Assembly: GCF_027594145.1 (NCBI RefSeq)
Contig: NZ_JAQFFK010000001.1
Span: forward strand, 558,001-622,000
Reading direction: 5' to 3'
Source of the DNA: Methanococcoides alaskense
GTDB lineage: Archaea > Halobacteriota > Methanosarcinia > Methanosarcinales > Methanosarcinaceae
DNA length: 64,000 bases
In this document: one piece after another, positions 1-64,000 of the stretch
How positions within the stretch are numbered: the stretch's first letter is position 1
How the letters are laid out: each line of letters opens with the position of its first letter
Notes under the pieces: model-generated
What the model was told of the DNA's origin: nothing
Seen by the model: the letters and a program-made list of their open reading frames with translations, nothing else
Database searches by the model: none
Made by a program: the position numbers and the translations under genes

Positions 1-2802
1 GGAGCTGCTATTGAAACATATGATAGAGCTCTTATGTATCTTACTAAATATATTTCAAATATTCCTCTGAATGAAACAAGCGAATTGAACGGATCAACTT
101 CCACAACTTCCATTATAGAAGAGCTTGGAGTTGACGAATCAATGATACTGTATCATAAAGCCAAGTCTCTTGAAGGACTTGGAAGGAATGAGGAAGCAAT
201 TCAACTTTATGAACAATTCATTGAGATACAGCTTGAGCATTCAACAACCCTTTATGAAAAAGGTCTTAATTTCGCAGAAGATTTTAAGTCGGAACAAGCT
301 ATTGCACTTTATGATGAAGCACTACAGGCCGATCCTGATAATACGACCATCTGGTACTCAAGAGGGCAGGCATATGATAGTCTTGGTCTTTATGAAGAAG
401 CTATTGTATCCTATGACAAAGTGATAGAGTTCGGTCCCAACGATGTGAACGCATGGTGGAACAAGGCGCTTGACTATGACAAGCTCGATAAAAAGGAAGA
501 TGCTATTGTCTCTTATGAGGAAGTACTCGTTCTTGACCTTTACAACGCAGAAGCATGGTTCAACCTTGGGGTTGCACTTGAATCTACTGGCAATTATTTC
601 GAAGCAGTAAACAGTTTTGAACAGGTTCTATTGCTCGATCCTGACAATCTTGATGCATGGCACAAAAAAGGACTTGTTCTCAATAAAATTGGAAAATTCG
701 ATGAAGCACTGGTCAGTTATGATAGTGCATTGAAGATCAATCCGGACAACATCGCTAAAATATATGCATCCAATCCAGCAATAGCAAGCTTGAACACCAG
801 TCAGCTTGCTGGATCATTTGTGGCGCCCCCTTCATTTAATAGTGATTCTGCAAAGATATGGTACGACAAAGGTACTCTTTATCTTGAACTAGAAGACTAT
901 GATGAAGCGGTCCTTAGTTTTGAAAAAGTTCTTGAAAATGATCCAAAGCATGCGATCGTATGGTATAAAAAAGCTATTACACTCGACAAACTAGAAAATT
1001 ATAATGGTGCTATCATATGTTACACTGAAGCATTGAAAAGAGATTCATCCTGTGCAAATGTGTGGTATCAGAAAGGATATGACCTTGATACTACTGGAAG
1101 GTATTCAGAAGCTGTTTCCTGTTACAAAGAAGCTGTAGAACTCGACCCACAGTTCACTCTTGCATGGTATGCACTTGGTCTTGATCTTGCCCATATGGAT
1201 GAACATAGCGAAGCAATTGCTGCATATGATCAGGTTATTGGACAGAACCCTACTTTTGCTGATGCCTACTATCGAAAGGGAAGGGCCCTTGATAAGCTCG
1301 GTTCGTATCAAGATGCGATCGGAAGCTACAGTACTGCTATTTCATTAGATGCTTCCAACTCTGCTGCAAGTTTCCAGATGGAGGCTGATCTCAGTCGAGT
1401 TGAAAGATCAAACCATTTATCTACTATTCCAAAACAGGATATAAGTCCTATTATAGACATTTTTGAGATGATGAAGAGTATCTCAGGTATTAGTGATTAC
1501 GATAAAGCCATAATGGAACAGAATGAGGTCGATCTTATTGGTGTCGTTCCCGATGGACACGATGCATGGGTTGCCAAAGGCGGTTCTTTATTTTCGACAG
1601 GAAGTTATATTGATGCTCTTTCATCATATAATAAAGCGATATTGATCAAGCCGAACTCCAGTACCACTTTGTATATGAGAGGGCAAACATATGAAATGCT
1701 TGGGGATACGTCCAGAGCAATAGACGATTACGAAAAAGCCGTTGATATTGACAGTAGCTATAAAGTTGCATGGTTAGCTCTCGCACAGAACGTCTACAAG
1801 TCAAGTAATTATTATTATGCGATCCAGGCGTATGACAGCCTTTTGAAGATCGATCCGGAAAACAAGACTGCATTGCTCCAGAAAGGTCAAGCTTATGATA
1901 AGATCGGTCTTTATGCAAGTTCACTGGCCTCTTACAACAAACTTCTAACGATTGATAAAGGTAACACCGAAGCATGGTATTTGAGAGGAGTTGCTTCCTA
2001 TAATCTTGGAAATTTCGAGGAGGCTGTTTATTCCTATGATAAGTTCCTTTTATCAGATCCACAGAACATTGAAGTGCTACTTGAACAGTCTCTTGCACTA
2101 GAGGGTCTTGGAAGCTTTGAAAATGCGATCGCCAACTATGATGACGTATTGATGTTGCAAGTAAACGATTCATCGGTGCTTATGAAGAAAGGCAATGTTT
2201 ACGAAAAGCTTGGGCTTTACAAGGATGCGAATGAGTGCTACGATATCGTTCTGGCAAATGAACCGGTGAACAGTCTCGCATTGAGCAGGAAAGGTTTTAA
2301 CCTATACATGCTCGGAGATTATATTGGTGCAATAGACCACTACGATAAAGTAATTGCCATAAATCCATACGATGCTGCTGCATGGTACAATAAGGGTAAT
2401 TTGGCTTATCTGACAAGTAGCTCCACAGGTTCAACACAGTTCTACCTCAAAGCTGTCGAATTGCAGCCAAATAGTATCACTGCGTGGTATAACCTCGGAT
2501 ATATCTCTAATATAGACGGGGATGTGGAAACGGCTATCACATACTATGAAAAGGCACTGGCTATCGATCCGAATGCTGCTTCTGCACTATATAACAAAAG
2601 GTTTGCACAATATAGGGTGGGAGAATCGGTTTCTGCAGAAACTGAACGCAAGAAGCTGGAAGCACTTGATCCTGACTTCATAGCAGCGCTTGAAGACAGG
2701 GGAACAAGGTTCTTTACACCGGATGAATATGATCCAGCGATCGTGTATGAACTTCCAAGCAGGTGGTATGATGATAAAGACCTGTGGAAACAAATTCAGT
2801 AA
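1..2802 (+). CDS. Giant tetratricopeptide-repeat protein (5' end outside window)
   Basis: The reading frame is open from base 1 and the first codons already look like a TPR helix (AIETYDRAL), so the gene starts upstream and an internal ATG at 34 is not the true start. The visible part is built almost wholly of about 22 TPR units of 34 residues, with the usual W-x-x-x-G and A-x-x-x-Y/F-x-x-A-L-x-x-P pattern. Two non-TPR spacers interrupt the array, at about residues 248-275 and 440-510 counted from the ATG at 34. No membrane segment or catalytic domain is seen. TPR arrays are protein-binding scaffolds; the partner cannot be told from the sequence. The gene ends in a strong terminator hairpin. 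Confidence 0.9.
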   Translation, partial: GAAIETYDRALMYLTKYISNIPLNETSELNGSTSTTSIIEELGVDESMILYHKAKSLEGLGRNEEAIQLYEQFIEIQLEHSTTLYEKGLNFAEDFKSEQAIALYDEALQADPDNTTIWYSRGQAYDSLGLYEEAIVSYDKVIEFGPNDVNAWWNKALDYDKLDKKEDAIVSYEEVLVLDLYNAEAWFNLGVALESTGNYFEAVNSFEQVLLLDPDNLDAWHKKGLVLNKIGKFDEALVSYDSALKINPDNIAKIYASNPAIASLNTSQLAGSFVAPPSFNSDSAKIWYDKGTLYLELEDYDEAVLSFEKVLENDPKHAIVWYKKAITLDKLENYNGAIICYTEALKRDSSCANVWYQKGYDLDTTGRYSEAVSCYKEAVELDPQFTLAWYALGLDLAHMDEHSEAIAAYDQVIGQNPTFADAYYRKGRALDKLGSYQDAIGSYSTAISLDASNSAASFQMEADLSRVERSNHLSTIPKQDISPIIDIFEMMKSISGISDYDKAIMEQNEVDLIGVVPDGHDAWVAKGGSLFSTGSYIDALSSYNKAILIKPNSSTTLYMRGQTYEMLGDTSRAIDDYEKAVDIDSSYKVAWLALAQNVYKSSNYYYAIQAYDSLLKIDPENKTALLQKGQAYDKIGLYASSLASYNKLLTIDKGNTEAWYLRGVASYNLGNFEEAVYSYDKFLLSDPQNIEVLLEQSLALEGLGSFENAIANYDDVLMLQVNDSSVLMKKGNVYEKLGLYKDANECYDIVLANEPVNSLALSRKGFNLYMLGDYIGAIDHYDKVIAINPYDAAAWYNKGNLAYLTSSSTGSTQFYLKAVELQPNSITAWYNLGYISNIDGDVETAITYYEKALAIDPNAASALYNKRFAQYRVGESVSAETERKKLEALDPDFIAALEDRGTRFFTPDEYDPAIVYELPSRWYDDKDLWKQIQ

Positions 2803-2834
2803 AGGAATGAGATCCAAAGGTCCATTCCTTTTTT
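2801..2834 (+). terminator. Hairpin with T tract after the TPR gene
   Basis: An inverted repeat (AAAGGAATG at 2801-2809, CATTCCTTT at 2823-2831) is followed by a run of T. It overlaps the stop codon of the TPR gene and lies about 100 bases from the end of the convergent lysA gene. Confidence 0.6.
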
Positions 2835-2939
2835 TTAAAGTAAAGAATACTTTTTCTGATAACTAAAATAAAAGAGAACAAAAAAGAAAAGGCATATTCT
2901 GAAAACTCAATTTCAGGATATGCATAAATACATCTAAGT

Positions 2940-4202
2940 TCAGTTGAAATCCTCAAGACCATCAAGGTCAAGGGTTGCAAAGTGATCTTCAATTGTTTCT
3001 GCTCTTCTGATCTGGACAACGCTGCTGTCTTCTCTTAACAGTAATTCAGCAGAGCGGAGCTTGCCATTGTAGTTGAATCCCATTGCATGTCCGTGGGCTC
3101 CGGAATCGTGGATCACAAGAAGGTCTCCCCGCTCTATTTCAGGGAGCATTCTGTCAATTGCGAACTTATCGTTGTTCTCACAAAGAGAACCTGTAACATC
3201 ATAGAGATGGTCTTCCGGTTCGTTCTCTTTTCCAAGAACGGTTATGTGATGGTAAGCACCGTAAAGTCCTGGTCTCATGAGATTTGCCATGCATGCATCG
3301 GTACCGACATAATCCTTGTAGATATGCTTAAGGTGCCTTACTTCAGTGACAAGGTAGCCATAAGGACCTGTGATCGTCCTGCCGCACTCAAGGTATATCT
3401 TCAACGGATCAAGACCGTTCGCCTTGATGCTCTTCTCATATTCGTCACGTACACCTTCTGCAATGACGTCATAAGGGACAGCTTCCTGGTCCGGCCTGTA
3501 AGGAATTCCTATTCCACCACCAAGATTGACGAAATCGAAACGAATATCAAGCTCTTTTGAGATCTCAACTATGACTTCAAAGAGCAGTTTTGCCGTTTCA
3601 ACAAAATATGATGGTTCGAGTTCGTTCGATGCCACCATTGTATGAAGACCAAAGCGCTTGACGCCTTTTTCTTTCAGAATTCTGTATCCCTCAAAGAGCT
3701 GCTCTTTTGTAAATCCATACTTTGCTTCTTCTGGATTTCCAATGATGGCATTACCTTCCTTCAGTGGACCGGGATTGAACCTGAAACAAACAAGCTCAGG
3801 AAGCCCTGCTTCCTTTTCAAGGAACTCAATATGACTGATATCATCAAGATTAATGATCGCACCAAGTTTTTTGGCCTTGACAAATTCCTCTGCAGGAGTA
3901 TCGTTAGAACTGAACATTATACCCTCGCCAACAATACCTGTCTTCTCTGCAAGCAGAAGCTCAGGAAGTGAACTGCAATCAGCACCAAAGCCTTCTTTTT
4001 TCAATACCTTGAGTATATAGGGGTTTGGGAGTGCCTTAACAGCAAAGAACTCCTGGAAGCCTTCTACTATACTAAAAGCATCTTTGAGTTTTCTTGCATT
4101 GGCTATGATCGCCTTTTCATCATAGATATGGAATGGGGTTGGAAACTGCTCCTTTATTTCCAGTATCTGTTCTTTTGTAAATGGAAGTGTCTTTGATACC
4201 AT
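2940..4202 (-). CDS. lysA: Diaminopimelate decarboxylase family protein (fold-type III PLP enzyme)
   Basis: The 420-residue protein has the layout of the LysA/ornithine-decarboxylase family. An N-terminal PLP barrel carries the lysine in FFAVKALPNP (K56), a histidine in GLHTM (H187) and the phosphate loop LGGGIG (about 227-232). The C-terminal beta domain contains the cysteine loop CENND (C341) and GAHGHAMGFNYNG. LysA makes lysine from meso-diaminopimelate. Two motifs depart from the textbook family: ECGR in place of EPGR, and CENND in place of CESGD. This may be a methanogen-specific subgroup with another substrate. The start has a GGAGA-like site upstream. It is divergent from the sirtuin gene. 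Confidence 0.75.
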   Translation of the reverse strand: MVSKTLPFTKEQILEIKEQFPTPFHIYDEKAIIANARKLKDAFSIVEGFQEFFAVKALPNPYILKVLKKEGFGADCSSLPELLLAEKTGIVGEGIMFSSNDTPAEEFVKAKKLGAIINLDDISHIEFLEKEAGLPELVCFRFNPGPLKEGNAIIGNPEEAKYGFTKEQLFEGYRILKEKGVKRFGLHTMVASNELEPSYFVETAKLLFEVIVEISKELDIRFDFVNLGGGIGIPYRPDQEAVPYDVIAEGVRDEYEKSIKANGLDPLKIYLECGRTITGPYGYLVTEVRHLKHIYKDYVGTDACMANLMRPGLYGAYHHITVLGKENEPEDHLYDVTGSLCENNDKFAIDRMLPEIERGDLLVIHDSGAHGHAMGFNYNGKLRSAELLLREDSSVVQIRRAETIEDHFATLDLDGLEDFN

Positions 4203-4362
4203 GTCCTTTAAGTCTCCTTTATTGTTTCTGAAGCACTCTACTAACTTTAAAGTTAATACTATTTTCGATAAGGAAAATTGTTTCCGGTCAAGAGAGAAAG
4301 TAATAGGACAACATATGCAGGTGGTATAATGATTTTTATATGATGAAAGTTGGAATCTATCT

Positions 4363-5100
4363 ATGAAAGAGTTATTCAGCCTTCTGGAAAACTCCAGCTA
4401 TTGTGTTGTCCTTACAGGTGCAGGAGTATCAACATTTTCAGGTATACCGGACTTTCGGGGAAGTTCCGGAATATATAATGAATTTGATGCTGACCTCATT
4501 TTTTCGATCGAGCACTTCAAGAAAGAACCATCATATTTTTACGGACATTCAAAGGATCTCATCTATAATCTTGAACACAGACAACCAAGTATCGTACATA
4601 GGGTGCTCTCTGAACTTGAAGAGCGAGAGATAATAAAAACTATAATAACCCAAAATATTGACATGTTGCACCAGAAGGCTGGTTCAAAGAACGTCATTGA
4701 AGTCCATGGTTCTCCACAAGAGTATTCCTGTCTTGTCTGCGGAAAGAAATATACTTACGAATATATTGCAGTCCTGCTTAGAACAGAGGATGTCCCGACC
4801 TGTAATGAATGTGGAGGACTGATAAAGCCTGACATTATTTTCTATGGGGAAATGCTAAAGCAGGATGTAATTGAAAAAGCAATCGAAGAAAGTTCAAAGG
4901 CTGATATTCTATTGGTTCTCGGATCGACCCTTGTGGTTCAACCTGCTACCAGTTTGCCACTTTATACAATCGAAAATGGGGGAAACCTTGTTATTGTGAA
5001 CAATATGGAAACACCCCTTGATGGATATGCAATAGAGTTATACAAAGACCTTGGGGATGTGTTCATTTCTATTGCAGAACATTTCGATATTGACCTTTGA
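4363..5100 (+). CDS. Sir2-family NAD-dependent protein deacylase
   Basis: The 245-residue protein has all the sirtuin core motifs. These are the NAD-binding GAGVSTFSGIPDFRG (20-33), TQNID (96-100), the catalytic histidine in VHGS (H115), and a zinc ribbon with cysteine pairs C123/C126 and C147/C150. GSTLVVQPA (187-195) completes the Rossmann fold. Sirtuins remove acyl groups from lysines using NAD+; in archaea chromatin proteins and acetyl-CoA synthetase are known targets of relatives. The substrate here is not visible. It stands alone behind a 160-base divergent promoter region. Confidence 0.92.
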   Translation: MKELFSLLENSSYCVVLTGAGVSTFSGIPDFRGSSGIYNEFDADLIFSIEHFKKEPSYFYGHSKDLIYNLEHRQPSIVHRVLSELEEREIIKTIITQNIDMLHQKAGSKNVIEVHGSPQEYSCLVCGKKYTYEYIAVLLRTEDVPTCNECGGLIKPDIIFYGEMLKQDVIEKAIEESSKADILLVLGSTLVVQPATSLPLYTIENGGNLVIVNNMETPLDGYAIELYKDLGDVFISIAEHFDIDL

Positions 5101-5153
5101 TAAAATTTTAATCAATAAACTATAATAATATACCTGCAATAGAGAACTCCAAG

Positions 5154-6566
5154 ATGAATTTGATACCGGATTTTATTAAACGGAACGATCCATGTGCACA
5201 CGATCAGCTGGTACTATCGATGATCTTCATGTTCACGTTCCTTGCATTCCCTTTTATTGAGGTTAATGTTCTGATAATCATATTTCTGGTCATTCTTATA
5301 GCTTTCAGGTATCTTGAGATCAAACCTCATCTATTGAAAAGTCTTGATACGATGTTAAGGACGAGATCAACACAGGCATTTGTCGCTTCGATCCTAATAC
5401 TGTTCCTGGTAAGTTTCGTACTTGATTCCTTTGCCTGCAACTATCCGATATTCGTTATAGGACAGGTCGTTGCTATTTCAACTATAGGATTAGGTTCTGC
5501 AACGTTGGTTCGCTGCCATAAGGAATCAACATACATGTCCTCTATGAAGGGGGAATCTCCAGAAAGGGATCTCAAAAATGATGAGAAGATGATCAATTTC
5601 ATACCCTCAAGCATTACGATGCTTATAGTCGGAATAATCTTTGCATCACTGGCTGGTTTTTGGATAGTCTACTGGCAGGGTGCAAATGTATCCTATAATA
5701 TGATATTTTTCGTAGCAGTGATAGGTTCAATAACTGCCGGATTGTTCGAATCGATACCTTCAAAGATAGATAAGAACATATCTATTCCACTTGGCTCAGG
5801 CATGGCAATGTGGTTGTTCTTCTCATTTGGATATTCGATCCCAACGAACCAAATACTGTTCGCACTCCTCTTTTCAATGTTCCTCGGTTATCTTGCATAT
5901 TATGCAAAGATAGCTGACATCTCTGCTTCCCTTAGTGCAACCCTCATTGGCGTACTGATAATCGCATTTAGTAACATCTACTGGTTCATACTTCTTCTTA
6001 CATTTTTCATTCTTGGCGGTATGTTCACCAAATATAAATACAAGCTCAAGGAATCAATGGGCATCGCAGAAGGAAAGGGCGGGGTTCGAACATACGAAAA
6101 TGTGTTCAGTAATAGTACAGCCGCTCTCATACTTGCTATTGCATATGGTATCTATCCTCAGTACGGTGAACTGATCATATTTGCATATCTTGGCACAGTA
6201 GCAACCGCTGCTGGTGATACTCTTGCAAGTGAGATCGGTACGACGGCACAACAGCAGCCAAGGATGATAACAACTCTGAAACCCGTAAAAACTGGGGTCG
6301 ATGGCGGGGTGACATTACTTGGTGAGCTCTCATCGATCGGCGGGTCCGCAATAATCGCAATTTTCGCTATCATTTTCGGAATGGTTGACAGTTTTTATGC
6401 AGCCTTGATCATAACGGTAGCTGGAGGATTTTTGGGCACTAACATCGACAGTTTGCTTGGAGCAACACTGCAGAGTAGGGGTTTGTTGACCAATAGTGGT
6501 GTAAATTTCGTTGCTACTTTTGCAGGTGCAATTATTTCTGCAGGACTGTATGTGCTGTTTTTCTAA
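5154..6566 (+). CDS. DUF92 family polytopic membrane protein
   Basis: This is a 470-residue protein with about a dozen hydrophobic segments. The C-terminal half matches the DUF92 family, including the signature GDTLASEIG at about 354-362 and a G-V-D-G-G-V-T segment soon after. The plant member VTE6 is a phytyl-phosphate kinase, so prenyl-phosphate metabolism is a reasonable guess for the archaeal proteins, but this is inference. The N-terminal half (about 230 residues) is an additional membrane domain. It follows the sirtuin gene by 53 bases and could be cotranscribed. Confidence 0.8.
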   Translation: MNLIPDFIKRNDPCAHDQLVLSMIFMFTFLAFPFIEVNVLIIIFLVILIAFRYLEIKPHLLKSLDTMLRTRSTQAFVASILILFLVSFVLDSFACNYPIFVIGQVVAISTIGLGSATLVRCHKESTYMSSMKGESPERDLKNDEKMINFIPSSITMLIVGIIFASLAGFWIVYWQGANVSYNMIFFVAVIGSITAGLFESIPSKIDKNISIPLGSGMAMWLFFSFGYSIPTNQILFALLFSMFLGYLAYYAKIADISASLSATLIGVLIIAFSNIYWFILLLTFFILGGMFTKYKYKLKESMGIAEGKGGVRTYENVFSNSTAALILAIAYGIYPQYGELIIFAYLGTVATAAGDTLASEIGTTAQQQPRMITTLKPVKTGVDGGVTLLGELSSIGGSAIIAIFAIIFGMVDSFYAALIITVAGGFLGTNIDSLLGATLQSRGLLTNSGVNFVATFAGAIISAGLYVLFF

Positions 6567-6661
6567 AAATATCGATTTTACAATGAACTTGTATTCTAAG
6601 TGGATCATATTTTTACAATGATTCAGCAAAGTTCAAATATGTTCTAAAACAATTTCTAACT

Positions 6662-7057
6662 ATGAAAATAAAAGGTATTGCAATGGATACTCTGGATTTC
6701 ATTCTAAAAGTAAGCGAATCATCCTCGCCGAATGAATTTGCTGGTTTGTTGCAGGCAAAAGACGGAGTGATCACAGAGATCCTCATACTGCCCGGAACAG
6801 AGTCCAGCGAGATCAATGCTGTCATAAAGCTCTTTATGATGCCCAATGTTACATCTGTCGGTTCGGTTCACAGCCATCCAGGACCGAATATAAGACCATC
6901 GGATGCAGACCTGAGGCTATTTGGCAAAACGGGCAACTGTCATATTATTGTTGGTTATCCATACGATGAAAATAGCTGGCAGTGCTACAATGCAGATGGT
7001 GAACCTGTAGAACTTCCAGTACTGGATGTTAAACTGGATGAAGAAGGTATTCTTTGA
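6662..7057 (+). CDS. JAMM/MPN+ metalloprotease (Mov34/PAD-1-like)
   Basis: The 131-residue protein is a single MPN domain with the full JAMM zinc motif: E25, then H70-S-H72-P and, at the right spacing, S80 and D83. Archaeal JAMM enzymes cut isopeptide bonds of ubiquitin-like SAMP proteins (desampylases). The short size and lack of extra domains fit that group. The target here is inferred. It sits 95 bases after the DUF92 gene. Confidence 0.88.
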   Translation: MKIKGIAMDTLDFILKVSESSSPNEFAGLLQAKDGVITEILILPGTESSEINAVIKLFMMPNVTSVGSVHSHPGPNIRPSDADLRLFGKTGNCHIIVGYPYDENSWQCYNADGEPVELPVLDVKLDEEGIL

Positions 7058-7252
7058 TCATTATTTCCAAATTATACAATTGAATTGATCTTAGTAGTTA
7101 ATTAGTATTCAACTTCTTTTTTTGATCTCATCAATCTGCAACATTCAACTGTTATACATCGTTTTTAGCTTTCATTTTCTCTAGCAAAAGAAGATGTTGC
7201 TCTGCATTCGTTCAATTTGAATTGGACATATCATTAAAAAAAAGCTTTGACA
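7058..7252. other. AT-rich intergenic DNA upstream of surface cassette 1
   Basis: No gene is seen. The last 80 bases resemble the equivalent stretch before cassette copy 2 (about 13140-13219), so the ancestral duplication probably began in this area. Confidence 0.5.
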
Positions 7253-7287
7253 CTTACCATAGGTACTTACCACTGATACTTACTTTC
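7253..7287 (+). promoter_or_regulatory. 13-bp iteron-like repeats, cassette copy 1
   Basis: Two full 13-base units starting CTTACCA and a partial third (CTTACTTTC) lie head to tail. They end 25 bases before the TATA-like element at 7312. Copy 2 of the cassette has the same array with one extra unit at the same distance, so this is a likely regulator-binding site. Confidence 0.55.
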
Positions 7288-7311
7288 AATCCGAATCCTG
7301 TGTTCTTGGAA

Positions 7312-7320
7312 GTTTATATG
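7312..7320 (+). promoter_or_regulatory. TATA-like element, cassette copy 1
   Basis: GTTTATATG matches an archaeal TATA box. The same string stands before cassette copy 2 (13292) and about 40 bases before tRNA-Cys (39259). Transcription would start about 25 bases downstream, giving a leader of roughly 190 bases. Confidence 0.5.
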
Positions 7321-7417
7321 CTCTGCTGGACAACTTAGTATTGTAGTGGTACGGGTATGGTGCAGTTTGGCTATCGTAATTTGGTACGTTGCGAGAGTGT
7401 TTACTGTATTTGATTTT

Positions 7418-7466
7418 CCTCTCTTAGTGGAGGCTTAAAACTTTCACCAAGACATATAAAATGTCT
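7418..7466 (+). promoter_or_regulatory. Two leader hairpins of cassette mRNA, copy 1
   Basis: Hairpin I is CCTC/GAGG at 7418-7433. Hairpin II is AGACAT (7450-7455) paired with ATGTCT (7461-7466). In copy 2 hairpin II has two changed pairs that keep pairing (A-U to G-C, and A-U to G-U), which supports a real RNA structure. Confidence 0.5.
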
Positions 7467-7530
7467 AGGTAAACTGCATCCATTTTGACCGCTCTGAATG
7501 AAACGAAATCTCAAGTTGGAGGTAAAAGGA

Positions 7531-9750
7531 ATGCAAATTAAAACAATTCTTATTGTTGCAATGTTATGCCTTGCTATGTCTGGTATAGCAGTTACAGCAT
7601 GTGAAGAAGAAGATGACTGTTGCTGGGCAAAGCCATGTGGCACCCTAGTTGAACAATGTGACAAAGAAACTACTTTTGTACTTTATGACTCAGAAGCCCG
7701 GATTGTAAAGACACTCCACGGCTATGTATATGTTGACATGGAATACGACACAAATGGTCAGGGTCAGGAGATCATTACAGCTAATGATGTCCGTCTTTCC
7801 AACTGGCATACTAATTACGAGCCTAACACCAAGGTTATGCCAAACGACATGGACAACCTCGATGTTATTGAGACTGTATACGATGCTCCAATATCATACG
7901 TCGATGTCAATGACAACGGTATGTATGATCTTTATGATGGTGTAGTCTATGATCTTGATGATGATGGTCTTGTTTCTGTCGGTGACATACTCCAGACAGA
8001 TATCGCAGCAGTAGATGTCTATTCCCTTGAAGAGTTCGATGCCGGTGAATTTGTAGAGGCACAGGGAACATATGGAAATGCATGGGACAGAGTAAATGCT
8101 GCTCACCCAGCTAAGGGAATGGAGCTTTTCTCAATCGGTAACGGTGTAGCATCTGAACTCATGAAATGGGTAGACGCAGATGACAGCAACGACTGGAGCC
8201 TTGATGACAAACTCTACCTCATCCAGCCTCACTGTGTTGTAGAGGCAGCAGCAACAGCGGAAGTAACAACAGTAAAAGTAAGGGGAGCAGAAGGATTTGA
8301 TGAAGTAGTCACTATTGGTGACACCAGAGTCTACATACCTGAAGGCGATGAATGTATCCCTGAATGTGGTACAAAGGTCGTACAGGGTGACCACGATGCA
8401 ACCTACCTGTTAATGCAGAACCTCGACGCAAAGCTTGCATACTACACCTTTGGTGGCGAAACTGAATGGTATGTTGATATGGATGCAGACAATTTTGTGT
8501 CCTTCGGCGATATCAGACTCACAGAGGTCTCCACACACTATGGACCAAACACCAAGGTAAAGGTATGTGATGAATTCGATCTTGGACATGATCTTACATG
8601 GTCAGACCAGACTCTTGTCAGGTATGTTGAGACAGACGGTCTCGAGGGATACACTCTCGGCGATGCAGTCTATATTGACACTGACGACAATGATGTTGTA
8701 GATGCAGGTGATATCAGGCTGGTTGAAGTTGAATCTTTCCTTCCAGGATTCCCTAACGCATTCGTATACGATGCATGGGCAGTTGTAGAATCCAACGATG
8801 CTGATGTTGGAGATGAACTCAAAGGCATTGGTATAGGCGATACATACAACCCACTGAATTTCTACCTCGGATACATTGACTCTGACTGCACTGGAACCTG
8901 GACCTGTCCAGATAAACTATACATCCAGCAGATCACTGACGAGATAATGGATCTTGGTGTAACAGTAGGTGACCTCAGACTCTATGTACCTGTAAATGAT
9001 CCAAACAGTCCATTCTTTGGAATGGAAGACTGGCCAGAATGTGGTACCAAAGTAACATGTGCTGACATTGATGTTGAGTATGCAGTTACTCCTGTATTCA
9101 GCAACTATGATCTCATAATGTTCGTTGACAGGAACAATGACGGTGAATTCACCGAAGGCGTTGACCACGTGTACATTGATATGGATGAATCCGGCGATGT
9201 AACTCTCTATGATGTCAGACTTACTGATGTTAGCATCAAGGAAGCATTCTATCCAAACAACACTAAAGTCATGACACAGCACGATCTTGACCTCGGTGAC
9301 ACTTTGATGCCTTCAGACCTCTACGTTACAGTGTCTGATCTTGACCTCTTGGCTGTTGTGCCATACGTAGATATTGACGGCAATGACCCATGTGTTGACT
9401 TGCCATGCGAAAGCACACCATTCACAGTCAGTATGTTTGATAACGACTGCAGTGGTGACTGGACCTGTGTTGACGCTCTTTACCTGAGCATCAATGATCA
9501 GTTCTGTGAAGATGACTTCGCTGTGACCCACCAGGATATCAGACTCTTCATTCCACCAGAACTTATCTGCGAGAATGGTGAAGAACCTGATGATGAATGT
9601 GACTACCATGCATATGATGCAAACGAAGATGGTATAATCACCATTGGAGAGGTAAACACCACAATCGATGCATACCGCACAGCACAAACAGACATTGGAA
9701 CAGTAAATGAAATAATTGATCTATACCGCATGGGTGGATCATATTGTTAA
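7531..9750 (+). CDS. Secreted acidic Cys-rich protein with EF-hand-like loops, copy 1
   Basis: I do not recognise a named family. The start is the ATG at 7531, with GGAGGT 10 bases upstream; an earlier ATG at 7498 is lost in copy 2. The protein has 739 residues. A signal peptide (about 1-20) is followed by three diverged modules of about 225-240 residues, beginning with a CGT motif at residues 36, 279 and 504. Each module repeats a Y-x-D-x-D stretch, then a D-x-R-L, then a P-N-T-K-V-like string. Many D-x-N/D-x-D loops and a C-terminal canonical EF-hand loop (696-707, DANEDGIITIGE) suggest calcium binding. Cysteines are frequent, implying disulfides outside the cell. There is no membrane anchor. 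It is the first gene of a three-gene cassette. Confidence 0.85.
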   Translation: MQIKTILIVAMLCLAMSGIAVTACEEEDDCCWAKPCGTLVEQCDKETTFVLYDSEARIVKTLHGYVYVDMEYDTNGQGQEIITANDVRLSNWHTNYEPNTKVMPNDMDNLDVIETVYDAPISYVDVNDNGMYDLYDGVVYDLDDDGLVSVGDILQTDIAAVDVYSLEEFDAGEFVEAQGTYGNAWDRVNAAHPAKGMELFSIGNGVASELMKWVDADDSNDWSLDDKLYLIQPHCVVEAAATAEVTTVKVRGAEGFDEVVTIGDTRVYIPEGDECIPECGTKVVQGDHDATYLLMQNLDAKLAYYTFGGETEWYVDMDADNFVSFGDIRLTEVSTHYGPNTKVKVCDEFDLGHDLTWSDQTLVRYVETDGLEGYTLGDAVYIDTDDNDVVDAGDIRLVEVESFLPGFPNAFVYDAWAVVESNDADVGDELKGIGIGDTYNPLNFYLGYIDSDCTGTWTCPDKLYIQQITDEIMDLGVTVGDLRLYVPVNDPNSPFFGMEDWPECGTKVTCADIDVEYAVTPVFSNYDLIMFVDRNNDGEFTEGVDHVYIDMDESGDVTLYDVRLTDVSIKEAFYPNNTKVMTQHDLDLGDTLMPSDLYVTVSDLDLLAVVPYVDIDGNDPCVDLPCESTPFTVSMFDNDCSGDWTCVDALYLSINDQFCEDDFAVTHQDIRLFIPPELICENGEEPDDECDYHAYDANEDGIITIGEVNTTIDAYRTAQTDIGTVNEIIDLYRMGGSYC

Positions 9751-9771
9751 ATAAACTGTAAATTGAGTGTA

Positions 9772-9790
9772 GAGAGAGGAAATCTCTCTC
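9772..9790 (+). promoter_or_regulatory. Hairpin between genes A and B, copy 1
   Basis: A 7-bp stem GAGAGAG/CTCTCTC with a 5-base loop lies 24 bases before the start of the next gene. It is conserved in copy 2 and could stabilise or separate the two parts of the message. Confidence 0.45.
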
Positions 9791-9813
9791 ATTCGATTTA
9801 TGGGGGGTTCAAT

Positions 9814-11559
9814 ATGAAAATAGCAAAGACTATCAAATTGTTTGGGATCCTAAGTTTAGTGTGTCTGGTTACACTTTCGATGATCTCCGCAGCAGCAGCA
9901 AATCCTACTGTCTGCAGAGAACTTCCAATAAGTGCCAACCCTGGTGACACAATAACTGTGGAGCTGAACATGGAATTAGATGGCGCTGATAAGACCGTCA
10001 TCGAGGACAATGTACCTGCAGGATGGGTAGTAAGCAATCCATCTGATGGTGGATTTATTGTTGGCACTGATACAGTAACTTGGGCAAACACAGGTGCAGC
10101 ACCAGGTGACAACCAGCTAACCTATGATGTCACAATCCCTGGAGATGCAGCAGGAACATACGCCTTTGATGGAGTGTTCGATCTGGCAGTAGCAGCTCCT
10201 GGCCTCCAGGCAATTACCTGTGAAACACAGATGGATGTCGTCGAAGAACCAGTGCCAGGACCAGGACCAGGACCAGGACCAGCTGACGACCTAAATGTCT
10301 GCAGAGACCTTCCAACAAGTGCCAACCCAGGTGACACAATAACTGTGATTCTGGACCTTACATTAGTTGGTGCAGATAAGACTGTCATCGAGGACAATGT
10401 ACCTGCAGGATGGGTAGTAAGCAATCCATCTGATGGTGGGGCGGTCGAGGATACAAATACAGTAAACTGGATTTTCATCAACTCAGCACCAAGTGACAAC
10501 CAGTTAACCTACGATGTCACAATCCCTGGAGATGCAGCAGGAACATACAACTTTGATGGAGAGTTCGATCTGGCAGTAGCAGCTCCTGGCCTCCAGACAA
10601 TTGACTGTGACACTCAGATGAATGTCGAAGAAGCAGGACCAGGGCCAGTTGACGATCTAAATGTCTGCAGAGACCTTCCAACAAGTGCCAACCCAGGTGA
10701 CACAATAACTGTGCTTCTGGACCTTACATTAGTTGGTGCAGATAAGACCGTCATCGAGGACAATGTACCTGCAGGATGGTTAGTAAGCAATCCATCTGAT
10801 GGTGGGTCGATCGAGGACACAAATACAGTAAACTGGATTTTCATCAACTCAGCACCAGGTGTCACACAGTTAACCTATGATGTCACAATCCCTGGAGATG
10901 CAGCAGTAGGACCATACACCTTTGGTGGAGAGTTCGATCTGGCAGTAGCAGCTCCTGGACTCCAGACAATTACCTGTGACACTCAGATGAATGTAGTGGA
11001 AGTACCTGAAGAACCAGAATGTCCAGTAGCAGACTATGATCCTATTGTGATCGAGCCTTGCTGGAACTTCATGTCAGTGCCATTCGCACTGAACAACAGC
11101 AGTGTTGAATTTGTCCTTGCGGACATCAACTACAATAATCTGTTGTACTGGAACACTTCAGGCGCTATCTGGGAAATACCTACCGAATTCGAACCACTGA
11201 AAGCATACTGGATCGAGAGCAATGAGAGCGTTGATCAGCTGATCTCAAGCGAGATTCTTGAACCACTTACACCAGCTGTGCCACCTACCATGACAGTGTA
11301 TCCTGGATGGAATGCTATCGGTTACACCGATTCCATGGCTATCCTGCCAGCTGAACTGATGCTCGGTTCGATAGACGAATCATACATGGTTGTCATAGGT
11401 CCTTATGACTCAGCAAACGGTATGTATGAACAGATCGGACACAATGGTGAAACTGGAGTGATCTCTGGTATCCATGTAGGAACAGACATCTTCGATATGG
11501 GCCCATATGAGGGATTCTGGGTATATGTAACTCAGGAAGACACCATTGCAGGGTTCTAA
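9814..11559 (+). CDS. Secreted three-repeat beta-sandwich surface protein, copy 1
   Basis: The start at 9814 follows a GGGGGGT ribosome site. The protein has 581 residues. A signal peptide (about 1-29, ending SAAAA) is followed by three near-identical domains of about 105-115 residues. Each reads R-x-L-P-x-S-A-N-P-G-D-T-I, then VPAGW.VSNPSDGG, then LTYDVTIPGDAAG. They are joined by Pro-Gly linkers (GPGPGPGP). This pattern resembles Ig-like repeats in microbial surface proteins. The last 175 residues form a different domain starting W-N-F-M-S-V-P and containing P-G-W-N-A-I-G, as in other methanogen exported proteins. No membrane anchor is seen. It probably forms a stalk or spacer with its neighbours. 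Confidence 0.85.
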   Translation: MKIAKTIKLFGILSLVCLVTLSMISAAAANPTVCRELPISANPGDTITVELNMELDGADKTVIEDNVPAGWVVSNPSDGGFIVGTDTVTWANTGAAPGDNQLTYDVTIPGDAAGTYAFDGVFDLAVAAPGLQAITCETQMDVVEEPVPGPGPGPGPADDLNVCRDLPTSANPGDTITVILDLTLVGADKTVIEDNVPAGWVVSNPSDGGAVEDTNTVNWIFINSAPSDNQLTYDVTIPGDAAGTYNFDGEFDLAVAAPGLQTIDCDTQMNVEEAGPGPVDDLNVCRDLPTSANPGDTITVLLDLTLVGADKTVIEDNVPAGWLVSNPSDGGSIEDTNTVNWIFINSAPGVTQLTYDVTIPGDAAVGPYTFGGEFDLAVAAPGLQTITCDTQMNVVEVPEEPECPVADYDPIVIEPCWNFMSVPFALNNSSVEFVLADINYNNLLYWNTSGAIWEIPTEFEPLKAYWIESNESVDQLISSEILEPLTPAVPPTMTVYPGWNAIGYTDSMAILPAELMLGSIDESYMVVIGPYDSANGMYEQIGHNGETGVISGIHVGTDIFDMGPYEGFWVYVTQEDTIAGF

Positions 11560-11590
11560 TGGAGGTGTGATACAGAAAGTCGAAAAATAC

Positions 11591-11626
11591 AGGTGAGTTT
11601 TTAACTCGCCTAATTTATTTTTTATT
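11591..11626 (+). promoter_or_regulatory. Terminator-like hairpin between genes B and C, copy 1
   Basis: AGGTGAG/CTCGCCT (11591-11611, one G-U pair) is followed by a T-rich stretch and is identical in copy 2. It may reduce read-through into gene C. Confidence 0.5.
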
Positions 11627-11639
11627 AAAGGGTGATTCT

Positions 11640-12350
11640 ATGATCCAGAAAAAGAGCTTTACAAAATACACAATAATCTTACAGATATTCTTATTATTAT
11701 TTGCAATGGCAACGATCCCTGTAAGTGCTGCTTCTGAAGCTATTCCATCATTTCCGTTAAGTGTGGGAGGAGAAGTTACAATTGATGGAGAATTAGCACC
11801 TGTGGGAACTGAAATTACAGTCAAACTTGGGGAAAAGACAGTTGGTACAACCACCGTAGGATCTGAAGGAATATATGGCGATTTACCTACTAACAGGTTG
11901 TTAGTAACCAGTGAACCCGATGATTATGAGAATCTTGAGTTCTATGTGAATGGTGTCGAAACAGACCTTGTTGACCTCACAAATGCAGTTCCGGGAGCCA
12001 CAGTAACTACAATTCTTACATCATCAGCCCCTGCTGTAAGTGAAAAACCAGCTGATAAAACAGTTGCCGAATCCTCAAGTGGATCCTCAAGTTTTAGTTC
12101 ATCTCCATCATCAAGTTCATCATCAAGTTCATCATCATCATCATTGGATGATGCAGAAGTCCAGGATAATTCAGATGAGGAAAATACATTTGAGAGCATT
12201 GCTTTAGCAGGAGATGGGGCTGAAATTGAAACTACAAACGAGAATGTACCATCATCAGAAGCAGAGTCCTCTGCGCTTGTTACTGGGATATTCGGTTTGA
12301 TACTGGTTTCATTGGTAGGCGCAATTATCATTGTTAAGCGCAAAAAGTAA
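11640..12350 (+). CDS. Membrane-anchored surface protein with Ser-rich linker, copy 1
   Basis: The 236-residue protein has a signal peptide (about 1-31). Next comes a small beta domain with G-x-V-T-I-D-G and FYVNGVE motifs, seen in other methanogen surface proteins. A long Ser-rich linker of low complexity (about 142-175) and an acidic stretch follow. It ends in one membrane helix and a KRKK tail that should stay inside the cell. It is the only cassette product with an anchor, so it may tether the other two. A GGGTGA ribosome site precedes the ATG. Confidence 0.85.
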   Translation: MIQKKSFTKYTIILQIFLLLFAMATIPVSAASEAIPSFPLSVGGEVTIDGELAPVGTEITVKLGEKTVGTTTVGSEGIYGDLPTNRLLVTSEPDDYENLEFYVNGVETDLVDLTNAVPGATVTTILTSSAPAVSEKPADKTVAESSSGSSSFSSSPSSSSSSSSSSSSLDDAEVQDNSDEENTFESIALAGDGAEIETTNENVPSSEAESSALVTGIFGLILVSLVGAIIIVKRKK

Positions 12351-12405
12351 ATAAAAAATTTCATTTGAAAAAGAAAAGTAAAACAAATAAAGCTCCATAA
12401 AAGAA

Positions 12406-12445
12406 GGAAGATGATAGCGATTTTCTAAATCATGCTACATCTTCC
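12406..12445 (+). terminator. Long stem-loop ending cassette copy 1
   Basis: A 40-base near-perfect stem runs GGAAGAT...ATCTTCC outside, TAGC/GCTA and GATTT/AAATC inside, with a TCT loop. It is identical at 18357-18396 after copy 2. No long T run follows, so it could be a 3' processing or stability element as well as a terminator. Confidence 0.55.
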
Positions 12446-13219
12446 AAAAACCCGACAGATAAGATCTATGGAAATCCAACATACGGATCTTTACCTTCCC
12501 ATTTATAGCCTTTCAGGTGATTTTACATTTATTTCTTGTATTATCAGACACATATAGTAGTGACGTAACCAATTGTTGTTTTGCTTTTTTTTGCAGTAGG
12601 GTAGATAGTTCAAATCATCTATTTTTGTTAATGATGTAAAGTGAAATGTATGAATAGAATGAGTTTGTTGACTTTTTCATGTATCGTACATAATTTGAAT
12701 TGGAAACATTTGTTTTATCATGTAAAGATTATTTGTGTAATCAATTGTATAGTCATATTTATGGCTAAATTTTGAATTTCAAAGAAGTAGCTGTATAAGG
12801 ATCTTGTTATTTGAGTCTATGAGTTGTCCCACATCGTATTTTCGAATATAATAACGGAGTGATGTTTCACAAGGTATCTTATGATTGCGTTTATGCGGGT
12901 TTGAACTGAATTTAGTGAAATAATGAATTTGGTTTGGCACCTGACGTTTTTCTGTTATACATTTCTGCTATAATCGAACTAAACGTTCTTCAATCCATGG
13001 GAGATTCGATCTCAGATAGCTTCTTACCGAGATTTTCAAGATGCTTGTACTCTTTTTTAAAATCAAAATTAGTTAAGGGCATAATAGTAGCTTATTCAAA
13101 TATGTATAAACTTTGTATTTCCTGTGAGAATTTATCAGGATTCTCTTTAATAGACAAAGATGTTGTTCCGCCTCCATCCAATTGCAATTGGGATTCGTCA
13201 TACATAAAATTTTTGAACA
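12446..13219. other. Intergenic region between cassette copies
   Basis: About 770 AT-rich bases without a convincing gene. Two short open frames here lack a good ribosome site, have no family resemblance and overlap promoter DNA. The first half is similar to the DNA after copy 2 (about 18397-18900), and the last 80 bases resemble the DNA before copy 1. Confidence 0.6.
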
Positions 13220-13267
13220 CTTACCATGCGTACTTACCACGAGTACTTACCACGAGTACTTACTTTC
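13220..13267 (+). promoter_or_regulatory. 13-bp iteron-like repeats, cassette copy 2
   Basis: Three full units (CTTACCATGCGTA once, CTTACCACGAGTA twice) and a partial CTTACTTTC. The array ends 25 bases before the TATA-like element, exactly as in copy 1, but with one more unit. Confidence 0.6.
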
Positions 13268-13291
13268 CATCCGAATCCTGTGTTCTTTGAA

Positions 13292-13300
13292 GTTTATATG
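13292..13300 (+). promoter_or_regulatory. TATA-like element, cassette copy 2
   Basis: GTTTATATG in the same context as in copy 1. About 120 bases after it are almost unchanged between copies. Confidence 0.5.
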
Positions 13301-13401
13301 CTCTGCTGGACAACTTAGTATTGTAGTGGTACGGGTATGGTGCAGTTTGGCTATCGTAATTTGGTACGTTGCGAGAGTGTTTACTGTGTTTGATATATTA
13401 A

Positions 13402-13453
13402 CCTCCTTATTGGAGGATCAAAAAGACCTTTCACCAGGGCATATAATATGTCC
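13402..13453 (+). promoter_or_regulatory. Two leader hairpins of cassette mRNA, copy 2
   Basis: Hairpin I is CCTCC/GGAGG (13402-13416). Hairpin II pairs GGGCATA (13437-13443) with TATGTCC (13447-13453). Both occupy the positions of the copy 1 hairpins, with compensating base changes in II. Confidence 0.5.
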
Positions 13454-13517
13454 AGGTAAACTGCATCCATTTTGACCGCTCTGAACGAAACGAAATCTCA
13501 AGTTGGAGGTAAAAGGA

Positions 13518-15761
13518 ATGCAAATTAAAACAATTCTTATTGTTGCAATGTTATGCCTTGCTATGTCTGGTATAGCAATTGCACCAGGAACTGGCGAGGA
13601 AGAGCCAGCAGAAGATGTATGTTGCTGGGCAAAGCCATGTGGTACCCCAGTTGAACAATGTGACAAAGAAACTACTTTTGTACTTTATAATTCCGAGGCC
13701 CGGATTGTAAAGACACTCCATGGCTATGTATATGTTGACATGGAATTCGACACAAATGGTCAGGGTCAGGAGATCATTACAGCTAATGATGTCCGTCTTT
13801 CCAACTGGCATACAAATTACGAGCCTAACACCAAGGTTATGCCAAACGACATGGACAACCTCGATGTAATTGAGACTGTATACGATGCTCCAATATCATA
13901 CGTCGATGTGAATGACAACGGTATGTATGATCTTTATGATGGTGTAGTCTATGATCTTGATGATGATGGTTTTGTTTCTGTCGGTGACATACTACAGACA
14001 GATATCGCAGCAGTCGATGTCTACTCCCTTGAAGAGTTCGATGCCGGTGAATTTGTAGAGGCACAGGGAACATATGGAAATGCATGGGACAGAGTAAATG
14101 CTGCTCACCCAGCTAAGGGAATGGAGCTTTTCTCAATCGGTAACGGTGTAGCATCTGAACTCATGAAATGGGTAGACGCGGATGACAGCAACGACTGGAG
14201 CCTTGATGACAAACTCTACCTCATCCAGCCTCACTGTGTTGTAGAGGAAGCAGCACCAGTGAATGAAACAACAGTAAAAGTAAATAATCACTTTGGTGCA
14301 GAAGGATTTGATCAGTGCGTCACAATTGGTGACACCAGAGTCTACATCCCTGAAGATGATGAATGTATCCCAGAATGTGGTACAAAGGTCGTACAGGGTG
14401 ACCATGATGCAACCTACATGTTAATGCAGAACCTCGACGCAAAGCTTGCATTCTACAGCTTTGGTGGCGAAACTGAATGGTATGTTGATATGGATGCCGA
14501 CAATTTCGTATCCTTCGGTGATATCAGACTCACAGAAGTCTCCACACACTATGGACCAAACACCAAGGTAAAGGTATGTGATGAATTCGATCTTGGACAT
14601 GACCTTACATGGTCAGACCAGACTCTTGTCAGGTATGTTGAGACAGACGGTCTCGAGGGATACACTCTCGGCGACGCAGTCTACATTGACGTTGCCGACA
14701 ATGATGTTGTAGATGCAGGTGATATCAGGCTGGTTGAAGTTGAATCTTTCCTTCCAGGATTCCCTAACGCATTCGTATACGATGCATGGGCAGTTGTAGA
14801 ATCCAACGATGCTGATGTTGGAGATGAACTCAAAGGCATTGGTATAGGCGATACATACAACCCACTGAATTTCTACCTCGGATACATTGACTCTGACTGC
14901 ACTGGAACCTGGACCTGTCCAGATAAACTATACATCCAGCAGATCACTGACGAGATAATGGATCTTGGTGTAACAGTAGGTGACCTCAGACTCTATGTAC
15001 CTGTAAATGATCCAAACAGTCCATTCTTTGGAATGGAAGACTGGCCAGAATGTGGTACCAAAGTAACATGTGCTGACATTGATGTTGAGTATGCAGTTAC
15101 TCCTGTATTCAGCAACTATGATCTCATAATGTTCGTTGACAGGAACAATGACGGTGAATTCACCGAAGGCGTTGACCACGTGTACATTGATATGGATGAA
15201 TCCGGCGATGTAACTCTCTATGATGTCAGACTTACTGATGTTAGCATCAAGGAAGCATTCTATCCAAACAACACTAAAGTCATGACACAGCACGATCTTG
15301 ACCTCGGTGACACTTTGATGCCTTCAGACCTCTACGTTACAGTGTCTGATCTTGACCTCTTGGCTGTTGTGCCATACGTAGATATTGACGGCAATGACCC
15401 ATGTGTTGACTTGCCATGCGAAAGCACACCATTCACAGTCAGTATGTTTGATAACGACTGCAGTGGTGACTGGACCTGTGTTGACGCTCTTTACCTGAGC
15501 ATCAATGATCAGTTCTGTGAAGATGACTTCGCTGTGACCCACCAGGATATCAGACTCTTCATTCCACCAGAACTTATCTGCGAGAATGGTGAAGAACCTG
15601 ATGATGAATGTGACTACCATGCATATGATGCAAACGAAGATGGTATAATCACCATTGGAGAGGTAAACACCACAATCGATGCATACCGCACAGCACAAAC
15701 AGACATTGGAACAGTAAATGAAGTAATTGATCTATACCGTACAGGTGGATCATATTGTTAA
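13518..15761 (+). CDS. Secreted acidic Cys-rich protein with EF-hand-like loops, copy 2
   Basis: A 747-residue paralogue of the protein at 7531-9750, with the same three modules and C-terminal EF-hand loop. The ATG at 13518 has GGAGGT upstream. Differences cluster in two places: just after the signal peptide (PGTGEEEPAED replaces a shorter acidic string), and around residues 250-270 where a short insertion is present. From about 14710 to near the end the DNA looks identical to copy 1, which suggests recent duplication or gene conversion. The role is unknown; extracellular calcium-dependent assembly is my inference. Confidence 0.85.
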   Translation: MQIKTILIVAMLCLAMSGIAIAPGTGEEEPAEDVCCWAKPCGTPVEQCDKETTFVLYNSEARIVKTLHGYVYVDMEFDTNGQGQEIITANDVRLSNWHTNYEPNTKVMPNDMDNLDVIETVYDAPISYVDVNDNGMYDLYDGVVYDLDDDGFVSVGDILQTDIAAVDVYSLEEFDAGEFVEAQGTYGNAWDRVNAAHPAKGMELFSIGNGVASELMKWVDADDSNDWSLDDKLYLIQPHCVVEEAAPVNETTVKVNNHFGAEGFDQCVTIGDTRVYIPEDDECIPECGTKVVQGDHDATYMLMQNLDAKLAFYSFGGETEWYVDMDADNFVSFGDIRLTEVSTHYGPNTKVKVCDEFDLGHDLTWSDQTLVRYVETDGLEGYTLGDAVYIDVADNDVVDAGDIRLVEVESFLPGFPNAFVYDAWAVVESNDADVGDELKGIGIGDTYNPLNFYLGYIDSDCTGTWTCPDKLYIQQITDEIMDLGVTVGDLRLYVPVNDPNSPFFGMEDWPECGTKVTCADIDVEYAVTPVFSNYDLIMFVDRNNDGEFTEGVDHVYIDMDESGDVTLYDVRLTDVSIKEAFYPNNTKVMTQHDLDLGDTLMPSDLYVTVSDLDLLAVVPYVDIDGNDPCVDLPCESTPFTVSMFDNDCSGDWTCVDALYLSINDQFCEDDFAVTHQDIRLFIPPELICENGEEPDDECDYHAYDANEDGIITIGEVNTTIDAYRTAQTDIGTVNEVIDLYRTGGSYC

Positions 15762-15783
15762 ATAAAACTGTAAATTGAGTGTG

Positions 15784-15802
15784 GAGAGAGGAAATCTCTC
15801 TC
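15784..15802 (+). promoter_or_regulatory. Hairpin between genes A and B, copy 2
   Basis: GAGAGAG/CTCTCTC stem as in copy 1, with one extra TC in the 3' arm region. Confidence 0.45.
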
Positions 15803-15827
15803 TCATTCGATTTATGGGGGGTTCAAT

Positions 15828-17549
15828 ATGAAAATAGCAAAGACTATCAAATTGTTTGGGATCCTAAGTTTAATGTGTCTGGTTACACTTTCGATGATCT
15901 CCGCAGCAGCAGCAGATCCTAATGTCTGCAGGGAACTTCCAATAAGTGCCAACCCAGGTGACACAATAACTGTGGAGCTGAACATTATTGAATTAGATGG
16001 CGCTGATAAGACCGTCATCGAGGACAATGTACCTGCAGGATGGGTAGTAAGCAATCCATCTGATGGTGGATTTATTGTTGGCACTGATACAGTAACTTGG
16101 GCAAACACAGGTGCAGCACCAGGTGACAACCAGCTAACCTATGATGTCACAATCCCTGGAGATGCAGCAGGAACATACGCCTTTGATGGAGTGTTCGATC
16201 TGGCAGTAGCAGCTCCTGGCCTCCAGGCAATTACCTGTGACCTTCAGATGGATGTCGAAGCAGCACCAGGACCAGGACCGGGACCAGTTGACGATTTAAA
16301 TGTCTGCAGAGACCTTCCAACAAGTGCCAACCCAGGTGACACAATAACTGTGATTCTGGACCTTACATTAGTTGGTGCAGATAAGACTGTCATCGAGGAC
16401 AATGTACCTGCAGGATGGGTAGTAAGCAATCCATCTGATGGTGGGGCGGTCGAGGATACAAATACAGTAAACTGGATTTTCATCAACTCAGCACCAAGTG
16501 ACAACCAGTTAACCTACGATGTCACAATCCCTGGAGATGCAGCAGGAACATACAACTTTGATGGAGAGTTCGATCTGGCAGTAGCAGCTCCTGGCCTCCA
16601 GACAATTGACTGTGACACTCAGATGAATGTCGAAGAAGCAGGACCAGGACCAGTTGACGATCTAAATGTCTGCAGAGACCTTCCAACAAGTGCCAACCCA
16701 GGTGACACAATAACTGTGCTTCTGGACCTTACATTAGTTGGTGCAGATAAGACCGTCATCGAGGACAATGTACCTGCAGGATGGTTAGTAAGCAATCCAT
16801 CTGATGGTGGGGCAGTCGAGGACACAAATACAGTAAACTGGATTTTCATCAACTCAGCACCAGGTGTCACACAGTTAAGCTATGATGTCACAATCCCTGG
16901 AGCTGCAGCAATAGGAACATACACCTTTGATGGTGTGTTCGACCTTGCAGTAGCAGCTCCTGGACTCCAGGCAATTGACTGTGACACTCAGATGAATGTA
17001 GTGGAGGAAGTAGTTCCAGAACCAGAACTAGGTATTGTAATCGAGCCTAACTGGAACTTCATATCAGTGCCATTCGCATTGAACAACAGCAGTGTTGAAT
17101 TTGTCCTTGCGGATATCAACTACACTAATCTGATGTACTGGAACAATTCAGGCGGTATCTGGGAAATACCTACCGACTTCGAGCCACTGAAAGCATACTG
17201 GATCGAGAGCAACGAAAGCGCTGATCAGCTGATCTCAAGCGAACTTCTTGAACCAATTACGCCATCAGTGCCACCTGTAATGACAGTGTATCCAGGATGG
17301 AATGCTATCGGTTATACCGATTCCATAACTGTTCTGCCAGCTGAAATTGCACTTGGTTCGATAGACGAATCTTACACGCAGGTCAAAGGTCCTTATGACC
17401 CTGCAACCGCGACCTATGAACAGATAGGCCACAATGGTCAAACTGGAGTTATCGCTGGTGTCCATGTAGGAACAGACGTCTTCGATATGAGCCCATACGA
17501 GGGATTCTGGGTATTTGTAACTCAGGAAGATCTCCTTGCAGGGTTCTAA
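15828..17549 (+). CDS. Secreted three-repeat beta-sandwich surface protein, copy 2
   Basis: A 573-residue paralogue of 9814-11559 with the same signal peptide, three R-x-L-P repeat domains, Pro-Gly linkers and W-N-F-I-S-V-P C-terminal domain. It differs by a shorter first linker, a two-residue change after ELN in repeat 1, a shorter third linker that lacks the PECP cysteine, and WN preceded by Asn instead of Cys. The C-terminal domain has diverged most. Losing two cysteines in the linker and C-terminal domain suggests they form a disulfide in copy 1. Confidence 0.85.
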   Translation: MKIAKTIKLFGILSLMCLVTLSMISAAAADPNVCRELPISANPGDTITVELNIIELDGADKTVIEDNVPAGWVVSNPSDGGFIVGTDTVTWANTGAAPGDNQLTYDVTIPGDAAGTYAFDGVFDLAVAAPGLQAITCDLQMDVEAAPGPGPGPVDDLNVCRDLPTSANPGDTITVILDLTLVGADKTVIEDNVPAGWVVSNPSDGGAVEDTNTVNWIFINSAPSDNQLTYDVTIPGDAAGTYNFDGEFDLAVAAPGLQTIDCDTQMNVEEAGPGPVDDLNVCRDLPTSANPGDTITVLLDLTLVGADKTVIEDNVPAGWLVSNPSDGGAVEDTNTVNWIFINSAPGVTQLSYDVTIPGAAAIGTYTFDGVFDLAVAAPGLQAIDCDTQMNVVEEVVPEPELGIVIEPNWNFISVPFALNNSSVEFVLADINYTNLMYWNNSGGIWEIPTDFEPLKAYWIESNESADQLISSELLEPITPSVPPVMTVYPGWNAIGYTDSITVLPAEIALGSIDESYTQVKGPYDPATATYEQIGHNGQTGVIAGVHVGTDVFDMSPYEGFWVFVTQEDLLAGF

Positions 17550-17580
17550 TGGAGGTATGAGACCGAAAGTCGAAAAATAC

Positions 17581-17616
17581 AGGTGAGTTTTTAACTCGCC
17601 TAATTTATTTTTTATT
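17581..17616 (+). promoter_or_regulatory. Terminator-like hairpin between genes B and C, copy 2
   Basis: Identical to 11591-11626: AGGTGAG/CTCGCCT stem and a T-rich tail. Confidence 0.5.
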
Positions 17617-17629
17617 AAAGGGTGATTCT

Positions 17630-18301
17630 ATGATCCAGAAAAAGAGCTTTACAAAATACACAATAATCTTACAGATATTCTTATTATTATTTGCAATGGC
17701 AACGATTCCTGTAAGTGCTGCTTCTGAAGCTATTCCTTCATTTCCGTTAAGTGTGGGGGGAGAAGTTACAATTGATGGAGAATTAGCACCTGTGGGAACT
17801 GAAATTACAGTCAAACTTGGGGAAAAGACAGTTGGTACAACCACCGTAGGATCTGAAGGAATATATGGCGATTTACCTACTAACAGGTTGTTAATAACCA
17901 GTGAACCCGATGATTATGAGAATCTTAAGTTCTATGTGAATGCTGTCGAAACAGACCTTGTTGACCTCACAAGTGCAGTCCCGGGTGCCACAGTAACTAC
18001 AATCCTTGCATCATCAGTTCCTGTCGTACCTGAGACAACACCTGAGAAAAAAGCTTCATCCGGATCAATGGGCGGATACTCTGGTGATTCAGAAGTCCAG
18101 GATAACTCTGGAATTCAGGATGTCTCAGAGGAAAATTCAGTTGAGAGCATTGCTTTAGCAGGAGATGGGGCTGAAATTGAAACTACAAACGAGAATGTAC
18201 CGTCATCAGAAGCAGAGTCCTCTGCACTTGTTACTGGGATATTCGGTTTGATACTGGTTTCATTAGTAGGTGCAATTATCATTGTTAAACGCAAAAAGTA
18301 A
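17630..18301 (+). CDS. Membrane-anchored surface protein, copy 2
   Basis: A 223-residue paralogue of 11640-12350. The signal peptide, beta domain and C-terminal membrane helix with KRKK tail are nearly unchanged. The linker is different: a shorter Gly/Ser/Thr-rich segment (about 132-155) replaces the poly-Ser stretch. Only the length and make-up of the linker vary, as expected for a spacer between an anchor and an exposed domain. Confidence 0.85.
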   Translation: MIQKKSFTKYTIILQIFLLLFAMATIPVSAASEAIPSFPLSVGGEVTIDGELAPVGTEITVKLGEKTVGTTTVGSEGIYGDLPTNRLLITSEPDDYENLKFYVNAVETDLVDLTSAVPGATVTTILASSVPVVPETTPEKKASSGSMGGYSGDSEVQDNSGIQDVSEENSVESIALAGDGAEIETTNENVPSSEAESSALVTGIFGLILVSLVGAIIIVKRKK

Positions 18302-18356
18302 ATAAAAAATTTCATTTGAAAAAGAAAAGTAAAACAAATAAAGCTCCATATAGAAA

Positions 18357-18396
18357 GGAAGATGATAGCGATTTTCTAAATCATGCTACATCTTCC
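18357..18396 (+). terminator. Long stem-loop ending cassette copy 2
   Basis: Same 40-base stem-loop as at 12406-12445. Confidence 0.55.
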
Positions 18397-19002
18397 AAAA
18401 ACCCGACAGATAAGATCTATGGAAAATCCAACAAATTCAGATATTTACTTTTCCAGTTATAAGTTTACAGGCGAGTTTATTTTTACTTCTTGTATTATCA
18501 AATAAATGAATTAGTGAGAGGACCAATTTTTGGTTTGCTTTTTTTATAGATAAAGCAGATGGTGTAAACCTTTTATTTTGTCAATAATTTACAGTGAGAT
18601 ATATGAATCGAATGAGGTCGTTGACTTTTTCCTTGTCCTCGTAAATACTCTGAATTGGAAACATTTGTTTTACCATTAAGATCATTGGTGTAATTGATCG
18701 CAAAGTCACATGGTTGACAACAAGGTGTAGTGCATTTTTGGTGTATTCAGTAGTTTTTAATTTAAATCGAATAATAAGAGGTTTTACTTTTCGATTGGAA
18801 ATACATGCAGGGTGAATTCTATCACGCATTACTATGTCGTATGATACTGGTTATATGTGTTTAAAATGAAATTGGTGAGTCACAAAATTTTCTGATACGC
18901 ATTATGATGAGCATATATAAGCATTTCGTAACCTTTAAATAAAAGAAACACCCAGATTGCTTGGGGATAATTAAATCGAATTAAAGGTGTGGTGTGGGTA
19001 AA
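18397..19002. other. Intergenic region after cassette copy 2
   Basis: About 600 AT-rich bases. The first 500 are a diverged copy of 12446-12930. A TATA-like GCATATATAAGC near 18910-18921 could serve the winged-helix gene. No gene seen. Confidence 0.55.
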
Positions 19003-19248
19003 ATGCGTCGTGGTAAAATCGAAATAATGGTAGATATTTTAAATGTTGTAAAGAAGTCACAGGTGACAAAAACTGCAATAGTTTATAATGCAAACTTGAA
19101 TTTTAATAGGGCTGATCAGTATATTAACATGATGATGGATGTTGGTCTTGTAGAAAAAACTTTAAACAAGTATTCAATAACTGATCTAGGGTCTGAATAT
19201 CTTTATAAAATAAATGACATGGATTCGATTTTTTCTGCTGAGTTTTGA
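19003..19248 (+). CDS. Small winged-helix transcriptional regulator
   Basis: The 81-residue protein (or 84 from a GTG at 18994) matches the archaeal single-domain winged helix type (HTH_45/ArnR1-like). It has the pattern K-I-E-I-M-x-D-I-L near the start, T-K-T-A-I-V-Y-x-A-N-L-N-F in the recognition region, and Y-S-I-T-D-L-G-x-E-Y-L in the wing. Such proteins act as local DNA-binding regulators. It lies just after the duplicated surface cassettes and is a candidate to bind the 13-bp repeats there, which is speculation from position only. Confidence 0.75.
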   Translation: MRRGKIEIMVDILNVVKKSQVTKTAIVYNANLNFNRADQYINMMMDVGLVEKTLNKYSITDLGSEYLYKINDMDSIFSAEF

Positions 19249-19353
19249 TTTAAAATCCATTTTTTTTTAATTTTGTTTTAGATCAACCTTTCCAGTCTTC
19301 AACCCTAACCAATAATTTTGACCATTGGTCATGACGGTTAGTACTGGCCTCAA

Positions 19354-19581
19354 GTGCTAATTATCCGCTATAATAATGAAAGCATCCGCATAATTGCTTC
19401 TTATAACAATAAGATATCCCAAAATAGCATAGTCAATAATTCTGTAGTTTCAAAAGGAGATCTCCAGTGGGATAATGGAATTGGAAAAGGTAGATATTAT
19501 AGTTTCTTTGATGAAGGCAGTGATGGCTTCATCGATACAGTCGATTATAACTCTCAGATGTCTCTCACAGAATACCGGTAA
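19354..19581 (+). pseudogene. Remnant of a NosD-like beta-helix surface protein
   Basis: A 75-codon open stretch lacks a ribosome site. It reads NNKISQNSIVNNS, then QWDNGIGKG, then DEGSDGFIDT, as in the C-terminal repeats of NosD-like parallel beta-helix proteins of methanogens. Nothing before or after it continues the protein, so it is most likely a leftover of a deleted gene. Confidence 0.45.
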
Positions 19582-19848
19582 GAGATGCTATTGGTATGTG
19601 TATGCTGATGCAGTATTGAATCCACACAAACAGCAGTATGCACACAAAATGAACCCGTTGAATGGGTGAAATTATTATCTCAGGGATATCTGAGTTCCCT
19701 GCTGCCACATTTCCTGTATTGAGTAGGATGGAATTATTCCTTACATCCAACAAAAAAAGAATTCATGTTCCGTCACAAATGCGAACTTTCTTTTTTTATA
19801 GTTCTACTTTATGTGCTTATTTAATACTACCATCTAAAAATAAGTGAT

Positions 19849-20046
19849 TTATTCACTCATTTTTCTGTGAATTAAGCCGCCCAGCCAGTAACCCACCATT
19901 CCTATAGCAAAAGCCAGTGGTACAAGAATGAGCATCTTGAAACCCATGGGGATGAGTAAGGGGAATGCTATCAGCACAAAAATAAATACAAATATGGCAT
20001 ATCCGCTATATTGCGCTTGTTTTTTGCTAATCTTTTTCATCGACAT
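19849..20046 (-). CDS. Small two-helix membrane protein
   Basis: A 65-residue protein with a basic N-terminus, two hydrophobic segments (about 14-34 and 36-57) and a short H-R-K tail. No family is recognised. It is divergent from the thioredoxin-FTR gene across a 127-base gap. The start could also be the second Met (MKKISKK). Confidence 0.6.
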   Translation of the reverse strand: MSMKKISKKQAQYSGYAIFVFIFVLIAFPLLIPMGFKMLILVPLAFAIGMVGYWLGGLIHRKMSE

Positions 20047-20173
20047 AATAAATTCTCTATAAGCTGATAGTATTTAAATGAAGCCTAATCCACAAATGTG
20101 CAATTTTAAATAATTTACGTGCATATGATTAATGGTAGCATAAATTGTATTTTAGATAAAAAAGGTGTTATAA

Positions 20174-20899
20174 ATGGGATTGGGAAGTTTTATCGGAAGC
20201 ATTTTCGGGAGACAGGAGCAAGTCAAATTTAATGAACCCGTGGTTGAGGAGTTGAACAAGAATCTCTTCATGATAAATACCCTTGCTTTTGAGGCAGAGG
20301 TAGGTCATTCAGAATTGCCTGTTGTAGTTGATTGTTTTACAAAGACATGCCCACCTTGTAAAAAGATGGGGCCTGTATTCGAAAAACTGGCATGTGAATA
20401 CGAATCAAAGGTAAAGTTTATTAAGATTGACCTTAAAGGTTCACCTGAAATCGGAAAAAGGTTCAATATATTAGGTGTCCCTACTCTTCTTTTCTTCAAA
20501 GATGGGGATCTGGAGAATAATGTTGTTGGCTACACCAACGAAGATAAACTCCGAGAACATCTTGATAACTTACTGGAACAACAGTCCGGAAATAGTCCAT
20601 CAGAAGTGGAAAACATGACAAATAATGAATCTACTAAAGAAGATATGCACGTATGGACATCCAAATATGCCGATAAGGCTGGATATATGTTAAATCCCGA
20701 CGAAGAGTCGCTGCATCTTGTTCTTGAAGGACTCGCAAGGAACAGGAACAAACACGGGAAGAACTACTGTCCCTGCAGGATCGTGACCGGTGATGAGCAG
20801 GAGGACAAAAAGATAATCTGTCCTTGTATCTATCATAAGGACGAGATAAGTAATGATGGCTCCTGTCATTGTGATCTGTTCTTTAAGAAAAAGGACTGA
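20174..20899 (+). CDS. Thioredoxin fused to ferredoxin:thioredoxin reductase catalytic domain
   Basis: The 241-residue protein joins two domains. Residues 25-135 are a thioredoxin with the CPPC active site (59-62) and the cis-proline in GVPT (101-104). Residues 160-241 are an FTR catalytic domain with CPC (199-201), CPC (216-218) and CHC (231-233), which supply the 4Fe-4S ligands and the redox disulfide. FTR-type enzymes pass single electrons from ferredoxin to a disulfide. Here the partner thioredoxin is part of the same chain, joined by a flexible 25-residue linker. It stands 55 bases before the Fwd genes. Confidence 0.9.
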   Translation: MGLGSFIGSIFGRQEQVKFNEPVVEELNKNLFMINTLAFEAEVGHSELPVVVDCFTKTCPPCKKMGPVFEKLACEYESKVKFIKIDLKGSPEIGKRFNILGVPTLLFFKDGDLENNVVGYTNEDKLREHLDNLLEQQSGNSPSEVENMTNNESTKEDMHVWTSKYADKAGYMLNPDEESLHLVLEGLARNRNKHGKNYCPCRIVTGDEQEDKKIICPCIYHKDEISNDGSCHCDLFFKKKD

Positions 20900-20954
20900 A
20901 ACGAAAGATAGCACATTTTTCCTTCGTTATTTTTAATATTTTTCAGGTGAATTC

Positions 20955-21413
20955 ATGACAAATGCATTGGAAATATATCAGTTACTACCAAAAACAAATT
21001 GCAAACAGTGTGGTAAAGCGACCTGTATGGCGTTTGCAGCAGCACTTCTTTCAAGAGAGGTCGTAGTCGATGATTGTCCGCCTCTGAAAGAGGACAAGTT
21101 CAAAAATAACTATGAAAAACTTTCTGAGATCATCACACCTGCAGGGGAGGCCTCTGAGTCTGGTATGATAGTGCATACTGAAAAATGTATTGGGTGCGGT
21201 AACTGTGTTGTTGCATGCCCTGTTAACGTAGCCGAAGACCCTTATGGCGCAGGTTCAGGAAATGCACCTACTAGTGACAATGTGATCCTTCGTGTGGAAG
21301 ATGGTGTCGTATGTCTATCCAATGTAAGTCAGTGTCGCCGATTTGGTAAGAATAAGATACTATGCAATGGTTGCATCGTTACATGCCCCACAAAAGCAAT
21401 TGAATTCGTCTGA
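20955..21413 (+). CDS. Multi-cluster ferredoxin-like protein of the fwd operon
   Basis: The 152-residue protein has an N-terminal 4Fe-4S domain of the type seen in corrinoid proteins (N-C16-x2-C19-x4-C24...C41). Two ferredoxin-type clusters follow: C78-x2-C81-x2-C84-x3-CP88, and C127 with C137-x2-C140-x3-CP144. Its place directly before fwdB suggests it feeds electrons to formylmethanofuran dehydrogenase, like FwdG/FmdF. It is not the classic short FwdG. The fwdB start at 21430 lies 16 bases after its stop. Confidence 0.75.
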   Translation: MTNALEIYQLLPKTNCKQCGKATCMAFAAALLSREVVVDDCPPLKEDKFKNNYEKLSEIITPAGEASESGMIVHTEKCIGCGNCVVACPVNVAEDPYGAGSGNAPTSDNVILRVEDGVVCLSNVSQCRRFGKNKILCNGCIVTCPTKAIEFV

Positions 21414-21429
21414 TCATGGTGTGAAACAA

Positions 21430-22674
21430 ATGGAAAATGAATATTACGTTTGCACAGGTTGTGGACTTCTCTGTGATGATATAGAGATTGAGCTAGATGA
21501 TGGAAAGGTCTCAAAGGTGAACAATGCATGTCTAAAAGGTGTAGCTCGCCTGAAAGAATGCAATAGACCCGCTGAGTGCAGAATCGATGGCGCACCCGCA
21601 TCTCTTGAAGATGCTATCATAGAAACTGCTCGAATACTCAAGGAAGCCGATTCTCCGGTGATCTTTGGAATGGGTAACTCGACCAGTCAGGCACAGAAAA
21701 ATGCAATTGAGTTGGCAAAAAAGACTAGTGCTTATTTTGATGATACCTCCTCGTTCTGCCAGGGACCTATCGTCGAAGCAATACTTGAGAATAAGATAAG
21801 GACCTGCACACTTGATGAAGTAAAGGACAAGGCGGATGTTATTGTCTACTGGGGGGCAGATCCATCTAATTCACATCCGAGACATCTATCCAAATACACC
21901 TATTTCCCCCGTGGAAAAGAAAGACAACGTGGTTGGGAAGAAGATCGTACGGCTATTTGCATCGATGTGAGGAAGTCTGATACTGCTACTATCTGTGGTG
22001 ATAAGTTCTACCAGATACCGCCGCAGGCGGACGAAGAGCTGCTTAATGCACTCACAAATGGTCTTTCCGGCAAGGTCCCCAAGGTTTCTTTCGGAATGGG
22101 TCCGAAGAAGATACTTGAACTTGCGAATATGCTTAAAAAAGCTGAATTCGGGGTGATCTGTGTTGGCTTGGGCCTTGTTTATTCACTTGAGGAAATTGAA
22201 CCGCTAGTCCGTTTAATGGATAAGCTCAATGAAGTTTCCAACTTCTATCTCATCCCGATGGTCGGTCAGTATAATATGCGGGGATCCAATCATAACCTGC
22301 ATGAGGAAACCGGATATATTAACCGTGTCAAATTCACAGGGAACGATGTTGAACATGGAGCACACTGTTCTGTTGTGGAATTGCTGAGGAAAAGAACCGT
22401 TGATGCAGCGCTAATAATAGGGTCTGACCCGATGTCAAGTCTTCCAGGCAGTATTGCAAAAGAGCTGTTGGACATTCCAGTCATCACTATTGATCCATGC
22501 AATACTCTGACGTCCCGAAAAGCAAAAGTGTCAATTCCAGTCGCAACTGCAGGATCAGAGTGTGGAGGAACTGCTGTCAGGATGGATGGTGTTGAAGTGG
22601 AGTTCAAAGCCATGACTGAAACTGATCGAATGTGTGATGCAGAGATACTGGAACGCATTATGGGGGAATTATAA
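21430..22674 (+). CDS. fwdB: Formylmethanofuran dehydrogenase subunit B
   Basis: The 414-residue catalytic subunit belongs to the molybdopterin oxidoreductase superfamily. The N-terminal 4Fe-4S site is C8-x2-C11-x3-C15 with C34. The metal ligand is Cys110 in SSFCQGP, so this is a cysteine and not a selenocysteine enzyme. It reduces CO2 to formate for transfer to methanofuran in the first step of methanogenesis from CO2, or runs in reverse during methyl oxidation in methylotrophs. The stop codon abuts the fwdD start, implying translational coupling. Whether the metal is Mo or W cannot be read from the sequence. Confidence 0.92.
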   Translation: MENEYYVCTGCGLLCDDIEIELDDGKVSKVNNACLKGVARLKECNRPAECRIDGAPASLEDAIIETARILKEADSPVIFGMGNSTSQAQKNAIELAKKTSAYFDDTSSFCQGPIVEAILENKIRTCTLDEVKDKADVIVYWGADPSNSHPRHLSKYTYFPRGKERQRGWEEDRTAICIDVRKSDTATICGDKFYQIPPQADEELLNALTNGLSGKVPKVSFGMGPKKILELANMLKKAEFGVICVGLGLVYSLEEIEPLVRLMDKLNEVSNFYLIPMVGQYNMRGSNHNLHEETGYINRVKFTGNDVEHGAHCSVVELLRKRTVDAALIIGSDPMSSLPGSIAKELLDIPVITIDPCNTLTSRKAKVSIPVATAGSECGGTAVRMDGVEVEFKAMTETDRMCDAEILERIMGEL

Positions 22675-23052
22675 ATGGGATTTGGACAATTTCTCAAAGC
22701 TCCTGAATACGATATCAAGATAATAACATACAGGGATGTCTTCCAAAGCACCGCTCTTGAATCATCAGGATGTGGGGATGAATATGCCGAACGTTCAGCT
22801 GTAATTCTGCTGGATAAAGGTGACATGAAGAAGATGGTGCTTAAGGACGGAAGAAAGGCAGTCCTTAAGAACAACTTCGGAAGGGTTGTTGTGCATCTCA
22901 GACCTTCTAGCTATGAAGAAGGCCATGAAGGCATCGGATACATGACCAACAGCCCCTGGTCAAATGCACTGGTATCTTCTGAGACCGGTGGCTCAGGGGT
23001 TCCGAAATTCAAAATGATAACGGCATTAATTTCTGATGCAAAGGATGAATAG
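22675..23052 (+). CDS. fwdD: Formylmethanofuran dehydrogenase subunit D
   Basis: The 125-residue protein is the molybdopterin-dinucleotide-binding domain that in other enzymes is the C-terminal part of the large subunit. It has the N-P/S-W-S-N-A and G-V-P-x-F-K segments typical of FwdD. It completes the active site of FwdB. It starts at the base after the fwdB stop and is followed by a terminator. No fwdA or fwdC lies next to it. Confidence 0.9.
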   Translation: MGFGQFLKAPEYDIKIITYRDVFQSTALESSGCGDEYAERSAVILLDKGDMKKMVLKDGRKAVLKNNFGRVVVHLRPSSYEEGHEGIGYMTNSPWSNALVSSETGGSGVPKFKMITALISDAKDE

Positions 23053-23088
23053 GTCACCAGTTTTGATGAGTGACCTCACTTTTTTTAT
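23051..23088 (+). terminator. Terminator of the fwd operon
   Basis: AGGTCAC (23051-23057) pairs with GTGACCT (23070-23076), followed by a run of seven T. The stem begins inside the fwdD stop codon. Confidence 0.65.
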
Positions 23089-23150
23089 TTATAAATAACT
23101 TTTTCTAGACGTTGTTTACCAAACGTTTGGGTACAAAGCCCGACTAAAGT

Positions 23151-23999
23151 TCAGATAAGTTCCTTAGGCTGTTTCTTTTCTGGTAATACTGGCAATTGCA
23201 TAGTATTAACAAGAATTGGGCTTTCAACTTCCTTTGCACGTTCAAGTAAAAGCTCTTTTCCTTTCTGCGTAAGTGCAAAAAGAGGTACTGCAGTACCTAC
23301 CTGTGCCAGAGGTTTGATGACATCTCGTATCGCCTTTGATGCACAGGAAGTAATGATGTCAAGATGCTTTACTATCTCAAGTGCATCTTCCCTGCTAAGG
23401 CCTGTAGTATGAGCACCGATGATCATTAGCTCAAGGTTGTTCTCATCCTCAATTCCACGAAGCATTTTTGCAGTTCCAGGGTCAACAACAGTAACAGCAA
23501 TTCTTTTAAATCCAAGTTCAATTGCCTTTAGTACTCCGCCAACAGGATCAATGATGGCTTTAGATGGTTCAAGCACAATACCGCCCATTTTCTCAATGCG
23601 GTCAATGACCTCATCAATAGGTTCGGTCTCTATAAGTCCCGATATCCTTGCACCCATACCCTGAACAAGCACAGGATTGTTCGTTATAACAGTGCCTGCA
23701 CCGTCACAAACTGTCACTGTGGTATCGAGAATGTCCCTTCCAAGCCCTGTCATCATAACTTCGGAAGCACCAAAACCCACGAAGACATCCATCTCAAGCA
23801 TACGGTCCTTTGTAAAAAGACCAAAATCCTTTATGCGAAATTCCATGTTCTCCTTAACAGCCTCTCGTGTGATCTTTTTGATGCCTCTTGCTTTCTCGAA
23901 CAGTGGACACCAGTCAATTTCCGGTTCACCGACTTCAACCACTTCGCCATTCTCTACAACGACCTTCGTCTTTCCAAGGATCTCCATTACATGTGGCAT
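23151..23999 (-). CDS. Methanogenesis marker protein 8 (DUF2099 family)
   Basis: The 282-residue protein has the conserved layout of this methanogen family: HVMEILGK at the start, then FGASEVMMTGLGR, GAGTVI, VQGMGARISGL, AHTTGLS and ITSCASKAIRD. The start at 23999 follows a GAGGTT ribosome site; the frame runs 11 codons further up but without one. The family is found in nearly all methanogens. Its role is not established as far as I know. The PaaK-like gene upstream is on the same strand, 76 bases away. Confidence 0.8.
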   Translation of the reverse strand: MPHVMEILGKTKVVVENGEVVEVGEPEIDWCPLFEKARGIKKITREAVKENMEFRIKDFGLFTKDRMLEMDVFVGFGASEVMMTGLGRDILDTTVTVCDGAGTVITNNPVLVQGMGARISGLIETEPIDEVIDRIEKMGGIVLEPSKAIIDPVGGVLKAIELGFKRIAVTVVDPGTAKMLRGIEDENNLELMIIGAHTTGLSREDALEIVKHLDIITSCASKAIRDVIKPLAQVGTAVPLFALTQKGKELLLERAKEVESPILVNTMQLPVLPEKKQPKELI

Positions 24000-24075
24000 T
24001 ATTGTAACCTCACAACTGATATTTGAGAACAATTATTTTAATTGGATATTCAATAGCTAAATATAAAAAAGGGAA

Positions 24076-25377
24076 TCAAATAGCTTCCCTTCTGTCAAAG
24101 ACCCTCTTTGCTTTACCTGTGCTTCTTGGAATTGTTCCCTTTTCCACAAGTTCTACATTGGCCCTTATGTTCAATACGCTCTTAAGCTCGCCTTCAACAA
24201 GTCTTTTTGTTGATTCTAGGTCCTGTATCTCACCTGTGAATGCACCTTCGTCGAGTTCTACCCTGACTGTTATCTCATCCAGTTTCTTCTTGTTCCTGTC
24301 AAGATATATCTCGAACTGGTCGGTGATCTTCTCGATCCTCACAAGAACATTCTCTATCTGTGATGGGAAAACATTGATGCCTCTTACAATAAGCATATCA
24401 TCGGCTCTTCCGAGTATCCTTGAGATACGGTTGCTTGTACGTCCACAAACACATTCACTTTTAAGAAGTCTTGTGATGTCGCCGGTACGATATCTGATCA
24501 CAGGAAGTGCTTCCTTTGTTAATGAAGTAAGCACAAGTTCGCCCTTTTCACCTTCAGCAACCTGTTCGCCATCCTCGTCAAGCACTTCAACAAGATAATG
24601 ATCACTCCATATGTGAAGACCGTCCTGTTCCTGGCACTCGAATGCGATACCAGGTCCCATCATCTCGGATAGGCCATAGGAATCATACGCTTTAATGTTG
24701 AACGCATCTTCAAGTTCTTTTCTGGTGCTTGATGACCATGGTTCTGCACCAAAGCATCCTACTCGTAATGATAGTTTATCAAGGATATTCATTTCTCTGA
24801 CGGTTTCTGCAAGGTAAAGTCCATAAGAAGGAGTACAATGAATAGCAGTAACGCCAAAGTCCTGCATCATTTCGATCTGTCTTACTGTGTTTCCGGTCCC
24901 GCTTGGTACGGCCATGGCACCAAGTTGTTCGATACCATAGTGAAAACCCAGTCCGCCTGTGAAAAGACCATAATTAACGGCATTCTGGAAAACATCATTC
25001 GCGTCCAGGCCGACCATAGTAAAATTACGTGCCATCATATTTGCCCATGTTTCAATATCATTGGCAGTATATCCGACAACCGTTGGTTTCCCACTTGTCC
25101 CTGAAGAAGCGTGGATCCGCACAATATCTTTTTTTGGGACTGCAAAAAGACCGAATGGATAGTTGTCACGAAGGTCCGTCTTTTTGGTAATTGGTAACTT
25201 TCTGATATCATCCAGTGATCTTATATCATCAGGAGTGATGCCCAGGGCTTTGAACTTCTCTCGATAAAAAGGCACATTATTATAGACTGCTGCAGCCGTT
25301 TTCTTCAAGCGGTTCAATTGCAATTCACGAAGTTCATCATGTTCCATCGTTTCATATTTTGGCTGCCAGTATTTCAT
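24076..25377 (-). CDS. Phenylacetate-CoA ligase family (PaaK-like) AMP-forming ligase
   Basis: The 433-residue protein has the P-loop-like HASSGTSGKPTVVGY (about 90-104), the YGLSEMMGPG segment, Y-R-T-G-D-I and the C-terminal domain with G-R-A-D-D-M. These mark the PaaK branch of acyl-adenylate-forming enzymes. In methanogens relatives are annotated as phenylacetate-CoA ligase or coenzyme F390 synthetase. They activate aryl acids or adenylate F420; the substrate here is open. It is probably in one operon with the marker 8 gene. Confidence 0.85.
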   Translation of the reverse strand: MKYWQPKYETMEHDELRELQLNRLKKTAAAVYNNVPFYREKFKALGITPDDIRSLDDIRKLPITKKTDLRDNYPFGLFAVPKKDIVRIHASSGTSGKPTVVGYTANDIETWANMMARNFTMVGLDANDVFQNAVNYGLFTGGLGFHYGIEQLGAMAVPSGTGNTVRQIEMMQDFGVTAIHCTPSYGLYLAETVREMNILDKLSLRVGCFGAEPWSSSTRKELEDAFNIKAYDSYGLSEMMGPGIAFECQEQDGLHIWSDHYLVEVLDEDGEQVAEGEKGELVLTSLTKEALPVIRYRTGDITRLLKSECVCGRTSNRISRILGRADDMLIVRGINVFPSQIENVLVRIEKITDQFEIYLDRNKKKLDEITVRVELDEGAFTGEIQDLESTKRLVEGELKSVLNIRANVELVEKGTIPRSTGKAKRVFDRREAI

Positions 25378-25634
25378 GATGTGATCACCTTTTCACGTCT
25401 GAATGAATTCAATCTTTAAATGATTTACTATGCTTCGTTTAATGTCTTGCAGGTCATAAGCATTATCCAATTGATCAAAATATAGTGTCTTAATATCTTT
25501 ATTTTTTTGGGAATGTATGAAATCCTCCTCTCATCTCTCAATACAATGTTCATACAATCAGTTATTATGTACATAATTATAGTTTTTGTGGACATCTAGT
25601 TTTAATAAGTGTGCAAAGATGTTTATATTTGAGG

Positions 25635-26579
25635 ATGTCGATGAGCAACGGATATACATTATTTAAAGATAGCACCAATAATCTGAACTTCCAAGATATT
25701 ACAAAGGTATTATGGAAAGATTTTATCTATGGGGGTCATATTTTTGCATTTGGGGCTATCTGCGTAGCTATTATGGCATCGATCATATTCGCTATTCCGA
25801 TAACCTGGGACTTTATGTTGATCATCTACCTGATCTTCTATACGATATATGTGTATGACTATTTTACTGGTGCAGAGGAAGACAAGAACAATTACTCAAG
25901 TCGTTCAGAATATCTGCAGAACAATGACGAAAAAATGCTGTTAGCTACTATATATGGTTCCATTGTGGCAATAGCTTTCACATATTTAATTTACAGTGAT
26001 ATCAAAAACATGTTCATTGGATTTGCGATCCTTGTACTGGGGCTTATGTATCATTCACATTTTAAATCCATCACAAAAAAATTACCAGCATTCAAGAATT
26101 TATTCGTATCACTCGTATGGGGACTCCTCATCTACACCATGTTCGTCTATTATGGATATCAAATAGACATATCTGCAATGGTCATATCAGCTTTTGTATT
26201 CCTTAGAATGATAGGCATCCAGATAATGTTCGACATTCGGGATATAGAAGGGGATCGAATAAAAGGGCTGTTGACCATACCGGCAATATTTGGGCATGAT
26301 AAGAGTCTATCGTTGCTCAAAATGCTCAATATTGTAACCTTGATATTGCTTGTAGTTGGTGTCTATATGGAAATATTGCCTATTTTTGTCTTAATGATAA
26401 TGCTGATAATGGCTTATTCAGTAAAGTATAGAGGAAAAGTACTAATGTCAAGAAATGATAACAGATGCTACATACTTGCAGCAGGAGAGCCTGTTGTGTG
26501 GGCAGTTCTTGTTTGCGGGGGCATAGTGTTCTCCAGACTAGTCCCTTATGCAACCGACATCGGTACTATGATGTTTTGA
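25635..26579 (+). CDS. UbiA-family prenyltransferase-like membrane protein
   Basis: The 314-residue protein has about eight or nine membrane helices. The second UbiA Asp-rich motif is intact (DIRDIEGD at about 204-211). The first is altered: YDYFTGAEED replaces the usual N-D-x-x-D-x-x-x-D. The start at 25635 has a GAGG site; the frame opens earlier but without support. UbiA enzymes attach prenyl chains to aromatic or glycerol acceptors. With a changed first motif the substrate may differ or activity may be lost. Confidence 0.8.
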   Translation: MSMSNGYTLFKDSTNNLNFQDITKVLWKDFIYGGHIFAFGAICVAIMASIIFAIPITWDFMLIIYLIFYTIYVYDYFTGAEEDKNNYSSRSEYLQNNDEKMLLATIYGSIVAIAFTYLIYSDIKNMFIGFAILVLGLMYHSHFKSITKKLPAFKNLFVSLVWGLLIYTMFVYYGYQIDISAMVISAFVFLRMIGIQIMFDIRDIEGDRIKGLLTIPAIFGHDKSLSLLKMLNIVTLILLVVGVYMEILPIFVLMIMLIMAYSVKYRGKVLMSRNDNRCYILAAGEPVVWAVLVCGGIVFSRLVPYATDIGTMMF

Positions 26580-26660
26580 GGACCAAAGGTGTCAGCATCT
26601 GGCACTTATATCGGGCAGTTTCATTTAAACCGGCAGATAATATATCCAATCATTGAGCGT

Positions 26661-27771
26661 TCAATCGCCTTCAATAGATTCAACCGAATCGAGCCTTGAG
26701 GCACGTCTTGCAGGATAAACGCCTGCAAGAACGTTCAGGATAAATGCAAAGGTTGCAGCATAAAAAAAGTTACTGGCAAGGATCGTAATTGGCATCGTTT
26801 CCAGTCCCAAATACATCTCACTGGGCAATTCAAGTTGATATGCTCCAATTGAAACAGATGCGATGTAGCCAATAATACAACCTGCAATAACGCCAAAAGC
26901 TCCGAGAACCGCTGATTCTATCAGAAATATGGAAGTGATGCTTCTTCGTGATACTTCCATGGCCATGAGCATGCCTATCTCTTTTTTCTTATCCATGACA
27001 ACGGTAACCAGAGTGTTGGCAATACCAAATCCAGCAATGACGTAGATGAGTGCATAAAATATCCAGATGAATACGCGCTGTGTATTTAGTAATTCCAGGA
27101 TCTCACTGTTGGCTTCCAGCCAGCTTACCGCATCAGCACTGGTATCGGTTTCAATTGAAGCTGCAATTGCTTCCGCTTGATATGGATCGAACACTCTGAC
27201 ACCTATAGAAGTGACGACACCATTCTTCCTGAAAAGCTCTTGCAATGTTCCCAGTCTGGCATATGTAACACTTTCATCGATCGGAGTGCCGGTGTTGATT
27301 ATCCCCACTACCTTAAAGACCCGTTTATTTGAACCTGGATAAATTGCTTCCACATTATCTCCGAGACCAACCTCAAGGTTGTCTGCAAGTTTATCACCAA
27401 GAACAATGCCATGGCCCGTAAGTGCAAGCATTGTAAAGCTTCCGGAAACGATGTCCTCACTGACATGCATTACATGATCTTCAGCTTCTATCCCTTTGAT
27501 CAGGACCCCTTCGGTATTGTCCTTATATTTTAGAGCCGCTTGTCCCGAAAGATAAGGCGATACTGCCAAAACACCTTCTTTCTCGCTTATCACTGACGTG
27601 AGATACTTGTAAAGGTGCAGTTCGTCACCATCTTCGGATTGTGGGCTTATTACGATATGTGGAGTGTTTTCGATAGTTATCTCAAGGAGCTCTTCCTGCA
27701 AACATTAAAGAAAAAAATGCATGGCGACGGCGAGAGTTTATGTGGTGCATTGCTATAGTGAACTCGAACAT
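26661..27771 (-). pseudogene. Broken ABC transporter permease (FtsX/LolE/MacB type)
   Basis: Most of a permease is intact in one frame (27701 down to 26661). It has an extracellular domain, three C-terminal membrane helices, K-K-E-I-G-M-L-M-A and A-G-V-Y-P-A-R-R-A-S. It lacks the first membrane helix, and a TAA stands two codons above its first usable codon. The true start is probably the ATG at 27771, which follows GGGAG and encodes MFEFTIAMHHINSRRR, a typical permease N-terminus. That frame then loses the helix and stops at a TGA near 27683. A deletion plus frameshift at about 27700-27710 therefore broke the gene. No ATPase partner gene is nearby. Confidence 0.75.
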
Positions 27772-28065
27772 CAAAAACACTCCCGATAAACACACAGATA
27801 TCGATATAACAATAGTATTTGCTTCATTTTAATACTTTTTTGTTTTGCCTGCATTTAATTTAGAACTTTTGAGAAGTTATGTGCAGATCTCATTTACACA
27901 AAGCTGATAGATATCATTTTAGTAAATTTGCTTGATACATATTGAAAATTGTGCATTTATATTCTATAATCAATTTTTGATTTTATATACTCCTTATATA
28001 ATGTACACGAATTATATAATTATTACCATACAAGTTAAGTATGTGTCCATGCGAACTTCTTTATC

Positions 28066-29355
28066 ATGAGGGTGTCTGAAAAGAAGGTTCTTGCAATAGA
28101 TGCAGCAATAATACTTTTTTTCATTTTTCTGTTCATAACATCAGTAAACCTCGTTGCAGCCGGAGGGGATGGGATCTCCACATCTGCTGAACTTAGTTAC
28201 GAGCTTCTGGGTGACGAAAATATTGTCCATGTGACTAAAGAGGTCACATTCACTAACATCGATGAAAATACTCGTTACTGGCAGGGTTATTATGACACCT
28301 ATATTTATTACATCCCCGATGGTGCTGAGGACATCAGGGCATATGATAGTTCCAACAGTATGGAATATACGAAGGGTGATGGGGAATTTTATGTATTTAA
28401 TTTCAATGAACAGATATGGTATGGAGATGTTTTCAAATTTACAGTTGAATATGACATGATGGTCAACCAAAATACCGCTGTTTTCAATATATGGGATAAC
28501 ACCGATAGTGCAACTGCAAAGGTCACCATGCCGGATGGATATGAGGTGTATCTGAATACACAGAATTGCGTGATAGTACCTCTGAAAGATAGCTATGTAA
28601 TTGATCTCGACAATTTGGGAAAGGGTGTTGTACCAATAACAGTTGATCTTGTAAGGCATACTGAACTGAACAGTATGACCGAAACTGTGAAACTAAAGGA
28701 AAAAGATGTCCTCGTGACAGTCAGGTACTGGGATGGGGAAGAGCGGTGGGCAGAACATGTTATGGATACGACATCCAGTAGCCTTGTAATTCTCGAAGAT
28801 ATATGGGGTGTTGCATATCCTGCTGGTTATGACATAACCATTACTGAAAGCAGTATGGAAGATACTGGTGGTTATGGTGGTCTTAATAACTGGAGCAAGG
28901 GGATATTATTGCTTCATACATCAAGGGACATAACATTGGTACATGAATTAGCCCATTACTGGACAGAAAGCTGTTCTTTCGAACAATTGTGGATGGATGA
29001 AGGTTATGCTAATTTCTATGCTATGAAGGTGCTTGAAGAGCTCGACCCTTTACAAGCCACAAAGGAACTGGATCGACTCTCAGATATTGGAGATAATGAA
29101 AGGAATGAAGGGAAGCTTTCCGATTGGTCAACACCTTCTGAATTAGCTCCGGGCTATGCATATCAGACCAAATTAAATTACAAAAGGGCATTTCTTTTAA
29201 CTTATTCCCTCTACGAGGATGTTGGCATGGATACGTTCAGGGATGCTGGTATGGAATTCATCAATATGGATAATGTCGATAAAAGTGACCATATAAGTAT
29301 CATGGAAAGTATTTCAGGCAAAGAGCTTGATGCTATCTATGATCAATATCTCTAA
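28066..29355 (+). CDS. Secreted gluzincin-type zinc metalloprotease (M1-like)
   Basis: The 429-residue protein starts with a basic tail and a hydrophobic signal (about 8-32). A beta-rich region of about 230 residues follows, then the zinc site HELAH (293-297) with the third ligand glutamate in WMDEGYA (E312). The W-x-x-E-G-Y/F-A motif is that of M1 aminopeptidases, but the gap between HExxH and Glu is 14 residues instead of the usual 18. The helical C-terminal part is short. It probably acts outside the cell. A 295-base upstream region with a TATA-like stretch precedes it. It is alone on its strand next to the broken permease. Confidence 0.8.
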   Translation: MRVSEKKVLAIDAAIILFFIFLFITSVNLVAAGGDGISTSAELSYELLGDENIVHVTKEVTFTNIDENTRYWQGYYDTYIYYIPDGAEDIRAYDSSNSMEYTKGDGEFYVFNFNEQIWYGDVFKFTVEYDMMVNQNTAVFNIWDNTDSATAKVTMPDGYEVYLNTQNCVIVPLKDSYVIDLDNLGKGVVPITVDLVRHTELNSMTETVKLKEKDVLVTVRYWDGEERWAEHVMDTTSSSLVILEDIWGVAYPAGYDITITESSMEDTGGYGGLNNWSKGILLLHTSRDITLVHELAHYWTESCSFEQLWMDEGYANFYAMKVLEELDPLQATKELDRLSDIGDNERNEGKLSDWSTPSELAPGYAYQTKLNYKRAFLLTYSLYEDVGMDTFRDAGMEFINMDNVDKSDHISIMESISGKELDAIYDQYL

Positions 29356-29501
29356 CTCATTTAATCTGGTGAAAGTGAGTCTATATTTTTAATTTAACAA
29401 GGAACATATTTTTATAGTTATCAAAGATTATTATGTTATGCAAGTCTGCTCATGCATATATTCCGACAAAACTGCAGGTTTTGTTCCAAGGGGTGTCTCA
29501 A

Positions 29502-30401
29502 ATGGATTTTATTGAAAAGCTTAAGGAAAAACAAAAGGATCAAAGTGCTAAGAACTGGTTTGACCTTGGAGTTCAAACAAAAAGTCAGGATAAGAAAGTG
29601 AAATATTTCACAAAATGTCTACTGATAGAACCGGAAAATGCACAAGCATTAAGACTTATGGCAGATGCTCAACAAGAAATGGGCCTGATAGATGCAGCAC
29701 TTGGTTCAAGAGCAAAGGCAGATGAAATAGAAAGGCTTGCAGGTGGTTTTGAGCAGGATGTTGATGTGACCTTTGAAAATGTAAACTTTGGTTCAGATGC
29801 CCTTAATTTTGAAGATGAGGCTATTCCTGCTAATGATATGATCGAGATAATAGAAGAACCGCAGGAAGGGCTGAAATCGGTGAATCCGGTAATCAAGGAC
29901 AACAAGTGGACTGCGTTCGAAGATGCAAAGAACAAAGAGCTGGAAGGAGAATCCGAGGTACCTGTTGAATATGATGCTGGGGTTCACACGCAAGATGAGT
30001 CTGAAATGGCTGAATCCATCGTAATTCCAGAAGAGAATGGTGAGGGTAAATTCGTTGAAGCTGCAGAAGAAAAGAGCGAGAGTACCTTTGTTGAAGCTAC
30101 AGTAGAAAAACCGAATATGGTAAAAGCAGAACCTGTTGTTGCAGTAAAGGAACCTGCGCAAAAAGTTATCCGACAAGCAGATGAGAAAAGGGTAAATGCA
30201 TCTGTAACAGAACCATCTGTTGAAAAGGTAACAATGGTCCAGACTGCGCCTAATGATGTTGCTCCTGCAATATCTCAATATAAGGTCACGGATGCTGTAC
30301 CTTTCACATTACCTATGAGAGAGATAATCAAGTTCTGGGTTGTGGGTATTGTTGCGATATTAGTTGCAGGGTTTATAATGACCGCATTAGTTGGACAATA
30401 A
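29502..30401 (+). CDS. Tail-anchored protein with short TPR domain and acidic linker
   Basis: The 299-residue protein starts at 29502 behind GGGGTG. Residues 1-80 look like two TPR helix pairs (WFDLGVQTK...PENAQALRLMADAQ). A long Glu/Pro/Val-rich, low-complexity region of about 190 residues follows. The last 22 residues form one membrane helix, so the chain is tail-anchored with its bulk in the cytoplasm. The function is not recognised; an adaptor at the membrane is likely. Confidence 0.7.
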   Translation: MDFIEKLKEKQKDQSAKNWFDLGVQTKSQDKKVKYFTKCLLIEPENAQALRLMADAQQEMGLIDAALGSRAKADEIERLAGGFEQDVDVTFENVNFGSDALNFEDEAIPANDMIEIIEEPQEGLKSVNPVIKDNKWTAFEDAKNKELEGESEVPVEYDAGVHTQDESEMAESIVIPEENGEGKFVEAAEEKSESTFVEATVEKPNMVKAEPVVAVKEPAQKVIRQADEKRVNASVTEPSVEKVTMVQTAPNDVAPAISQYKVTDAVPFTLPMREIIKFWVVGIVAILVAGFIMTALVGQ

Positions 30402-30727
30402 AGAAGAATGCCATTGCTATGTGGTACCCTTTTTCACCCTATTTTATTTTCCATTGTCGCTAATACGATCGATTTCATATGGATCGGATAATGTTCTGAG
30501 GCTGCAAGGTCATTTTTCTGATAAATATGGGAATTCAATTAAATTTTTAGTTGTGACTGATCTGAGTTTATTCACTGAACGCTGGGATAATCCAATTAGT
30601 CTATAAATTAATGATGAATAGCACAAAAATCAATTAAAAATAGATAGCGGCGATCATGTCAGAAACATTTTCTCTGATCGCACACCTTAATTTGATCGTT
30701 TAAAAGAATAGTAAGATTCACATCCAC
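30402..30727. other. Intergenic region, no gene seen
   Basis: AT-rich spacer between the tail-anchored TPR gene and the convergent zinc-ribbon gene. Short frames in it lack start signals. A GATCATG / GATCGCAC area near 30650-30680 forms only weak pairing. Confidence 0.5.
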
Positions 30728-30916
30728 TTAATATCGTTTAGGTGGTCTGTGGCTCTGGTAGCATTCCTTGCAGTATACTGGCCTGTCAGGGTCCGGTACG
30801 AAAGGCACTTCTGTTTCCTGACCGCAGTCAGCACATTTAGCTTTGTGCATCTCTCTTGGTCCATTGTTGAAACCACCACTTCCGCCGCCTCTGCCGTTAA
30901 AGCTTCTTCTTTCCAT
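30728..30916 (-). CDS. Small RGG/zinc-ribbon protein
   Basis: The 62-residue protein has a Gly/Arg/Asn-rich N-terminus (R-G-G-G-S-G-G) and a zinc ribbon with C28-x2-C31 and C49-x2-C52. Between them is the segment ETEVPFVPDPDRPVYC. The same ribbon occurs in small proteins of many methanogens and is taken as nucleic-acid binding, and RGG tails also bind RNA. GGGAGG stands just before the ATG on the minus strand. Confidence 0.8.
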   Translation of the reverse strand: MERRSFNGRGGGSGGFNNGPREMHKAKCADCGQETEVPFVPDPDRPVYCKECYQSHRPPKRY

Positions 30917-31299
30917 CTGTTTTCCTCCCTTTATATTTTATACCAAATTCGTCCAAAAAGGTCCACACGTGTAAATTCCTTATTCTTGGGAGGTCTTGAT
31001 GGATTCGTTGACTGATTCAATTCATGGTCTGATTATATATAGCACTGTTGGTTTTTCAGGTGCCTGGAAATCCTAAATATGTCAATGAAGTCTTCAGCTC
31101 CTTTTTTTATATGGTCTTAGGGAATTGTCTTTGAATAATTGATTGATTATAAAATGGACATATTAGTGAAGTAACTCATTATTTCAAGCTTTTAAGCAGG
31201 GGAATAATGCATTATATGAAACAGGTTTCTTTTCAAAAAATCCTATCTCATCATCAAAATCCTGCTCGGGATATTTCCTGCACGACACAATTGTCATGT
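30917..31299. other. Intergenic region between zinc-ribbon gene and trkH
   Basis: About 380 bases without a convincing gene. A minus-strand TATA-like CTATATATAATC around 31030-31041 is placed to drive the zinc-ribbon gene and would give a leader of some 85 bases. Confidence 0.45.
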
Positions 31300-32745
31300 T
31301 CAACGCTTCCAAAAAGCCGGTGTTAACAGCACAATAACTGTAAAGACCTCGAGTCTTCCAATCCACATATTAGCAATAAGGACCAACTTGCCGGGATCAG
31401 GGATAGAATCAAAACTGGCCATCGGGCCTATGAGGCCCAGGCCGGGACCTACATTGCCCAGAGTTGCAATGGAAGCGCTCAGGGTAGTAACGAAATCCAT
31501 TCCCATTAATGAAAGCAGGGTTGAGCTGGCAAAAAAGATCATGAGGTAAATTACCATGAAGGATACGATGGAATGTATGACTTCTTCGGGGACTGTTTTA
31601 TTATTGAAGCGGATCGGGATGATGGCTTTTGGATGAATTACCTTAAAAAGTACTTTCTGTGCATATTTTAATAGAAGGAGCAGACGTACTACTTTCACAC
31701 CACCGGAAGTAGAACCTGCACAGCCTCCTATGAACATCAACAAAAATAGGATGAATCTTGATGAATCCGGCCAGAGGTTGAAATCTGCTGTCGCATAGCC
31801 GGTGGTCGTGAGGATTGAAATGACCTGGAAACTGCTGTACCTGAAAGCATCAGCAAGCGAATATACTTCGGTCTTGAATAGCATATAGGCAAGAACAAGG
31901 GTTGCTATTGCAATAATCGCAAAATAGAACTTGAACTCCTGGTCCTTTATCAGGCTTGTTCTATCAGAAAAGATCGATTTATAATGAAGAGCAAAATTTG
32001 CTCCTCCCAGGAACATGAACACCATGATGATCCCTTCGACCATGGGGTCATTAAAAGCTGCTATACTGTCTGAATAAGGGGAAAATCCGGAGCATGAGAT
32101 CGATGTAAATGTATGGGTGATGGCATCATAAGGGGACAAGCCTGCAATCATCAGGATAAGCAGTTCCGAAATGGATAGCACGATATAAACAAGCCACAGA
32201 ATCTTTGCAGTCTCCCTTATCCTCGGTCGCAGTTGTTCTTCCTGAAGCCCCGGCACCTCTGCGCGGAACATTTGCCTTCCTGCAATGCCGAGCTTTGGCA
32301 AGATGGCAATGAACAACATGATAATTCCCATACCTCCAAGCCATTGGGTCATGCTTCTCCAGAAAAGAAGGCTTCTGCTATGGCTCTCAATGTCAATAAG
32401 TGCAGTTGCTCCGGTAGCTGTTACTCCAGACATGGATTCGAACAAAGCACTTATCGGGGGTACGCCTTCAAGCATGTAGGGGAATGAATAGAATATTGCA
32501 GCAACAAGCCAGCCAATTGCAACAATAAAAAATCCTTCTTTTAGATTCCATTCCTCATCTTTTCTCTTAAAGAACAATGTAAAAAGAGATGCTACAAAGA
32601 CAGTAATGGCAAGAGGGATAGCAAATGTCTGTAAACTTTCTCCATAATAAACAGCAACTAACAATGGAATAATCATGAATCCGGCAAGTAACCAGAAAAT
32701 GGAACCTAATACACCCAGCACGACATTATATCTCAGACCGATCAC
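31300..32745 (-). CDS. trkH: TrkH-family potassium uptake protein
   Basis: The 481-residue channel subunit has eight membrane helices and four pore loops. The selectivity glycines appear in TATGATAL, TSISCSGFS, TTTGYATA and ATLGNVGPGLG. Also present are the WRSMTQWLGGMGIIM and GGCAGSTSGGVKVVR motifs. It imports K+ with a cytoplasmic TrkA partner that gates it. No trkA lies in this window. Potassium uptake is expected for a marine, salt-tolerant methanogen. Confidence 0.92.
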   Translation of the reverse strand: MIGLRYNVVLGVLGSIFWLLAGFMIIPLLVAVYYGESLQTFAIPLAITVFVASLFTLFFKRKDEEWNLKEGFFIVAIGWLVAAIFYSFPYMLEGVPPISALFESMSGVTATGATALIDIESHSRSLLFWRSMTQWLGGMGIIMLFIAILPKLGIAGRQMFRAEVPGLQEEQLRPRIRETAKILWLVYIVLSISELLILMIAGLSPYDAITHTFTSISCSGFSPYSDSIAAFNDPMVEGIIMVFMFLGGANFALHYKSIFSDRTSLIKDQEFKFYFAIIAIATLVLAYMLFKTEVYSLADAFRYSSFQVISILTTTGYATADFNLWPDSSRFILFLLMFIGGCAGSTSGGVKVVRLLLLLKYAQKVLFKVIHPKAIIPIRFNNKTVPEEVIHSIVSFMVIYLMIFFASSTLLSLMGMDFVTTLSASIATLGNVGPGLGLIGPMASFDSIPDPGKLVLIANMWIGRLEVFTVIVLLTPAFWKR

Positions 32746-32993
32746 ACCATATTGTTAAATTTTTGTTTTTTACAATAGACTTGATTGCAATCAAAAGGCA
32801 TCCTTTCTACTAATGTGCCATGCTCAATCAATCTGTATAGTTATAGATATGTGATGCACATTGTACACTATATCATAAATTGTTGTTAATGATTGATAAA
32901 TTATTCTTGCAGGATGCATTCGCTTCCTCTCAAACTTTCGTTTTTTCTTATTTTAGTAGAATTGGTAACTCAATCTGAATAAATAATTATTAA

Positions 32994-33572
32994 ATGCTCA
33001 GTGAGATGTTTAGTCTAACAAAGAATATAATGGAGCAACAATATCTGTTATCCATGGAATTTCAGAATGAGGACTTTGAATCTCAAATTTTCAAGGATAT
33101 TGACCTTTCAGACGTATCTTTCAAAAATTCAAAGTTCATTGATTGTGCTTTTGAAAACTGCAACTTATCAAACGTGGACCTGGATAATACAAGATTTCAG
33201 GACATTAAATTCAAGAACTGTAAAGTTCTGGGATTGGACTTTTCAAAATGCAATGACTTCATACTCAGTTTTGGGTTCGAAGACTCATTTATTTCCCTGT
33301 CAGTGTTTTCTTATCTGAATTTAGAAAATACGGATTTCAGTAATTGTCAGGTATATGACTGTGATTTTGTAAGTGCCAACCTGACAAAAACTAATTTTGA
33401 AAATTCCGATCTTAAGAGTAGTCATTTTCAAAATGCGAACCTGAGCTTTGCATCCTTCAAAAACGCAAAGAACTATGATATAGACCCAAATAACAATTTT
33501 CTAAGGAAAACAAAATTTTCTGTTCCTGAAGTTATCTCCCTCTTAAATGTTTATGATATTGAACTGGAATGA
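32994..33572 (+). CDS. Pentapeptide-repeat protein (Qnr/McbG-like)
   Basis: The 192-residue protein (or 180 from the ATG at 33030) consists of pentapeptide repeats of type A-(D/N)-L/F-x-x, with Phe or Leu in every fifth position from about residue 25 to 160. They form a right-handed square beta-helix. The C-terminal NYDIDP and KTKFSVPEVISLL segments resemble the tail of the Qnr/McbG group, which mimics DNA and protects gyrase. Whether this archaeal protein does so is unknown. Confidence 0.85.
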   Translation: MLSEMFSLTKNIMEQQYLLSMEFQNEDFESQIFKDIDLSDVSFKNSKFIDCAFENCNLSNVDLDNTRFQDIKFKNCKVLGLDFSKCNDFILSFGFEDSFISLSVFSYLNLENTDFSNCQVYDCDFVSANLTKTNFENSDLKSSHFQNANLSFASFKNAKNYDIDPNNNFLRKTKFSVPEVISLLNVYDIELE

Positions 33573-33983
33573 ACAATTTCTAAATCATAATATGGTATCA
33601 TATTGTCCTATGTAAATTGTAATGATACTTCACTTGTTTTCATCATAGCGAACTCATATGTACCTGTTATTAATGGTTTCCATATATGTTTGCTTAAGTT
33701 TTAATGTCCGAAAGCTCGATTTCAAGATTATTAATGAACGTGCGTGCTTTTGTCCCTGGGTATCTTCAGTGCTGATGCATATTTTCGTGCTATCACTGAA
33801 GATCATGTATCAACCTGTCTTTTTTTAGGTATTCAAATTTTGGTGTATTGCCCAATCATGCTATACATTGTCACACTACATATAAATATGAGAACGTAGT
33901 GGTAGGGGTGCTCTCATTGAGCTGATTGGTGCCATTTTTGGTACGATCAGAATGAGGGTTCAAAAACGTTTATGCTCTTTCAT
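33573..33983. other. Upstream region of rRNA operon 1
   Basis: About 400 bases without a gene. It holds the inverted repeat listed at 33762-33825 and a second TATA-like string (CATATAAATATG near 33878-33889) that could be an upstream rRNA promoter. Confidence 0.45.
33762..33825 (+). ncRNA. Possible small RNA or terminator with 10-bp stem
   Basis: ATCTTCAGTG (33762-33771) and CACTGAAGAT (33794-33803) are perfect complements with a 22-base loop. A run of seven T follows at about 33818-33824. It lies 190 bases after the pentapeptide gene and 270 bases before the rRNA promoter. It could be a late terminator or an independent RNA. Confidence 0.35.
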
Positions 33984-34033
33984 GACTGGATTCACATTCT
34001 CAAAAAATGTGGTTATGCTTTCCGATTCGGAAC

Positions 34034-34042
34034 GTATATATA
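34034..34042 (+). promoter_or_regulatory. rRNA operon 1 promoter (TATA element)
   Basis: GTATATATA, preceded by CTTTCCGATT, aligns at exactly the same distance to the 16S gene as the element at 40651 before operon 2. The flanking DNA before it has diverged while the DNA after it is almost identical. Confidence 0.65.
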
Positions 34043-34138
34043 GCATGGAGGAGTTTAAGGGAATCCACTCAATGGGTGGAATTTCAATCACCTTCAATTC
34101 AAGATCATTAGTGGAGACCGGAGCTTTTTCGGTCTGAC

Positions 34139-34174
34139 GTTGAATTTGGCAGTTCGATTAATTCTGACTGATAG
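34139..34174 (+). promoter_or_regulatory. 16S processing stem, 5' arm, operon 1
   Basis: This 36-base arm is complementary to 35807-35842. Paired outer (GTTGAATTTGGCAGTT) and inner (TCTGACTGATAG) helices flank a mismatched middle, as in archaeal bulge-helix-bulge precursors cut by the splicing endonuclease. Confidence 0.8.
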
Positions 34175-34301
34175 TGTAAATCTATCTATCGAGAACTAAT
34201 CGAAATTGTGCATGAATAAGTAACTCTCTAATTCACTTTAGAGTGTTCTTTTCCGACAATTTTTAAGTTTAACTTCCATATTAAGTGTGCTTTAACAACA
34301 A

Positions 34302-35777
<1,476 letters not shown>

Positions 35778-35806
35778 AAGCAAGATCCGCACAAAGCGGA
35801 TCACCG

Positions 35807-35842
35807 CTATCAGTCAGAAATCGATAAACTGCCAAATTCAAC
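35807..35842 (+). promoter_or_regulatory. 16S processing stem, 3' arm, operon 1
   Basis: Partner of 34139-34174. Confidence 0.8.
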
Positions 35843-35940
35843 AAACCACATTCAATGATTCACAATCATCAAGTGCACCAGGCAAGTAATGTTGCCCGGG
35901 AAGGATGGAAGTGCCTGATACCCCATATCAGGTACGATGA

Positions 35941-35991
35941 GATCATGTATAAATATTACATATCAGACGCTCACTGGACAAAGTGAGATGG
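35941..35991 (+). promoter_or_regulatory. 23S processing stem, 5' arm, operon 1
   Basis: The arm from GATCATGTA through ATTACATATCAGA to TGGACAAAGTGAGATGG pairs with 38911-38962, with mismatched bulges in the middle. It is the 23S precursor helix. Confidence 0.75.
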
Positions 35992-35998
35992 ACTCTGG

Positions 35999-38909
<2,911 letters not shown>

Positions 38910-38910
38910 T

Positions 38911-38962
38911 CCGTCTCGCTTTGTCCAGGCGATATCTGATATGTAATATGATCTACATGATC
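38911..38962 (+). promoter_or_regulatory. 23S processing stem, 3' arm, operon 1
   Basis: Partner of 35941-35991. Confidence 0.75.
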
Positions 38963-38981
38963 ACAATCCGTTAATTTGAAT

Positions 38982-39107
38982 GAGTATGGCGGCCATAGCG
39001 GTAGGGCCACTCCTGTTCCCATCCGAACACAGAAGATAAGTCTACCCACGTTGTTTACTGTACTGAAGTACGAGAGTCTTCGGGAAATCTACATCGCTGC
39101 TATACTC
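38982..39107 (+). rRNA. 5S ribosomal RNA, operon 1
   Basis: A 126-base archaeal 5S with closing helix GAGTAT/ATACTC and the CCCATCCGAACAC loop. It appears identical to the copy at 45701. Confidence 0.93.
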
Positions 39108-39300
39108 ACTCTATCCAATTCTTTTCTTAACTGATCTTAAACTCGATAGTTGTGACTCTATTTCTCAGCATTTACAACGAGATATATCTAATTTTAAACG
39201 GATAATCATCTCTATCGTATCTCATTTCATAGTGCCAATTATTGTCGCAAGGTAAAAGTTTATATGCATGTTTCACCTACTAGGGACTACATTCCCAATT

Positions 39301-39372
39301 GCCAAGGTGGCGGAGCGGCTACGCAATCGCCTGCAGAGCGATACCATTCCGGTTCGAATCCGGACCTTGGCT
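39301..39372 (+). tRNA. tRNA-Cys (GCA)
   Basis: Acceptor stem GCCAAGG/CCTTGGC with discriminator U, anticodon loop CTGCAGA (anticodon GCA), T arm with GGTTCGAATCC. CCA is not encoded. A TATA-like GTTTATATG lies about 40 bases upstream, so it may have its own promoter. Confidence 0.95.
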
Positions 39373-39390
39373 TCATTTATTTACAAGAGT

Positions 39391-39473
39391 AAGGTCCTAC
39401 TTTAAATTCTGACCTCTTGAGCAAAGCTCAAAGGTTGCGCGCTCCAGAAGCGCTGATCTGGATTTGGACCTTG
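39391..39473 (+). pseudogene. tRNA-like remnant
   Basis: AAGGTCC (39391) pairs with GGACCTT (39466). A D-like hairpin TTGAGC/GCTCAA and an anticodon-like arm with loop CTCCAGA (CCA, Trp-like) lie between. The T arm is ruined, since no TTCGA is present. The 3' end repeats the 16 bases that end and follow tRNA-Cys. It is most likely a decayed second tRNA gene. Confidence 0.4.
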
Positions 39474-39490
39474 GCTTCATTCATCAATAA

Positions 39491-39616
39491 GAGTATGGCG
39501 GCCACAGTGGCAGGGCCACTCCTGTTCCCATCCGAACACAGAAGATAAGTCTGCCCACGTTGCTTACTGTACTGAAGTACGAGAGTCTTCGGGAAATCTG
39601 CATCGCTGCTATGCTC
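39491..39616 (+). rRNA. 5S ribosomal RNA, extra diverged copy
   Basis: Same 126-base length as the operon 5S genes but with seven substitutions. Helix II changes from GGTAG/CTACC to GGCAG/CTGCC, a compensating pair, and one change in the closing helix gives G-U. This suggests selection on structure. It follows tRNA-Cys and the tRNA remnant. Confidence 0.9.
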
Positions 39617-39642
39617 ACTATTATTAATTTACTTTTTTTAGC

Positions 39643-40563
39643 TCTGTAGAAATCCTCCTCCAAAATAAAAACGCAGTCTTAACAAATCTGTCAAGGTTGT
39701 GTAATATCACTTTGAACTTTACTTCTTTACTTGATTTCTGTACTTTCTTACGTAAATTTTCTCCATATTTTCTTTTCAAAACCGAAAATATCGTTTCACT
39801 TAAATTCCGCATATAGAGTATATCTTGATATCAAATTCATGTATCATCTTCTTCCGATATCTTCCCTTGATTCGCTTTCGTTCACGTTGTTTTAAGGAAC
39901 GAATGCTATTGATTCAAGTTTATCCCTTGTCAATTCGTGTATGTTTTCAGAATCATATGCTTTATCCATCTAATATTTTAATCTTCTATATGATGACATT
40001 GCGATAGCAATGTCTTTGCATGTTTTGCGTCATGAACTGTTTTTCCAGAGATCTTGTAACAGTAATTACAAATTTACTAACATCAACTGAAATGCTAGTC
40101 TTCACATAACGTCGTCTCCATTTTTTTATTCTCCAAGAATAGTAGTTGCTATAATATCTACTTGTAAACCCAGTAGAATCAATTGCAGTAATGTTAATTG
40201 AGCTCTATTTTTGTAAAATAGGTAAAGTGTTCTCCTAAATATAGTATCCAAAACAACAGAATATGTGCGAGTAACAAATTTCGGAAGTGTGGTAAAATGC
40301 GGCACTTTTTTTGGCTTGAGTTTGATTGGACCGAATCGTGTCAATAGCTAATGTTGTGTGTAAGTTCGTTTTGAATATCTACAGCTATAAAGTGGAAAGC
40401 GTGAATATCGTGTTACTTGCAATGCTATATCGATAAATTTTAAGTACTTGTTAGACAAAACACAATCATCCCCTTGTGGTATTGGTGCAAACAATCACAG
40501 GGGACTTCTTATTATAAAAATGATAGTGGCTTAGTTGAAGTTAGAAAAGAGGATTTCTACAGA
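39643..40563 (-). mobile_element. Decayed IS5-like insertion element
   Basis: Terminal inverted repeats TCTGTAGAAATCCTC (39643-39657) and GAGGATTTCTACAGA (40549-40563) bound 921 bases. The minus strand encodes pieces of a transposase in different frames. One N-terminal piece has KVPHFTTLPKFVTR (40126-40344). A C-terminal piece has R-N-L-S-E-T-I-F-S-V-L-K-R-K-Y-G (39624-39812). These match IS5-type DDE transposases of methanosarcinas as I know them. Stops and frameshifts make it inactive. Confidence 0.75.
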
Positions 40564-40650
40564 CCTTTTTTTTGATCGTTTAATATAACTAATAGTATTA
40601 TGGTGTGTACGCATTCTCATAAAATGTGATCATTCTTTCCGATTAGAAAT

Positions 40651-40659
40651 GTATATATA
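40651..40659 (+). promoter_or_regulatory. rRNA operon 2 promoter (TATA element)
   Basis: GTATATATA at the same spacing to the 16S as in operon 1. The upstream CTTTCCGATT is also shared. Identity between the operon leaders becomes complete about 28 bases downstream. Confidence 0.65.
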
Positions 40660-40918
40660 GGATGGCGTTGTTTAAGGAAATCCACTCAATGGGTGGAATT
40701 TCAATCACCTTCAATTCAAGATCATTAGTGGAGACCGGAGCTTTTTCGGTCTGACGTTGAATTTGGCAGTTCGATTAATTCTGACTGATAGTGTAAATCT
40801 ATCTATCGAGAACTAATCGAAATTGTGCATGAATAAGTAACTCTCTAATTCACTTTAGAGTGTTCTTTTCCGACAATTTTTAAGTTTAACTTCCATATTA
40901 AGTGTGCTTTAACAACAA

Positions 40919-42394
<1,476 letters not shown>

Positions 42395-42489
42395 AAGCAA
42401 GATCCGCATAAAGCGGATCACCGCTATCAGTCAGAAATCGATAAACTGCCAAATTCAACAAACCACTTTCAATAAAACACAGTTCGTTA

Positions 42490-42562
42490 GGGCGTGTAGA
42501 TCAGTTGGAAGATCGCCGCCTTTGCAAGGCGGAGGCCTAGGGTTCGAATCCCTACACGTCCA
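42490..42562 (+). tRNA. tRNA-Ala (UGC) in the 16S-23S spacer
   Basis: Acceptor GGGCGTG/CACGTCC with one G-U pair, discriminator A, anticodon loop TTTGCAA (TGC), T arm GGTTCGAATCC. CCA is not encoded. It lies between the 16S and 23S processing stems. The spacer of operon 1 lacks this gene. Confidence 0.96.
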
Positions 42563-42717
42563 TTGGATCATTTACGATTCACAATCATCAAGTGCACCAG
42601 GCAAGTAATGTTGCCCGGGAAGGATGGAAGTGCCTGATACCCCATATCAAGTACGATGAGATCATGTATAAATATTACATATCAGACGCTCACTGGACAA
42701 AGTGAGATGGACTCTGG

Positions 42718-45628
<2,911 letters not shown>

Positions 45629-45700
45629 TCCGTCTCGCTTTGTCCAGGCGATATCTGATATGTAATATGATCTACATGATCACAATCCGTTAATTTGAAT

Positions 45701-45826
45701 GAGTATGGCGGCCATAGCGGTAGGGCCACTCCTGTTCCCATCCGAACACAGAAGATAAGTCTACCCACGTTGTTTACTGTACTGAAGTACGAGAGTCTTC
45801 GGGAAATCTACATCGCTGCTATACTC
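45701..45826 (+). rRNA. 5S ribosomal RNA, operon 2
   Basis: Appears identical to the 5S of operon 1. No tRNA gene follows it. Confidence 0.93.
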
Positions 45827-46043
45827 ACTCTATCCAATTCTTTTCTTGACTGATCTTAAGCTCAATAGTTGTGACTCTGTTTTTTGTTAATTATCTGTAT
45901 CTTATCCCTCGTTCACCCTACTGATCAAAGCTTAAAGGATGCATGTTCCAACTTATCTGGAGTATTTGGTATCCTGGCTTGTTCAATTAATGTTATATCA
46001 CATTGAAGCCAATTTTCATCTGGGATTATTTTGGGGTGTAGGA

Positions 46044-46418
46044 ATGAGTGAAAATACTCTTATATTTGTGTATAATGCAGACAGCGGTCTCATAAATGAA
46101 ATGAAAGACTACGTTCACAAGGTCGTATCTCCTTCCACTTATGGGTGCAATCTTTGTGCCATTACCTATGGTAATACAGGAATCAAAGATGAATGGAGAT
46201 CGTTCGTGGATGATCTTGGAATTCCTGTAAAGTTCTTTCATAAGGATGAATTCCATGAAACTTACAGTGAAAAAGGATCATCATTTCCCTGTGCTTATCT
46301 CGAAAATAGCAATAAGGTCGATCTGTTCATTTCATCTGGTGAAATAAACAATTGCAATACTCTCGAGGAACTAATGTCCCTTGTGACCCTCAAGATTAAT
46401 GAACTATTAGGGAGCTGA
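46044..46418 (+). CDS. Conserved small protein with CxxC-like motif, function unknown
   Basis: The 124-residue soluble protein begins at 46044 behind GGGGTGTAGGA; the frame opens 35 codons earlier without support. It starts LIFVYNADSGL and contains Y-G-C-N-L-C-A-I-T-Y-G-N, a D-E-W segment and a hydrophobic C-terminal helix. Relatives with this pattern exist in archaea and bacteria, but I know no function. The CNLC pair could bind a metal or cofactor. It ends 16 bases before the UbiA-like gene and may be cotranscribed. Confidence 0.7.
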   Translation: MSENTLIFVYNADSGLINEMKDYVHKVVSPSTYGCNLCAITYGNTGIKDEWRSFVDDLGIPVKFFHKDEFHETYSEKGSSFPCAYLENSNKVDLFISSGEINNCNTLEELMSLVTLKINELLGS

Positions 46419-46434
46419 CCGAATTAGCTCTATA

Positions 46435-47296
46435 ATGGAACAATTACAGCCATATTTGGCTCTGACCAGATTTGGCAATTCGCTCTTTGGTACATTTACT
46501 GTTCTCATCGCAGGCATCCTCTCAGTTGAACTTATCGGAAACGAGTTCAAATATTTAATAGCAGGATTTGTATCTCTCTTTATATTCATGGGTTCATTTT
46601 CCATAAATGATTATTTTGATCACAAGATAGATATTGCCAATCATAGGCAAGACAGGCCAATAGCGATGGGCACTATTTCAAGGCGCAAAGCTTTCGATAT
46701 TGCTATGGCTTGCTTCATCCTTGCATTCTTAACATCATTGTTCTTAGGCTTGTTTCCCTCTCTATTCATAGCTTTCAATATCCTATTGGCAATAGTCTAC
46801 AGCACTCACTTGAAGAAAGTTCTCCTGTTAAAAAATATAACCATGGCATATTGTTTCATGGCAACAATATTGTTCGGCACTATCATAGTTGATAACATAA
46901 TAGAGCCATTGATCGGCTTTTACATTATAATAGCATTTCTGATAGGGCTCGCTTTTGAGATAATGGCAGACATTTCAGATATGGCAGGAGATCTGGAACA
47001 TAATGTCCGAACAATAGCATCCTTTCATTCACCCCGATTTGCATCATTCGTCTCCTCTTTTTTTTTTAACTATCTTCTTACTTGACCCGCTTCCCTATTT
47101 CGTAAACCTGCATCCAAGTCTATACTCGAACAGTATTTTTCTTTTGATGATCATCCCGATAGCTGTATCTTATCTATTAATCTCACTGTCTCTAATTAGT
47201 GATCAATCTAAAAAACATGTATTGAAGTTAAGAGCACGGACAATAATGGTAATGCAAATCGGTTCCCTTGTCTATCTGATATGTTTTATTTTTTGA
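46435..47296 (+). pseudogene. UbiA prenyltransferase (DGGGP synthase-like), frameshifted at a T10 run
   Basis: The first frame (46435-47085) gives 216 residues with both UbiA motifs intact: NDYFDHKID (about 58-66) and DISDMAGD. It resembles geranylgeranylglycerol-phosphate geranylgeranyltransferase, which builds archaeal lipids. At a run of ten T (47058-47067) it shifts and soon stops. The missing C-terminal helices continue in the +1 frame to 47296. With nine T one protein of about 286 residues results. It could be a true pseudogene, a phase-variable tract, slippage-decoded, or a sequencing error. Confidence 0.75.
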
Positions 47297-47355
47297 AAGC
47301 ATCAAGTATAACAATAAAAACAATCTAACATCTTATCATAAGTTGGGGTGTGGAA

Positions 47356-48783
47356 ATGAAAGAATATGATCTAATTGTTATTGGCAGTGGTTCGGGTATG
47401 AACTATGTGAGTTTGATAATGCAAGATTATCCTGAAATGAAAGTTGCTATCATAGATAAGGACAAACCCGGGGGGATATGTCTGACGAGAGGTTGTATCC
47501 CTTCTAAAATGCTACTTTATCCTGCAGAACTTGTCAGAGAGATCGGAAAAGCAGATCGTTTTGGTATCCATGCTGAAATAAGCTCGATCGATTTTAAATT
47601 TGTAATGGATAGGATGCGGTCCAGCATAGATGAAGATATTGAAATGATACACGAAGGACTCTCAACTGATCCGAAATTAGACTATTATGAAGAAGTTGTG
47701 GAGTTCATTGAACCTTATGTACTAAAGGTCGGAGAAGAGCAAATCACATCAAAAATGATCTTCTTGAGCATAGGTTCAAAGCCCATGATCCCTCCTGTAA
47801 AAGGTCTTGATGGTATTTCCTATCTTACCAGTGATACTGTACTGGAACTGACCACCCTCCCGGAAAGCCTTGCGATTATCGGGGGCGGTTATATAGCGGC
47901 TGAATACAGCCATTTCTTCTCTGCAATGGGCTCAAAAGTAACTATCATCGGTCGCAGTCCAAGAATTGTGGACAATGAAGAACCTGAAATAAGCGAACTT
48001 GCAAGAAAAAAGATGGAACAGTATATCGATATAATCACTGACCATGAAGTATCTGAGATTCAGTCCTCAGGCAAACAAAAGAAAATAATCGCAAAAGACC
48101 GAAATTCAGGAGATGAAATGGAACTTCTTGTGGATGAAGTACTAGTAGCCACTGGCAGAAGTCCCAATACCGATATTCTCCATCCTGAAAAAGGAGGTGT
48201 CGAGGTCGATGAAAGGAGTTGGATAAAGGTGAACGATCATTTGGAAACTACTTGTTCCAACGTGTGGGCATTTGGCGATGCTAACGGTCACTATCTTTTC
48301 AAACATGTTGGCAATTATGAATCCACCCTGGTCTATCAGAACGCAGTCTTGAAAGAGGACATTAAAACCGACTATCACACAGTTCCATATGCCATATTCT
48401 CCTATCCTGAGATGGCAGGTGTGGGCATTGGGGAAGCTGCAGCCATTGAGCAATATGGCAAAGACAATATCTCCATTGGTTTCCATAGGTTCGAAGACAC
48501 TGGAAAAGGTATGGCAATGGATCTTGACAGTTATTTCGTTAAGGTCATTTTGGACGGCTCAGGCAGAACTCTCCTGGGGGCACATATAATTGGTCCGCAA
48601 GCATCAGTTCTAATTCATCAATTAATAACTGTGATGAACACCCCTGGAAGCAATGTCGGTCCTATCGTCAATGGAATGGATATCCATCCATCTCTTAGTG
48701 AAGTGGTAAAAAGGGCATTATACTCAAGGATGTCTGTGGAAGAGTATCACTCAGTATTGAAGTCCCTTGAACTTGAATACTGA
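47356..48783 (+). CDS. Class I pyridine nucleotide-disulfide oxidoreductase (dihydrolipoamide dehydrogenase-like)
   Basis: The 475-residue flavoprotein has the FAD site IGSGSGMNYVS near the start, the redox disulfide GGICLTRGCIPSK (about 38-50), the NAD(P) site GGGYIAAE, the second FAD motif AFGDANG, and the C-terminal dimer part with the His-Glu pair in IHPSLSE. It could be a lipoamide, mycothiol-like or CoA-disulfide type reductase. No lipoyl enzyme gene is next to it. The ATG at 47356 follows GGGGTG; a GTG two codons earlier is an alternative. Confidence 0.88.
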   Translation: MKEYDLIVIGSGSGMNYVSLIMQDYPEMKVAIIDKDKPGGICLTRGCIPSKMLLYPAELVREIGKADRFGIHAEISSIDFKFVMDRMRSSIDEDIEMIHEGLSTDPKLDYYEEVVEFIEPYVLKVGEEQITSKMIFLSIGSKPMIPPVKGLDGISYLTSDTVLELTTLPESLAIIGGGYIAAEYSHFFSAMGSKVTIIGRSPRIVDNEEPEISELARKKMEQYIDIITDHEVSEIQSSGKQKKIIAKDRNSGDEMELLVDEVLVATGRSPNTDILHPEKGGVEVDERSWIKVNDHLETTCSNVWAFGDANGHYLFKHVGNYESTLVYQNAVLKEDIKTDYHTVPYAIFSYPEMAGVGIGEAAAIEQYGKDNISIGFHRFEDTGKGMAMDLDSYFVKVILDGSGRTLLGAHIIGPQASVLIHQLITVMNTPGSNVGPIVNGMDIHPSLSEVVKRALYSRMSVEEYHSVLKSLELEY

Positions 48784-48797
48784 CCTCTTTTCTTTTT

Positions 48798-50157
48798 TTA
48801 TGAGAATGTTCCTATCCATCCTCTGACAAGTATGAAGATTATTACAAGTGGAAGGACGTACCTTATGTATTTTCTTGTCCAACCAGGGAACTTTAGCTCC
48901 TTTCCGACATCAGCCTCCCTAATGAAATTGTTCCATCCCCCTCCGAAACTATAACTGCAGAAAAGCACCAGTGTAAGTGCACCTATTGTTAGCAAATATG
49001 AAATCTTCCAGATCAAGGATGGATGTTCCTTCTCCAAAAGGCTGATACCAGCTCAATGGTCCGAATCCAAGACAACATGGTATGGATAAAATGAATATCG
49101 CAGCTCCGCTTATAATTGATGCTTTCTTTCTTTTCCATCCCCATTCGTCCATTGAAAAAGCTATTACATTCTCCGAGATACCCATTATAGTTGACATTGA
49201 AGCAAAGGCAAGGAATAGGAAGAAGAGAGTTCCCCACAAAATACCTGCAGGCATTTGATTGAAAACGTTAGGTAATGTTACAAAGAGAAGTCTGGGACCT
49301 GATCCTATATCGATTCCGAAAGCAGAACATGCCGGAAATATCATAAGGCCTGCCATAGGGCTATGTAGTATCAAGGAATGTGATCCTTAGGGATTCTCCT
49401 GTAAGGTAATGATCATTGTTGATATAACTTCCGAAGGTGGTCATACCCCCGACCTACGCTCAAAGTGAAGAATGCCTGGGTCATGGCGGCATAGATACCT
49501 TGCCAGCTTAATACCGAAAAATCCGGTTCAAGATAAAAACGGATCCCTTCGGCAGCACCGGGAAGGGTCACAGAACGAAGTACGAGTATTATCAATATAA
49601 AGAAAAGCCCTGACATCATCACCTTGGAAGCCCTTTCAACCCCTTTTTGCAATCCTGCTGAACATATGAATGTCCCAAGACCGACCACCAAAGCCATCCA
49701 GATTATCATCTCCAGGGTACGACCCATGAACAGGTCAAAGAAAAGCCCTATTTCCAAGGGTCCGAGGTAAATGAAACTACCTTTGACCATATTAAAAGTA
49801 TGCAAATTTCCCCCCTGAAACGGTAGTGTAGAACATAAGCAAGATAATATTTCCTATTATAGCGATATATCCGAATAAATGCCATCTTTTTCCACTTGGC
49901 TCCAGCTTGCGCAAGGACCCTGCAATATTTTGCCTTCCGGCTCTTCCAGTGGCAAATTCCATTATCAATATCGGCAATTCGAGAATGAGGAGGAATACAA
50001 AATAAACAATAACAAAGGCAGCACCTCCGTATTTTCCTACAATGAAAGGGAAACGCCAGATATTTCCAAGACCAATGGCACATCCTGCAGAAACAAGCAA
50101 GAATCCAATCCTTGTAGCTAATTGTTCACGGTTGATGTCCGTGGTGTCATCTTTCAT
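48798..50157 (-). pseudogene. Sodium:neurotransmitter-symporter family pseudogene
   Basis: The protein can be followed from the N-terminus (RIGFLLVSAGCAIGLGNIWRFP, read in two parts, near 50120-50050) through GGAAFVIVYFVFLLILELP. It then passes through four other reading-frame pieces: about 49805-49413, 49430-49375, 49374-48949 and 49037-48798. The breaks lie near 49800, 49435, 49372 and 49030. The parts keep the NSS order, with twelve helices implied. The gene is dead in this form. NSS proteins import amino acids or osmolytes with Na+. Confidence 0.85.
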
Positions 50158-50253
50158 CTCTATTCCTCTTCATATCAATGTCAGGGATAGCTATGGATGC
50201 CACTGCATAAATATAATTCTATAACGTTTTAATATACTGTCCTGTTTTGAGGG

Positions 50254-50285
50254 CAATAAAAAAAGCAGGAACCCGTTAAGGGTTC
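50254..50285 (-). terminator. Terminator of the NAC gene
   Basis: On the minus strand GAACCC/GGGTTC with a 5-base loop is followed by CTGC and seven T. It begins at the NAC stop codon. Confidence 0.65.
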
Positions 50286-50634
50286 ATGAGGAAAGAGCGA
50301 GAATGGCCTCGGCCAAGTCTCCGTTCGCATTTTTAAGGGATTCAAGTGCAGCTTCTTCGGACACGCCGGTCTGTTCAGCCACAAGTCTAACGTCATCTTC
50401 AGGAATGACAACTTCCCTCGGAACCTCTTCAGGAGTGCCAACTACTTGGTAAGTATCCACACCCTGTGCGTTCATGATACTGACGTCTGCATCGTTGAAC
50501 ACAATATCCTTATCTGCGGTCCTGATGATGACCTGTTCAACACCTTCTATCTGATCGATGTTGATGCCCATCTGCTTCATCATCTGCTTGACTTTTGCCG
50601 GGTTCATGCCCCGACCGCCCATACCTGGAATCAT
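50284..50634 (-). CDS. nac: Archaeal nascent polypeptide-associated complex protein
   Basis: The 116-residue protein has the Gly/Met-rich start IPGMGGRGMNP, the NAC beta-barrel domain (about 30-75) and a C-terminal UBA domain (about 78-116, VAEQTGVSEEAALESL). Archaeal NAC forms homodimers that bind nascent chains at the ribosome exit. The adjacent IscA-like gene is on the same strand, 64 bases upstream. Confidence 0.93.
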   Translation of the reverse strand: MIPGMGGRGMNPAKVKQMMKQMGINIDQIEGVEQVIIRTADKDIVFNDADVSIMNAQGVDTYQVVGTPEEVPREVVIPEDDVRLVAEQTGVSEEAALESLKNANGDLAEAILALSS

Positions 50635-50698
50635 ATGATCACCTATTAATTGTTACCGCGTAGGATTGCATTACTAAATTAAATGCCTTGTTCTAATA

Positions 50699-51022
50699 TT
50701 AGTGGCAGCTACCACCGCAGCTTCCGCATCCGGAATTTGCAGTTGGATTGTCAATAATGAATCCCTTGCCACCATCGGTGTCAATATAATCTACAGTTGC
50801 TTCATCAAGCTGTTCGCTGATGTCAGGACCCATTACTATCTTGATATCCTTGCTTGTTACTGTAACATCATCTTCCTTGATCTCATCATCAAGTGCCATT
50901 CCATACTGTACGCCACTACATCCCATGCCAGCGACAAATATCCTGAGTGCGTGATCCTTCTTCTCTTCAGCCTCAAGAAGTGCTTTTAATTCGGTTGCAG
51001 CAACGTCTGTTATCTCGATCAT
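50699..51022 (-). CDS. HesB/IscA-type iron-sulfur carrier
   Basis: The 107-residue protein has the A-type carrier fold pattern with Cys35 in GMGCSGVQYG and a C-terminal Cys cluster GCGSCGGSCH. The family usually ends C-G-C-G; here an extra Cys and His make a C-x2-C-x3-C-H tail. It likely holds or passes Fe-S clusters for the many Fe-S enzymes of methanogenesis. An ATTCT/AATT-rich promoter lies upstream. Confidence 0.88.
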   Translation of the reverse strand: MIEITDVAATELKALLEAEEKKDHALRIFVAGMGCSGVQYGMALDDEIKEDDVTVTSKDIKIVMGPDISEQLDEATVDYIDTDGGKGFIIDNPTANSGCGSCGGSCH

Positions 51023-51117
51023 TCTTAATTCACTCCATTTTGATATATGAAAATAATAAATGCATTGAACGTTATATATACGTTGTCATATTTAAAAGTT
51101 CGCACTCGAACGAACAA

Positions 51118-52293
51118 TCATATAAACTCCACATCATCATCTACCGGTTCGGTAAGGATCTTCTGTGTGTAAGCATTTATCTCTATCGAGTTCCTTGATC
51201 CTTTAACTTCCCATATTGGGACATATACAAGCTCGATATTGAAACGAATATCATCTGCTGTAGGCTTGAATATCTTATGCTCGGATATCATGGCCTCCCT
51301 GACAACATTGCTGAAACGTACATCCTTCGTATATTCTTCTATTATCTCGGACAAAAGGGTAGTTTCCGCTTCCTGCTGATCGAACATCTGACTCTTTATT
51401 TCATAACTGTCATCCGGCAAAGTTATGCTATCATTTACCTGTTGTAGTTCGATCTGTTCCCTGTTCCCATTAAGTGCATTCAGACAACCCTGCCCCTGCC
51501 CGGATATGTCTACAACTTTGTTCTTGAACCGGTGTTCAGCTTTAACTGCATATGCATATCTCCAATATGGGACAAATTTCAGAACCACATCTTTCGGCAT
51601 TCCTATATCGGACCTTGCCATTGCAATAGCCCTATCCTTCTGTAATTTTATAGGTGCAGTGTGAAGATCTAGCGTAAAAGGCATCTGGCTCTGTGGCTCC
51701 TTCATCATGGTTGGCGCTGGCGCTGATTCTTGTGCCGTTCTTTGTGGGTGTTCATATTGTATGAAATCGTTGTTTGTTTCTGCTTTTTGCATCTCTGGTG
51801 ATGTTCTCCATATGTTGAATCCAGGTTTGTTAGTTGCTGGTGCAGCAGGTTCAACATTGTTCGAATCCCATATTTCTGTATCTTCACATGAAGAGCTCAT
51901 ATCAGGTGTCTGAGCAGGAAGTTCTTCATGATGGTGTTTCTTTACATCATATGCAACAAGTTCCAGATCGGAGGTATTTCCTTCTAGGTCAGCAATTACT
52001 GCTTTTCCGATTTGGAAGGCAAGTTCATCGCGGTCCCACGTTATGAGTCCTATATGTGTTGCATAGTCACACATTTCAGCACTCATTTTTTCCAAAGTTA
52101 CATAAAGCCCAATGTTGTCTTTTACAACAGCAGCAAAGCTATTTATCTCTGAAATATCAGGTTGTGTTGTCAACTTAATGTAGGTCTTAGTGCCATTTTT
52201 TTCGATGATCAGATCCACAGTGTCTGATTCTGAAACACTGTGTCCTGAAGTTGCAAATATATTTGTTAGGAGTTCAGCAAGGTTATCTTTCAT
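51118..52293 (-). CDS. Uncharacterised protein with possible nuclease-like N-terminal domain
   Basis: The 391-residue protein is not recognised by name. Residues 1-115 show alternating strands and helices with D-x-V-D-L-I-I-E-K-N-G-x-K-x-Y-I-K-L-T, reminiscent of the restriction-endonuclease-like fold. The middle (about 120-205) is Pro/Gln/Ser-rich and disordered. The C-terminal 180 residues are a separate domain with two similar P-Y-W-R-Y-A-Y and VYVPIWEVKG segments. It starts at 52293. It lies 52 bases after the KaiC-like gene on the same strand, suggesting joint function. Confidence 0.65.
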   Translation of the reverse strand: MKDNLAELLTNIFATSGHSVSESDTVDLIIEKNGTKTYIKLTTQPDISEINSFAAVVKDNIGLYVTLEKMSAEMCDYATHIGLITWDRDELAFQIGKAVIADLEGNTSDLELVAYDVKKHHHEELPAQTPDMSSSCEDTEIWDSNNVEPAAPATNKPGFNIWRTSPEMQKAETNNDFIQYEHPQRTAQESAPAPTMMKEPQSQMPFTLDLHTAPIKLQKDRAIAMARSDIGMPKDVVLKFVPYWRYAYAVKAEHRFKNKVVDISGQGQGCLNALNGNREQIELQQVNDSITLPDDSYEIKSQMFDQQEAETTLLSEIIEEYTKDVRFSNVVREAMISEHKIFKPTADDIRFNIELVYVPIWEVKGSRNSIEINAYTQKILTEPVDDDVEFI

Positions 52294-52345
52294 TTTTATC
52301 AACCATTTTGTTAGCAAATATTAAGGATATCTTTTCCAAAAACGA

Positions 52346-53119
52346 TTAGAGAACTCTGGTCGTGGTCTCCAGTTCAACTCCTTTGTGAGTGATATTATAT
52401 GAAATCGTCTTGTCAGGGGGTATCATTCCTCTCATCTTACGTATCAATATTGATCGCTCGATCTCACTTCCACGCTCCTTCATTCGAAACTCTATAACTC
52501 CGTCACACACGCTCTTTAGATTATTTTCGACTTTCGGGTCGTGCATGCCGCCAGTCATCATAACGAGCTGGACCGATTTTGTAAGTTTGCCTATTGAAGA
52601 TATTATCTCAATAGCCTCAATGACGGAGTTGAGCTCATAGGATCTCAGGAAGTAAGAAATAGAATCCACAACGCCTCTGTATGGCCCCTTTCTTTCCTTT
52701 GTAACAGACGACTTAAGAAGGTTCATGGCGTCAGTGTTCAGTTTCAAAAAATCTTTTGCTGAATGGTCACTGAAGTTTTTATTTGGTAAAATATTGGAAA
52801 AACGTGTGGTATAGGCATCAATAAAGTCAACTTTTCCTTCATCGATCTGTTTTTCAATATTCCACCCGAAATTATTCATATCTTCAACTATCTCCTGAGT
52901 CGGGTGTTCAGCAGAAAAATAATAGACCTCTTCCTGGTTTACCAAACCACCATAAATGAATTGCTGTGCAAAGACCTCTGAGCTTGCACCTGGTTCCGCA
53001 AGAACAAGTATTGTAGTTCCCGGTGGGACCCCACCTCCGAGTTGTACGTCCAAACTCATTACTCCAGTTGGGACGCGGTATCCCTCAGTGCCGTTGAAGC
53101 TGTAATCCATTTTACTCAT
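52346..53119 (-). CDS. KaiC/RAD55-like RecA-superfamily protein with degenerate Walker A
   Basis: The 257-residue protein (from 53119; MDYSF at 53110 is equally possible) follows the single-domain KaiC layout. It has RVPTGVMSLDVQLGGGVPPGTTILVLAEPG, read in parts, then Y-Y-F-S-A-E-H-P, a Walker B-like G-V-V-D-S-I-S, and a C-terminal R-x-I-L-I-R-K-M-R-G. The nucleotide loop reads EPGASSEVFA, without the G-K-T/S of an active P-loop. It may not hydrolyse ATP and may act as a sensor or structural partner. It is upstream of the uncharacterised gene at 51118-52293. Confidence 0.8.
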   Translation of the reverse strand: MSKMDYSFNGTEGYRVPTGVMSLDVQLGGGVPPGTTILVLAEPGASSEVFAQQFIYGGLVNQEEVYYFSAEHPTQEIVEDMNNFGWNIEKQIDEGKVDFIDAYTTRFSNILPNKNFSDHSAKDFLKLNTDAMNLLKSSVTKERKGPYRGVVDSISYFLRSYELNSVIEAIEIISSIGKLTKSVQLVMMTGGMHDPKVENNLKSVCDGVIEFRMKERGSEIERSILIRKMRGMIPPDKTISYNITHKGVELETTTRVL

Positions 53120-53238
53120 CCTGTGATCTTCTTTAGTAAATAATTCTGACGAATTCATTCAGGCATCATTATTGTTATCATAGCATATTGTTTCCTCTTA
53201 GTTTTTATAGTTATAGTATATTTTAATGATTGATTACT

Positions 53239-53604
53239 ATGATCGATCTTGATACTCTCAAATTTGATGGAAATGGTCTGATCGGTGCAATAGCTCAGGA
53301 CAATGGTACAGGCGAAGTGCTCATGTTTGCTTTCATGAACAGGGAAGCTCTGGAAAAGACAATTGAGACCGGAATTGCTCATTACTGGAGTCGCAGCAGA
53401 CAAAAGCTCTGGAAAAAAGGCGAAAGTTCCGGGCACATGCAGAAAGTTCATGAGCTACTCATTGACTGTGACATGGATGCTCTTGTCATTAAGGTCTCTC
53501 AGGAAGGTGGAGCTTGTCACACTGGATATCGTTCTTGCTTCTACCGCAACATCGAGGGAGATGTTGTAGGCGAGAAAGTTTTCGACCCGGCTGACGTTTA
53601 CTGA
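53239..53604 (+). CDS. hisI: Phosphoribosyl-AMP cyclohydrolase
   Basis: The 121-residue protein has the HisI core: [34 protein letters not shown], then the metal site DCDMDAL and the cysteines in [12 protein letters not shown]. It opens the adenine ring of phosphoribosyl-AMP in histidine synthesis. It is a stand-alone enzyme without HisE fused. It is divergent from the KaiC-like gene. Confidence 0.95.
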
Positions 53605-53701
53605 TATTTTAATGAACCTTTTAAGTCCTATTCCTTCCTTTTTTTAATATTTCATTGTTCGTGTCAGTTGTGTTAAATAGTTTTGATCGATAGTTCTATT
53701 T

Positions 53702-55549
53702 ATGGCAAAAGAAGAAAATTACAGGATAGTTCCTGATACAAGTGTGATCATCGATGGTCTCCTGTCCGAGATGGTCGAGAGTGGTGAGTATGAAGGGATC
53801 GAACTGTTCATATCAGAAGCCATGGTGGCAGAACTGGAATCTCAGGCAAACCGTGGCCTTGAGATCGGTAACAAAGGGCTTGACGAGTTAAAACAGCTTC
53901 AAGAGATGGCCCGTGAGGGTATGTTATACATGTCCTTCACAGGCAAAATACCCACTACCGAAGAAAGGATGTATGCAAAAGCAGGTACTATCGATGCTAT
54001 CATCCGTTCATGTGCTGAAGATCTTGATGCTACTTTTGTGACTGGTGATAAAGTGCAGTATGATGTAGCAGTGGCAAAAGGTATGGATGTGGAATATCTT
54101 CCTCCGAGAAAGACTGAATTAATGCCTTTGCTCATTGAGGACTTTTTCACTGAGGACACCATGTCCGTCCATTTAAAGCATAAGATCGCTCCAATGGCCA
54201 AACGCGGTTCCATCAGGAACATCGAGTTCGTGACAATAAGAGATACTCCTTGTAGTTCCCATGAGCTCAAACAAATAACAAGGGAACTGCTTGAACGTGC
54301 AAGGGCAGATGATGAGTCTTTCATCGAGATGTCCCTTAAAGGCGCAACGGTCCTTCAGATACGTGATATGCGAATAGCCATAGCAAATCCTCCGTTCTCT
54401 GATGATGTTGAGATAACTGCAGTTCGTCCGGTTGCATCAGTAAGTCTTGATGAATATCGTCTTGGTGATGAACTAAAGGAAAGAATTCTGGCGCAACGTG
54501 GAATCCTGGTTTCAGGTCCACCGGGTGCTGGGAAATCCACTTTTGGTGCAGGTGTGGCTATATTCCTGCATGAAAATAACTATGTTGTCAAGACAATGGA
54601 ATCTCCAAGAGACCTGCAGGTTCCAAATGAGATCACCCAGTATGCACCGCTTGAAGGAAGTATGGAAAATACAGCTGATGTGTTGTTGCTTGTCAGGCCG
54701 GACTATACTATCTATGATGAGGTTCGCAAGACCCGCGACTTTGAGATATTTGCAGATATGAGACTTGCAGGCGTGGGTATGATCGGTGTTGTACACGCAA
54801 ACCGTGCCATAGATGCTGTGCAAAGGCTCATTGGCAGAGTTGAGCTTGGTGTTATTCCGCAGGTCGTAGATACTGTTATTTTCATCGACAAAGGTGAGGT
54901 CGCTCAGGTACAGACCCTTGAGTTCACTGTAAAGGTCCCATCAGGAATGCTTGAGGCCGATCTTGCAAGACCTGTCATAGTGGTCTCCGATTTTGAGACA
55001 TCTGCTCCTGAATTCGAGATATATACTTTCGGTGAACAGGTTGTAGTCATGCCGGTTTCGGACTCAGTGGCCCGTAAGCCTGTATGGGGTCTTGCAGAAG
55101 GTGAGATCGAAGATGTTGTGCAGCGATACGCCAAAGGTCCGGTCGATGTCGAGATGTTGTCGGATACAAGTGCTGTTGTAAAGGTCCTTGATAGTGAGAT
55201 CTCCAAGGTCATAGGCAAAGGCGGTGTGACCATCGATGAGATCGAGAAGATCGTCGGAGTTCATATCGATGTGCGTGAACTTGATGAGAAATCCCTTAAA
55301 AAAGGCAATAAGGACCGTTCTATCGAATCGTCCTATAGGCCTACCGTCGAACACACGAAGAAACATGTTATACTGAACGTCCCGGATATAGCTTCTCAGG
55401 ATGTTGAGATCTATACAGGGGATGACTATCTTTTCACTGCAACGGTCAGTCGACATGGCGATGTCAAGGTCCGTAGCAATTCTGCCCTTGCAGAGGATAT
55501 CCTGGATGCAGTGGATGCCGGAGAACCGGTTATTATTAAAGTAATATAA
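53702..55549 (+). CDS. PIN domain - secretion-type ATPase - KH domain protein
   Basis: The 615-residue archaeal protein has three parts. An N-terminal PIN nuclease-like domain (about 1-140) starts V-P-D-T-S-V-I-I-D-G and has FVTGDKVQYDVA. A PilT/VirB11-type ATPase (about 220-440) has Walker A GPPGAGKS (about 273-280). A C-terminal KH RNA-binding domain (about 495-530) carries the loop VIGKGGVTI. The combination suggests ATP-driven RNA handling. The family is widespread in archaea; its role is not settled to my knowledge. Confidence 0.88.
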   Translation: MAKEENYRIVPDTSVIIDGLLSEMVESGEYEGIELFISEAMVAELESQANRGLEIGNKGLDELKQLQEMAREGMLYMSFTGKIPTTEERMYAKAGTIDAIIRSCAEDLDATFVTGDKVQYDVAVAKGMDVEYLPPRKTELMPLLIEDFFTEDTMSVHLKHKIAPMAKRGSIRNIEFVTIRDTPCSSHELKQITRELLERARADDESFIEMSLKGATVLQIRDMRIAIANPPFSDDVEITAVRPVASVSLDEYRLGDELKERILAQRGILVSGPPGAGKSTFGAGVAIFLHENNYVVKTMESPRDLQVPNEITQYAPLEGSMENTADVLLLVRPDYTIYDEVRKTRDFEIFADMRLAGVGMIGVVHANRAIDAVQRLIGRVELGVIPQVVDTVIFIDKGEVAQVQTLEFTVKVPSGMLEADLARPVIVVSDFETSAPEFEIYTFGEQVVVMPVSDSVARKPVWGLAEGEIEDVVQRYAKGPVDVEMLSDTSAVVKVLDSEISKVIGKGGVTIDEIEKIVGVHIDVRELDEKSLKKGNKDRSIESSYRPTVEHTKKHVILNVPDIASQDVEIYTGDDYLFTATVSRHGDVKVRSNSALAEDILDAVDAGEPVIIKVI

Positions 55550-55599
55550 TTAAAAAGAGTTAGAGGAGGATATTCCCTCATTTTCCTTCTTTTTTGACA

Positions 55600-55896
55600 T
55601 TAGGCTTTGATGATCTTTCCAAGGCCAAAGCTTATTGCCAGAATGCCTATGGTACCTAGGCATATTGCGATTATCTCTCCAAGCTTGCCCTTACCTTCAA
55701 TGGAATAATCCGGCATTGGTGAATCAATAGCAGCTTCAGCTTCCTCCAGTTCTGTAAACCTTTCTTCTCCTATGATCTTTTCAGCTGCACTTTCCAATCC
55801 GTCAGGATCGGATGATGCAAGGAAAGGTGCGAGTATGGATATCAGGATCGCGAGAGCAAGTACGACGTACAGTAGTTTCATGTTAGGATTGCTCAC
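55600..55896 (-). CDS. CbiN-like PDGLE-domain component of Co/Ni transporter
   Basis: The 98-residue protein has two membrane helices around an outside segment with the SDPDGLE signature of PDGLE/CbiN-type proteins. It works with CbiM in ECF cobalt or nickel uptake. Its ATG overlaps the end of the cbiM gene by 4 bases (ATGA type), so the two are coupled. Confidence 0.85.
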   Translation of the reverse strand: MSNPNMKLLYVVLALAILISILAPFLASSDPDGLESAAEKIIGEERFTELEEAEAAIDSPMPDYSIEGKGKLGEIIAICLGTIGILAISFGLGKIIKA

Positions 55897-56549
55897 AACG
55901 TAACCTCCTTTGAAGCTTCCACTGCCTTATCGTCTACAAGGTCGGGACGTGCTTTTGCAATTGCACCAATGGCGATGGCGGTGATAAGACCTTCTCCTAT
56001 TATCCCTATCACAAAGTGGAATGTTCCCATTGCAACTATTCCCGGAACAAGGGGAAATGTACCTGCGAGACTCATTTCTATGGCTGCTGCAATGGATGAG
56101 ATGAAAAGACCGAGCCATGCACCGATAAATGCTGAGGCCTTTATGTCAATGTTCCTTTTCCTGAGTGCGACAAAACCATAGTATCCGATAGATCCTGAGA
56201 TCACTCCCATGTTGAGTATGTTAGCACCCATTACGGTAATTCCACCATCAGCAAATATAATTCCCTGTACTAACAGTACAAGGGTAAGAACAAGCACTCC
56301 TGCAAACGGACTTCCAAATATTATTGCTACAAGAGCTGCACCGACCATGTGGCCGCTGGTCCCCATTCCAATTGGGATGTTGAGCGCCTGAATGGCAAAT
56401 ATACCTGCAGACAATGCTGCAAGGATCGGTATTTTCATTTCATCCATATCTCTTCTTGCCCATCTGAGGGACATGAAGATGAATGGGAGTGCTATTGCCC
56501 AGTAGATAAGCGCCTGGGAAAGCGGCATAAATGAATCTGGTATATGCAT
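55893..56549 (-). CDS. cbiM: ECF transporter S component CbiM (cobalt/nickel)
   Basis: The 218-residue membrane protein begins MHIPDSFMPL, whose N-terminal Met-His-Ile forms the metal site of CbiM/NikM. GMGTSGHMVGAAL also contains the conserved His. Methanogens need cobalt for corrinoids and nickel for F430 and CO dehydrogenase; which one this protein takes is not clear. GGAGGAAG precedes the start. It is divergent from cbiOQ across a 290-base region with overlapping palindromes. Confidence 0.9.
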   Translation of the reverse strand: MHIPDSFMPLSQALIYWAIALPFIFMSLRWARRDMDEMKIPILAALSAGIFAIQALNIPIGMGTSGHMVGAALVAIIFGSPFAGVLVLTLVLLVQGIIFADGGITVMGANILNMGVISGSIGYYGFVALRKRNIDIKASAFIGAWLGLFISSIAAAIEMSLAGTFPLVPGIVAMGTFHFVIGIIGEGLITAIAIGAIAKARPDLVDDKAVEASKEVTL

Positions 56550-56578
56550 TATTATCTTCCTCCTTACGAATATTGGAA

Positions 56579-56622
56579 ATTACGTACTCCGAAGTGTTAC
56601 GTAATTATATTAAAGTAACACT
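56579..56622. promoter_or_regulatory. Overlapping palindromes between cbiMN and cbiOQ
   Basis: Palindrome 1 is ATTACGTA (56579-56586) with TACGTAAT (56598-56605). Palindrome 2 is AGTGTTAC (56593-56600) with GTAACACT (56615-56622). They share bases 56598-56600. They lie 30-73 bases upstream of cbiM, and are candidate operators for a metal-sensing repressor such as NikR or a DtxR-type protein. Confidence 0.55.
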
Positions 56623-56835
56623 CGAGAAATTAATTGTAAGATATATAAGTTTAATGGTAATACGAAATATACATTTCTTATTACTAGCTAAAAATTAAAA
56701 CACTATTCAGAGCAACTCTCTTCAAATTTGTAATGCCCAGTATGACGTTTGTGGCATAATTTATTAATAATAACATCTCTTTTTCCTGTCAGCTGACTGC
56801 TGCCTCTGATAAAAAAGCAGCAGGTGAAGGTAATC

Positions 56836-57690
56836 ATGGCTTCTGAAAACCCTATTATAGAACTGAATCACCTTTCTTACAAATATTCTCACAGTGACGT
56901 AAAGGCACTTGACGGGATCGATCTAAGCATCTATCCGGGTGAGAAAATTGCTATTCTTGGGGCCAATGGTGCTGGAAAATCCACTCTCTTCAAGCATTTG
57001 AATGGTATAATCTCGCCCTCTTCAGGTGCTGTACTGATCAAAGGGGAAGCCATCTCCAAAAAAACGATCTATAAAGCAAGGCAGACAGTTGGGATCGTCT
57101 TCCAGAATCCTGATGACCAGATATTTTCTCCAACAGTGGAGGAAGATGTGGCCTTTGGTCCTATCAATATGGGACTTTCTGAAGAAGAGGTCGAGGAAAG
57201 GATCAGGACATCTCTTGAACTGGTCAATCTGTCCGGGTTCGAGAAGCGAGCTCCGCATCATTTGAGCGGGGGTCAGAAGAAACTGGTTGCAATTGCAGGC
57301 GTTCTTGCCATGCAGCCTGAAGTGGTTGTCCTCGATGAGCCAACTGCAGGACTTGATCCCTTAAATGCAGCCCAGATCATGACGATCATTGAAAAGATGA
57401 ACCGTGAACTTGGTATGACGGTTGTGCTCTCAACACATGATGTTGATATTATTCCGGCATTTGCTGACAGGATATGCATAATCGACCATGGTCAAATTCA
57501 GGCAACAGGCAGTCCTAAGGAGATCTTCAGAGATCATGCACTTATTCAGAAAGCTCATTTGCGTATGCCACGAATAGCAGAGGTCTTTGAGCTTCTACAG
57601 AAAGAGGGTCTCGATGTGCAGATACAGATCACTCCGATGGATGCAAAAGAAGAGATCGTTCGCGTGATGGATATGCACACTTCGGAGTAA
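56836..57690 (+). CDS. cbiO: ECF transporter ATPase (cobalt/nickel), CbiO
   Basis: The 284-residue ABC ATPase has Walker A GANGAGKST, Q-loop VFQNPDDQIFSPTVEED (the ECF-type Q-N-P-D-D-Q), signature LSGGQKK, Walker B VVVLDEPTAGLD and switch His in STHD. The start at 56836 follows CAGGTGAAGG. It powers the CbiM/N/Q complex and is followed 5 bases later by cbiQ. Confidence 0.92.
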   Translation: MASENPIIELNHLSYKYSHSDVKALDGIDLSIYPGEKIAILGANGAGKSTLFKHLNGIISPSSGAVLIKGEAISKKTIYKARQTVGIVFQNPDDQIFSPTVEEDVAFGPINMGLSEEEVEERIRTSLELVNLSGFEKRAPHHLSGGQKKLVAIAGVLAMQPEVVVLDEPTAGLDPLNAAQIMTIIEKMNRELGMTVVLSTHDVDIIPAFADRICIIDHGQIQATGSPKEIFRDHALIQKAHLRMPRIAEVFELLQKEGLDVQIQITPMDAKEEIVRVMDMHTSE

Positions 57691-57695
57691 GATAT

Positions 57696-58508
57696 ATGAG
57701 CATTGGCCTGACAGAGATCGAAAGGGAATCTTACAAGAACAGTCCAATTCACAGGCTGGATGGGCGGATAAAGATCCTAGCTCTGCTCAGTATCGTATTC
57801 TATGTAGCAGCTCTTCCGCGATTGGATGATTCCAACATGATCAAACTTCTTGTGCTCGAGTCCTATCTTTTTGTTCTGATCATTATCGCCCAACTCAATC
57901 TTTTCTATGTTCTTGTCAGGATACTGGCGGTTCTGCCTTTCGGTTTCGGACTGGCAGTATTTCAGCCTTTTATAAGACAACCCTTCATTGAAACGTTCAC
58001 TGTATACCCGGCTTCCCTTCCGTTAGGATTGGCCATCACTTATGAAGGGCTCGATTTTGGAATAACGCTGATGGCAAGGTTCCTTGTCTGCGTGACCTCT
58101 ATCATTGTTCTTTCATCTACCATGAAAATGAGCGATTTTGTAGTGTCTGCAAGAAGACTTGGCGTTCCAAAGGAATTCGTCCTGCTTTTGACCATGATGG
58201 TGAGATATCTGTTCGTGTTCTGGAGCGTGCTCAAAAGGATACGTGTGGCACAACAGTCCCGCCTTTTCGATATCTGGAACAAGAACACTCCGAGGAAATG
58301 GATACTTGAGCAGGTGGGCAATACAATAAGTTCCCTTTTCGTACAATCGTACGAGCAGGGTGAAAGGACTTACATAGGCATGCTTTGTAGGGGCTATAGC
58401 AATGACAATAGCAACCTTTTCATTCGCAGATCGAAGGTAAGGGCAAAGGATGTAATTTTTTGTGTCATCACCATAGGATTGATATTGGCCGTACAGCTCC
58501 TTCTGTGA
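57696..58508 (+). CDS. cbiQ: ECF transporter T component CbiQ
   Basis: The 270-residue protein has about five membrane helices and the two coupling motifs with A-R-R/G: VSARRLGVPKEFVLLLTMMVRY (read in parts) and M-L-C-R-G-Y. These couple the S component to the ATPases. It starts HRLDGRIKIL after a short cytoplasmic tail, as usual for CbiQ. It forms an operon with cbiO. Confidence 0.9.
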   Translation: MSIGLTEIERESYKNSPIHRLDGRIKILALLSIVFYVAALPRLDDSNMIKLLVLESYLFVLIIIAQLNLFYVLVRILAVLPFGFGLAVFQPFIRQPFIETFTVYPASLPLGLAITYEGLDFGITLMARFLVCVTSIIVLSSTMKMSDFVVSARRLGVPKEFVLLLTMMVRYLFVFWSVLKRIRVAQQSRLFDIWNKNTPRKWILEQVGNTISSLFVQSYEQGERTYIGMLCRGYSNDNSNLFIRRSKVRAKDVIFCVITIGLILAVQLLL

Positions 58509-58594
58509 ATTAGAAAAGCTTTGTTCGATTCTTTTTTAAAACCATATACTAATATACATTCGTTTACATTTCTTCTATTTAAGGAGTGTTTTTT

Positions 58595-59890
58595 GTGAAA
58601 GTATCTATTATTGGTTCAGGTTACGTTGGTTCAGTGTCAGCTGCATGTTTTGCAGAGCTTGGTCACGAAGTGATATGTATCGACATTGATGAAAAAAAAG
58701 TGCAGATGATCAATGATGGCATTCCTCCAATTTGGGAAGAAGGGCTTGAAGGACTGATGCAAAAGCATGCTGAGAAGAATCTTATTGCAACTTCCGATTA
58801 CGATTATGCGATACAGAACTCGGATATATCCTTTATCTGTGTGGGCACACCTTCGAACGAACACGGGAACATCGATCTTTCTATCGTTGGCAGTGCTTGC
58901 AAAAGTCTTGGAATGGCAATGGCAAAAAAAGACGGTTTCCATATCGTGGTTGTCAAGAGCACAGTGGTTCCCGGGACCACCGAGGATGTTGTGCTGCATC
59001 TTCTCGAGGAGCATTCCGGTAAGACTGCCGGGAAGGATTTTGGTGTGGCAATGAATCCCGAGTTCTTGAGGGAAGGCAAGGCTGTATATGATTTCATGAA
59101 TCCTGATAAGATCGTTATAGGTGGTATCGATGGGCGTACAATTTCTCTTGTTTCGGAGCTTTATCGTGATCTGGAATGTGAGGTCACACGTACGAATCCC
59201 CGGACCGCTGAGATGATAAAATATGTGAACAATTCTTTCCTTGCCACCAAGATCTCATTTTCCAATGAAGTGGGCAATATCTGCAAAAGACTTGGCATTG
59301 ATACCTATGAGGTCATGAACGCAGTGGGTAAAGATTTCCGTATATCTGAACATTTCCTGAATTCCGGTGCAGGCTTTGGCGGCTCATGTTTCCCTAAGGA
59401 TGTACGTGCTCTGATAGGAAAAGCAAAGGAACTTGATTATTATCCTGTTCTTCTTGAATCGGTGGTTGAAGTAAATGATCTGCAGCCCATCCAGATGCTT
59501 GAACTCCTCGAAGAGAATGTGGGGGATGTGAAAGACAAACGTATAGCTGTACTCGGACTGGCTTTTAAGAACGATACCGATGATATCCGTGAATCCCGCT
59601 CAATTCCAATTATACGCAAACTTCTTGAGAAAGGTGCTTTAGTGGCCGCTTATGATCCAATGGCATCGGAGCACATGAAAGCCATCTTTGAGGACATCAC
59701 ATATTGTGAGAGTGCTGAAGAGGCCCTTAATGGAGCGGATGCCTGCCTTATCATGACGGAATGGACCGAGTTCAGAAAGCTCGATCACGAGTTCAGTGGC
59801 ATGAAGAACAAAGTTGTCATTGACGGCAGAAAGATGATCGATCCTGATGAAATGGAACAGGATATAATCTACGAAGGCCTTTGCTGGTGA
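58595..59890 (+). CDS. UDP-glucose/GDP-mannose dehydrogenase family
   Basis: The 431-residue enzyme starts with the NAD fold IGSGYVGSV and has GTPSNEHGNIDL, the NPEFLREG motif, and the catalytic cysteine C265 in GGSCFPKD. The GTG start at 58595 lies 8 bases after AAGGAG; a GTG three codons earlier overlaps the ribosome site. It oxidises a UDP-sugar to a uronic acid in two NAD+ steps, for surface glycans or protein glycosylation. UDP-glucose is the usual substrate but this is not proven here. The next gene starts 5 bases after its stop. Confidence 0.92.
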   Translation: MKVSIIGSGYVGSVSAACFAELGHEVICIDIDEKKVQMINDGIPPIWEEGLEGLMQKHAEKNLIATSDYDYAIQNSDISFICVGTPSNEHGNIDLSIVGSACKSLGMAMAKKDGFHIVVVKSTVVPGTTEDVVLHLLEEHSGKTAGKDFGVAMNPEFLREGKAVYDFMNPDKIVIGGIDGRTISLVSELYRDLECEVTRTNPRTAEMIKYVNNSFLATKISFSNEVGNICKRLGIDTYEVMNAVGKDFRISEHFLNSGAGFGGSCFPKDVRALIGKAKELDYYPVLLESVVEVNDLQPIQMLELLEENVGDVKDKRIAVLGLAFKNDTDDIRESRSIPIIRKLLEKGALVAAYDPMASEHMKAIFEDITYCESAEEALNGADACLIMTEWTEFRKLDHEFSGMKNKVVIDGRKMIDPDEMEQDIIYEGLCW

Positions 59891-59895
59891 TATTA

Positions 59896-60438
59896 ATGAG
59901 TGGGGGCACTGTAAAGGAAGATGTGCAGGGGAGGGTCGAGTCCTTTGACCAGAGTGTCAGAAGTCTTGAAAAGCGTCTCCGTGCAGTGGAAAGGCGTTTG
60001 TCGGTGGAAGTTAAGGTCGAGGATGTTGAAGGAACGGTTTTCGAAACCCCAAAAACACAAGCTTCCGGGGATTTTCGGCAGGTTGTTGAAGATATTGGCA
60101 TGTTGAGATCGGACATAAATGAACTGCGTGATCTGGTCGAGGTATCAATTCGCACGGATATCGATACCATCTCCGAAATACTTGATTCTGCCATCCTTGA
60201 ACAAAATGAAAGGATGGCACGAATAGATGACCGCAACAAGATCACTATAGGTTCCATCAAAATGCCGGTTGAGCTTTCCGGTATCGTTGGTGCAGCTCTG
60301 CTGTTGCTTACAGGCGGGCTGATATATGCAGACAGATGGGATATTCTCCGGTCTCCTTATTTTTCTCTGGGACTGGGAATTATCCTTGCAATGGCAGTGT
60401 TGGTCAAGTTCTATATGGCCAACAGAAGCCCCACTTGA
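59896..60438 (+). CDS. Coiled-coil membrane protein, function unknown
   Basis: The 180-residue protein has a long predicted coiled coil (about 10-110, V-E-S-F-D-Q-S-V-R-S-L-E-K-R-L pattern). Two membrane helices near the C-terminus follow (about 124-144 and 151-172). The start at 59896 is 5 bases after the sugar dehydrogenase stop, so they are likely cotranscribed. Its TGA is followed directly by the TCA stop of the convergent pilin-like gene. A link to the cell envelope is inferred from context. Confidence 0.7.
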   Translation: MSGGTVKEDVQGRVESFDQSVRSLEKRLRAVERRLSVEVKVEDVEGTVFETPKTQASGDFRQVVEDIGMLRSDINELRDLVEVSIRTDIDTISEILDSAILEQNERMARIDDRNKITIGSIKMPVELSGIVGAALLLLTGGLIYADRWDILRSPYFSLGLGIILAMAVLVKFYMANRSPT

Positions 60439-60885
60439 TCAGTCCCGTATGACCTTTATGAAGTACTCGTTGTGATGGTCTATATATCCGTCACTCATCA
60501 CTTTTATGGATATGTGGTCTTCCTGTTTTCCATCAGGCATTGACATATTGGTCAGTTTCATTCTCGCATTACCAAAACCATCTGTTATTGCGCCATCGGC
60601 AACAGTTCCGGAAGGGTCTCTTATCACCACATTGGAATTACCTATGCTTTTTCCTTCAAAGTCAGAGATGGTTATGTTCAGATAACCGGAATCTCCTGTA
60701 CCGTTGGTCAGTGAGATGCTATATGCATCAGCAGTTGCATACATTGGTCTTGGTGCCGTTGGTGTGCTCATTACGGCAGATACGATAACAGCAAAGCCTA
60801 TCATCCCTATTATCGTCAGCACTACCATTCGTATGGGCAAACCTATGGCTGCTTGCTCATTGTGAATAATGTTCTTACGATACAT
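60439..60885 (-). CDS. Archaeal pilin-like secreted protein
   Basis: The 148-residue protein has N-E-Q-A-A-I-G-L-P, then a hydrophobic helix (about 18-40) like the N-terminal domain of archaeal type IV pilins. A beta domain with a carboxypeptidase-regulatory-like pattern follows (N-V-V-I-R-D-P-S-G-T-V). The processing site is not certain. It is a paralogue of the next gene and in the same orientation with 25 bases between them, so they are probably one operon. They may be minor pilins or anchored surface proteins. Confidence 0.75.
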   Translation of the reverse strand: MYRKNIIHNEQAAIGLPIRMVVLTIIGMIGFAVIVSAVMSTPTAPRPMYATADAYSISLTNGTGDSGYLNITISDFEGKSIGNSNVVIRDPSGTVADGAITDGFGNARMKLTNMSMPDGKQEDHISIKVMSDGYIDHHNEYFIKVIRD

Positions 60886-60910
60886 AATTCCCGGAAATAA
60901 AGGGGTGAGA

Positions 60911-61393
60911 TCATTTTGTCTTAATGATCATCACTGAATTCTTTTTCTCGTAGTCGTAAAAACCGTTTGCAGTTATGGTGAGGTCCATGGTACCTTCATT
61001 CTGATTCGCTCCCATCTGCAACTGGGCAGTGGTCGTTGCCAGCAGGGTCTCACCATTTATATCGGTCGTATTGGTAGCTACGCCGCCAAGTCCGCGAAGG
61101 ACAGCGTTGGCGTTGCGCACAGGATTCCCATCAGGGTCGGTCGCTGTGATCTTTACCATTACTATAAGGGGGTTTCTGGCAGTGACAGCATCTACTATTA
61201 TGGTGTTTCCTGAGCTCAGTGAATTACCCTGAATTCCAGCTTCATCGATGTTCACGGACATGTTCTTTGTGGGAGGTGGGATTATTGCAATAAGGGCTGC
61301 TAATGCCACCATACCTACGACCAACATAACCACAATATTGATAGGGAGCTCTATAGCTCTCTCATCATTAAATAGCTTCTTTCTATTTTTCAC
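60911..61393 (-). CDS. Archaeal pilin-like secreted protein, paralogue
   Basis: The 160-residue protein has N-D-E-R-A-I-E-L-P-I-N-I, then a hydrophobic helix (about 18-40), the same layout as its neighbour. The outer domain has A-T-D-P-D-G-N-P-V-R-N-A-N-A-V-L-R-G and D-I-N-G-E-T, typical of regulatory-like beta sandwiches. It stands first in the two-gene unit. GGTGATGGTG lies just before the ATG. Confidence 0.75.
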   Translation of the reverse strand: MKNRKKLFNDERAIELPINIVVMLVVGMVALAALIAIIPPPTKNMSVNIDEAGIQGNSLSSGNTIIVDAVTARNPLIVMVKITATDPDGNPVRNANAVLRGLGGVATNTTDINGETLLATTTAQLQMGANQNEGTMDLTITANGFYDYEKKNSVMIIKTK

Positions 61394-61501
61394 ACCATCA
61401 CCTTAGATATTATTTTGGCACCTAACGGTTTGGTTAAAAGGCAAAAAGAAATATAAGTGTAACTATATTTCATAATAGTGCAAATAATTTTTGATAGAAA
61501 A

Positions 61502-61583
61502 TATCGATTCGTTAAATCGATGTACCAAATCCGTATGTACTTTCTATGAACAAATAGTGATAATTGATTATGGGCTTGGCAAT
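61502..61583 (+). repeat. Duplicated upstream and 5' end of hisH (remnant)
   Basis: The 82 bases match 62561-62640, covering the hisH leader (GATGTACCAAA, CCGTATGTA), the ATG, and the codons for IDYGLGN. A base lost after the ATG creates an early TAG. The two copies flank the toxin-antitoxin genes as direct repeats. Confidence 0.85.
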
Positions 61584-61706
61584 TTGTAAAGGCATTTGCT
61601 GGGTTTTTAGTATTCATTTGACATTGAGTTTAGGATAATTCTAATTTTGTATTCATAAAATCTGTTGGCATCCTTTTATTCAATTTCATTTGATTTGCTA
61701 TGTTTA

Positions 61707-61746
61707 AGTTATAACTTATTATAACTAATCATAACAAGTTATAACT
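61707..61746. repeat. Two AGTTATAACT palindromes 30 bp apart
   Basis: The perfect palindrome AGTTATAACT occurs at 61707-61716 and 61737-61746, with a partial TATAACTA between them. It may be an operator of the toxin-antitoxin pair, though it lies 200 bases upstream of the antitoxin. Confidence 0.4.
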
Positions 61747-61944
61747 ACTCTTACTTCTATGTATCTATTAGGAATAAATTGTTACTAGGATTTGGTTGCT
61801 AAAACAAAATCGAATTGACAAAATATAACGCACGAAAGTGGCTACAATAAAATGCAAGTAGTAAAATAGAAATGGATGCATAAAACTAATCCAAATTAAT
61901 ATATTAAATTAAAAACAACAAAATAAATTAGTGGGGCAACTAAT

Positions 61945-62163
61945 ATGACACACATAGTACACGGAAGTTCCAAATCCAAAACAACTATTCCAACAACAAC
62001 TGACATCAGGGATAGACTGAAAAGCTATGGTTCAAAAGGTGAAACTTATAGTGATATTCTGGCGCGTCTAATGGATACTGCCGATTATGACCTGTTCATG
62101 GGTCGTATGTATGCACGACTAGATGAAAAGGATCAGTTTGTCTCACTTGATGAATTAGAGTGA
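61945..62163 (+). CDS. Antitoxin of a RelBE/VapBC-type module
   Basis: The 72-residue protein has a basic strand start (S-K-S-K-T-T-I-P-T-T-T-D-I-R-D-R-L-K-S-Y-G) of ribbon-helix-helix or AbrB-like type. The common antitoxin segment GETYSDILARLM and an acidic C-terminus (FVSLDELE) that would cover the toxin follow. GTGGGG precedes the ATG. The toxin starts 5 bases after the stop. Confidence 0.82.
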   Translation: MTHIVHGSSKSKTTIPTTTDIRDRLKSYGSKGETYSDILARLMDTADYDLFMGRMYARLDEKDQFVSLDELE

Positions 62164-62168
62164 GATGT

Positions 62169-62474
62169 ATGAAGATCGGTATTGAAATACACAAAAGTGC
62201 AGCAAAATCTCTCCGGGAACTTGACTCTGGCACAAGAGATCGTATCGTATCCGAACTCAAGTCATTTGCGAATGAGCCCACCACAAGTAAGTCTGATATT
62301 AAGAAACTAAAAGGGATCAAGGGCAAACAGGACTTATACCGTCTAAGAGTTGGAGATTACAGAGTAATATATGCCATACAAGACGATGTAATGTGGGTTA
62401 TTGAGATTATGATCCGTGAAAAAGGTTACAAGTGGTTGACAACAAATGTGTTCAACCTATTGTTCCTATTTTAA
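62169..62474 (+). CDS. RelE/ParE-type toxin
   Basis: The 101-residue protein has the RelE fold pattern: I-H-K-S-A-A-K-S-L-R-E-L, the basic stretch K-K-L-K-G-I-K-G-K, and the core strands Y-R-L-R-V-G-D-Y-R-V-I-Y-A-I. Family RNases cut mRNA in the ribosome. The usual ending after I-R-E-K-G-Y-K is here extended by a hydrophobic tail (NVFNLLFLF), which may be a result of a changed stop site. Confidence 0.85.
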   Translation: MKIGIEIHKSAAKSLRELDSGTRDRIVSELKSFANEPTTSKSDIKKLKGIKGKQDLYRLRVGDYRVIYAIQDDVMWVIEIMIREKGYKWLTTNVFNLLFLF

Positions 62475-62601
62475 TACCTAATCTATTGGGGGAATATAAT
62501 CTTCCTCCCTTTCCATTCATTTTTTTATAATTATGCCAATAATTATATACTGTACTCCATTATCGCGTTACATTGATGTACCAAAACCGTATGTAATCCC
62601 C

Positions 62602-63210
62602 ATGAAAAAAATTGTGATAATTGATTATGGGCTTGGCAATCTCCGCAGTGTTCAGAAAGGGCTGGAACACGCAGGTGCTGAAGTGCTCATATCGAAGGAC
62701 CCTGCGGACATTGAAACTGCGGATGGTCTCATTCTTCCCGGGGTGGGTGCCTTTTCCGATGCAATGAAGAACATCGTGCCTTTCTTGGGTTCCATTCATG
62801 ATTATGTGGCATCAGGCAAGCCAGTTCTCGGTATATGTCTGGGAATGCAAATGCTGATGACCCGTTCCGAGGAAGGGGGTCTTACAGAAGGACTGGACCT
62901 TGTCCCGGGAAATGTTGTGAAGTTCCCACGATCAGAATTGAAGGTCCCTCAAATGGGCTGGAACTCCCTGTCGATCGAACAGGACCATCCTTTCTATGAG
63001 GGTGTTTCCAGTGGAGCTTTTGTATATTTTGTACATTCCTATTATGTTGATTCCGACGCATCCCACACGCTTGCATCATGTGATTACGGGATATACTTTG
63101 CTGCATCGGTAGTGAATTCGGCAGGTAATGTTATAGGGACACAGTTCCATCCTGAAAAAAGTGGCGATATTGGTTTGAAAATGCTCAAGAACTTTGTAGA
63201 CATGTGCTGA
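62602..63210 (+). CDS. hisH: Imidazole glycerol phosphate synthase, glutaminase subunit
   Basis: The 202-residue class I glutamine amidotransferase has IDYGLGNLRSV at the start, the oxyanion strand PGVGAF, the nucleophile Cys in GICLGMQ, and the His-Glu pair in TQFHPEKSG. It supplies ammonia to HisF in histidine synthesis. The ATG at 62602 is supported by this being the family start. The upstream 41 bases are duplicated at 61502. The next gene begins 14 bases after its stop. Confidence 0.95.
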   Translation: MKKIVIIDYGLGNLRSVQKGLEHAGAEVLISKDPADIETADGLILPGVGAFSDAMKNIVPFLGSIHDYVASGKPVLGICLGMQMLMTRSEEGGLTEGLDLVPGNVVKFPRSELKVPQMGWNSLSIEQDHPFYEGVSSGAFVYFVHSYYVDSDASHTLASCDYGIYFAASVVNSAGNVIGTQFHPEKSGDIGLKMLKNFVDMC

Positions 63211-63224
63211 TAAGGAGCGATTTT

Positions 63225-64000
63225 ATGGATATAGAAGGTTATGCAAGAAAAGGACTTCGAAATAATGATCTCGGGCTTGAGGACAAGTTGACAGAAAGGA
63301 TACTCGAGATCAAGAATACATCTGAAAAACACGCACGCAATCTTGCAAAAGCAGCGATAGTGGAAGCAAAGGCGACCTTGAATGTTGAAGGGGATGTGCT
63401 GACATCAACTGTCTCAGGGGTTACCATGGGTGAATTCGGTGTGGGTTCCCGGGGACTGGGAGATTTCTATGCACACGAAAAGATCGCTGAGGTGATCGGT
63501 AAGACCAGTGCAGTGGTGGACACTACCCATCTCGATGATTCCGGAGCTGTCCTGAACGAAAAGGGCGATGGTTACATCATTGTCACAATAGATGGTATTC
63601 ATTCCCGATTGAGCGATTTTCCTTTCCTCGCAGGCTTCCACGTAGCCCGTGCATCTCTGCGTGATGTCTATGCCATGGGTTCCCGGCCGGTTGCTCTCTT
63701 GTCCGATATCCACGTTGCCGATGATGGTGATGTGGCAAAGATATTCGATCACATTGCAGGCATAACCACAGTCTCGGAACTTACTGGTATCCCTCTTGTT
63801 ACCGGAAGTACATTGCGAATTGGTGGCGATATGGACATCGGCGAGCGTATGACCGGTGGTGTTGGTGCGGTAGGTACATCCACTGAACTGACCTCCCGTA
63901 TACAGACACAGGTTGGAGATGTCATATTGATGAGCGAAGGTGCAGGCGGAGGGACCGTTTCCACAGCAGCGCTCTATTATGAAATGCACGATGTAGTTGA
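63225..64000 (+). CDS. PurM/SelD-like (AIR synthase-related) protein, 3' end outside window
   Basis: The frame from the ATG at 63225 (after AAGGAGCG) stays open to the window end, 258 codons. It starts MDIEGYARKGL and has the PurM-type features SGVTMGEFGVG, VDTTHLDDSGAV, GIHSRLSDFPFLAG, R-D-V-Y-A-M-G-S-R-P-V-A and GSTLRIGGDMDIGERMTGG (read in parts). It is in the group related to selenophosphate synthetase, ThiL and HypE (COG2144-like). The reaction is not known to me. It appears to be cotranscribed with hisH. Confidence 0.8.
   Translation, partial: MDIEGYARKGLRNNDLGLEDKLTERILEIKNTSEKHARNLAKAAIVEAKATLNVEGDVLTSTVSGVTMGEFGVGSRGLGDFYAHEKIAEVIGKTSAVVDTTHLDDSGAVLNEKGDGYIIVTIDGIHSRLSDFPFLAGFHVARASLRDVYAMGSRPVALLSDIHVADDGDVAKIFDHIAGITTVSELTGIPLVTGSTLRIGGDMDIGERMTGGVGAVGTSTELTSRIQTQVGDVILMSEGAGGGTVSTAALYYEMHDVV

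What the first reader, a model, noticed from the sequence alone, without database searches (positions are those of the whole stretch)
7253..18396. Duplicated three-gene extracellular cassette of unknown function
Two tandem copies encode the same trio. Gene A is an acidic Cys-rich protein with repeated calcium-type loops. Gene B is a three-repeat beta-sandwich protein. Gene C is a small protein with a membrane anchor and variable linker. Only C has an anchor, so A and B may assemble on it outside the cell. The arrangement recalls modular scaffold systems, but A, B and C do not match cohesin or standard dockerin patterns as I know them. Keeping the whole trio and its regulatory DNA through duplication argues that they work as one unit.
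Basis: partly seen in the sequence, partly recalled or inferred. Interest (0 to 1): 0.75.

Follow-up and report, generated by a model that had tools for sequence, protein, structure and literature searches.

The report
Duplicated archaeal surface scaffold trio
A methane-making archaeon carries two side-by-side copies of a three-gene set that probably docks a large secreted protein onto a three-socket scaffold held at the cell surface by a small membrane anchor, much like the bacterial cellulosome but with a socket and plug that are not the known cohesin and standard dockerin.

Summary
A 6 kb unit (7252-12741 and 13232-18694) is tandemly duplicated, 95% identical over most of it; both trios are intact, dN/dS below 1. 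The host is a Methanococcoides.

Best reading: a membrane-anchored scaffold. A ends in a one-loop dockerin variant ('ADOC'). B has three Ig-like repeats ('B1') and a C-terminal domain ('BCT'). C is a small domain on a membrane anchor. I infer that ADOC plugs into B1 and BCT into C.

Main evidence is paired module exchange. Two Methanohalophilus with A cores 82% identical carry either ADOC plus three B1, or a two-loop dockerin plus two cohesins; G025 shows the second state too. ADOC diverges with B1 (r 0.66), less with its own A core (0.29); BCT with C (0.81). G183 lacks BCT and C, and its B1 repeats have their own anchor.

Against: G110 keeps four ADOC proteins without B1; 9 of 27 unlinked ADOC cargos best match their own trio; ADOC's nearest solved sequences are EF-hands, not dockerins; binding was not tested. 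The A core has no structural match. A is not obligatory: B and C relatives occur widely without it.

The parts
7252..12741 (+). First copy of the duplicated unit, upstream DNA included
   Evidence: BLASTN copy against copy; the repeat finder
13232..18694 (+). Second copy of the duplicated unit
7531..9750 (+). Gene A copy 1 (alternative start 7498): signal peptide, three Cys/Asp-rich core domains, ADOC module
   Evidence: start chosen by GGAGGT before ATG
7618..9591 (+). A core, three repeated domains, copy 1
   Evidence: HMM scan; AlphaFold pLDDT 80.4, pTM 0.77; no match at E 0.001 in PDB or viral models
9601..9747 (+). ADOC: dockerin variant, one DxNxDGxIxxxE loop plus two helices, copy 1
   Evidence: (helices 705-716 and 722-733 of the 739-residue model)
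9814..11559 (+). Gene B copy 1: signal peptide, three B1 repeats, BCT domain, no membrane anchor
9907..10998 (+). Three B1 repeats (9907-10242, 10294-10626, 10663-10998), copy 1
   Evidence: Foldseek matches shown are mostly Ig-like proteins
11059..11544 (+). BCT domain, proposed plug for C, copy 1
11640..12350 (+). Gene C copy 1: signal peptide, C domain (11742-12005), Ser-rich linker, transmembrane anchor
13518..15761 (+). Gene A copy 2 (alternative start 13503); ADOC at 15612-15758
15828..17549 (+). Gene B copy 2: B1 repeats 15921-16256, 16299-16631, 16668-17003; BCT 17052-17537
17630..18301 (+). Gene C copy 2: C domain 17732-17995, different linker, same anchor

Best explanation
The trio is a surface display complex that works like a small cellulosome scaffold. 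C sits in the membrane. Its outer domain holds the BCT domain of B. B is the scaffold and offers three similar Ig-like sockets (B1). The ADOC plug at the end of A, probably ordered by calcium through its single EF-hand-type loop, binds a B1 socket, so one anchor could display up to three copies of A or of other ADOC-bearing proteins. ADOC:B1 is a second plug-and-socket pair used in the place that cohesin and dockerin occupy in relatives. Shown by computation: the gene order, the module architectures, the paired exchange of plug and socket types, and the co-divergence of ADOC with B1 and of BCT with C. Inferred: physical binding, calcium dependence, stoichiometry, and the purpose of the A core (adhesion or surface coat is my guess).
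For: (1) Paired swap: G110 and G107 have A cores 82% identical and a housekeeping ATPase 97% identical, but G110 has a two-loop dockerin with two cohesins (PF00963, 111.6 bits) and G107 has ADOC with three B1. G025 has the A core with Dockerin_1 (45.8 bits) and cohesins in B (39.2 bits). Of the 17 genomes where A core and an adjacent B are seen, 13 pair ADOC with B1, 2 pair a two-loop dockerin with cohesin, and 2 (G145, G147) pair a loop-less tail with DUF11-like B2 repeats; no A with ADOC was seen beside a cohesin B, and no A with a two-loop dockerin beside a B1 B (B is cut by a contig end in G146 and one G079 locus). (2) Reverse case: G105 and G108 have A cores only 46% identical, yet ADOC 76% and B1 84%. 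(3) ADOC-B1 distances correlate (r 0.66; partial on A core 0.62, permutation p 1e-4, 14 loci; partial on a housekeeping ATPase 0.57, p 4e-4, 13 genomes). The 90 core residues next to ADOC in A hardly correlate with it (0.21). Removing any one genus leaves partial r 0.52-0.78; one genome per genus gives 0.79. (4) BCT-C r 0.81, partial on A core 0.77, p 2e-4, 13 trios; in a 10-trio table the two highest of ten pairs are BCT-C and ADOC-B1. (5) Methanohalobium proteins carry two C domains and BCT in one chain (L100, L117); G183 lacks BCT and C at this locus and its B1 repeats run into their own membrane anchor (no C match in G183). (6) Outside the trio a one-ADOC gene lies next to a one-B1 surface protein and a two-ADOC gene next to a two-B1 surface protein (L167, L168). 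(7) All 18 genomes with strong B1 (70 bits or more, a cut-off set after seeing the scores) have an ADOC match at E 0.001, among 237. In Methanococcoides the 4 of 11 genomes with ADOC are the same 4 with strong B1, one of them (G096) without the trio. (8) ADOC occurs in 5 genomes with no cohesin match at E 0.001 (G079, G102, G103, G105, G108).
Against: No binding or complex model was made. ADOC and B1 are neighbours in DNA, as are BCT and C, so exchange of short DNA blocks could produce part of the correlation. G110 keeps four ADOC proteins but has no B1 match at all. Of 27 unlinked ADOC cargos in nine genomes with an ADOC trio, the genome's own trio ADOC is the best match for only 9, five of them near-identical paralogues. 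Of 26 genomes with ADOC, eight lack strong B1. ADOC is not recognised by Pfam Dockerin_1, and the 60 best solved sequences shown for its profile are nearly all EF-hand proteins, with no dockerin among them. The socket types are not fully separate: B of G102, G105, G107, G108 and also G110 carries one DUF11-like B2 module beside its B1 or cohesin modules, and B of G102 has a sub-cut-off cohesin score (20.2 bits against 24.1). The genome-level association is largely made by the trio itself.
Confidence: 0.68

Rival explanations
1. ADOC is only a calcium-stabilised end cap of A, and the B1 repeats are spacers or bind glycans or the S-layer. The co-divergence reflects exchange of short DNA blocks across the A-B and B-C gene borders, not binding.
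For: ADOC and B1 are adjacent in DNA, as are BCT and C. Unlinked ADOC cargos do not generally match their own trio (9 of 27). The ADOC profile finds EF-hand chains, not dockerins.
Against: The A core next to ADOC and BCT next to B1 are equally adjacent and correlate weakly (0.07 and 0.36; last 90 core residues 0.21). The type swaps seen are paired. One-and-one and two-and-two ADOC and B1 genes lie side by side outside the trio.
Confidence: 0.2
2. ADOC binds the canonical cohesins of the genome and B1 repeats have another role, so A would dock to cohesin proteins elsewhere.
For: G000 encodes five cohesin stretches, and ADOC is distantly dockerin-like (HHalign probability 78%).
Against: Five genomes with ADOC have no cohesin match at E 0.001. 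In the two trios whose B carries cohesin, A carries a two-loop dockerin and not ADOC.
Confidence: 0.07
3. An S-layer or adhesin array in which A, B and C merely co-locate in the cell wall, each attached on its own.
For: All three have signal peptides by sequence; related surface proteins are common in this family.
Against: A and B show no anchor of their own in the window, and where BCT and C are missing (G183) B has a membrane anchor instead.
Confidence: 0.05

Closest known systems
Cellulosome cohesin-dockerin scaffolds (type I and II; features recalled)
   Same: Repeated sockets on one scaffold, EF-hand-type plug at the end of cargo, separate anchoring protein, possible two-tier adaptors (cohesin plus ADOC in one protein).
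   Different: Socket is not a cohesin by Pfam in the window and scores HHalign probability 9%, E 0.0036 for one comparison; plug has one loop instead of two; no cellulose context seen; host is an archaeon.
Cohesin and dockerin proteins of ANME archaea (Chadwick 2022, PMC9012536; Timmers 2017, PMC5244752)
   Same: Related archaea; scaffoldin-like proteins with several cohesins are described in the first (passages read).
   Different: In the passages read, detection rests on existing domain models and no one-loop plug or Ig-like socket is mentioned.
Cohesin trios of genus g10 in this data (L123, L124, L127; probably Methanolobus, my inference)
   Same: Same BCT domain, same C gene; B has three cohesin stretches in L123 and L127 and two in L124 (145.5, 148 and 55.9 bits).
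   Different: Sockets are true cohesins and the first gene is an unrelated protein of about 1200 aa with a two-loop tail (PF00404 35.5 bits in L124, only 11.9 in L123; L127 by motif).
DUF11, BatD and bMG10 Ig-like domains
   Same: bMG10 is over its cut-off in both window B proteins (30.4 and 34.5 against 26.2); DUF11 and BatD in some relatives; the repeats are modelled as beta sandwiches like Ig domains.
   Different: B1 forms a high-scoring class tied to ADOC. Pfam scores on such repetitive proteins are inflated: unrelated families also pass cut-offs. No receptor role for these families is known to me (recalled).

Membership tests
Cohesin (PF00963) | B1 repeats score over the Pfam cut-off | tested here: not met
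   No cohesin hit in window B at E up to 1; sub-cut-off 20.2 bits in B of G102; HHalign B1 vs cohesin probability 9%, E 0.0036
Dockerin type I (PF00404) | A tail scores over the cut-off with two calcium loops | tested here: not met
   No hit for the window ADOC; one loop only in the sequence; the two PF00404 matches in G000 lie elsewhere
Dockerin-like in the wide sense | EF-hand-type calcium loop followed by helix, with a second helix in pseudo-repeat, at the cargo end | tested here: inconclusive
   Loop and two helices present (sequence; model); HHalign to dockerins 78%, E 1.7e-5 for one comparison; but the solved sequences found are EF-hand proteins, best E 5.6e-6, no dockerin among the 60 shown of 298
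Cellulosome-like scaffold | Several sockets on one scaffold and a separate cell-surface anchor | tested here: met
   Three B1 in both window copies. Of 13 other ADOC-B1 loci: three in 7, four in 1, two in L111 (broken frame) and L112, one in L116 (shortened), cut by a contig end in L108 and L115. In the window only C has an anchor (sequence)
Cellulosome-like scaffold | Plug binds socket | not testable with these tools
   Only indirect evidence: paired swaps and co-divergence
Archaeosortase substrates (PGF-CTERM) | C ends in a sorting signal over the model cut-off | tested here: not met
   Window C has none (LPXTG_anchor 13.8-13.9 against 15.9); the C relative of G025 has PGF_CTERM, 30 bits against 24.5

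The most novel reading that the evidence does not exclude
Methanosarcinales use a second plug-and-socket code, ADOC with Ig-like B1, independent of cohesin and dockerin, in a two-tier surface scaffold with cohesin-ADOC adaptors. Plug and socket are exchanged together as a cassette between near-identical species, while BCT and C form a general, more constant anchor. In Methanococcoides some plugs carry an in-frame TAG, so docking of that cargo could depend on pyrrolysine read-through.
Probability: 0.5. Interest if true: 0.78.

Novelty: new variant of a known kind. Interest (0 to 1): 0.68.

Why it matters
Cohesin and dockerin are the best-known code for assembling protein complexes outside a cell. 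A pair with a socket of another family, swapped in and out of the same gene slot, would show that the slot matters more than the fold, would explain how many otherwise unassigned secreted proteins of methanogens are held at the surface, and would give a new orthogonal connector for protein engineering. The natural swaps between nearly identical Methanohalophilus make the idea directly testable.

Tried and rejected
Pfam, NCBIfam and PDB sequence searches of the window proteins gave no family over cut-off for A or C; B passes the cut-off of bMG10 only (PDB was tried for A and B of copy 1 only). Sub-cut-off hits such as FG-GAP and beta-lactamase models in B I take for chance in repeats. Foldseek of the A model against PDB and against viral models found nothing at E 0.001, so the A core fold stays unassigned. 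Foldseek of the B model has small E-values but low whole-model TM-scores (best row 0.16). The model is good for the repeats and poor for BCT (pLDDT under 50 for 487-581), so BCT was not interpreted structurally. A test that unlinked cargo plugs match their own trio's plug gave a mixed result (9 of 27; modules under 40 bits left out) and is counted against. The genome-level association was recomputed without the 13 genomes holding the ADOC-B1 trio: 5 of 5 strong-B1 genomes still have ADOC among 224 (p 2.9e-7). This is not corrected for ancestry; in G025, G032 and G036 the two genes are neighbours, and in G076 the B gene is cut by the contig end and may belong to a trio. Dropped rows: the distance tests used only repeats over 105 bits and longer than 85 residues (so the B2 modules, one repeat of L111 and one of L115 are out); one search left out the second G079 locus; the 10-trio table used one best repeat per genome. 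The L163 relative labelled Fermentibacteria lies on a 3.1 kb contig whose neighbour gene looks archaeal to me, so I took it as likely misbinned. The two-loop dockerin of L106 (G110) is assigned by its loops and its likeness to the tail of L124 (35.5 bits); alone it scores 15.5 bits, below the cut-off.
Full report
WHAT IS THERE. The window is G000:C1:558001-622000. Genomes placed in the same genus include contigs named Methanococcoides. Two tandem copies of an A-B-C trio are present, with about 250-280 bases of DNA upstream of A included in the repeat. dN/dS between copies is 0.245 for A, 0.56 for B and 0.41 for C, so both seem to be in use. In M. seepicolus LLY the same order, B-C followed by another A, is seen on two short contigs.

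DOMAINS. A: signal peptide, three related core domains of roughly 180-250 residues rich in Asp and Cys, then a 49-residue module (ADOC). B: signal peptide, three B1 repeats of about 112 residues, then the BCT domain. C: signal peptide, one domain of about 90 residues, a linker that differs between the copies, and a transmembrane end (signal peptides and membrane end read from the sequence). AlphaFold gives A pLDDT 80.4 and pTM 0.77, with two helices in ADOC, and no match at E 0.001 to solved or viral structures. For B the repeats are modelled as beta sandwiches and BCT is not confident; the 50 Foldseek rows shown are mostly Ig-like and complement-type proteins, with no cohesin among them.

DISTRIBUTION. 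A matches 21 of 185 genomes of the order, two of them (G096, G076) only through ADOC. C matches 57 and some part of B 66 of 111 genomes of the family. The A core is thus seen in 19 genomes. B follows directly in 17; in the other two (G103, G184) the contig ends there. C follows in 14 of the 17. Of the other three, G146 is cut by the contig end; G079 has one locus cut by a contig end (a B end with C lies on another contig, C200) and one with a shortened B and no C; G183 is treated below. Fourteen further loci without the A core (L118-L130 from genus g10, L131 from g5), picked from the matches and so no random sample, all have BCT next to C. In them BCT is preceded by cohesins in L123, L124 and L127 (Pfam) and, by the coordinates, in L125, L126, L128, L129 and L130; it is fused to a CbiX domain in L118 and L119 (Pfam), with L120 and L121 alike at their start; L122 was not inspected beyond its length; L131 has repeats of another kind. 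So BCT plus C is a wider pair and what lies upstream varies. The name Methanolobus for g10 is my inference; no call names it.

PAIRED EXCHANGE. Seventeen genomes have A core plus adjacent B. ADOC goes with B1 in 13, a two-loop dockerin with cohesin in 2 (G110, G025), and a loop-less tail with DUF11-like B2 repeats in 2 (G145, G147). One B2 module also lies before BCT in B of G102, G105, G107, G108 and G110, so socket types are not wholly exclusive. Five of the eight Methanohalophilus genomes searched have the trio, and they are most telling. G105, G107, G108 and G110 share 97-99% of a housekeeping ATPase, 81-95% of BCT and 80-88% of C. G107 and G110 share 82% of the A core, yet one has ADOC and B1 and the other dockerin and cohesin. 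G105 and G108 share only 46% of the A core, yet 76% of ADOC and 84% of B1. The plug follows the socket, not its own protein.

CO-DIVERGENCE. Over 14 loci ADOC-B1 r is 0.66, ADOC-core 0.29, B1-core 0.33, partial ADOC-B1 given core 0.62, p 1e-4. Given a species distance (13 genomes) the partial is 0.57, p 4e-4, while core-B1 (0.11, p 0.15) and ADOC-core (0.14, p 0.15) are not significant. Leaving out one genus at a time gives partials of 0.52-0.78, between-genus pairs alone r 0.53, and one genome per genus a partial of 0.79. For BCT-C in 13 trios r is 0.81, partial on the A core 0.77, p 2e-4; in a 10-trio table ADOC-B1 is 0.56, BCT-C 0.80 and the other eight pairs lie between 0.03 and 0.44. Both strong pairs are also DNA neighbours, but so are core-ADOC (0.07) and B1-BCT (0.36), so nearness alone does not explain them. 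Exchange of blocks cut exactly at the domain borders could still contribute.

FUSIONS AND LOSSES. In Methanohalobium one protein joins two C domains, a repeat and BCT (L100, L117). In G183 BCT and C are both missing at the locus and the B1 repeats end in their own membrane anchor; the C search found nothing in G183. Beside the trio system there are B1 surface proteins with PGF-pre-PGF domains (L142, L167, L182); in L167 a one-ADOC gene precedes a one-B1 protein and in L168 a two-ADOC gene precedes a two-B1 protein. Five proteins in four genomes join a cohesin to an ADOC (L141, L183, two in L179, one in L114; cohesins, ADOC), which would link the two codes as adaptors. Other ADOC cargos carry NosD-type helices (L143, L151, L181), CAP (L173) and rhodanese (L176) domains or TIGR04279 (L173).

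GENOME LEVEL. Among 237 genomes of the class, 26 have ADOC at E 0.001 and 18 have B1 at 70 bits or more, all 18 within the 26 (cut-off chosen after seeing the scores; G103 has a partial match of 65.7 bits at a contig end). Most of this is the trio itself. Without the 13 genomes with the ADOC-B1 trio, 5 of 5 still agree among 224, not corrected for ancestry. In Methanococcoides 4 of 11 genomes have ADOC and the same 4 have strong B1; G096 has both without the trio.

WHAT SPEAKS AGAINST. G110 has four ADOC proteins and no B1 match. Unlinked cargos match their own trio best in 9 of 27 cases, five of which are near-identical copies. ADOC is not a Dockerin_1 by Pfam, and its profile finds EF-hand proteins rather than dockerins among the 60 solved sequences shown. 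Of 26 genomes with ADOC, eight lack strong B1, five of these with ADOC scores under 40 bits. B of G102 scores 20.2 bits for Cohesin, under the cut-off. No physical interaction was tested.

KNOWN AND NEW. I read passages of Chadwick 2022 (PMC9012536) and Timmers 2017 (PMC5244752), which report many cohesin and dockerin domains in ANME archaea found with existing models. Peer 2009 was not held. Searches for dockerin with cohesin and Methanosarcina, DUF11, dockerin-like and archaea, Methanococcoides, Methanohalophilus, PGF-CTERM, non-cohesin, atypical calcium-binding loop and Archaeoglobus, and for Methanococcoides surface proteins (listings only, apart from the two papers above and passages of PMC3984160) showed nothing that I recognised as ADOC, B1 or the BCT-C pair. 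I file the system as a new variant of cohesin-dockerin-like scaffolds: it works like one by architecture, and is not a member by sequence for the socket.

Noticed in passing
L143 (G000:C5:131000-143000) 5285-6385 and L145 (G096) 2068-4875: Two different ADOC cargo proteins in two Methanococcoides genomes have an in-frame TAG at the same ADOC position with an identical 33-nt surrounding; read on, the module is complete and ends in the usual ...YC. PylS is encoded in both genomes, so pyrrolysine read-through is possible.
   Followed up: partly
L118, L119 (genus g10): Secreted CbiX chelatase-like domains are fused to BCT and followed by C: an apparently surface-held tetrapyrrole or metal enzyme using the same anchor (Pfam; L120 and L121 start alike).
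   Followed up: no
L169 (G032) 468-2504: An order-level relative carries B1, a cohesin and a two-loop dockerin-like tail (by sequence) in one protein directly downstream of an ADOC gene.
   Followed up: no
L102, L103, L104, L105, L106, L107, L109: Methanohalophilus and Methanosalsum have a second, shorter C-like gene of 163-179 aa after C, without the C-tail match.
   Followed up: no
L176 (G110) 2776-3195: A rhodanese domain carries an ADOC tail, an unusual cargo for a surface scaffold.
   Followed up: no
window 60439-61393, minus strand: Two adjacent short ORFs with a hydrophobic N-terminus and an Ig-like looking remainder, possibly pilin-like (sequence; my impression only).
   Followed up: no
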